Positions 1 to 37,823 of a stretch of 37,823 nucleotides of DNA are shown in pieces. Under the pieces are notes generated by a model. It ran no database searches, had not been told where the DNA came from, and saw only the letters and a program-made list of their open reading frames with translations. The stretch covers positions 1 to 37,823 of the forward strand of contig NZ_JAEPKU010000027.1 in assembly GCF_016652235.1 (NCBI RefSeq), read 5' to 3'. The position numbers and the translations under genes are program-made. Source of the DNA: Dysgonomonas sp. Marseille-P4677. GTDB taxonomy: Bacteria > Bacteroidota > Bacteroidia > Bacteroidales > Dysgonomonadaceae. Numbering within the stretch: position 1 is the first letter of the stretch; each line of letters begins with the position of its first letter.

Positions 1-2
1 GA

Positions 3-1814
3 TTAATATCCTGGATTTTGTACTGTTACTCCTTTGTTTACCTCTGTTTGAGGAATAGGCTCTAAATACATTCTAGGATTCCAGTATGCAACATAAGAAT
101 TTGCATCCCAGTAATGAATTATCTGATTAGGCATTTGCCCATTATTATTCATACTGCTCGAGTAGAACTGTAACTCTCGCATATTCCCCCCTATTATACC
201 ATTAGCAATGTCCGGATGCTTCCAATGCTTTACATCATAATATCGTTGATTTTCACCAACAAACTCAATAGCTTTTTCTCGCTGTATAAGGGTTCTCAAT
301 CGTGCTTGATCACTTTCTGTGATTTTGGGCAATCCGGCTCTATTGTGTACTTTATTAAGAGACTCCAATGCTTTACTTGTATTACCAATTTCATTATAAG
401 CTTCAGCTAAATTGAGATAAGTTTCTGCCAACCTGAATAATGGCGGTTCGAACCAAGTACGTCCTCCTGCCTTATAATAAAACTTAGTAGGAGCACCACA
501 TCCTTTACCCGATTCACCTACGCCAGGAAAGCTATTAGAAGCAGAGGTATTTCCTGCTCTTCTACCCCATCCTCCCAAATTCCAGCTATTATCTCCGGGA
601 TTAGATTTTGAGCCAGCACCAGGTACTATATAGTCAACCTTGAAACGAGCTTCTATTTTTGACATATTTTCTAACCAATGACTTGCCGGTAGAGGACTAG
701 CATCTCCAACCTTAGGCCATACAGGAGTAGTCCCATCTTCCAGATAATAGTTTTCCAGAAAATTTGTTAGAAGCCCTATATTGTCAGTATCCCATCTGTC
801 TTTCCACCAATATGGAGAAGCATTATAGTAATAGGCTAGATAATTGTTATTTTGATTTTCTTCATTGAATTTGTAAGCAAGTATAACTTCGTTGTTATTA
901 GGCAAAGATACTGCTGTACCATAGTCATCCATTGCATTTGGATTAGGATTCCCATCGCCGGCTCCCCCTGTGTTACGTAATTCATAACCATTGGCTTTTG
1001 CCCATGTCAATACAGCTTCATTACTTTTTATGGCCTCGTTCCATCTATTTGTATCATAAGCCCCGAAACATACTAAACTATCAGTTTCACTTCCCGAAAT
1101 ATAAGGTTTGGAAGAATTAAACAAGGGTCTGGCAGCAAACATTTGCAGACGAGCTTTCATCGCTAGTGCAGCCCCTTTTGTTATACGTCCTCCATATTTC
1201 GACTCCCATCTATCAGGTAAGCCAGAGTAGGCTTCTTCGATAAGCCCCTCCACAAAATTGTAAGTTGCCGAAAGTGGAGATCTGCCTATAAATAAATCAT
1301 CATCTGAATTAAAAGATTTCACAACGAGTGGTAATCCTCCATATCTGTAAAACATCCCCATATATCGATATGCTATCAGCGCTGTAGCTTCGGCTTTGAT
1401 ATATCCTTTCATTTCATCACTCATATCGGGTACTCTATCGATGTTTTCTTTCACTATGTAACATGCTCTTATGTACATCCAATTTTGCTTATAGTGATCA
1501 GCTCCGGCATCTGAACCATCAGATCCTGTTACACTTAAGCCTGACTCTGCTATATGAAATGTACCATGCCAACTATAGCCTTTATATCGTTCACCAGAAA
1601 TTGATCCTAGATTACCATGCCCCACACCCCATCCGGTAGGCCATCCATGCTTTAATACATCACGGTAGCATTTAGCAAGAGCACCTTCTGCATTTTTGCC
1701 GGAGGAGTATATCTCGTCAAGGTCTACTGTTCCTGAAGTATCTGGTATTTCCAGGAATTCATTCTCACAGGAAAATAAAAATATTGTTAGTAATAGAATA
1801 ATTATATTTTTCAT
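3..1814 (-). CDS. SusD/RagB-family glycan-binding lipoprotein
   Basis: Surface lipoprotein that would bind an oligosaccharide and cap the SusC-type channel encoded just upstream. The 603-residue product starts with a lipoprotein signal: hydrophobic residues 4-15, Cys16 in an LFSC lipobox, then acidic ENEFLE, as in exported Bacteroidota lipoproteins. The C-terminal half carries typical SusD features: a helical PLFRLAETYLNLAEAY segment, the QREKAIEFVGENQRYYDVKHW segment, and a final NPGY. The length is somewhat above the usual 500-580 residues. It lies 18 bases after the SusC stop, so the two are surely co-transcribed. The stop codon lies at the window edge, so downstream genes of this unit are not visible and the substrate cannot be named. 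Family assignment is secure; ligand is unknown. Confidence 0.95.
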   Translation of the reverse strand: MKNIIILLLTIFLFSCENEFLEIPDTSGTVDLDEIYSSGKNAEGALAKCYRDVLKHGWPTGWGVGHGNLGSISGERYKGYSWHGTFHIAESGLSVTGSDGSDAGADHYKQNWMYIRACYIVKENIDRVPDMSDEMKGYIKAEATALIAYRYMGMFYRYGGLPLVVKSFNSDDDLFIGRSPLSATYNFVEGLIEEAYSGLPDRWESKYGGRITKGAALAMKARLQMFAARPLFNSSKPYISGSETDSLVCFGAYDTNRWNEAIKSNEAVLTWAKANGYELRNTGGAGDGNPNPNAMDDYGTAVSLPNNNEVILAYKFNEENQNNNYLAYYYNASPYWWKDRWDTDNIGLLTNFLENYYLEDGTTPVWPKVGDASPLPASHWLENMSKIEARFKVDYIVPGAGSKSNPGDNSWNLGGWGRRAGNTSASNSFPGVGESGKGCGAPTKFYYKAGGRTWFEPPLFRLAETYLNLAEAYNEIGNTSKALESLNKVHNRAGLPKITESDQARLRTLIQREKAIEFVGENQRYYDVKHWKHPDIANGIIGGNMRELQFYSSSMNNNGQMPNQIIHYWDANSYVAYWNPRMYLEPIPQTEVNKGVTVQNPGY

Positions 1815-1832
1815 GACTATCTTTTTTCTTTA

Positions 1833-4800
1833 TTAGAATTGAATGTTTAATCCGAAATTGAACACTCGTGTTAAAGGATAGATATAAGAAGAACCATCAG
1901 CTGTTTCAGGGTCGATACCCATTTTTCTCATCTCGTTTTGGAAGGTAATCAGATTGTTACCATTTATATATAGCCGTAGAGATGCAAGCCTAGCCATTTT
2001 CAGGAACTTACTATTAGATGGGAAAGTATATCCTATCTCCATGTTCTTCAGTTTGAAGAAATCATTTGAATACATCCAATAATCACTAGATTGACTTAGG
2101 TAGTTGTTTTCTGAAGTAGTAGGATTAAAAATTGAACGTGGATATGTTATTTTACTTCCTGCAGCGTATCTTTCTTCGGTCCATCGCCCGTCATCCATCC
2201 ATTGCCATGCATTACCTGCATATTTAAAGAATGGCATTGTCATACCACTACCCATATAGAATGAGCCTCTGGCCGTTCCATTAAATAATAGTTTTATATC
2301 AAATCCTTTATAATTTACTCCCAACTTGATACTATAATGGTATGCAGGATAGTTAGGATATTCAATAGGGGCAATATCTTTATTGTCGATAATACCATCT
2401 CCATTCAAATCTACATAACGAATATCTCCAAGAGTAGCTTTATTACTAGTGAAAGTATTATATGGGCGATTCGCTAGTTCTTCTTGCGTATTGAACAATC
2501 CGTCACTCTTTAATCCAAAACGCTGTCCGATACTAAATCCTGTTCTGTTCATCCAATAATAAGGGTTGGGCGCTTCTGCTTGATATATAATTTTATTTTT
2601 AGTATGACTCATATTGGCTTCTACCGAATAACCTACATGACCAATTTGATCATTCCACCCCAAACCTATTTCGTAACCTTTATTGGTGGTCTGTCCAATA
2701 TTGCTTGGAGGTACTTTACCTGAATCTACACCGTAAATATCCAAAATTGTTCCAAGGGTGGTAAGAATATCTTTTCTATCTTCTTTAAACCAGTCATATA
2801 TAAATGACAGTCTGTTGTCTAGAAATTTAAGCTCTACCCCTATATCATATTTTTGAGCTTTCTCCCAAGTCACATTAGGATTCCCCAATGTACCTTCCGT
2901 AACACCGAGATAATAGTTGCCAACATTATTTCCTGTATTTCCCCACCAATAACCACTTTGATTAAGATTGTAGGTATTAGGTAAATATAAGTATCTTCGC
3001 TGATTGCCTAGACGGTCATTTCCTACCTCGCCATACGATCCTCGTACTTTAGCAAATGTCACCCATTTATTTTTTGGAAAAAATGATTCACTACTTGGTA
3101 CCCAACCAACAGAATAGGCAGGGAAAAATCCAAATCGTTTTCCTTTTCTAAATTGTTCAGTTCCGTTATAACCTATATTCAACTCTGCCATATAGCATTC
3201 GTCGTAATTGTAAGTAACACGTCCAACCAAACCAATTACACCTGATGGGGTGTTTGTATTATTGCTATCCCAAGGCATATAATATTTTGAAGCTTTTCCT
3301 AAAAATAATCCTGACACATGGTGCAATCCGAAATTCTGGGCCCAACTAAGACCTCCATCCACATACAACTTGTTCCAATTGCTATGTCCCCATGAAGAGA
3401 ATTCATCTTGTCCTATAGAACCTCCAAAAAATTCCAATACATTAGGATCTTCAAGGTTTCGTTGTACGGTATAAGATGGTAAGGATGGTCTAAAACTAGT
3501 TATTCGATTATAGTTATCCTGATAATTTACAGTTCCTTGTACTTTCAAGTTTTTCAATAGATAATCTAGTTCATGTTCTACCTTAACTGTCGCGTTCAAC
3601 AATGTATTGTCGATAGTACCAGTACCACTATTCAGCAGATTGTATATTGCATTTTGATTTCCAATTTGGCTATTTGTAATCTGAGATATTGGATTCTGAA
3701 TAGTACCTGCTTCACCCGCGAAGCCGCTAATTAGTTTTCCATCAATAATACCGGGAGCCATAAACGGATTTCCCTCATATACATATTGCATGATCGCTTT
3801 ATATCGTGCACTTAAGTCATATGGGTCTGATGTATTTCCCGGACCTTGTGTGCTGCCAAATTGACCTGCTAGCCCGACCGATATTTTAAGGTTCTTCGTA
3901 ATATCTATATCAAAGTTTGATCTAAAATTATATCTTTCAAATTTTGACCCGGTATTTGAACCATAATAATTCGTCGTATTTGTAATTCCCTCTTGAGTAA
4001 AATAACCTAGAGAAGCAAAATATTTGAGAGTTTCTGTTCCTCCCGATATATTTAAGTTCAATTGCGCCTGAGGTCCTGATTCACCAAATTGATTACCATA
4101 AAGGTCCTGGCTTCCATAAAACAAAGACGGGCTGTTTAGAAGCATTTCTCTTTGGGCTGGAGACAAGTTCATTCCATCAATTTCATCAGAGGTAAAATCC
4201 CTATTATTTCTGAATTTCCACAAATGGTTCTCGTTGTACTTATAAATATTATTACTAGTGGCTCCTGCATAACTTTTGTTTTCATGATCTATTGCATCAT
4301 TTCTCATAACTGCCCAATCATATGAAGACAGATTCTGTTGAAGATTGGATGCCTTTGTAAATCCATAGTTTGCAGAAAGACTGATAACAGGTTTACCCAA
4401 CATACCTCTCTTGGTCGTTACTATGATTACCCCATTAGCACTTCGGATTCCATATACAGCCGTCGACGAAGCATCTTTCAGAACGCTGACACCTAAGATC
4501 TCGTTCGGATCCATAGCATTAAGCTCGGCGAAGGCTTGTTCAGCCGATTGTTCTACACCATCTATAACTATCAGAGGTGTAGCATCTCCATAAGTGGCAA
4601 TACCACGTATACGAATATTAGCTGCATTACGCCCAGGCTCACCACTAGTCTGTAGGCCTCCAACGCCCGGAGTATTTCCGATAAGGGCATTGGCTACATT
4701 TGACACTGGAGTAGAAGTGATTTCTCTCCCTGTTACGGTTGATATTGCTCCCGTAACATTTATTTTTTTCTGTGTCGCAAATGCAGTGACAACAACCTGC

Positions 4801-5156
4801 TCCAGTCCTATCGACTGATCGGACATTCGAACATCAATTACTTCCTTTCCCGAAACATTGACCTCCATACTCACCATTCCAATGTAGGAGAACACTATAA
4901 TTCCATTACTAGGTACATTTCTCAGTGTATAGTCTCCATTCTCATTGGTAATGGTTGCTAAAGTAGATTGTCCTTTTACACTAACACTGACCCCAATTAA
5001 TGTTTCTCCATGTTCATCAGTAACATTTCCTTTTACTACAATCACGCTGGCAGAACGATCAACTTGTGCATACGCTTGTAGCGAAGGATACATAAGTAGA
5101 CCTACTAGCATCATCCAATAAGGAATCACATGGTACAACAAATTTTTAATTTTCAT
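1833..5156 (-). CDS. SusC/RagA-family TonB-dependent outer-membrane transporter
   Basis: TonB-dependent channel that would import an oligosaccharide across the outer membrane together with the SusD protein after it. The 1107-residue product has a signal peptide ending near AYA-Q (about residue 31), a carboxypeptidase-regulatory-like domain (about 40-115, VKGNVTDEHGETLIGVSV), a TonB-box-like EQVVVTAF near 118, and a plug domain with PLIVIDGVEQ and VLKDASSTAVYGIRSANGVI. A long beta-barrel follows, ending in an aromatic residue (FNFGLNIQF), as outer-membrane proteins do. It is the first gene of a divergent unit facing another SusC across about 1.1 kb of non-coding DNA. No sigma/anti-sigma pair, hybrid two-component protein or AraC-type regulator is adjacent, which is unusual for such loci. 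Confidence 0.96.
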   Translation of the reverse strand: MKIKNLLYHVIPYWMMLVGLLMYPSLQAYAQVDRSASVIVVKGNVTDEHGETLIGVSVSVKGQSTLATITNENGDYTLRNVPSNGIIVFSYIGMVSMEVNVSGKEVIDVRMSDQSIGLEQVVVTAFATQKKINVTGAISTVTGREITSTPVSNVANALIGNTPGVGGLQTSGEPGRNAANIRIRGIATYGDATPLIVIDGVEQSAEQAFAELNAMDPNEILGVSVLKDASSTAVYGIRSANGVIIVTTKRGMLGKPVISLSANYGFTKASNLQQNLSSYDWAVMRNDAIDHENKSYAGATSNNIYKYNENHLWKFRNNRDFTSDEIDGMNLSPAQREMLLNSPSLFYGSQDLYGNQFGESGPQAQLNLNISGGTETLKYFASLGYFTQEGITNTTNYYGSNTGSKFERYNFRSNFDIDITKNLKISVGLAGQFGSTQGPGNTSDPYDLSARYKAIMQYVYEGNPFMAPGIIDGKLISGFAGEAGTIQNPISQITNSQIGNQNAIYNLLNSGTGTIDNTLLNATVKVEHELDYLLKNLKVQGTVNYQDNYNRITSFRPSLPSYTVQRNLEDPNVLEFFGGSIGQDEFSSWGHSNWNKLYVDGGLSWAQNFGLHHVSGLFLGKASKYYMPWDSNNTNTPSGVIGLVGRVTYNYDECYMAELNIGYNGTEQFRKGKRFGFFPAYSVGWVPSSESFFPKNKWVTFAKVRGSYGEVGNDRLGNQRRYLYLPNTYNLNQSGYWWGNTGNNVGNYYLGVTEGTLGNPNVTWEKAQKYDIGVELKFLDNRLSFIYDWFKEDRKDILTTLGTILDIYGVDSGKVPPSNIGQTTNKGYEIGLGWNDQIGHVGYSVEANMSHTKNKIIYQAEAPNPYYWMNRTGFSIGQRFGLKSDGLFNTQEELANRPYNTFTSNKATLGDIRYVDLNGDGIIDNKDIAPIEYPNYPAYHYSIKLGVNYKGFDIKLLFNGTARGSFYMGSGMTMPFFKYAGNAWQWMDDGRWTEERYAAGSKITYPRSIFNPTTSENNYLSQSSDYWMYSNDFFKLKNMEIGYTFPSNSKFLKMARLASLRLYINGNNLITFQNEMRKMGIDPETADGSSYIYPLTRVFNFGLNIQF

Positions 5157-5474
5157 AAAAACATAGATTTGTTAACATATTTTTTAATTGAAAAACTAAT
5201 TAAATTCTCATAAAAAGCGTAATACTTTTTTAAATACTCATGGCTGATTACATATTCTTTTGCTATAAAAAAGAATATATTGTGTGTCTAAATTCATTTA
5301 AAAAGAAACATATCTCGTCATTGATATAAAATATGTTTTTAACTAGATTCAAGGCAATATTCTCATCGATATATCATAGGGCTATAGATTAATGATTAAT
5401 AATGAACTGCAATGTTAGTATAATTAATCTGAGGTTAGCGATACTATTTAGACTAGTAATAATACTTATTTACC

Positions 5475-5482
5475 CAAATATA
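5475..5482 (-). promoter_or_regulatory. Weak candidate -7 box for leftward SusC
   Basis: On the minus strand this reads TATATTTG, matching the Bacteroidota -7 consensus TAnnTTTG. A second match, TAGTTTTG, lies at 5561-5568. Neither has a convincing TTTG -33 element at the right distance, and such 8-mers occur by chance in AT-rich DNA. Use of either would give a 5' leader of roughly 300-400 nt. Confidence 0.2.
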
Positions 5483-5996
5483 CTTTCGTAACATCAGGCC
5501 AGTCAAGAACACCCCCATAAGAAACTAATTTCGCTAGATTCGATCAATAGGCATTGAGCACAAAACTAATACTATTTTAACTTAAATGTATATTTTTTTA
5601 TGTGCAGATATCAAAAAAAATATATTATATCATAATATAGGCACGAAACGGTAAACCCATTATCAATATAACAGGATATTTTTTCTGGAAGGATAATTGA
5701 AAAACTTATAAATAATTAAATAACCTAGCATTCCTGATCTTCCTCATGTCCAGCATTAAGACAGCTATATACTAAAGACAGAAAATAAATTAAATACAAT
5801 ATTGTAATTAATAATATTGCCATAATTGATGAGAGGTTTGATTCCCAGTTAAAGATCGTTGATTATTGTTATTATATGGCTAAGATGATATTAAAATACT
5901 TCTACATTTTCGGGATGAAATTATTAGTTGATACATCCCTAATGATAATGATATACTGCACCTTTGCGATTCGTTATTTTAAAACCTAAATAAATC

Positions 5997-6014
5997 AACG
6001 CAAACCTTTGCGTT
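5997..6014. promoter_or_regulatory. 18-bp perfect palindrome, candidate operator
   Basis: The bases read AACGCAAACCTTTGCGTT: two 8-bp arms around a 2-bp centre with no mismatch. A copy of the right half, CCTTTGCG, occurs at 5961-5968, 44 bp from the matching bases here (about four helical turns). The site is about 43 bp before a candidate -7 box for the rightward SusC. A dimeric DNA-binding protein is the simplest reading; the protein itself is not encoded in the window as far as I can recognise. Confidence 0.45.
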
Positions 6015-6056
6015 ATATTTTAGTAGAGCCTGATAAATATCAACCGTTTTATTAAA

Positions 6057-6064
6057 TACTTTTG
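6057..6064 (+). promoter_or_regulatory. Candidate -7 box for rightward SusC
   Basis: TACTTTTG matches the TAnnTTTG -7 consensus of the Bacteroidota primary sigma factor. Transcription would start near 6071 and give a leader of about 170 nt before the SusC start. No clear TTTG -33 element is visible, so support is moderate at best. Confidence 0.35.
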
Positions 6065-6244
6065 GAGCTTATCATCAATAAACTAAATTATTTAAATGAG
6101 TATAAACGAAAAAATAATTAAGATCATTTCACAAAAAAGAGAGTATTAAGGCCTAAATTCGATGATTTTTTATCTCATTCCTATGATAAATATATACACC
6201 AAATAACCTTTATTTATTAACCCTTATTGTTAAATTTTAATTCT

Positions 6245-9223
6245 ATGCTTAAAGTACAAATTTACAAAAAAGGGATGACTCGCACTTGGGTCGTCCTTGC
6301 ATTATTATTGCTAAACTGTACGTTGGTATTTGCCCAAAATAAGGTCACAGGCCGAGTTGTCGACAATACAGGCGAACCCTTAGTCGGAGTCAGTATTGTA
6401 GAAAAAGGAACTACTAATGGCATTATGAGCGATATCGACGGTAACTTCTCTCTTAATGTAGCACAGGGCAGTATTATACAACTTTCATTTATAGGTTTTA
6501 AAACACAAGAGATTAAAGCTACAAGTTCATTCATGTCTGTAATACTAGAGGGAGATGACAATTTTTTAGACGAGGTAATTGTTGTGGGCTATGGCAAAAT
6601 GACTCGCAAAGATTTGACAAGTTCTATTACAACAATTAAAGCAGATGAACTGAACAAAGGTGGAGTTTATACATCTCCGGGGCAACTTTTACAAGGTAAA
6701 GTTCCCGGACTGACTATTACAACAAGTAGCAACCCTACAGCCACACCGTCTTTGACTCTACGCGGAGCATCCTCATTCAGAGGAGGAGAAGCTCAAGAGC
6801 CATACTATGTAATTGATGGTATACCCGGAGCCTCGATAGCATTAGTTGCTCCGGATGACATTGAATCAATCGATGTTTTAAGAGATGCTTCTGCTACTGC
6901 CATTTACGGTTCGAAAGCAGCAAATGGAGTTATTATTATTACAACTAAAAAAGGTAACAGTGGAGCGGCAAATGTAACTTACAGTGCATACATGGCTGTA
7001 GATCAGGTATCCAACAGATGGGAGCTATTAGATGCCGAACAACATCGTAAAATCCTAGATGACAACGGTCTGACTCTAGGATCGTCCAATTATATAGATA
7101 AAGACACAAATACTAACTGGCAAAAAGAAGTTCAGCGTACAGGTTTTTCCCACAATCACAATATTTCTATTCTCGGAGGAAGTGAAAAGACGAATTATTC
7201 TGTTTCGCTCAACTATTTGGATAATAAAGGGATCATTAAAAATTCGGAATTAGATCGCACGACCGCCCGCATGAATCTAAATACTAAAACATTGGAAAAT
7301 CGTTTAGATTTAGGTTTTAGTTTGAATGCAAGTATTACAAATAGTAAATATATACAAGCCGGCAACGAGGGGCTGAATGTACTGGACGCCATGACGTATT
7401 ACTTACCTGAGTCTCCCGTTTATAATAAAGATGGAAGTTACTTCGAAAATCTGGATAATGGTCAATACTACAATCCTGTTGGGTTGCTTAATCAAAACTC
7501 AGACGATGTTCGTCGAAAACGTATTCAAGGTATTGGTACGGCGTCTTTGCACCTTATTCCTGAAGAACTTGTTTTATCCGGTAATCTCTCATACCAATCC
7601 GACAATGAAAATATAAGCCGTTATAATGATATAAAATCTAAAGTCAAACAAAATGTTGGAGGATTTGCTCTTCGTTATACAAATGAAGATATCCAAAAAA
7701 ACGTTGAAATATATGCTAACTATAACAAAACACTCAATAATATCCACAAAATAGGATTTATGCTTGGATACTCTTGGGAAGAAAGAAACACCGGTGACGG
7801 ATTTCAGTCTACCGATCAATATTTTTCATCAGATGCCTTAGGCTACTACGGCTTGGGAACCGGCAGCTATGAGAATAGAATAGACTATGGATCGTCTTCA
7901 TACAAAACACAAAAATCTATTTCATTCTTCGGACGTGCCAATTATTCATTCAATAGCAAATACTTACTACAAGCCACTATCAGAAGAGACGGATCTTCGG
8001 CCTTTGGCGAAAACAATCGTTGGGGTACATTCCCTTCCGGATCATTGGCATGGAGAATGAATGAGGAGAACTTTATCAAGAATTTAAATATCTTCAGCGA
8101 TCTAAAATTTCGTATAGGCTATGGAGTCAGTGGTAACAGTCTTGGTTTCGATCCATATATATCTCGTGTTCTGTATGATAAAAATGGAACATTCATCAAC
8201 TCGAGTGGAGAAACCGTAAGTGCTATCGGAGCAGTACGGAATGCGAATCCGAACTTGAAGTGGGAAAGGACTTCAATGATTAACGTTGGACTGGATTTCG
8301 GCTTCTTTAATAATAGACTGACTGGTACAGTCGAATATTATGACAAAAGAACGGACGATCTCATTGCCGATTATGAAGTACCTACAACCGAATACTTAGT
8401 TTCATGGTTAACTACCAATGTTGGAGAAATCAGTAACAAAGGTATCGAAGTTACACTAAATGCCACTCCTATCATGACTGATAAATTTACTTGGAATACA
8501 AGTTTGAACGTATCGCACAATAAAAATAAGGTAGTAAGTCTATCAAATGATAACTTTGCAAAAGAATATATAGATAAAGCTGAATTGAACGCGGCAGGAC
8601 AGACAGGCGCACATCAGCAGCGTATTGTAGAAGGAGAACCTTTAGGTTCATTCTATACATGGAAATGGGCAGGCTATAACGAAAATGGAATTTCTCAGTT
8701 CTACACTAAAGACGGCGGCGTTACACTAACCCCATCCGATCAGGATCGTTTCTTAACAGGCTCAGCTCAGCCTAAATTAAACTTTGGGTGGAAAAATACA
8801 TTGACCTATTCTAATTGGACTTTAGATATGTTTTTCACAGGTATCATGGGCAACGATATACTCAATTCGAGTCGTGCTAGCCTTTCTCGTGTAGCCGACA
8901 TTACTCGACGGAATATGCTTGTTAGTGCTAGTCACAGCGAAAAAATGACAGATACAAACTCCCATTTCCTATCTGACCGATATATCGAAAAGGGAGATTA
9001 TCTTCGTTTAGCAAGTTTGTCAATGGGATATACATTTGAGAAAATCAGTAAACATATTAAGAATTTGCGTGTGTATGCCTCTTGTAATAATGTTTTTGTA
9101 ATTACGGGATACAAAGGTCTCGATCCGGAAATTAACCTGGGAGGAACTGAACCGGGTATTGATAATAGAAACTTTTATCCTAAAACTCGCACATTTATGT
9201 TTGGGACCAGTATTACATTTTAA
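6245..9223 (+). CDS. SusC/RagA-family TonB-dependent outer-membrane transporter
   Basis: Outer-membrane importer for a glycan, probably fucose-containing given the GH95 enzyme downstream. I place the start at ATG 6245 (992 residues, MLKVQIYKKG); an in-frame TTG at 6227 would add six residues without improving the signal peptide. The order is: signal peptide ending near VFA-Q, carboxypeptidase-regulatory-like domain (VTGRVVDNTGEPLVGVSI), TonB-box-like DEVIVVGYG, plug with YYVIDGIPG and VLRDASATAIYGSKAANGVI, then a beta-barrel ending in FGTSITF. The partner SusD starts 21 bases after the stop. It is divergent from another SusC operon, and a palindrome and promoter-like box lie in its upstream region. 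Confidence 0.96.
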   Translation: MLKVQIYKKGMTRTWVVLALLLLNCTLVFAQNKVTGRVVDNTGEPLVGVSIVEKGTTNGIMSDIDGNFSLNVAQGSIIQLSFIGFKTQEIKATSSFMSVILEGDDNFLDEVIVVGYGKMTRKDLTSSITTIKADELNKGGVYTSPGQLLQGKVPGLTITTSSNPTATPSLTLRGASSFRGGEAQEPYYVIDGIPGASIALVAPDDIESIDVLRDASATAIYGSKAANGVIIITTKKGNSGAANVTYSAYMAVDQVSNRWELLDAEQHRKILDDNGLTLGSSNYIDKDTNTNWQKEVQRTGFSHNHNISILGGSEKTNYSVSLNYLDNKGIIKNSELDRTTARMNLNTKTLENRLDLGFSLNASITNSKYIQAGNEGLNVLDAMTYYLPESPVYNKDGSYFENLDNGQYYNPVGLLNQNSDDVRRKRIQGIGTASLHLIPEELVLSGNLSYQSDNENISRYNDIKSKVKQNVGGFALRYTNEDIQKNVEIYANYNKTLNNIHKIGFMLGYSWEERNTGDGFQSTDQYFSSDALGYYGLGTGSYENRIDYGSSSYKTQKSISFFGRANYSFNSKYLLQATIRRDGSSAFGENNRWGTFPSGSLAWRMNEENFIKNLNIFSDLKFRIGYGVSGNSLGFDPYISRVLYDKNGTFINSSGETVSAIGAVRNANPNLKWERTSMINVGLDFGFFNNRLTGTVEYYDKRTDDLIADYEVPTTEYLVSWLTTNVGEISNKGIEVTLNATPIMTDKFTWNTSLNVSHNKNKVVSLSNDNFAKEYIDKAELNAAGQTGAHQQRIVEGEPLGSFYTWKWAGYNENGISQFYTKDGGVTLTPSDQDRFLTGSAQPKLNFGWKNTLTYSNWTLDMFFTGIMGNDILNSSRASLSRVADITRRNMLVSASHSEKMTDTNSHFLSDRYIEKGDYLRLASLSMGYTFEKISKHIKNLRVYASCNNVFVITGYKGLDPEINLGGTEPGIDNRNFYPKTRTFMFGTSITF

Positions 9224-9244
9224 AAATTATAAAAAAATATTATC

Positions 9245-10924
9245 ATGAAAATTATAATAAAAAAAATATTACCAATATTAGGCGTGCTATTTTTACTAAA
9301 CGCTTGTACCGATCTCGATACAGACGTTAAGTCTGAATATACAGAAGAAAACTTCCCTATTACACAAGCTGATATGGAGGCTGTGTGCGGACCTGCTTAT
9401 TCGAGATTTAAAGGAGCCTACGGACGTAACTTTTGGTTGATGGTCACCGGCACAACCGACGAAGCCACAATGGTTACTAATGATAACAACTGGTACGACA
9501 AAGGATATTACGGGGAGTTTGCTCTGCATACATGGACCTATGACAATTCGATGACTACCGGAGCTTTCGAAGAATTATTCACATGTATATCGACCTGTAA
9601 TCAAATATTAACGATCCTTGAAAAAGCCCCTGAAACTGAATATAGAGCTCAAGCGATGGCTGAAATAAAAACAATGAGAGCTTTATACTATTTTTGGGCG
9701 ATGGATAACTTCGGAAGGTTACCTATTATCGACAAATTTGGAATAACAGCTCCTCCTCAGTCGAGCCGTAAGGAAGTTGCTGAGTTTATAAAAAAAGAAC
9801 TGATCGAAAATACGCCGTCATTGAGCACCAAAGTCGATAAAACTACTTATGGAAAACCGACTCAATATATGGCAAAAGCTCTTTTAGCTAAACTATATTT
9901 AAACTGGGGTGTATATACAGCAGCTGATATCTCTAACTATGAGCCAAGCGATTCGAATAAAGATTCGAATACTCATTTGGATGACCTTGTTGCTGTTTGC
10001 GACGAGATTATCCAAAGTAATGCATTCGAATTAGGCAATGATTGGCTAGCTAAATTTAAGCCTAACAATGGCGCTAATATTAAAGACTTTATCTTTGCTT
10101 TTCCTTATAACTGGAATTTGGCCGATGGAAATATTCATAGCCGATTCTGGGGACATAAATTCTTCGAATTCACTTTTGGTATGAAGAGAAAACCAAGTGG
10201 CCCACTCCGTGCTATTCCCGAATTCGTTGATAAATACAACTTACCGGGTGATGTCAGAAACAAAATCTGGCGAGGAGGTCCTCAATATTACGAAGATAAT
10301 CCGACAAAACCTTATATAGTTAAAATTTCCAAGAAAACGTTAGATAAATACTATAAAGGAACAGATGGGGATGCTATTGTAGAATGGCACTTCGAATTGA
10401 CCAAAGACCTAGTTGTGAGAGGTAACACTCCTGACGAAATAACCGAAAATACGCGTAAATTAGATCTTGCCGGCGATGAATTAGGATTGGCAATGGGATA
10501 TCGAAATGTAAAATTTTATCCTACAACTTATAGTACTAATTACGATCAGGATAATGATATCCCTATTTTCAGATATGCTGATATTTTATTGATGAAAGCC
10601 GAAGCTATTCTTCGTGGAGCTACTCCGACATTAGGGCATACAGCTGCATCTTTAGTAAATCAAATCAGAGAATGTGCACAGGCTCCATCTGTGGATAATA
10701 TAACATTAGATGAATTACTAGATGAACGTGCAAGAGAATTCGCAGACGAATATTGGAGACGGAACGATCTTATCCGTTTTGGTAAATTCGAGGACGATTG
10801 GGGACTAAAAAAAGCTATTCTAGGAACATCAAACAAGGATAAATATCGCCGAGTTTTCTCTATACCTCTAAAATTCATGCAACTAAACCCAACATGGACT
10901 CAAAACCCGGGTTATACAAAATAA
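9245..10924 (+). CDS. SusD/RagB-family glycan-binding lipoprotein
   Basis: Surface lipoprotein partner of the SusC just before it. The 559-residue product begins with a lipoprotein signal, Cys21 in LNAC, followed by acidic TDLDTD, consistent with export to the cell surface. SusD-type segments include AMAEIKTMRALYYFWAMDNFG near residue 140, the IFRYADILLMKAEAIL segment and LDELLDERAREFADEYWRRNDLIRFG near the C-terminus, and a final TQNPGY. The gene is followed directly by a strong hairpin terminator, so transcription of this pair probably ends here rather than running at full level into the fucosidase. The family is clear; the bound glycan is inferred only from the neighbouring enzyme. Confidence 0.95.
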   Translation: MKIIIKKILPILGVLFLLNACTDLDTDVKSEYTEENFPITQADMEAVCGPAYSRFKGAYGRNFWLMVTGTTDEATMVTNDNNWYDKGYYGEFALHTWTYDNSMTTGAFEELFTCISTCNQILTILEKAPETEYRAQAMAEIKTMRALYYFWAMDNFGRLPIIDKFGITAPPQSSRKEVAEFIKKELIENTPSLSTKVDKTTYGKPTQYMAKALLAKLYLNWGVYTAADISNYEPSDSNKDSNTHLDDLVAVCDEIIQSNAFELGNDWLAKFKPNNGANIKDFIFAFPYNWNLADGNIHSRFWGHKFFEFTFGMKRKPSGPLRAIPEFVDKYNLPGDVRNKIWRGGPQYYEDNPTKPYIVKISKKTLDKYYKGTDGDAIVEWHFELTKDLVVRGNTPDEITENTRKLDLAGDELGLAMGYRNVKFYPTTYSTNYDQDNDIPIFRYADILLMKAEAILRGATPTLGHTAASLVNQIRECAQAPSVDNITLDELLDERAREFADEYWRRNDLIRFGKFEDDWGLKKAILGTSNKDKYRRVFSIPLKFMQLNPTWTQNPGYTK

Positions 10925-10933
10925 AATAGTCTT

Positions 10934-10974
10934 AATTAATCCAGTGGTAGTTCAAATCACTGGATTAATTTTTT
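10934..10974 (+). terminator. Rho-independent terminator after SusD
   Basis: A perfect 13-bp stem (AATTAATCCAGTG at 10934-10946 against 10958-10970), an 11-nt loop and a following T run form a classical intrinsic terminator. It sits 10 bases after the SusD stop and 80 bases before the GH95 start. It separates the SusCD pair from the fucosidase gene, or at least lowers read-through into it. Confidence 0.85.
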
Positions 10975-11053
10975 ATATTTACATTAAATCAGACTCAAAA
11001 ATTATATAAAATATAAAATACGAAGAAAGAAACTATAAACTAATAAATATACC

Positions 11054-13522
11054 ATGAACAAAAAAGTCATCTTCTTTTTACTGTTAGTCTTTATTTCAAC
11101 TTGGTTATATGGGCAAAACAACCTTAAACTTTGGTATGAACGACCGGCGAAAGGATGGACCGAAGCTCTTCCGCTAGGCAATGGCTTCATAGGAGCAATG
11201 ATATTTGGCGATACCGAAAATGAATTGATCCAGCTAAATGAAGGTACACTTTGGTCGGGGGGACCTCAGAAAAAAAACATTAACCCTGATGCACATAAAT
11301 ACCTTAAACCTATCCGTGTGGCTTTAGCTAAAGGTGATTACAAACTAGCCGATAGCCTGTGCCGCAAGATGCAAGGATATTATTCAGAAAGTTTCTTACC
11401 CTTAGGAAATCTACATATAAAGCAAAGTTATAAAGAGAAAAGCCGCGTAAAAAACTATTATCGCGATTTGAATCTGAATGAAGCTATTGCGACAACAAGA
11501 TTTGAAATACAAGGAGTAAATTATATTAGAGAAATATTTACTTCTGCTCCCGATAGCGTAATGGTTATCCGCATTGCAGCAGATAAAGCCGGAAAGATAA
11601 ATCTAGACTTATCTTTGAATAGTTTATTAAAAAATACAGTTACCGTAGGTACTAACGATCAGCTTGTAATGAATGGAAAAGCTCCGTCCCGGGTAGATCC
11701 TAATTATTATAATAAAGCAGGTAGAGAACCTATTTTACAGGAAGATACAGATGGTTGCAACGGTATGCGCTTCCAGAGCGTTTTGAGAGCTGTACCTAAA
11801 GGCGGAACAATGACAACAGATAAAGATGGTATACATATCAAAGATGCTAACAGCGTTGTTATTCTCTTTTCGGCAGCAACGAGTTTTAATGGTTTCGACA
11901 AATGTCCTGACAGTCAGGGAAAAGATGAAAAGTCTATCTCGGAAAGATATATCACCAAAGCTCTGGTTAAAGATTATGATGTACTAAAAACAAACCATAT
12001 AGCTGATTACAAGCAATATTTCGACAGAGTGGTATTTCATCTGCCAAACAAAGAAATGACAAAAGCAACAAATGATAAGCTCCCGTCAGATCTGCGGTTA
12101 AAATTGTATTCGTATGGAAACTACGATCCTGAATTGGAAATGCTCTTTTTTCAATATGGTCGTTATTTATTAATCTCCTCATCACGCCCGGGAGGATCAG
12201 CAGCAAATTTACAAGGGATATGGAACAAAGAGTTTCGTCCACCTTGGAGTTCGAACTATACTATAAATATTAATACCGAAATGAACTATTGGCCTGCCGA
12301 GCAAGGTAATCTATCGGAAATGCATATTCCTCTTTTGCAATTCATTAAAAATTTATCAAAGACCGGAGCTGTAACAGCCAATGAATTTTATAAAACCAGA
12401 GGCTGGGTAGCTCATCACAATACAGACATCTGGGGGCTGAGTAATGCTGTAGGTGATTTTGGTGATGGAGATCCCAATTGGGCAAGTTGGTTTATGGGCG
12501 GTAACTGGTTGAGTCAGCATTTGTGGGAACATTATAGTTTTACCGGAGATAAAAAATTTTTGAAAGACGAGGCCTATCCCATAATGAAAGAAGCCGCGCT
12601 ATTCAGCATAGACTGGTTGATCGAAAAAGACGACTATCTGACAACCTCACCATCGACTTCTCCGGAAGCGGCTTTCGTGACCGATAAAGGAGAAACGTAC
12701 TCGGCAACAGAAGGAGCTACTATGGATATTGCTATTATTCGCGATCTGTTTACCAACGTAATAGAAGCTTCTGAGGATTTGAATATTGATCATAAATTCA
12801 GAAAGCTTTTAATAGAAAAACGGGCCAAACTACTTCCTTATAAAATTGGCTCTCAAGGTCAATTACAAGAGTGGGCTAAAGATTATAAAGATCAAGACCC
12901 TCAACATCGTCATCTTTCTCATTTATTTGGTCTACATCCGGGCCGACAGATTTCTCCTCTGACAACTCCTGAATTAGCGAAAGCATGCGAAAAAACTTTC
13001 GAAATCAGAGGTGATGAAGGTACAGGCTGGAGTAAAGGTTGGAAGATAAATTTTGCGGCACGCTTGCTGGATGGCGATCATGCTTACAAAATGATTCGTG
13101 AAATCATGCGATATGTAGAAGAAGGACAAGGGGGAGCAGGTGGAACCTATCCAAACTTTTTTGACGCCCATCCACCATTCCAAATTGATGGCAATTTCGG
13201 TGCCGCATCAGGTTTTATGGAAATGCTTCTGCAAAGCCACCTGAAAGAATTGCATATACTACCGGCCTTACCGTCAGTATGGAAAGATGGTAGCATAAAA
13301 GGATTAAAAGCAAGAGGTAATTTTGAAGTAGACATAGAGTGGCAGAACAATCGCCTGAAAGCTGCTTCAATAAAGTCTAATTTGGGAAATAAATGTACCA
13401 TACGCACATCTGTTCCTATAGAAATTACAGGTGTGACGGTAACTCAAAAAACGGATGGTAAATATTATTTAAATACTTTCGAAACAGAGAAAAACAAAGT
13501 GTATCAGATAAAGTCTAAGTAA
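11054..13522 (+). CDS. GH95 family alpha-L-fucosidase, secreted
   Basis: Glycoside hydrolase that would remove alpha-L-fucose (classically alpha-1,2-linked) from host or plant glycans in the periplasm or at the surface. The 822-residue product has a Sec signal ending near LYG-Q (residue 21). GH95 signature segments appear in order: [104 protein letters not shown] and [20 protein letters not shown]. Length fits the family (about 750-850). A terminator precedes it, so it may have its own promoter, although I cannot see a consensus box in the 80-bp gap. Some GH95 members act on L-galactose, so the exact sugar is an inference. Confidence 0.95.
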
Positions 13523-13549
13523 GTACAACAAGCATAATACTTACAAAAA

Positions 13550-13583
13550 ACTGATCGAAGTTTGTTTTACAACTTCGATCAGT
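13550..13583. terminator. Bidirectional terminator between convergent genes
   Basis: A perfect 13-bp stem (ACTGATCGAAGTT at 13550-13562 against 13571-13583) surrounds an 8-nt loop. On the plus strand it is followed by ACTTTT; on the minus strand it is followed by a run of T (A run at 13545-13550). It lies between the stop of the GH95 gene and the stop of the leftward tetrapyrrole operon, so it can serve both. Confidence 0.85.
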
Positions 13584-13686
13584 ACTTTTCCATGGAAACT
13601 TGATATTCGAAAATCGCTATAAAGTATTTGATATATGCAACTAACGATAGACTGAATAAATAGAATTTAAACAGACTTTATTCGTA

Positions 13687-15738
13687 TTAAGAAGACATAT
13701 TTTGAAACGTATCTAACATCTCCATCTGGCCTTGGGAGTAATTAAGCCCTAATAAATAATTGTAGGTAGTACGTCCTCTTACCACAATTCTTCTGTTCAG
13801 AGGAATCTTACCATAAACGTCAAGAAAATTATCGACACCAGAAGGTGATGTAAAAACCAAAGTATCTATAAGGGTAAGATCTACTTTCTCCGGCTGTATT
13901 GGTTTCGTGTTTCGATAAGCTATTACACTTACCACCGACAGTCCTATTTCTCGAAGTCCTCTTGGAATTATTTCCAATGCCAAATCAGAGCGCGGGACTA
14001 AAACACAACCCTTTATATCATTATCTTTGAAAAGTTGTACAACACCTTCCGAATCCTCTATTTGAGCTTTGAAATCAGCTATTATACCATACTTCAACAG
14101 TTCATTGGAGGTAGTGTTACCTATCGAAAATACCTTCATGTGCTGTAATGATCGACTATCTTTTCCTTGCTTTATTAATTGCGTAAAGAAATAATGAACT
14201 GCATTTCTACTTGTAAAAAGTATATGATCAAATTCATCCATACGATTTATGGCTAAGATTAATTCTTCGTTATTTTCAAGTGGTTGTATATCAATTAACG
14301 GTGTATGGACTACCTGGCCCAGATGTTTGTACGGCTGAATATCGAGACCAGTTACAAGAACCTTTTTTTGTGGATGTATTTCTTTAGCTGCTTTAAATCT
14401 GAGATTTACAACTTTACCTATTATAATGATTATCGGCGTGGGAAATTGTATTTCTTCTTCTATAATATTATTCAAGGTATAGAAGAATTCTTTTTGATCG
14501 GGCATAGATACATTATAGATTAATGCTACAGGTGTATTCTCATCCCAGCCTTGTCCTATCATTTTCTCTGCAATTGCCTTAATCCTTGTTCCGGCCATGT
14601 AAAAAACTAAGGTATCTGCCTTTGGAACTTGCAACCCATATAAAGCGTGTCCTGAAACAATGGCAACAGACGATGCAATTTCCCTGTGCGTCAGGGGTAT
14701 CTTACATAAGGAGGCTACTGCATTTACTGTTGAAATACCGGGTATAACTTCTACATTTATAAGGTTACTTTGAAGAAACTCAACTTCTTCGCCACCATGA
14801 GCGAATATCATTGGATCTCCTCCCTTTAATCTTACAACTGTCTTACCTTCAAAAGCGCTATTTAACATTAGAAGATTAATGTCGCTTTGTTCTTTCGCAT
14901 GTACATTTTTTCGCTTACCCACATAAATCAATTTGCTCTCTTTTAATGTCGACATAACCGATTTATCGATAAGATCATCATAATATATAACATCTGCCTC
15001 ATCTAAAACCTTCCTCCCCTTTATAGTCATTAAATCAGCATTTCCGGGTCCAGCCCCAATCAAATAAACTTTCCCAAAATTTACACGTATATCAATTTTA
15101 TTAAATATCTCAATCAGGTCTTTTCTTCCACTTTTGGCGACAACAGCAAGCGCACCTTGCAAAGGATGCGTTTTGAATGGTAATATCTCCGATATCCGAT
15201 ATTCGAGCCCAAGTCTTTTCAATGCACATGTAGCAACAACAACAGCATCATAATCTCCGTTATCGGTTTGCCTGATTCTTTCTTCTATCGTTCCACGTAT
15301 ACCCTTTAAAGTCAAATTGGGATTTAAAGACTCCAGTTCTTGCTTTCTTTTAACAGAACTTGTTCCTATTATAGTTCCGACAGCCAATTCCTGTAACTTC
15401 GTCACAGATAATCCTTCTCTGCAAACAAGCGAATCACTATTGTCCAACCTTTGGGTAAGCGCTATAATCTCTAACCCTTCGGGCAGAGGATAAGGAAGAT
15501 CTTTTGCCGAATGAATGGCTATGTCTGCATCTTCGTCTAAAATCATATCATCCAATTCTTTTGTGAAAAAATCAGGACGAATATTACCATCCAACAGGGA
15601 GATATCCTTATGATTGTCGCCAAAGGAGGTCAACGTAATAAGCTCATATTCATCACTCCCCAAGAGATTAAAGACTTCTTCTACTTGTTTTATAGCAAGA
15701 TTGCTTTGGCGGCTGACAACTATTAGTTTGTTTTCCAT
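13687..15738 (-). CDS. HemC-CobA-HemD fusion: HMBS-like, uroporphyrinogen-III methyltransferase, uroporphyrinogen-III synthase
   Basis: Three tetrapyrrole enzymes in one 683-residue chain. Residues 1-222 match hydroxymethylbilane synthase (SRQSNLAIKQ with Arg10, FTKELD with Lys60, HSAKD with Asp80, GTSSVKR, GIRGTIEER, ALKRLGLE). Residues about 223-458 are the SAM-dependent methyltransferase making precorrin-2 (GAGPGNADLMTIKG, VVRLKGGDPMIFAHGGEE, PLTHRE). Residues about 465-675 are uroporphyrinogen-III synthase (LFTSRNAV, VFTSPSGVDNFLD). The HemC part ends where domain 3 should begin: the conserved GGC(Q)VPIG segment with the cofactor-binding cysteine is absent, and the only cysteines in this part are 106 and 171. 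The middle and last domains look complete. The first could be inactive or work differently. It is the last gene of the riboswitch operon, 2 bases after the preceding stop. Confidence 0.92.
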   Translation of the reverse strand: MENKLIVVSRQSNLAIKQVEEVFNLLGSDEYELITLTSFGDNHKDISLLDGNIRPDFFTKELDDMILDEDADIAIHSAKDLPYPLPEGLEIIALTQRLDNSDSLVCREGLSVTKLQELAVGTIIGTSSVKRKQELESLNPNLTLKGIRGTIEERIRQTDNGDYDAVVVATCALKRLGLEYRISEILPFKTHPLQGALAVVAKSGRKDLIEIFNKIDIRVNFGKVYLIGAGPGNADLMTIKGRKVLDEADVIYYDDLIDKSVMSTLKESKLIYVGKRKNVHAKEQSDINLLMLNSAFEGKTVVRLKGGDPMIFAHGGEEVEFLQSNLINVEVIPGISTVNAVASLCKIPLTHREIASSVAIVSGHALYGLQVPKADTLVFYMAGTRIKAIAEKMIGQGWDENTPVALIYNVSMPDQKEFFYTLNNIIEEEIQFPTPIIIIIGKVVNLRFKAAKEIHPQKKVLVTGLDIQPYKHLGQVVHTPLIDIQPLENNEELILAINRMDEFDHILFTSRNAVHYFFTQLIKQGKDSRSLQHMKVFSIGNTTSNELLKYGIIADFKAQIEDSEGVVQLFKDNDIKGCVLVPRSDLALEIIPRGLREIGLSVVSVIAYRNTKPIQPEKVDLTLIDTLVFTSPSGVDNFLDVYGKIPLNRRIVVRGRTTYNYLLGLNYSQGQMEMLDTFQNMSS

Positions 15739-15740
15739 GA

Positions 15741-16211
15741 CTATTCTATTATATTTTCTATTTTCAATATATTATTTTCTATTAGCTGCTGTATTTGATT
15801 GCGGATAAATATTGCTTTTAAAGGATTGTTCCCATTTGTTCCAACCGATATTGTAACATCATCATTCTTATAGATCGCCGGAGTTACAAACGAAGACATA
15901 TCCGGATTGTCGCAAACAGAATATAAAATATTCTTTCGTTGACACTCTATCCCTATCTCCTTATTTATCTCCGCATTGTCGGTACAAGCATAAACCATGA
16001 AGAAATCGTCGACCGTACCAGCCTTGTATTCCCGCCTAATAAATCGGAAGGGATATTCCATCAACTCATTTGTGATATGGGGTGCTAGAATTGTGACACG
16101 GGAGGTAAAACGATATATGCCTTTAGCCTTCAACAGAGCAGCTTTACCTCCACCTATAATCAATATATTTTTGTTATTGATATTTACCAAAAAGGGAACA
16201 AACTGTTTCAT
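15741..16211 (-). CDS. Precorrin-2 dehydrogenase (Met8/CysG N-terminal-like), siroheme synthesis
   Basis: Probable NAD-dependent oxidation of precorrin-2 to sirohydrochlorin, possibly also iron or cobalt insertion. The 156-residue product has a Rossmann-type nucleotide motif IIGGGKAALLKA (residues 18-29), a VYACTDN segment, and SVCDNPDMSSFVTPAI, in which Asp101 matches the acidic residue shown to matter in CysG and Met8p. It ends about 50-60 residues earlier than typical Met8-type proteins, so most of the C-terminal helical region is missing. It uses the product of the methyltransferase domain encoded immediately downstream; only 2 bases separate the genes. A partial enzyme lacking chelatase activity is possible. 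Confidence 0.88.
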   Translation of the reverse strand: MKQFVPFLVNINNKNILIIGGGKAALLKAKGIYRFTSRVTILAPHITNELMEYPFRFIRREYKAGTVDDFFMVYACTDNAEINKEIGIECQRKNILYSVCDNPDMSSFVTPAIYKNDDVTISVGTNGNNPLKAIFIRNQIQQLIENNILKIENIIE

Positions 16212-16221
16212 TCTTTATTTT

Positions 16222-17688
16222 TTATATTCTTATTTTATGAAATAGGTCTTTTAATTGCACTACTTGGTTTAGCTTATATAAAGAGTAACCTAATGATACA
16301 GAAATGGATAGAAAGCCGATTAAGAAGATATTGACACTGCTGTATTGTACAAAATAGAAAGTAAGAACTATCAATGTAAGACAAAAACCAGCCGTCGTCA
16401 GATTGCTTTTTGTCCATCGAAAACCGAATAGTTTTCTGATTAGCAGATACACAATAAGCAAATAAGAGACATAAGCAATCATATAAGCTATGCCCACAGA
16501 ATCAAGTTGATAGTATGGAAAAAGTATATAAATACAAACAAGATAAATAATACTATATGAAGTATCAGATATAAAAAACATTAATCCTTTTCCTCTAGCG
16601 AGTAAAACAAAACTCAATGCCCATGAAATGACTTTAAAGAATATCCCTATAGTCCTCCAATTAAGTAGTGTATATGCGGTTTCGAAATTAGCGGAATACA
16701 ATAAAGACAAAAGTAACTTAGATGCCAGCAACAGAAATATAATGACAGGCAATGAAATGATCAATATTATGTAGACCTGCTCATTTATGAGTTTCCTTAT
16801 TTTCCTATTATCAAAGCTTATAATACTTAGTCTGGGATAGAAATCGGCACTCATTGATTTTAAAATCAAGGTCAGATATACATTTGTAATAGTCCATGCA
16901 GCTTGTAGCAATCCAAGTTGTTCCAATCCGATTCTATTAATAACCATCGACCTCACAACAAACAGGGTTATCTGGGTCTGTATTGCTGCTAAAACAATAA
17001 AAAAGCCGATACGCAGGATGAATTTACCCTTCGTTAAGAGCTGATGGAACGGAATAGATACAATATTTACATTTATCTTTTTCCGATAATACAGAGTACT
17101 CAAATAAGTAATTATACTGACAATAATAAAAACAGGTATGATTGCATCTATGCCAAACGTATAATATAATGGGGTGAGAAATATCAATGCGGAAATATTC
17201 CAGATAAGACCGGACTTGATCATATATCCGATTTGTCTCAACCCCTGCAATATGACAAGTTCTCCTACAGCAAGAATATTGAAAAAGAGACTGATCGCCA
17301 ACCATGCTATATGTGTGGAATACGATTCAGAGTCAAAGGCCCAAATGCTAATTTGAGAACTTAGAATTATACATATTATAGTAGCAGACATAGCAAGTAT
17401 AAGAGACCATCGGTGTATCACAGAAACAGTAAAGACCAGTTCTTTCTTATTGTTCGAAGCAACCGAAATCTCGCGCACACCTGTTGTGTCTAACCCCAGA
17501 CTGGCCATTGATTTTATGAGATCGAGAGTCGATTGATACATACTGATCAAGCCCATTCCCATAGCCCCTAAGAAAATGGCGATTAGCTTATTCCGAACAA
17601 TCCCAATCAGAATATTTACAATCTGAGCTCCACCAAACATCCCGGTAGAACGCACAATCTGAGAATATGATTTTTTTATATTATTCAC
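16222..17688 (-). CDS. Wzx-like polysaccharide flippase (MOP superfamily)
   Basis: Integral membrane protein of 488 residues with about 12-14 hydrophobic segments. The N-terminus (STGMFGGAQIVNILIGIVRNK, then GAMGMGLISMYQSTLDLI) is typical of the O-antigen translocase/Wzx branch, which flips lipid-linked oligosaccharides across the inner membrane. The start is a GTG at 17688; an in-frame stop lies close upstream, so no ATG start is available. An 8-codon frame (MNSLQHRE) begins at the PepSY stop in a TAATG overlap and ends just past this GTG, which may couple translation. Its place between heme-related genes is odd, since no glycosyltransferase or polysaccharide gene is nearby. A role in moving a tetrapyrrole or other amphipathic molecule is speculation. 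Confidence 0.88.
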   Translation of the reverse strand: MNNIKKSYSQIVRSTGMFGGAQIVNILIGIVRNKLIAIFLGAMGMGLISMYQSTLDLIKSMASLGLDTTGVREISVASNNKKELVFTVSVIHRWSLILAMSATIICIILSSQISIWAFDSESYSTHIAWLAISLFFNILAVGELVILQGLRQIGYMIKSGLIWNISALIFLTPLYYTFGIDAIIPVFIIVSIITYLSTLYYRKKINVNIVSIPFHQLLTKGKFILRIGFFIVLAAIQTQITLFVVRSMVINRIGLEQLGLLQAAWTITNVYLTLILKSMSADFYPRLSIISFDNRKIRKLINEQVYIILIISLPVIIFLLLASKLLLSLLYSANFETAYTLLNWRTIGIFFKVISWALSFVLLARGKGLMFFISDTSYSIIYLVCIYILFPYYQLDSVGIAYMIAYVSYLLIVYLLIRKLFGFRWTKSNLTTAGFCLTLIVLTFYFVQYSSVNIFLIGFLSISVSLGYSLYKLNQVVQLKDLFHKIRI

Positions 17689-17706
17689 GATGCTGAAGAC
17701 TATTCA

Positions 17707-19191
17707 TTATAATAGAAAATTCCAATATTGTTTGTATCGCTTAATTTCCCGTTTCAAGAACTTAAAACCTAAATAAACTCCCGTTATAGAGACTATTGTA
17801 CCTCCTATCATAGAAACCCACATCAGGATATTCCATAGTATCGGCCGATCTAAAAAATATTTTACTGAAAAGCTGTGAAGAGCCTGATAGGTCCATTTCC
17901 GAACTTTCATATTGATATTGAGATAGCGAGTTTCTGTAGTTTTAGGATCTATATAATAGAGACTCTCGTCCGAATCGTCAACTATAATTTTATATACAGG
18001 GAGTGAATATGTATGTCTTTTATGAATATAATAGTTATCATAATCATTCATCAATTCGATATTAATTACTCTGTCGGGATGGATCTTGCTTATCTTATTT
18101 CTGATGTCATTCTCTGAGAGATATAATTCTTTTATATCATCCGAAGAAGTTGCATCTAAATAGAAAAGACTATCGTTTACAACTGCTTTGTAATATGGTA
18201 TATTTCCAAACATACACCATTCTAATTTCTGAATTTTACCATTGTATGCCACTAAAACATCTTTGTAATCTAAGGGATATTTGTCAGGAGGAATAACCAA
18301 CGGATTTTGATTTGCATTTGTAACTAATTCAGGATTATGAGTCTTAATAATCCATTGAGGAACTTTTTGTAAAGACATCATTCCACTGAAAGCAAAAGTA
18401 AAAATAACCGCCCCGAAAACAAAGCCTAGAATATGATGCCATTTATAAATTGATTTATATGGGCTTTTTAATTCTTTTTTTCTTTTATATCGCTTATAAA
18501 AACTTCGAAATGCTATTATAATACCCGTAACGCACACAAGAGAACTAATACCTGACAAACCAATCACAATTACTTTCCACAAGCCGGTATAATGTCTTAG
18601 ATCTGCAATATATAGCCAATGAGGAATAGCTCCTACCCATGCCCAGAAGCGGCTATCGGAATTGGTATATTGTATACCCTCACCGGTTTTCGACGAAACG
18701 TATAATTCTGATTCGTCTTCGTCTTGAAAATAAAACTTATAAAGAGGAAAATCCGCATAATGCTTATCGTAGGGTACCCATCGGTCAAGTTTTTTGAGGG
18801 TATCAACTTTTAAGACAGGAAAACTATTTACTTTGGATGCATAAGACTGTATATTGGAAAAACTTTGTCGATTAGTAAATTGTCCTAATCCATCAACTAT
18901 AAAATAATTATCTTCTGTTTTATATTCTATTTGAAATCCACCTTTAGTGCTTGATTTGAGCAGGAAAGATTCAATTCGCTGACCAGAAGATGATAAATCA
19001 GCTATTAAACTATCCATATCATTTCCCAAAATAGTGTCGATCTGTGCTAATCCTCTATACTTCTCGATATTATTTATTTTAGGGAAATTATGATAAATCA
19101 TAACAAATCCCGTTAAAAACCATAGCAAAAACAGGATACTGAGTATTGTTCCCAGCATCCTGTGAAATTTATATATAAATTTCTTCAGCAT
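17707..19191 (-). CDS. PepSY-associated transmembrane protein (putative ferric-chelate reductase-like)
   Basis: Inner-membrane protein of 494 residues with four likely membrane spans: about 10-32, 205-228, 255-275 and 455-478. Membrane-proximal histidines are conserved as in the PepSY_TM family (FHRMLG near residue 10, KWHHILG near 250, ALHSF near 440). These proteins often sit beside TonB-dependent siderophore receptors and are thought to reduce or help release chelated metal in the periplasm; that role is known for few members and is inferred here. Its ATG follows the receptor stop codon with no gap (TAG then ATG), so the two are translationally linked. It belongs to the cobalamin-riboswitch operon, which suggests a cobalt- or tetrapyrrole-related cargo as an alternative to iron. 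Confidence 0.88.
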   Translation of the reverse strand: MLKKFIYKFHRMLGTILSILFLLWFLTGFVMIYHNFPKINNIEKYRGLAQIDTILGNDMDSLIADLSSSGQRIESFLLKSSTKGGFQIEYKTEDNYFIVDGLGQFTNRQSFSNIQSYASKVNSFPVLKVDTLKKLDRWVPYDKHYADFPLYKFYFQDEDESELYVSSKTGEGIQYTNSDSRFWAWVGAIPHWLYIADLRHYTGLWKVIVIGLSGISSLVCVTGIIIAFRSFYKRYKRKKELKSPYKSIYKWHHILGFVFGAVIFTFAFSGMMSLQKVPQWIIKTHNPELVTNANQNPLVIPPDKYPLDYKDVLVAYNGKIQKLEWCMFGNIPYYKAVVNDSLFYLDATSSDDIKELYLSENDIRNKISKIHPDRVINIELMNDYDNYYIHKRHTYSLPVYKIIVDDSDESLYYIDPKTTETRYLNINMKVRKWTYQALHSFSVKYFLDRPILWNILMWVSMIGGTIVSITGVYLGFKFLKREIKRYKQYWNFLL

Positions 19192-21618
19192 CTATTTCAA
19201 ACTATATGATAGCGATATAGTATAATTACGCCCAATGCTAGGTATTATTTGTCTCCCGAATGTATTTGTCGCATAATGCTTATCGAATATATTATTCAGG
19301 TTTGCCGAAATAGTAACGCCATTATTTAGTGCATACGAGGCTCCTAAATCTGTAATAAAATGTGATGGCAAGACAACATCCTTACTCAGATTACTATACA
19401 TTTTATCTGTATAAGATATAGTATAGCTCAAGTTCATTTTCTTTAGAAAAGTTGAACTAAATAAATAATTACCAGCAGAATAAAACATACTTCGAGGAAC
19501 ATAAGCTAACTGCACACCCTCATCAGCCTGAACATTCAGGTAAGCATTCTTCTTAATATCTCCCACTGTTGCATGAGTATATGTATATCCAAATGATAGA
19601 GACAGATTCTTAAAAGGGTTTAGCCCGGCTTCAAACTCGAAACCTTTTGACTCAGTTGTTCCGACCTGACCAACTACCGATTTTCCTTTATCCACACCTT
19701 CGTTGGTAATAGTAGTCAATGTCTTTTTTTCATTTGTCCTTTTTATATAATAGCCACTAACAGAGGCATATAGTATATCCTTATAAGAATACCGCGCTCC
19801 TACTTCCCCCTGATATCCTCGTTGAGGTTTAAATACTTCTTTACTGGTCTGAGGATCATATCTATTGCCCTCAGAATCGATATATACAGTATTTTCACTG
19901 TAAAAGTCGCGATATGGTTGAAAAAAATTAGAAAAAGAACCGTATATCGATAATGATTCGATCGGTAAATATACTAATCCGGCACGATAAGTAAAGGCTG
20001 AATTTTGTGTAGAAACATATGGTTTTGTCCTAATATATTTCCACATTCCATCTGTTACATCTTCATCTGCAACTGTTTTTTTATAGTCTACATAATCATA
20101 TCTTCCGGCCAACATTAATTTCAGTTGCTCCGATAATTCAAAGATATTTTGAAGAAATATTCCATGAATATACATTTCCGACGGATAGGCCTTACTAAAC
20201 TTTGATTTCATATACCCCATACTTTGAGGATCATGCACAGATACTTTAGAGTAAATACCCGGGCCATACACATCGTAGTTACTATTGAAACGGTCATTTT
20301 CAGGTGCTCTGTTATATCCCTTGTATGAGTCGCGAAAATATCCGACAAATGAATATCCTGCCTGATAAGCATATTTCATATTATCACCAAAATGAAGTTT
20401 ACCTGAAAACTCCAATTGGTTATTTATCATATAAGATTTGTGGGCAAATTTCATTGGGCCTCTTAACTGAACCGTGTCTAAGGTTATATATTTCTTAGAA
20501 AAGGTTTTATCACTATTTTTCACTTCATAATAGTAGTCAGATATTGCCTTATCACTAGTTAGATATGTCAAAGGCTCTGTACTGAAATAGTCCAGAATAT
20601 CATATGTATATGTAAGATTGTTATTTATGTTGAAAACATCCGATACTTTATTTGAATATATAGCAGATATATTAATTCCGTTATTGATAAAGAAGTCTGA
20701 TTCATTATTATACCGGGCTCTTCTATTCAAATTAGCTTGAGATTGTCCTTTCTTAAGAAATATGCTCCCATCCTTATTATAAATATCATTAGACATAGTT
20801 GGAGGCAGACCTACATCTGTTCCGTATCTATCTCTATTGAAACCACCTCTTAATTCTATCGATTGCCTCGGATCTATATCATATGCTAATGCCAGATAGC
20901 CTGAAAAACGCTTATCATTTGTATATCGATACCCTTCGGCATCGGCATAGTTAAATACTGTACGATAGCGTAACGATTTGTAAACAGTTCCTCCAAAATC
21001 GATCATAGCTTGTTTATTATCGTATGATCCATATGTTAGGCGCGTATTAACAATATTGGTATACGAAGGTGCTTTACGAACAACATTCAATATGCCTCCG
21101 GCAGCAAATTGTCCATGAAGAACAGAAGCAGGGCCTTTGAGTAATTCCATTGATTCTACAGATGCAAAATCGGGAAATGGAGCAGAATTACCCGGTGGAA
21201 CAAATCTTTCATCCTTAACTCCATCTATCATGATAGGCGTGACATCAAAACCTCTAACCTCGAGTCTTTGATATGCTCCGTATACTGTACGCATATGTGC
21301 TCCCGGTAAAAATTTAATTGCGTCCTGTATATGCGTAATCCCACGCATATCCCATGTTCGGGCAGACACTGTCGATACAGATATTGGAAGATAAGATAAC
21401 GGTACATCAAGACGCGTAACTTTGACCTCGTGTTTCTTCTTAGCTGTAATGGTTACTTCATTAATGGAGTGAATCGAATCTGTGATACTCTTGGTGTGTT
21501 GTGCGTAGATAGAAAAGGGTAGTAATGCCATTAGGCATAACACGTTTTTCTTAAAGGCATGACCGTGCCCATAAAAGCGTACATTTTTCATTAAAGGAAA
21601 AAATAAATTATGGTTCAT
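19192..21618 (-). CDS. TonB-dependent receptor, siderophore-receptor type, under cobalamin riboswitch
   Basis: Outer-membrane receptor of 808 residues. A long N-terminus precedes the signal core (CLMALLPFSIYA-Q, about residues 28-40). A TonB-box-like INEVTITAK follows, then a plug with SVSTVSARTWDMRGI, FLPGAHMRTVYG, LEVRGFDVTPIMIDGVKD and ELLKGPASVLHGQFAAGGI, as in the FecA/FpvA-type family, and a barrel ending in a lysine after SLSYSL. It lacks the carboxypeptidase-like domain of SusC proteins. The ATG at 21618 is supported by AGGAG six bases upstream, rare in this phylum. The riboswitch indicates repression by cobalamin, so the cargo may be a corrinoid, cobalt chelate, or heme-like compound rather than an iron siderophore. 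The sequence alone cannot decide this. Confidence 0.93.
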   Translation of the reverse strand: MNHNLFFPLMKNVRFYGHGHAFKKNVLCLMALLPFSIYAQHTKSITDSIHSINEVTITAKKKHEVKVTRLDVPLSYLPISVSTVSARTWDMRGITHIQDAIKFLPGAHMRTVYGAYQRLEVRGFDVTPIMIDGVKDERFVPPGNSAPFPDFASVESMELLKGPASVLHGQFAAGGILNVVRKAPSYTNIVNTRLTYGSYDNKQAMIDFGGTVYKSLRYRTVFNYADAEGYRYTNDKRFSGYLALAYDIDPRQSIELRGGFNRDRYGTDVGLPPTMSNDIYNKDGSIFLKKGQSQANLNRRARYNNESDFFINNGINISAIYSNKVSDVFNINNNLTYTYDILDYFSTEPLTYLTSDKAISDYYYEVKNSDKTFSKKYITLDTVQLRGPMKFAHKSYMINNQLEFSGKLHFGDNMKYAYQAGYSFVGYFRDSYKGYNRAPENDRFNSNYDVYGPGIYSKVSVHDPQSMGYMKSKFSKAYPSEMYIHGIFLQNIFELSEQLKLMLAGRYDYVDYKKTVADEDVTDGMWKYIRTKPYVSTQNSAFTYRAGLVYLPIESLSIYGSFSNFFQPYRDFYSENTVYIDSEGNRYDPQTSKEVFKPQRGYQGEVGARYSYKDILYASVSGYYIKRTNEKKTLTTITNEGVDKGKSVVGQVGTTESKGFEFEAGLNPFKNLSLSFGYTYTHATVGDIKKNAYLNVQADEGVQLAYVPRSMFYSAGNYLFSSTFLKKMNLSYTISYTDKMYSNLSKDVVLPSHFITDLGASYALNNGVTISANLNNIFDKHYATNTFGRQIIPSIGRNYTISLSYSLK

Positions 21619-21643
21619 ATTATACTCCTAACCCCGGGAATAT
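21619..21643 (-). promoter_or_regulatory. Riboswitch expression platform: P13 hairpin sequestering the ribosome-binding site
   Basis: On the minus strand ATATTCC (21643-21637) pairs with GGAGTAT (21628-21622) in a 7-bp stem with one G-U pair and an 8-nt loop. The stem contains the GGAG of the Shine-Dalgarno site of the receptor gene, six bases before its ATG. The loop carries CGGG (21636-21633), complementary to CCCG in the loop of aptamer hairpin P5 (21757-21754). This is the L5-L13 kissing pair of cobalamin riboswitches, so ligand binding should hide the ribosome-binding site. No terminator is visible, which points to translational control. Confidence 0.85.
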
Positions 21644-21654
21644 GTTAATTATAT

Positions 21655-21825
21655 AATTTGGCAGGTTTCCTGACTTGTTTCGTTTCGAGCGCCTTCCCGT
21701 TTTTAACAGTGGCATGTAGAATGCTCGAAATGGTATAATGAAACTTACAGTAGCGGGTACTGTTCCGGATTTTAACCGGATTCCCTTTTATGTAAAGGAT
21801 GAATATCCATTTACATCACCAAATC
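21655..21825 (-). ncRNA. Cobalamin (B12) riboswitch aptamer
   Basis: On the minus strand the conserved pieces appear in order: P1 arm GATTTGG pairing with CCAAATT at the other end, a strong P2 hairpin (ATGTAAA with TTTACAT), GGGAATCCGGTTAAAATCCGG, the P5 hairpin ACAGTA-CCCGC-TACTGT (21763-21747), GCCACTG (21713-21707), GGGAAGGCG, and the B12 box AGTCAGGAAACCTGCC (about 21675-21660). Spacing and order fit the classical long cobalamin aptamer. It lies 36 bases before the receptor start, and the whole five-gene operon follows in the same direction. Confidence 0.97.
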
Positions 21826-21829
21826 GTAA

Positions 21830-21837
21830 CAAAGGTA
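21830..21837 (-). promoter_or_regulatory. Candidate -7 promoter box for the riboswitch operon
   Basis: On the minus strand the bases read TACCTTTG, an exact match to TAnnTTTG. The predicted transcription start falls at about 21824, the first base pair of riboswitch stem P1, which supports the call. A TTTC lies about 18 bases upstream and could be a poor -33 element. Confidence 0.6.
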
Positions 21838-21968
21838 GCTCATTTTAGTTAAATGAAATATACAATTATGAAAAAGTTAACCAAGTATAAACCCTGTTCA
21901 ACTTAACCTACTTATTTGCAATCTACTAATTAATGTTAATTTTTCGATTTTCTAAAAAACTCTTTGCT

Positions 21969-21990
21969 ATTGGAAACGAATGTATCCAAT
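21969..21990 (-). terminator. Weak hairpin after second ribokinase
   Basis: ATTGGATAC and GTTTCCAAT form a 9-bp stem with one mismatch and a 4-nt loop on the minus strand. A run of six T follows only after about nine bases (21959-21954). It could end the ribose operon before the riboswitch operon, but the spacing makes it a poor intrinsic terminator. Confidence 0.3.
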
Positions 21991-21996
21991 GCTCAA

Positions 21997-22041
21997 AATA
22001 TACAATCTGCAATATACAATAGTAATAGTAATAGTAATAAT
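21997..22041. repeat. Short tandem repeats in intergenic DNA
   Basis: AATATACAAT occurs twice (21997-22006 and 22011-22020) and is followed by three copies of AGTAAT (22021-22038). The rest of the gap from 21838 to 22068 is AT-rich with no gene. These are probably simple slippage products with no clear function. Confidence 0.5.
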
Positions 22042-22068
22042 TATAGAATAGCTAGATGTGTTTAATAT

Positions 22069-22983
22069 TTAGAATGAAACGACATCTTTCCTATAAGGAA
22101 TAGATATCTGTGCCCCCATTTTAGTTACACATATTCCCGCAGCTTTATTTGCAAAGCGAATAGCATTTGCGAAAGACATATCCTCTGATAAAGCGACAGA
22201 CAGGGCACCACAAAATGTGTCTCCGGCAGCTGTTGTATCCACTGCTTTTACTTTTTCTTCAACAGGAAATTCATAGCATACTCCATCCACTTTCAGTAAA
22301 GCACCAAGCGATCCAAGGGTTATGATTACAGTGTCCACTCCCTTCTGACTAATAATATCAGCCGCTACTTTTGCACTTTCCCAATTATTAACTCTAACGC
22401 CGGATATCAATTCTGCTTCTGTAATATTAGGTATTATTACATCTATATTTTTGAATAAACTATCTGGCAAAATAGAAGCCGGAGCGGGATTTAGAATAAT
22501 TTTAACGCCTGCCTTATTAGCCATTTCGGCTGCGTATTCTACCGTTTCGAGAGGTATTTCAAGTTGCATTAAAAGAATATCTGCATTCTCTATTTCATTA
22601 CGACATTTCTCCACTTCGTCTTTAGACAAAGTTTTATTGGCCCCCGATGCCACAACAATACTGTTTTCTGCATTATTATCGACTGTTATCAGTGCCACCC
22701 CTGATGGATTGTTAGTATCTAAAAAAACATAATCTGTATTAATATTCTCATCCTGGTATAGTCTTAGTGATTGTCGGCCAAATATATCATTCCCTATTTT
22801 AGTTATAAAAGTCACATTTCCTCCCAAGCGACTGGCAGCAACAGCCTGATTAGCTCCTTTCCCTCCCGGAGTCATCATAAATTCACCTCCAATAATAGTC
22901 TCTCCCGGCACAGGTAAATGTGCAGCCTGTATTACCATATCTGTATTACAGCTACCCAGAACTATGATTTTTTTCATTTCCAT
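22069..22983 (-). CDS. rbsK: Ribokinase, second copy
   Basis: Phosphorylates ribose to ribose 5-phosphate with ATP in the cytoplasm. I place the start at ATG 22983 (MEMKKIIVLGSC, 304 residues); a longer frame to 23082 only adds 33 residues foreign to the family. PfkB-family features: PGGKGANQAVAA (substrate and lid region), PNITEAE (the N-x-x-E type magnesium motif) and DTTAAGDTFCGAL with the catalytic Asp. By eye it is about 65% identical to the kinase at 36910-37818, and the two lie at opposite ends of the gene cluster. It starts 128 bases after the neighbouring 493-residue protein and is the last gene of the ribose/nucleoside unit. Known RUS loci also carry two ribokinases. Confidence 0.93.
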   Translation of the reverse strand: MEMKKIIVLGSCNTDMVIQAAHLPVPGETIIGGEFMMTPGGKGANQAVAASRLGGNVTFITKIGNDIFGRQSLRLYQDENINTDYVFLDTNNPSGVALITVDNNAENSIVVASGANKTLSKDEVEKCRNEIENADILLMQLEIPLETVEYAAEMANKAGVKIILNPAPASILPDSLFKNIDVIIPNITEAELISGVRVNNWESAKVAADIISQKGVDTVIITLGSLGALLKVDGVCYEFPVEEKVKAVDTTAAGDTFCGALSVALSEDMSFANAIRFANKAAGICVTKMGAQISIPYRKDVVSF

Positions 22984-23111
22984 GATTCTAAATTGAATTT
23001 TAATTTGTCTTCTCACCCAATAAGGGATATACAAACCTAGCCCAAAGAGAAAAGCATACTCAATGCAAACATTACTAATCAATTACTTTACAAACCTATA
23101 GATATGAAAGA

Positions 23112-24593
23112 TTATCTCAATTTAATCAATATCCATTCCGTAAAATCAAAGACCTTCATTAACTGATGATCCTCTATACTATATTTTGTATGCATTATTT
23201 TATCTCTAAATCTTTTTTTCAATATATCTTCTTTCTCCTTAGATAGAATTTTCCATTCTATTTCTAAATAGTTAAACAGAAATTTCTCTATCTGAGTTTC
23301 TTTATTCAGTTTTTTATTTTTTCGTTTTATTGAACGAATTGTCGCTTCAATATAATCCGTATCTTCAAGCTCATAATAGATTATGAGGTTTAATAATTGT
23401 ACCGATCGAAATATTTTCAGACTGGAATAAGTATTGTTTCTAATAATGGGGGCAAGCAGTTTTCTTGCTTTTACCAAATCCTTATTCATCAGATATATTC
23501 CCGAAAGACAAATTGTTACACTCAAAAATAATCTTGGAGAGAGCAATAAAAGTTTATCTATAAGAATATCCTGATATTGATTAATCAGATTCAAACAGGT
23601 TTTATATTCTTGATTATACATATTTGGAGCTACAGAATAAAGAAAGTCTATTGCATATACTTCTAAAACCAGGCCCACAGAGGGATATTTTTCTGTTAAT
23701 AATAATAACTGTTCTCTATATGTGCGCATTTCTTCAAAGAGCCTCATCCTATTAAGGCTTTCAAGAACTCCTTCCAATATCATTACATATGATATGGGGT
23801 GATTACTCCAAATCCGCTCGTTCTTCAGATAAAGTTTATTCAATTCAGAAAAAGAATTTAGAGCGCTTTTATAGCTGCCGATGCCCATGAAATAACTTGC
23901 CTGAAAAAGTTGGTGTTGCCTATTTATCTCAAATATCTCATTTTTCAATGACGAAACCAAAGTCATCTCACTTATTAGCAGGTCATCATATACATACGAC
24001 TTATCAGTCTCGATAGATTTATGTTTTTCAATCTTGAACCGAAGCATTTCAAAAAGAAATGACTGCTCATTAATTTGCCTTATAATCTTTATATTATCAT
24101 AAATATCCTGTTCCTTTTTGTATAATTCATCTTCCTTCAGGTCATAAAAATAATCTAACGAATCACTCTTCAGCTCTTCTCTTTGAAGTGTTAATAATAG
24201 ATTATATTCACCTATGTCGCGGGCTTTTTCTTTCGTTTCCTGAATCAACGATAAGTAATCATCATAAAGCCCTCTTTCTCGTAATATTTTTGTTTTTAGA
24301 TACGAATTGTATAACTCATACTCTTTATCTTTTTTAATGCTCAAATCTACTATAACATGCAAGATAAGATCAAACAGATACTTAACATTAGCTATCAATG
24401 AAGATTCAGGATATTTCTTCTGAAAAATATTAGTAATTGAATCTTTACTTGCATACTTTTCTTTATCTATTATATCATATAAATTCAGATACAACTTATT
24501 ATCTTCTGTCTGCAAAGCATGTTGAGTTAATGCCTTTTTCTCTGATTTAGAAAGAGATTTAACCAACAGAATTAATGAAGTAAGTTTAGACAT
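23112..24593 (-). CDS. Unknown all-helical protein, paralogue 1 (493 residues)
   Basis: I do not recognise a named domain. The product is highly charged, helical throughout, and has no signal peptide or membrane span, so it is probably cytoplasmic. It begins with LILLVKSLSKSEKKAL; I recall similar starts (SLSKSEKR) in unnamed Bacteroidota proteins. The middle contains helix pairs resembling TPR units (QLFQASYFMGIGSYKSALNS; about residues 230-400), and the end is DHQLMKVFDFTEWILIKL. It matches the protein at 25064-26545 from end to end with the same length, so they arose by duplication. Both sit inside a ribose/nucleoside cluster that has no visible regulator, so a sensor or regulator role is possible but unproven. 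Confidence 0.75.
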   Translation of the reverse strand: MSKLTSLILLVKSLSKSEKKALTQHALQTEDNKLYLNLYDIIDKEKYASKDSITNIFQKKYPESSLIANVKYLFDLILHVIVDLSIKKDKEYELYNSYLKTKILRERGLYDDYLSLIQETKEKARDIGEYNLLLTLQREELKSDSLDYFYDLKEDELYKKEQDIYDNIKIIRQINEQSFLFEMLRFKIEKHKSIETDKSYVYDDLLISEMTLVSSLKNEIFEINRQHQLFQASYFMGIGSYKSALNSFSELNKLYLKNERIWSNHPISYVMILEGVLESLNRMRLFEEMRTYREQLLLLTEKYPSVGLVLEVYAIDFLYSVAPNMYNQEYKTCLNLINQYQDILIDKLLLLSPRLFLSVTICLSGIYLMNKDLVKARKLLAPIIRNNTYSSLKIFRSVQLLNLIIYYELEDTDYIEATIRSIKRKNKKLNKETQIEKFLFNYLEIEWKILSKEKEDILKKRFRDKIMHTKYSIEDHQLMKVFDFTEWILIKLR

Positions 24594-25063
24594 ATTCTAA
24601 TAAGTATAGTTTTTAATTAATCCCATCTTTATCAATTATAACAAATTGGGAATAAGCTAGTTCACCAATATAATGGTATCGTTAGAATTATTAGGTTTTA
24701 TATTCAAATGTTTAGTCTGTAGTATATGTTGACAACAGAAAAATAAGTTACTCGTTTTCAATCTTAATTACTGTAATTCAGTTTCCTCGCAACTTAATAA
24801 GACAAACATCCTTATTCGAAAGTACGTAAAAATATTAGAAAATATACAATTAATAGAGATTTTAATACTTTCTAAAAACAAGCACAAAAGCCAGAAAGCC
24901 ATAATATATGGCTGATATATAAAGGCTTAATTTTTACAATAAGTAATGACAGATATTCAAAAAGTTAGCAGGTAAAAGCATAGTTTGTAATAAGCTCGTT
25001 GTTTCAAATACCAACATTGGCATACAAGCAATAATAAAAAAGATAATGGTTAACGCACCTTTA
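24594..25063. other. Gene-free gap between the two 493-residue paralogues
   Basis: About 470 AT-rich bases without a convincing gene. A 6-bp hairpin, AGCCAT-AATAT-ATGGCT, lies at 24897-24913 and could be a weak terminator on the minus strand, since T-rich bases follow nearby. A 65-codon minus-strand frame (25131-24934) with a hydrophobic stretch enters the gap but overlaps the end of the preceding gene and has no good start. The gap is far longer than others in the cluster, so the second paralogue and kinase may have their own promoter. Confidence 0.5.
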
Positions 25064-26545
25064 TTAATTCTCAAATTTAGAAAGCATCCATTTACGAAAA
25101 TCGAATAATTTGAGGATGCGCTGATCCTCATGGCTGATATCTAGTTGAGCCAGTTCTTCTTCGAGTTTAGCTTTCTCCTGACCTTTCTTCTCTGGAGAAA
25201 GATACCTCAAATCAGAATTGAGGAACCGAAAAAATACATTCTCGAATTTAGATGTCTTACGGCTTAAAGTATTTTTACGCTTGATAGAGCGTATTTTAGA
25301 AATGATAAGATCATAATTTCCCAATTCAAAATCAACTGCTAGATTAAGTAACTGTATAGGATGATAAAGCCATATATCTACATAACTATCACCATAAACA
25401 ATAGGAGATAATTGTTTATTTGCCGCACCATAATCTTTTCTTAGCATATGAACCTTAGCCAACATTAAAGCCAGTTGCATATTGCGATACGGAGTGAGCA
25501 GCTCTCGTTTCTGAATAAGAGATGAAGTGTATTTCGAAACTATCTCTACTGATTCTTTTTCTATACCATTATCAAGATAGGGAGCCAGACTATAAATAAA
25601 GTCTATGCAAAGTATTTCTACATCGAATGTTTGCGACGGATAATCTATACTCCGCAATTTTCTTAGAAAATAATCTAATTTATCATATTCTCTGATTGCA
25701 CGAAAACTTTGTAATATACCTTCAAGAACAGAAACATAGTAAAAAGGTGGATTGCTCCACAGAGCTTTATTGTCTACAAAGAGTTTATCCAGTTCAATAA
25801 ATGAATTGATTGCTGATTTATAGTCTCCGACATAAATCAGATAATGTCCTTGGAAAAGCTGATGCAACTTCTGAATTTCAAACACATCACGCTTGAGATT
25901 AGATACTAATGTTATTTCACTTACAATGAGATCATTCAAGAATTGTTTTTGCTTGGCTCTTTGTGATGCCGGAGTTTTCTCGATACGTAACAAGAGTAAT
26001 TCATAAAGAGAAGACTGCTCATTTATTTGCCTGATTGTCTTAAATGTATCAGACATTTTATGTTGTTTTTTCAGTAAATCTTTTTCTGAGAGATTTATAA
26101 ATCCCGAAATACGCAGGTAATCCAACTCCATACGTTCGATAGTAAGTAAAAGATGATAAAGTTCGTGTTCTTTTGCTTCTTTTTTCAGTTGTTTGAGGGT
26201 AGCATAGTAATCTTTATCCAGATTGCGTTCATATAAAAGCTTGGCCGCCATAAGCTTATTATACAAACTATATTCTTTGTTCTGTGTTACCTTGAGCTTG
26301 ACTAGAACACTCAATATAAAATCGTATAGATATTTGACTGTAGGGTGAAAATTGGTTCGGGGAAATCTGAGCGCAAACTCATTTGCCAACACCTTACCGT
26401 CTATAATCTTTTTTGACTCTATCATCTTAAATAATTCGAGATATACCTTCACTCCTGATATAAGATCAGACTGAAGGTAAATTGCTTTTTTCTCAGCTTT
26501 GCTCAAGGAATTGACCAAAAGAATCAATGCGTTAACTTTATTCAT
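25064..26545 (-). CDS. Unknown all-helical protein, paralogue 2 (493 residues)
   Basis: Same architecture as the protein at 23112-24593: an N-terminal segment ALILLVNSLSKAEKKA, long charged helices, TPR-like pairs in the middle (LFQGHYLIYVGDYKSAINSF), a conserved INEQS-L-E segment near residue 175, and a C-terminus EDQRILKLFDFRKWMLSKF. No signal peptide, membrane segment or catalytic motif is visible. It starts 33 bases after the beta-propeller lipoprotein gene, so it is likely in the same transcript as the nucleoside hydrolases. Identity to its twin is moderate, implying an old duplication with both copies kept. A regulator of the locus, or a scaffold protein, are the options I would consider; neither is shown by sequence. 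Confidence 0.75.
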   Translation of the reverse strand: MNKVNALILLVNSLSKAEKKAIYLQSDLISGVKVYLELFKMIESKKIIDGKVLANEFALRFPRTNFHPTVKYLYDFILSVLVKLKVTQNKEYSLYNKLMAAKLLYERNLDKDYYATLKQLKKEAKEHELYHLLLTIERMELDYLRISGFINLSEKDLLKKQHKMSDTFKTIRQINEQSSLYELLLLRIEKTPASQRAKQKQFLNDLIVSEITLVSNLKRDVFEIQKLHQLFQGHYLIYVGDYKSAINSFIELDKLFVDNKALWSNPPFYYVSVLEGILQSFRAIREYDKLDYFLRKLRSIDYPSQTFDVEILCIDFIYSLAPYLDNGIEKESVEIVSKYTSSLIQKRELLTPYRNMQLALMLAKVHMLRKDYGAANKQLSPIVYGDSYVDIWLYHPIQLLNLAVDFELGNYDLIISKIRSIKRKNTLSRKTSKFENVFFRFLNSDLRYLSPEKKGQEKAKLEEELAQLDISHEDQRILKLFDFRKWMLSKFEN

Positions 26546-26578
26546 ATTCTACCCTCAAAAACTATGTTTGCATACTAT

Positions 26579-27745
26579 TTATTTACTATTTTTCACGACC
26601 TGCCCTTTACGTATAAAATATGTCCATTCGGCATGCTTATTGCCTGAAGCTTCAACATCCGGAGCGGCTTTGCTTGTTGTATAATAAATTACAGGCTCTT
26701 CCCAATTACTAATTTCACCATATTGGTCACGTTCAATACCTGCATTATGATTGCGGGGAAAACCCGTCGTCTCAGGCTTGATACGTAACAGTACTTTCCA
26801 TGTTCCGGTAGAGCTTTTAAAATCATCTAACGACATATAATTCACCTCTAAGGTTTTATTCAGATATGTTGGATAATCCGTTGCATTAGGTTGGACGGGG
26901 CGTACCATCACAATCGTGTTTGCATCACGATCTATGGCAAAATCGGAATTGCAGGTATAATCTTTCTTTGTCACATCAAGCTGCATCAAACCTTTATCGA
27001 CCATATTAACAGGTGTTACCTTCTCAAAATTATCCATATCGGAAAAATCCATCTCAGCCCAAGCCAGACGAGTACCGTCGATATCACCAATGGTGTAAAC
27101 CAACATTACTTTCCCCTGCTTATCTACCGAAAGTATTGAAGGTTGTCCTACTCCCCACGATTTACCACCGTTAGGCAAAAGCTGGTCTGACGAATAAGAC
27201 CATGTTTTTTCCACTATCTGTTTCGGATATTTATCCCAGTTGTTTGCTGACAGATCGTTGCTGAAGGCGACTCCTATTTCGTTAAAATAGACAGCATAGC
27301 TATTTGTAAGATATGCCATTGCATATTTATAAGACTTGCCATTCATTTTGAAACTTCCTCCCACAACCGAAGGATCACAAATATGATGATCATCCCATGC
27401 TCCTGATGCCCCGGGCTGTACCACACTTTTTGCTTCTGATTTAGAACCGTCTGCATTCATATAGATATGATATACATTGTCTACCATTATCTGCTCCTGT
27501 GGGTTTCCACAAAAATACATGTGTACATTACCATTGTCCTCGCGTATAAGTGTAGGAGCATAAGCATATCGGCTTTGATTCTCAAATTCGAAAACAGATG
27601 TTATATTCTCAAAAGTATATGTCTGCGGCGTCGGATCAGGGTTAGGATTAGGTGCAGGATCAATTGTTTCGTTATCCTTACTACTGCAAGAAAACAGCAG
27701 TAGTAAGGATAGAGCTCTTATCAAAAAAAAACGCAATCGCTTCAT
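26579..27745 (-). CDS. Beta-propeller glycosidase-like surface lipoprotein, paralogue A
   Basis: Probable glycoside hydrolase or glycan-binding protein with a five-bladed propeller like GH43/GH32-type proteins. I use ATG 27745 (388 residues), which overlaps the preceding stop as TGATG. A lipoprotein signal ends at Cys20 (LFSC), followed by SSKDNE and a proline-rich linker (NPNPDPTP), typical of surface display. Motifs shared with the protein at 30016-31044: YAPTLIREDNG, WDDHHICDPSV, WGVGQPSI and GFPRNHNAG. The invariant Asp after Cys and the acidic residues nearby could be catalytic, but I cannot identify the full catalytic triad. In a nucleoside/ribose locus, a role in cleaving ribosides or ribofuranosyl glycans is plausible. 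The exact family remains uncertain. Confidence 0.8.
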   Translation of the reverse strand: MKRLRFFLIRALSLLLLFSCSSKDNETIDPAPNPNPDPTPQTYTFENITSVFEFENQSRYAYAPTLIREDNGNVHMYFCGNPQEQIMVDNVYHIYMNADGSKSEAKSVVQPGASGAWDDHHICDPSVVGGSFKMNGKSYKYAMAYLTNSYAVYFNEIGVAFSNDLSANNWDKYPKQIVEKTWSYSSDQLLPNGGKSWGVGQPSILSVDKQGKVMLVYTIGDIDGTRLAWAEMDFSDMDNFEKVTPVNMVDKGLMQLDVTKKDYTCNSDFAIDRDANTIVMVRPVQPNATDYPTYLNKTLEVNYMSLDDFKSSTGTWKVLLRIKPETTGFPRNHNAGIERDQYGEISNWEEPVIYYTTSKAAPDVEASGNKHAEWTYFIRKGQVVKNSK

Positions 27746-28794
27746 CAATTTTGGTATTTAGCCGGTTTCTGACTGATAAGTTTCACAAAGTGATTTTTTA
27801 TAGTCTCAGCTTGCTCCGGAGTTACCTTAAAATAATAATGCTTCCCGTTAGGATCTTCTTTGAAATGACTTATTCCTTTCTCATCTATTGTTATTATACC
27901 TCTTGGCGATTCATTCATATACTTAGTATCGGTTTCCACAGCATAGAGTACCGAAGTCAAATCCCACGTAGGACGATCATAAGGCATTTTTTGATATACT
28001 TTATAAGCCTCAACCATAGGATGAGGTACTCCCCAGTTAAAGTCGTTCTCGATACTTGTTGCCGGATAGTTGATTTCTATACCTACCTCAAAAGGTGATA
28101 CGGCAATAAGAGTAGGCCACTCCTCGAAAACTTTCCGGGCAGCAGAAATATCTTTATTTACATTATATTCGGCAAAAGGATTTTCGACAAAATGTCCGGC
28201 CATAATTGATGTTAACTTTATTTTTTTAGCCACAAGTTCTTTTCCTGTCAACGGCGAATATTCATCAGCTGGTGTATCGAGTAAACGCGCAAGATTAGTA
28301 GAAAATCCCACCGAAACTAATGTAACCGAGCTATCCGGTTGTTCTGCCAATATTTTACGATACAACCTTGTTGCTTCAGGTAATGATTCATAGTTTGACA
28401 ATGTACGTGTAAAAGCTGGTTTCCCATCGGTGGTCATCTCGCATACTTTGCGTGCATAATTTACTGCATCATTTTCGCAGTCGGCCCCATTTTTTACTAT
28501 CCCAATAGGGATTCCTGCATGTCCATACCATGTAGCCATTATATCTATAAACTCGGACGAGAATTTACTATCCTTATTACTGGAAATAGCTAATAGATCT
28601 ACCTTTCCGGCTTCTATATACTTATAAATCATATCAAGAGCCAAGGCATCGTCAACATCATTTCCCATATCGGTTTCGAAAATCATCTTCACAACTTTCG
28701 ACTCTTTTTCGGTATTCTCTACAGCTTTAGGTTTCGGATTACATGCCATAAATATGGCGCATATAGCGGTAAATGTTAATAATTTCGTTTTCAT
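27745..28794 (-). CDS. Inosine/uridine-preferring nucleoside hydrolase, lipoprotein
   Basis: Hydrolyses nucleosides to base and ribose outside the cytoplasm. The 349-residue product has a lipoprotein signal with Cys18 (FMAC) and the calcium- and ribose-binding N-terminal motif ETDMGNDVDDAL (residues 40-51), the family's hallmark. Further matches are AEYNVNKDISAARKVF in the middle, with the expected Asn, and RPTWDLTSVLYAV near residue 285, where the last calcium-binding Asp normally lies. Its stop codon overlaps the start of the next gene by one base, implying coupled translation. Together with the SusCD pair and ribokinases it makes sense as the ribose-releasing enzyme of a RUS-like locus. 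Confidence 0.92.
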   Translation of the reverse strand: MKTKLLTFTAICAIFMACNPKPKAVENTEKESKVVKMIFETDMGNDVDDALALDMIYKYIEAGKVDLLAISSNKDSKFSSEFIDIMATWYGHAGIPIGIVKNGADCENDAVNYARKVCEMTTDGKPAFTRTLSNYESLPEATRLYRKILAEQPDSSVTLVSVGFSTNLARLLDTPADEYSPLTGKELVAKKIKLTSIMAGHFVENPFAEYNVNKDISAARKVFEEWPTLIAVSPFEVGIEINYPATSIENDFNWGVPHPMVEAYKVYQKMPYDRPTWDLTSVLYAVETDTKYMNESPRGIITIDEKGISHFKEDPNGKHYYFKVTPEQAETIKNHFVKLISQKPAKYQN

Positions 28795-28827
28795 TTTATG
28801 GTATTTATTGTGTTTAATATTTAATTT

Positions 28828-30006
28828 TTACGGATGATAAGACTTGAAGAGTTGAGGTACTACAACATTCATTGCTCTATCATTTTCATCCGGATTGTCT
28901 CGATAATAGATACTAAAATTAGAAGTTTTATCTGTATATTCAAACTGAAATCGTCCATCGTTTCTCACTTCGGTCAACTTACATGGACGTAGGCTATTAA
29001 CTATAATCTTATCGGATGGTAGGATTTCGTTATGCTGCCTGATAAGATATTCTCCTTCAACTGTTTTTACTACTTGTTGACGTAAGGCATTGAGCCATAT
29101 AGCTGTTTCCCAAATAAAAAATTCATTGAATTGTAAATCTTTGCCATTGCTATAAACAGCTCCGGCATCCATTGCTCTAAGATAATCATACTTAAGACTC
29201 TGACCAAAGGAAAAGTCGAGGTATGCTTGCAATTTTGGAGACATCTCCCTGAGAAAATCCATAGAATGAAGCGTCCAATAAGTATTATTCACATCCTTAA
29301 CGAAACCTCCGTCTTTACCTGCGCATGGATAAATAGCAATCGGCAAATCGGAACGTAATAATCGTGTAAATGCAAATACATCCAATGCTACATTCCACTC
29401 ACCTCCCGGAATCATATTTGCTCCCTTATCGGAACCTAAAACATAATCTTTAGAAGCTGTTCCGGCACTAAGATGAATCTGTCTGATCTTTTTCTTCATC
29501 AGTTGAGGTTCTCGATTATAAGCAACGGCTAACACACGTGCCGAACCGAAAGACAGCACATCGACAGGTTCATTACTCTGTCTCAATATGCGAAACAACA
29601 AATCGATTCCCGCATCTTCGAAAGCCGGTATATCGAGCATCTTATCCTGTTCACTTTTCATCATTTCCAAAGGTCCATAAGCAAAAGGAACGCGACGATT
29701 AAAAATATAATTTAGTTGCTCTACCTGAATAATCGCTCCTTCGCGCGGACCTCTAGGATCTTTCCATAAAGTAGGATGATCGGCGGTATCTTTACGAAAA
29801 GCGTCGGATATATCAAGTATTACAGCCCTGAGATCAGAATAAGGAGAAGCAAAGCCCTGAATAAGATCCAAATTGTCGCCCGGATCCTGATAAGGATGGT
29901 AACAATCTGTGATAACTACTATAGGAACTTTTTCCGTAGCGACAGCTCCGACAGATAGTAGTATAAAACAAAGTATTATTAAAAACTTTATATTCTGAAT
30001 CTTCAT
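28828..30006 (-). CDS. Secreted nucleoside-hydrolase-like protein (divergent)
   Basis: Second, more distant protein of nucleoside-hydrolase type, 392 residues, with a Sec signal ending near AVA-T (residue 23). The N-terminal TDCYHPYQDPGDNLDLI (residues 33-49) keeps the arrangement of the family's acidic metal-binding loop but with an insertion (HPYQ) that makes it atypical. A glycine-rich segment (LSAGTAS) and ETAIWLNALRQQVV near residue 310 may match the later active-site segments. The last 60 residues look like an extra beta-rich domain. It lies 33 bases before the true nucleoside hydrolase. Substrates such as modified nucleosides or ribosides are possible; activity is not certain. Confidence 0.7.
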   Translation of the reverse strand: MKIQNIKFLIILCFILLSVGAVATEKVPIVVITDCYHPYQDPGDNLDLIQGFASPYSDLRAVILDISDAFRKDTADHPTLWKDPRGPREGAIIQVEQLNYIFNRRVPFAYGPLEMMKSEQDKMLDIPAFEDAGIDLLFRILRQSNEPVDVLSFGSARVLAVAYNREPQLMKKKIRQIHLSAGTASKDYVLGSDKGANMIPGGEWNVALDVFAFTRLLRSDLPIAIYPCAGKDGGFVKDVNNTYWTLHSMDFLREMSPKLQAYLDFSFGQSLKYDYLRAMDAGAVYSNGKDLQFNEFFIWETAIWLNALRQQVVKTVEGEYLIRQHNEILPSDKIIVNSLRPCKLTEVRNDGRFQFEYTDKTSNFSIYYRDNPDENDRAMNVVVPQLFKSYHP

Positions 30007-30015
30007 CTTACATTA

Positions 30016-31044
30016 TCATTTTAAGAAATGCTTTAGGTCAAAATATGCAGAATACATATCATACGACCAAAGCCAATTTTCACCTGTCACAGCAGGTGTA
30101 AAGTATACTATAAGCTCATCTTCATTCATCAGATTTCCTTTCGTATCGGTAAGGAATCCCGGATTATGATTGCGGGGAAAGCCCGTTTCTTTAGGTCCTA
30201 TACGCCCTAATGTAATCCATTCGTCATAAGGAGTGTGCAATCCTTTGCTGATAGGAATATACTTAACTTCTGATGTAGCTCCTACCCATGTCGGGATTTG
30301 ACTGTCATTATCTCTCAATTCCGAAACCAAAAAGATATATTTATCGGAATAAGATACATAGCGATTTCTTCCATGTGGAAACAAATTTTTCTCTTCTCCT
30401 ATATTTATTTTATCCAAATTGCTTAAATCCATATCACGATATGAAAAACCATCTTTAGAATTGGTATAAAACATACGTATTGTTTTATCGTCAAGAACAA
30501 CGCTTGTACTTTGCCCTACCCCCCACTGTGTGGTATCGCTGAATGAAACAATAGGGTTGTTTTCATATTTGATATAAGGGCCATCTATACTCTTAGAAAC
30601 AGCGAGTCCAATTTGGTTGTGATTACAATCCCATCGGTCTACCCCCAGATAAGTCATAATCCAATTATATGTTTCACCCTTATAAGTAGTTTTATACTCA
30701 CGCACATCGGGATCACAGATGTGAATATTATCCCAACCCGATTCGGAAGGATCTACAAGACGTGTTCCGGGCTGCCATTTATACCCGTCTTTAGTAGGTA
30801 TTCCTTTGAAAAGATAAACATAGTCTACAATTTTGAAAGGTTCGAGATTTTGACAAACAAAAGCATAACGAATGCCATATTCGTCCTGAATAACACTCGG
30901 TGCATAGTTGTAATGGCCGGCGCCTCCACTAAATTCATAATTGATTTCAGGTATTAATTCCTGTTTCTTCTTACCACTACTACATAATATGAATACAACC
31001 AAGCAGAAGAAAGGTGCAATAAGACTGTAATATTTCTTTTTCAT
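30016..31044 (-). CDS. Beta-propeller glycosidase-like protein, paralogue B
   Basis: Paralogue of the protein at 26579-27745, 342 residues, sharing YAPSVIQDEYG, WDNIHICDPDV, WGVGQSTSV and GFPRNHNPG. It has a hydrophobic N-terminus with Cys21 (FILC) that could be lipidated, but the following SSGKKK lacks the acidic residues of surface lipoproteins, so it may face the periplasm instead. The fold is probably a five-bladed propeller as in GH43-type enzymes; the catalytic residues cannot be assigned with confidence. It follows SusD after an 88-base structured gap and precedes the nucleoside-hydrolase-like gene by 9 bases. Its position corresponds to the glycoside hydrolase gene of known RUS loci. 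Confidence 0.78.
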   Translation of the reverse strand: MKKKYYSLIAPFFCLVVFILCSSGKKKQELIPEINYEFSGGAGHYNYAPSVIQDEYGIRYAFVCQNLEPFKIVDYVYLFKGIPTKDGYKWQPGTRLVDPSESGWDNIHICDPDVREYKTTYKGETYNWIMTYLGVDRWDCNHNQIGLAVSKSIDGPYIKYENNPIVSFSDTTQWGVGQSTSVVLDDKTIRMFYTNSKDGFSYRDMDLSNLDKINIGEEKNLFPHGRNRYVSYSDKYIFLVSELRDNDSQIPTWVGATSEVKYIPISKGLHTPYDEWITLGRIGPKETGFPRNHNPGFLTDTKGNLMNEDELIVYFTPAVTGENWLWSYDMYSAYFDLKHFLK

Positions 31045-31064
31045 GGTTTAGTTTTTTATTTAAG

Positions 31065-31123
31065 TGAACTGACCCGCCCGACTTTCAATGCCGGACAGAT
31101 CAGATTCTGATTATTTTAGTTCA
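31065..31123 (-). other. Structured intercistronic RNA element between SusD and glycosidase-like gene
   Basis: An outer 6-bp stem (TGAACT at 31123-31118 with AGTTCA at 31070-31065, minus strand) encloses two hairpins: ATCAGA-A-TCTGAT (31111-31099) and GTCCGGC-ATTGAAA-GTCGGGC (31096-31076). Together they could fold as a three-way junction. No T run follows, so it is not a normal terminator; it may protect the upstream SusCD message or set expression levels. Confidence 0.4.
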
Positions 31124-31132
31124 TCCGCAGAA

Positions 31133-32707
31133 TTAATACGGATAGTTTTGTTGCAAATTAGGATTATTATCCACTTCTGACTGAGGAATAGGCATACGAT
31201 ATGATTTACCTACCACAAAGTTTTTAAAGTCTTCATCACGTTGTTTATACTGATCAATCACCGATTGTTGATCCAATCCCCAGCGTTTAAGATCGATCCA
31301 GCGTACACACTCAAGATTAAGCTCTAAAGCCCTTTCGATCTTAATCTGCTCACGAAAAGCGTCTTTATTACTTGTAATGAGAGTTCCATTGTAATATGTA
31401 CTATTTTCTATCTTAGGAAGTTTGGCCCTCTCCCTTACTCTATTCATACATTCTACGGCCTTAGCTGATGGCGTTGAGCTAAGCTCATTAAGAGCTTCTG
31501 CATAAAGTAACAATACATCAGAAAAACGTATTAATCGGAAATTAATATCATGCCAGTAGAACTCTGTTTCTCTACCGCTAAGCTTACTTGTATATTTTTT
31601 GATAAATACCTGATCGCCCCATGTAGGATCTTCATCCCATGTACGTCCATAAATGAGATGGTTATCAATTTCAGGAAAATCAGTCGCAGCATCGTCGTAC
31701 CAAAGACTGTAATAAAGGCGTAGGTCATTTGTACCATCAACTGTTTTTTCTCGTTTAAAATAGTCAATCAACCAACGACGAGCCTGGAGATTGTTCCATC
31801 CAAGACCTTTTGGCGAATGATTTATTGCTATTTGTGATCCCAAATTGGAGTTGGGGTCGAAATCTACATCAAAACCTGTATTATTGAGCTGAGAGAACTG
31901 AATTTCGAGTACCGACTCTTTATTATTCTCTGTGTCATTTCTGAAGTTAGCTTCGTAGTTATCCATTAATTCATATAATGATTTGCCATCACCATCGACC
32001 AACCATTCGAAACATTTACGTGCATCATCCCAACGGTGTGCCTGCATATACATTTTGCCTAGCAAAGCATAAGCAGCACCTTTGGTAATACGTCCTACAT
32101 TGGCAGCTTCCCTTTTTACAGGAAGTTTTTCTATTGCATCTTTCAGGTCACTTTCTATCTGAACGAATATTTCATCCATTTTCTTTTGCTCAGGACGATC
32201 TGATGCTGATGAGGTTGTCAACACTAAAGGAACGTCTTCATACAATACAGTAAGGTAGAAATAATAGAATGCCCGAAGAAATTTAGTTTGACCAATAAGA
32301 TCATTTCTTTTTTCTTCATTTGAAAAAGGCACATCATTAATATGATCTAATACCTGATTGGCTCGAAAAATAGCCTTATAATGTTCGCCCCATATTTTAG
32401 TATTCACTTCATCGAAGTTATAATTGGTATAAATAAATTTAGACCATTCCTGCAACTCGGTCCAACCGGCATAACTTACACCATCGTCAGCCGAACCATT
32501 CATTTGAGTATAAATATTACGAGTCCACGTTCCTTGTTTGTAAAACATATTATAGACTGCAATCACCCCTCTATTAATATCTTCTTCTGAATTCCAAAAG
32601 TTTCCGGTACTCACCGTATTATTGTTGTCAATATCGAGCAACGAATCACTACACGAACTTGTAAAGGCACAAGTTACGATGAGTATTATTACATATATTT
32701 TTTTCAT
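31133..32707 (-). CDS. SusD/RagB-family lipoprotein of the ribose/nucleoside locus
   Basis: Surface ligand-binding lipoprotein paired with the SusC at 32722-35757. The 524-residue product has a lipoprotein signal with Cys19 (TSSC) followed by SDSLLDIDNN. Typical SusD segments are LIGQTKFLRAFYYFYLTVLYEDVPLV near residue 140, KGAAYALLGKMYMQAHRWDDA near 215, LIRFSDVLLLYAEALNEL near 400, and IKIERALELNLECVRWIDLKRWG near 460. It ends in NPNLQQNYPY. The start lies 14 bases after the SusC stop. The context (nucleoside hydrolases, ribokinases) suggests nucleosides, ribosides or ribose-containing polymers as ligand; sequence alone does not show it. Confidence 0.95.
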   Translation of the reverse strand: MKKIYVIILIVTCAFTSSCSDSLLDIDNNNTVSTGNFWNSEEDINRGVIAVYNMFYKQGTWTRNIYTQMNGSADDGVSYAGWTELQEWSKFIYTNYNFDEVNTKIWGEHYKAIFRANQVLDHINDVPFSNEEKRNDLIGQTKFLRAFYYFYLTVLYEDVPLVLTTSSASDRPEQKKMDEIFVQIESDLKDAIEKLPVKREAANVGRITKGAAYALLGKMYMQAHRWDDARKCFEWLVDGDGKSLYELMDNYEANFRNDTENNKESVLEIQFSQLNNTGFDVDFDPNSNLGSQIAINHSPKGLGWNNLQARRWLIDYFKREKTVDGTNDLRLYYSLWYDDAATDFPEIDNHLIYGRTWDEDPTWGDQVFIKKYTSKLSGRETEFYWHDINFRLIRFSDVLLLYAEALNELSSTPSAKAVECMNRVRERAKLPKIENSTYYNGTLITSNKDAFREQIKIERALELNLECVRWIDLKRWGLDQQSVIDQYKQRDEDFKNFVVGKSYRMPIPQSEVDNNPNLQQNYPY

Positions 32708-32721
32708 AGCTTCTAAGTTTA

Positions 32722-35700
32722 TTAAAATCCAAGTGATAATGAGAATAATACAGCTCTATAGTTAGGATATGAACAGTTATCAGCCGATAGTGTAAAAATT
32801 CCGCCATCGTTGAAATCAGGATCTAGTCCGGAATAACTGGTGAAAGTCACCAGATTTTGTAAGGTTACACCTGCTCTCACATTATCCATATATATTTTGC
32901 TACAAACTGTTTTAGGTAAATTATATCCTAAAGAAATTTCCCCTATGCGGAAAAAAGAACCACTTTCGATCCATCTGTCCTGATCACCTCTGCTATTTCT
33001 TGAATCGCCAAATACTGCACGTGGAACTGTCATACTTGGGTTACTTTGTGTCCAAGGGTTATAACCTTTAAAGTTATTCTGGTTATTTGCCATATCAGCA
33101 GCTGCGGCAGCAGAGCCATTCCACACATCATGACCAAAACGACCATAACCGCTAACCAAAAGATCAAATCCTTTATAAGCTGCAGTAAGCGATAATCCCA
33201 TTTCTAACTTTGGCCACGGGGAGCCTACTATCTGACGGTCATTGGTATTGATTATTCCATCATCGTTTGTATCTGCATAAATCACATCGCCTGGCTCAGC
33301 ATTAGGTTGAATAACTTTTCCTTCAGAGTTCTTATAGTTCTGAATTTGTTCTTCGTTTTGGAATATACCGAGTGTTTTGAATAGATAGAAACTACCCAAA
33401 GGTTGTCCAATTTCGGCCTTTGACAAATATTCATAATATTCGGTTTGTCCATATCCGAGCTTCAACAGTTTATTCCTTATACGTGAAATATTTAGAGATG
33501 CTCCATAAGAGAAATCTTTACCGATGTTATCTCTCCAGCCTAAGTCTATTTCAACTCCACTGTTACGAAGACTAGCTGCATTCACTGCCGGATTCCCCCC
33601 TGCATTACCAGTTGTCAGCAAAATAGGAAGATATACTAATACATCTTCACTCTTAGATGAGAAATATTCTGCCGAAACTGTAAGTTTGCTATCCAACATT
33701 GTAGCATCGAACCCTATATTATACTGCTTTGTCTTTTCCCAGCGTAGGTCGCTATTTACAATCTTAGATTGTGTCATACCTATAGCAATTTGCTCCGGTG
33801 AACCAAGAATGGCACGTGGCGCCGTATTTATAATGGCCTGATAGTCCCAATATCCGATATTACTACCTCCAAGAATACCATAGTTACCTCTAATTTTAAG
33901 AGCATCTATAAATGGTACATTGAAAAAACGTTCCTCGCTAATCCGCCATCCCAAAGAGAATGAAGGATAAGTTTCCCATCTGTTTACTTTTGGCAAACGA
34001 GAAGTTCCATCTCTACGCATAGTGGCAGAAAACAAATATTTGTCGGCATAAGAATAATTGATACGACCAAGATAAGATATCAAAGCGGCACGATCTACGT
34101 GTGAACCTCCGGTTGTAGTCCCTGTTGCAGCATCGATAGTAGGAATATACTCACCATTATTTGTCAAGACGTCAAGACGTGTTGTATAGTGCTGTTCCCC
34201 TCTGTCGCTCTGGTTTGACACTCCAAATAAAGCATCAACATCGTGATCTCCAAACTTATGTTTGAAGTTATATGTATGCTCGATAAGGAAAGTACGGCTC
34301 TTGTAATTGTCTTTAGTTATATACGATTTATCAGTTCCTTGTCCCATAGTCCAGTTTCCGACTTTGCGAAGTGAATTAGTGGTACCATCATATTCGGTGT
34401 ATCCTATATTCAATTTTGCAGAAAACATCTTAAACAAATTAATTTGCGCATAGATATTTCCCTTCAGAGAACTCTCCCTATTCATTTGCGTATGCAAGTT
34501 TTGCATAGCTATAGGATTTAATCCATAGGTATTTGCCCTGTCGGGATTTCCATAACCAAATCCTCCGGGATTATTCTCGTCATATACCGGAATAGTAGGA
34601 GACATGGCAATGAAGTTTGCAAACGGATTTCCATTCAATCCTTTTCTTTTCGAGGTAGTATAGAATAAGTTTTCACCATATGAAAAGATTCCTTTTTCTC
34701 CACTAGTATTAACTCTGAATCCATATTTTTCATAACCTGTACCCATCACTGTACCCGAATCACTCATGCGGTTAAGAGAGGCATAAAAACGACCCGTTTT
34801 TTGTCCGCCTGCTAGCGATATATTATAGTTTTGAATTAACCCGTTTTTCAACATTTCATCCTGCCAGTCAGTATCTCCTTCAAAATGATTTTGACGCGAG
34901 GTTACACCATCTATCCCTTGACGAATAGCCTCATCATAGGCCATATCATTCATTCGCTTATATTCTTCTGCCCCCATCAAGTCGTAACGAGGTAACCAAT
35001 TGGAGGTCAGTTGAGCATTGAATTCTACTTTCAAGGGTCCTTCTTTTCCCTGCTTTGTTGTTATTATAATAACCCCATTAGCAGCCCTTGACCCATAAAT
35101 TGCGGCTGATGACGCATCTTTCAATACTTGTATCGATTCTATATCCTGCATATTGAGGTGAAGCCCCCCCGAAGAAGGAAATCCATCGATAATATAAAGT
35201 GGCTCATTATTGGTAAGATTCCCTAATCCACGTATAGTAATGGTTGCAGATGAGCCTGCTAGTCCTCCTGATGTTACTTTCACCCCTGATGCAAGTCCCT
35301 TAAGTGCTCCCGCAATATCTGATGAGGCTCTGTCTCTAATAGCTTCGGTTTTGATCACAGATACTGCTCCTGTAAGATCTTTTTTCTTCACAGATCCATA
35401 TCCGATAACAACTACATCATCAAGCATTTGATTGCTTGGGATCATTGAAACATTAATATGATTACGACCTTTTACATCTTCCAGATGAGTCTCAAAACCC
35501 AAAATAGAGAATCGCAGAACGGCATTTTCTTCTACACTAATTTCATACTTTCCATCAAGGTCTGTCACAGCATTGATCGACTGATTAGAATTATTGAGAA
35601 CAACAACTCCAACCAAAGGCTCTCCTATATCATCTGAGACTGTCCCTGTCACTTTTATCTGTGCGCTAATGTGCGTCACCCCACCCAACAGAAGTAAAAA

Positions 35701-35757
35701 AAGGGTGGTATACAAGAGCTTGAGGGCTCCTGTAAACATTTGTTTACTGTTTTTCAT
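32722..35757 (-). CDS. SusC/RagA-family TonB-dependent transporter of the ribose/nucleoside locus
   Basis: Outer-membrane importer, 1011 residues. In order: signal peptide ending near ISA-Q (residue 33), carboxypeptidase-regulatory-like domain (VTGTVSDDIGEPLVGVVVL), TonB-box-like DDVVVIGYG near residue 115, plug with PLYIIDGFPS and VLKDASSAAIYGSRAANGVI, and a beta-barrel ending in LFSLSLGF. It is 57 bases after the transporter gene and 14 bases before SusD, so it is internal to a long operon rather than its first gene. By analogy with RUS loci it would import nucleosides or ribosides made available at the surface. Confidence 0.96.
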   Translation of the reverse strand: MKNSKQMFTGALKLLYTTLFLLLLGGVTHISAQIKVTGTVSDDIGEPLVGVVVLNNSNQSINAVTDLDGKYEISVEENAVLRFSILGFETHLEDVKGRNHINVSMIPSNQMLDDVVVIGYGSVKKKDLTGAVSVIKTEAIRDRASSDIAGALKGLASGVKVTSGGLAGSSATITIRGLGNLTNNEPLYIIDGFPSSGGLHLNMQDIESIQVLKDASSAAIYGSRAANGVIIITTKQGKEGPLKVEFNAQLTSNWLPRYDLMGAEEYKRMNDMAYDEAIRQGIDGVTSRQNHFEGDTDWQDEMLKNGLIQNYNISLAGGQKTGRFYASLNRMSDSGTVMGTGYEKYGFRVNTSGEKGIFSYGENLFYTTSKRKGLNGNPFANFIAMSPTIPVYDENNPGGFGYGNPDRANTYGLNPIAMQNLHTQMNRESSLKGNIYAQINLFKMFSAKLNIGYTEYDGTTNSLRKVGNWTMGQGTDKSYITKDNYKSRTFLIEHTYNFKHKFGDHDVDALFGVSNQSDRGEQHYTTRLDVLTNNGEYIPTIDAATGTTTGGSHVDRAALISYLGRINYSYADKYLFSATMRRDGTSRLPKVNRWETYPSFSLGWRISEERFFNVPFIDALKIRGNYGILGGSNIGYWDYQAIINTAPRAILGSPEQIAIGMTQSKIVNSDLRWEKTKQYNIGFDATMLDSKLTVSAEYFSSKSEDVLVYLPILLTTGNAGGNPAVNAASLRNSGVEIDLGWRDNIGKDFSYGASLNISRIRNKLLKLGYGQTEYYEYLSKAEIGQPLGSFYLFKTLGIFQNEEQIQNYKNSEGKVIQPNAEPGDVIYADTNDDGIINTNDRQIVGSPWPKLEMGLSLTAAYKGFDLLVSGYGRFGHDVWNGSAAAAADMANNQNNFKGYNPWTQSNPSMTVPRAVFGDSRNSRGDQDRWIESGSFFRIGEISLGYNLPKTVCSKIYMDNVRAGVTLQNLVTFTSYSGLDPDFNDGGIFTLSADNCSYPNYRAVLFSLSLGF

Positions 35758-35814
35758 TATGGCTTCTTGTTAGTAATTAAATAGCACTTGCTTGCTTTCC
35801 GTCTCGACAATATA

Positions 35815-36825
35815 TTAATTTGATCCGGAGACGATTATCAACCCAAGTCCGAATATAAAGAAGACGAACATGAGAGATAATAATAGATTTATTTGTTTAT
35901 TAGATCCTTTAAACTCTTTCCATACAAAGATACCCCATAGAGCAGCTATCATAGGAGCACCTTGTCCCAATGCATAGGATATTGCAGCTCCCGCTTTACC
36001 CGCGGCAATATAGCTGAACAATGTACCTAAAGCCCAAACACAACCTCCAAACACACCTACCATGTGTGTACTAAAACTACCTTTGAAGTAGGCTTTATAT
36101 GTTACCGGCTCACCTACAAAAGGTTTCTTCATTAATGCTGTATTGAAAATAAAATTGCTGAGAAATATTCCTATAGCAAATACAAAAAATGCTGTATAAG
36201 GAGTTATCATTCCGGGTGTTGGAGACTCGAAATTTTCTAAATCCATAGCTGCTGCTACGAATCGATAGAAGAACGACATTAGTATACCAGCCACTGCTGC
36301 TAATACAATTCCTCGTTTTGCATTACTCTTATCTGAAGATTTGTCTTCCTTCTTACTGGCTGCAAGACCATTAAGAACGATGGCTACAACAATAAGCAAA
36401 ACACCGATGAAAAGCCAGACAGGATCACCCTTAGGTGTGCTAAAATAGTTGATAAAAACACCTAACACCAATGCTAATCCTACCCCTAAAGGGAAAGCTA
36501 CAGAAAGTCCGGCTATGGATACAGATGCAGAAAGCAGGATATTGGATGCATTAAAAATAACACCTCCAATAACAGCACTTATAAGCATCTTACTATCAGC
36601 CTGTTGGAGATCGTCAAAAAAACTTCTTCCTGCATCGCCAAAACTACCTAGAGTACAAGCCATTATAATGGAAAACAATAAGATACCTATTGTATAATCC
36701 CAGTAAAAAAGCTCGTACCGCCATGTTTTGCCTGCTAATTTTTGTGTATTACCCCATGATCCCCAACAAATCATAGTAACAATACAAAACAGCACAGCGA
36801 CGAAATAACTATCGATTATAAACAT
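35815..36825 (-). CDS. GRP-family sugar transporter (probable ribose uptake, inner membrane)
   Basis: Inner-membrane carrier of 336 residues with about ten hydrophobic segments. The start MICWGSWGNTQKL, an internal SNILLSASVSIAGLSVAFPLGVGLALVLGV, and a later AAISYALGQGAPMIAALWGIFVWKEFKG are characteristic of the GRP (glucose/ribose porter) family, whose members include RbsU-type ribose importers of Firmicutes. A charged loop KKEDKSSDKSNAK lies mid-protein between the two five-helix halves. Placed between a ribokinase and SusC, it most likely imports the free ribose released in the periplasm. Other RUS loci use a different permease type, so this would be a substitution. The sugar is inferred from context. 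Confidence 0.9.
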   Translation of the reverse strand: MFIIDSYFVAVLFCIVTMICWGSWGNTQKLAGKTWRYELFYWDYTIGILLFSIIMACTLGSFGDAGRSFFDDLQQADSKMLISAVIGGVIFNASNILLSASVSIAGLSVAFPLGVGLALVLGVFINYFSTPKGDPVWLFIGVLLIVVAIVLNGLAASKKEDKSSDKSNAKRGIVLAAVAGILMSFFYRFVAAAMDLENFESPTPGMITPYTAFFVFAIGIFLSNFIFNTALMKKPFVGEPVTYKAYFKGSFSTHMVGVFGGCVWALGTLFSYIAAGKAGAAISYALGQGAPMIAALWGIFVWKEFKGSNKQINLLLSLMFVFFIFGLGLIIVSGSN

Positions 36826-36873
36826 GCTACTAAAAATTTAAGATTTAACAATTTACTATATATTTATTTTTTT

Positions 36874-36902
36874 GAACTTCACCTTATAATAAGCTGAAGT
36901 CC
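36874..36902 (-). other. Intercistronic hairpin between ribokinase and transporter
   Basis: On the minus strand GGACTTCA (36902-36895) pairs with TGAAGTTC (36881-36874), with a short inner stem CTTA/TAAG. An A run, not a T run, follows, so it is not an intrinsic terminator of this strand. It could mark an mRNA processing or stability boundary. Confidence 0.4.
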
Positions 36903-36909
36903 AAACCAT

Positions 36910-37818
36910 TTAAATAATTTCCTGCCTTGTAGGTAAAGATGCCTGAGCTCCCATTCGGGTGACAGATATCGCCGAACATTTATTGGCAAATTTGATCGAA
37001 GATACCAGATCTTTCCCTTCGGAAATAGCTACTGATAACGCTCCACAGAAAGTATCGCCAGCTGCTGTCGTATCTACAGCCTCTACTTTTTCAGCCGGGA
37101 TCTGATGATATGAATCACCCTCTTTCAGCAATGCACCTAGCGAACCAAGCGTAATGATCACAATATCCACACCTTTGGAACATATAACATCCGCAGCTTC
37201 TTTGGCACTATCCCAGTCTGTGACTTTAACGCCTGAAATAATTTCAGCCTCTGTCTTATTCGGCACTAAAATATATATGTTTTTCAACAATTCGTTAGAT
37301 AATGAATAAGCCGGTGCCGGATTAAGAATCACTTTTACCCCCTTCTCGTTTGCTATTTTCGCAGCATACTCAACCGTATCGATAGGTATCTCAAGCTGCA
37401 TAAGTAATATATCCGATTCGGTAATTACTTGCTTTGCCTCTTTCAGATCTTCTTTCCCCAAGGTACCATTTGCTCCGGATGCAACAACTATACAATTTTC
37501 ACCATTGGCATCTACTGTAATAAGCGCTACTCCTGATGGCAGGTCCGGATCGGAAGTAATGTAATCTGTATCGATATTCTCATCGGCATATAATTCTAAA
37601 GATTGACGACCAAAAAGGTCATTTCCTGTTTTAGTAATGAAAGTTACATTACCACCAAGGCGAGCCGCTGCTACTGCCTGATTTGCTCCTTTCCCTCCGG
37701 GATTCATCATAAACGTACCTCCAAGAACAGTTTCTCCGGGAACAGGCAACCGTGCCGACTTAACAACCATATCCGTATTACAACTACCTAAAACCGTAAT
37801 TCTTTTGTTTACTTTCAT
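36910..37818 (-). CDS. rbsK: Ribokinase, first copy
   Basis: Cytoplasmic ATP-dependent ribokinase of the PfkB family, 302 residues, complete within the window (start only 5 bases from its edge). Motifs: GSCNTDMVV at the N-terminus, NPGGKGANQAVAA near residue 40, PNKTEAE near 190, and DTTAAGDTFCGAL near 250 with the catalytic Asp. Close paralogue of the kinase at 22069-22983. An 84-base gap with a hairpin leads to the sugar transporter gene, so import and phosphorylation of ribose are linked. The promoter of the cluster should lie beyond the right end of the window, so its control cannot be read here. Confidence 0.95.
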   Translation of the reverse strand: MKVNKRITVLGSCNTDMVVKSARLPVPGETVLGGTFMMNPGGKGANQAVAAARLGGNVTFITKTGNDLFGRQSLELYADENIDTDYITSDPDLPSGVALITVDANGENCIVVASGANGTLGKEDLKEAKQVITESDILLMQLEIPIDTVEYAAKIANEKGVKVILNPAPAYSLSNELLKNIYILVPNKTEAEIISGVKVTDWDSAKEAADVICSKGVDIVIITLGSLGALLKEGDSYHQIPAEKVEAVDTTAAGDTFCGALSVAISEGKDLVSSIKFANKCSAISVTRMGAQASLPTRQEII

Positions 37819-37823
37819 AATAT

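Follow-up and report, generated by a model that had tools for sequence, protein, structure and literature searches.

The gene that runs on the minus strand from position 15738 to 13687 of the window (the whole analysed stretch of 37,823 nucleotides) encodes a trifunctional HemC'-CobA-HemD protein whose HemC part lacks domain 3. Sequence comparison indicates that this short hydroxymethylbilane synthase, joined in one chain to CobA and HemD, is a real and widespread variant. Taken as a whole, the data are best explained by an active synthase that does without domain 3, has moved its primer anchor to Cys171 and, in the window's clade, is directed to vitamin B12, a reading to which we would give a little more than an even chance. 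The window is contig C179 of the 4.73-Mb genome of Dysgonomonas sp. Marseille-P4677 (G000), which is 99.95% complete.

The open reading frame is real and codes for 683 amino acids. Its HemC part (residues 1-221; 15076..15738, minus strand) consists of domains 1 and 2 only: PF01379, the profile of these periplasmic-binding-protein-like domains, matches residues 6-208 with 170.3 bits (cut-off 22.1) and is covered from position 2 to 205 of 207. The NCBIfam hemC model TIGR00212 gives 166.1 bits against a cut-off of 164 and is covered at positions 1-215 of 293 only, so the protein would be annotated without notice of the missing domain. The CobA part, a uroporphyrinogen-III C-methyltransferase (residues 223-448; 14395..15072, minus strand), scores 241.8 bits with TIGR01469, above the cut-off of 185, and has a TP_methylase match (PF00590) at residues 223-422 with 156.7 bits. 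The HemD part, a uroporphyrinogen-III synthase (residues 456-683; 13690..14373, minus strand), matches PF02602 (HEM4) at residues 474-665 with 146.4 bits against a cut-off of 27.5. With CobA and HemD fused behind the short HemC, one chain would cover the whole route from porphobilinogen to precorrin-2, three consecutive steps. A preliminary description of this DNA had the HemC part missing its dipyrromethane-cofactor domain and passing straight into the methyltransferase, and both statements hold. Domain 3 (PF03900), the bearer of the cofactor cysteine, is matched nowhere in the 683 residues; PF01379 ends at residue 208, TP_methylase begins at 223 and the glycine motif of the methyltransferase begins at 228.

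The same architecture recurs in many genomes. The four short HemCs of the order served as queries for a scan that covered one genome of each species and yielded 300 relatives. The best 80 of these, with the window protein and three relatives from its order, form a short set of 84 HemCs (82 distinct; L064 and L111 duplicate the HemC of G030 and G037). The scan used the patterns D[FI]FT[RK]ELD and HSAKDLPY. Cys171 lies outside both, so its conservation was not directly selected for, although all four query rows carry it. The full-length comparison set comprises 40 HemC loci with 32 distinct sequences. A survey of 247 genomes of the order found PF01379 in 45, PF03900 in 39 and HemB in 46; the fused short form occurs in four of the 45 (G000, G030, G037 and G091), each with a single PF01379 match. 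Three further genomes of the order have partial or split matches: G162 and G243, with partial PF01379 and no PF03900, were excluded from the short set, and the match of G170 is in two parts on different contigs. Carriers among the best 80 are mainly labelled Bacteroidales, and a few records are labelled Spirochaetes, Treponema, Elusimicrobia, Babeliaceae or Termititenax. Named carriers include Bacteroides propionicifaciens DSM 19291, Dysgonomonas capnocytophagoides DSM 22835, Parabacteroides sp. Marseille-P3160 and Bacteroides neonati MS4. A tree that also includes 13 viral and 30 full-length HemCs puts the 84 short rows on one side of a branch with support 100/100. As they form a single clade, the fixation of Cys171 together with the loss of domain 3 counts as one event and not as a repeated correlation.

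The place of the cut is nearly constant. The methylase motif was matched by pattern in 71 of the 84 short rows, 214-261 residues past the start of the HemC match (median 222), and lies at 214-227 in 67 of those 71; the remaining 13 rows have no pattern match. All 66 aligned trifunctional chains have the same three domains, no others and no PF03900, as the window protein does; this alignment left out 18 of the 84 rows (the three order relatives, 11 short or open chains, and L080, L092, L097 and L104). The cofactor cysteine of E. coli HemC is Cys242, in a GGC-type motif of domain 3. Such a motif, already noted as absent from the window's chain, is found in 0 of the 84 short ORFs versus 40 of 40 full-length loci. 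An assembly artefact or frameshift is ruled out as the cause, with the same cut recurring across the 84 rows. A domain 3 hidden in another gene, one of the options first offered, is not supported: PF03900 was not found in G000, G030, G037 or G091, nor in any of the 50 carrier genomes searched (those of 50 of the 80 loci), in a search whose controls were positive in 11 of 14. Variation in the rest of the chain is seen in a few rows. L102 has no CobA by Pfam, and L079, L099 and L113 look similar by tblastn; L082 has no HemD by Pfam. Neither fusion partner therefore seems obligatory. In L071 and L112 the downstream parts are broken and the HemC part is intact.

Domains 1 and 2 keep most of what a working enzyme would need. 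Residues of E. coli HemC were mapped onto the short rows by alignment, the numbering of Cys171 and Ala172 being counted by hand. Equivalents of E. coli Asp84, Arg11, Arg132, Arg155, Arg176 and Gln19 are present in 84 of 84 short rows and that of Arg149 in 83, so the early statement that substrate residues are mostly kept stands for Asp84 and most of the arginines. Loop lysines 55 and 59 are not conserved in the short rows, and the equivalent of E. coli Arg131 is Arg in 0 of 84; the residue then called Lys60 is E. coli Lys64 by alignment. The equivalent of Asn151 is kept in just 7 of 84 rows. In a simulation of E. coli HemC, the available text of which lists contacts, 12 residues touch dipyrromethane and Arg131 touches the pyrrole chain (PMC3945110). 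Of the 12 contacts listed there, 11 are unchanged in 81 to 84 of the 84 short rows, and the twelfth, L169, is replaced by V, I or A. The catalytic Asp, most substrate arginines and these contacts are what the short form shares with the canonical HemC of domains 1-2 plus PF03900, whereas it has lost domain 3 and the GGC motif and does not conserve Arg131 or the loop lysines.

The short clade also differs from canonical HemC by two fixed residues, Cys171 and His191. Cys171 (codon TGT at 15226..15228, minus strand) is the candidate primer anchor, chosen by cysteine conservation and by its alignment with E. coli Ala172. It is present in 83 of 84 short rows versus 0 of 40 full-length loci, where Ala (34), Thr (5) or Val (1) stands in its place; counted by distinct sequences, the figures are 81 of 82 and 0 of 32. 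It is the sole conserved cysteine of the 66 trifunctional chains (65 of 66), the runner-up reaching 16 of 66. The preliminary description had offered Cys106 or Cys171 as another primer site. Cys106, present in 3 of 84 rows only, was rejected, and Cys171 became the best-supported option. His191 is found in 81 of 84 short rows, and all 40 full-length loci have Ala there; further clade-specific residues are Ala78, Glu153, Asp56 and Glu21. In the simulations, as far as the available text describes them, E. coli Ala172 is in contact with the chain of pyrroles in stages P4M, P5M and P6M, and Ala170, two residues before it, contacts dipyrromethane itself (PMC3945110). On a strand, every second residue points the same way, so the Cys171 thiol should face the cleft; its reach is argued from the alignment together with these published contacts.

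The exceptions are few. L121, from a Spirochaetes MAG, is the lone row without Cys171: position 171 is Ile and position 191 is Asn. HemA, HemB, HemL and Met8 are all matched in its locus, and PF03900 was not found in its genome. A working L121 would mean that Cys171 is not strictly required. The joint loss of both residues is a hint that the two might work together, although His191 is lost alone in L122 (Asn) and L068 (Gln). Both the row without CobA (L102) and the row without HemD (L082) retain Cys171. No short HemC was found in viral contigs. Among the viral HemCs, 25 of 47 loci were aligned, and all 25 have the Cys of the GxC motif and Ala at the place of Cys171; several have a much shortened domain 3.

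The mechanism we propose would keep the chemistry of HemC and change its anchor. The HemC part would still polymerise four porphobilinogens without domain 3, with an intact cofactor pocket in domains 1 and 2. The covalent primer anchor, which in E. coli is Cys242 of domain 3, has probably shifted to Cys171, in a cleft-lining stretch of domain 2, and His191 on the hinge may assist the Cys171 thiol. Ring closure and methylation by HemD and CobA would follow, and the dehydrogenase encoded next door would then yield sirohydrochlorin. In many carriers the product would supply sulfite reductase with siroheme; in the window's clade, imported porphobilinogen would become a corrin precursor under a cobalamin riboswitch. 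Synthase activity, the bond at Cys171 and the import of porphobilinogen are what we infer from conservation and gene context. A cofactor-free variant is also conceivable, in which the first porphobilinogen sits directly on Cys171, four pyrroles are strung and the C-S bond is broken for release. A four-ring chain instead of a six-ring one would explain the dispensable domain 3 and E. coli Arg131, and would also explain why Cys171 is placed where, in the published contacts available to us, only longer chains (P4M to P6M) touch the E. coli enzyme. We consider this variant distinctly unlikely.

The gene neighbourhoods suggest that the short form should be a working hydroxymethylbilane synthase. 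Neighbours were sought by tblastn (at least 45 bits) in the stretches around the 84 short HemCs, many of which stop at contig ends. HemB was found in 73 stretches, HemA in 53, HemL in 52 and Met8 in 56, and HemA, HemB and HemL adjoin the short HemC together in 48 of the 84 loci; a sulfate-assimilation gene (at least 100 bits) is also present in 35 of those 48. L043 is the clearest locus, with the gene order Met8, HemA, HemC'-CobA-HemD, HemB, HemL, CysJ, CysI. No other HemC was found in its genome, so the short HemC must make hydroxymethylbilane if this operon works. G037 has the hemA, hemB and hemL set beside its short HemC and no other HemC was found there. Where the operon is complete, the short HemC is very likely active. 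HemB was also searched for in 22 chosen genomes and found in 16; the six without it are G247, G248, G270, G271, G295 and G297. In G270 and G271 sulfite reductase is present and neither HemA nor HemB was found, so HemB loss, or gaps in the bins, is not confined to the B12 clade.

In the window, the gene belongs to an operon on the minus strand with the order TonB receptor, PepSY protein, Wzx-like protein, Met8 and HemC'-CobA-HemD, with intergenic gaps of 0 to 18 bases. The first gene encodes a TonB-dependent receptor (19192..21618; PF00593, PF07715), 28% identical to an ORF of L197. A PepSY-associated TM protein follows (17707..19191; PF03929, 61 bits), with 43% identity to an ORF of the cbi stretch L196 and 39% to one of the cbi stretch L198, and then a Wzx/MATE-like membrane protein (16222..17688; PF13440, PF01943). 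A precorrin-2 dehydrogenase of the Met8/SirC/CysG N-terminal type (15741..16211, 156 aa) matches PF13241 with 84.7 bits and TIGR01470 with 90.4 bits (cut-off 62.3), and ends 2 bases before the HemC start. A cobalamin riboswitch (21643..21838, minus strand; RF00174, 97.0 bits, gathering 31.5, model positions 1-189 of 189) lies upstream on the operon's own strand, with 24 bases between it and the first start codon. The two closest relatives have the Wzx/MATE-like protein beside Met8 and HemC' in the same gene order, with identities of 65% (L050) and 67% (L051) over the available parts of the protein. L050 also has a cobalamin riboswitch, about 500 bases upstream of this set, and the L051 contig starts inside the set. 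No cobalamin riboswitch was found in the stretches of L042, L043, L053, L072 and L096, and that of L120 is on the other strand and more than 7 kb away.

The host genome has a corrin cluster and appears to lack the early genes. CbiK, CbiC, CbiG, CbiD/J and CbiA domains are present by Pfam, and the genome's only PF01379 match is the window protein's own, so that the search for a separate intact hemC came up empty. Profile searches found no PF03900, HemA (GlutR_N) or HemB in G000, and the best HemL match, at 141 bits, lies far below the cut-off of 527. HemA and HemB were likewise not found in G247 and G248; HemL was searched for in G000 only. Loss of hemB to an assembly gap is unlikely, hemB having been found in none of the three genomes, with a completeness figure for G000 only. 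None of the three yielded a sulfite or nitrite reductase, and each has six tetrapyrrole-methylase matches. With corrin genes present and HemA, HemL and HemB not found, G000 has the gene content of a salvager. Salvage of tetrapyrrole precursors, uroporphyrinogen III included, and porphobilinogen salvagers in particular are predicted from partial cobamide pathways in the available text of PMC8123684, which cites a survey of 11,000 genomes. The window genome resembles these predicted porphobilinogen salvagers in its corrin genes, its cobalamin riboswitch and the apparent lack of HemA and HemB, and differs from them, as described there, in that the enzyme taking porphobilinogen is the domain-3-less form. 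Porphobilinogen salvage is the simplest reading; import of uroporphyrinogen would leave HemC and HemD idle. The operon is probably a module that makes precorrin-2 for vitamin B12 from salvaged porphobilinogen.

Two alternatives would deny the HemC part its activity. In the window's clade alone, it could be idle or nearly so, with no porphobilinogen made and the input being uroporphyrinogen III or sirohydrochlorin from outside. The apparent absence of HemB and HemA from G000, G247 and G248 fits this, as does the predicted salvage that includes uroporphyrinogen III in the available part of PMC8123684. Uroporphyrinogen as input, however, would need neither a constrained HemC part nor a constrained HemD part. 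Both are under constraint, and Cys171 is intact in all three genomes. The pN/pS of the HemC part is 0.246, 0.275 and 0.288 in the three window-clade pairs versus 0.099-0.274 in seven other pairs, a comparison in which synonymous sites are largely saturated and dS is saturated in several pairs; by this measure selection still constrains the HemC part of the window's clade. We regard an idle HemC there as doubtful, though a serious contender. The broader form of the idea, that the HemC part is everywhere a non-catalytic remnant or scaffold and that catalysis is left to CobA and HemD, acting on uroporphyrinogen or hydroxymethylbilane from elsewhere, was also put forward early as a binding or scaffold domain. 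It would account for the missing domain 3 and its cysteine and for the lack of HemA and HemB matches in the window's clade and of HemL in the host genome. It is weakened by the kept catalytic residues and cofactor pocket, by the 48 hemA-hemB-hemL loci and G037, and by window-clade pN/pS values that, with dS saturated in several pairs, are only slightly above the others. We think it very unlikely.

The other alternatives accept activity and dispute the anchor. The primer could be held non-covalently, or released product could serve as primer, with Cys171 kept for, for example, substrate activation. The retained dipyrromethane-contact pocket is compatible with this, and L121 has its hem genes without Cys171. 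Against it stand the near-fixation of Cys171 as the chains' sole conserved cysteine and the retention of the cofactor cysteine in 40 of 40 full-length loci and in the 25 aligned viral HemCs, and we judge it unlikely. The role of domain 3 could instead have been taken over by CobA or HemD packing over the cleft and presenting the primer, or by an unrecognised small protein. CobA does start directly where domain 3 would, at a near-constant place, but Cys171 is kept in the rows without CobA or without HemD, no CobA or HemD cysteine is conserved in more than 16 of 66 chains, and PF03900 was not found in the 50 carrier genomes searched; such a substitution is highly improbable. An active synthase anchored at Cys171 remains the reading we prefer, and the interpretation first given for this DNA is partly supported.

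In the available text of PMC3949521, hydroxymethylbilane synthase assembles its own covalent cofactor on a cysteine termed invariant. The open-licence literature searched, including the available portion of PMC3004389, yielded no account of a HemC that lacks domain 3. If our reading is true, the anchor can move and two domains suffice for a hydroxymethylbilane synthase. The clade would then make it possible to test directly whether the covalent anchor, the six-pyrrole stage and the domain movement are each needed for the mechanism. In the window's clade the enzyme also bears on the supply of precorrin-2 in Bacteroidota that have corrin genes and lack the early ones.

Among the nearest known systems are CobA-HemD fusions and the siroheme and precorrin-2 synthases of the CysG/SirA type. 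The window protein is like them in its CobA part above the TIGR01469 cut-off, its HEM4 part and the adjoining precorrin-2 dehydrogenase, and unlike them in that its CobA-HemD is fused behind a short HemC. On the HemC side, four of five other short HemCs pass the TIGR00212 cut-off and L120 falls below it with 162.8 bits. A counterpart in length is NCBIfam NF002202 (PRK01066), a hydroxymethylbilane synthase model of 241 positions, presumably chlamydial, which ends where domain 3 would begin, as the short HemCs do. Matches of the five short HemCs to it start at positions 18-23 and stop at 233-235 of 241. Its cut-off of 251 bits is not reached by the window protein (165.2 bits), by these five relatives (166.7-192.6) or by one full-length HemC, which at 137.4 bits scores below the five. 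Since this curated model is equally short, short HemCs may have an earlier origin and a broader distribution than this clade.

Short HemC, which consists of domains 1 and 2 without domain 3 (PF03900), is also found in fusions other than HemC'-CobA-HemD. A HemC'-HemD fusion without CobA was identified by Pfam in L102, a locus from a Paludibacteraceae MAG, and by tblastn in L079, L099 and L113, also from Paludibacteraceae MAGs. The L082 locus of Candidatus Termititenax encodes a HemC'-CobA fusion without HemD.

Some genomes with a short HemC appear to lack early pathway genes. The small 1.2-Mb genome G091 (locus L044) encodes HemB, short HemC and sulfite reductase, and a search of this genome for HemA found none; G091 possibly depends on 5-aminolevulinate. 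Sulfite reductase and short HemC are both present in G270 (L083) and G271 (L084), and neither HemA nor HemB was found when sought in these two genomes. The bins may be incomplete, or these genomes may salvage precursors for siroheme.

Like HemC, HemA is short in the operons of L043, G030, G263, G279, G291 and G295. In the family search, the match of the 295-aa HemA of L043 (7268-8155 of that locus) to GlutR_N was confined to positions 89-151. The protein also matched Shikimate_DH, and the dimerisation-domain family was not among its family matches. In the genome search, all six HemA matches covered only positions 89 or 90 to 151 of the 151 in GlutR_N, with open frames of 299-311 aa.

HemC relatives are also encoded by 47 viral contigs from IMG/VR (L130-L176). 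Their open frames are mostly about 250-290 aa, with a reduced domain 3, and the cofactor cysteine is retained in all 25 viral HemCs aligned, from 25 of the 47 loci.

Because CbiK of the host corrin cluster (L195:7309-8232) begins with a stretch that, by eye, resembles a signal peptide, its sequence suggests that cobalt insertion may occur outside the cytoplasm.

Elsewhere in the window, inspection by eye revealed two similar ribokinase-like ORFs (22069-23082 and 36910-37818) bordering a region with SusC/SusD-like ORFs and a sugar-transporter-like ORF. Candidate nucleoside hydrolases lie between the ribokinase-like ORFs (27745-28794 and 28828-30006), and two adjacent 493-aa ORFs (23112-24593 and 25064-26545) look similar to each other, again by eye.
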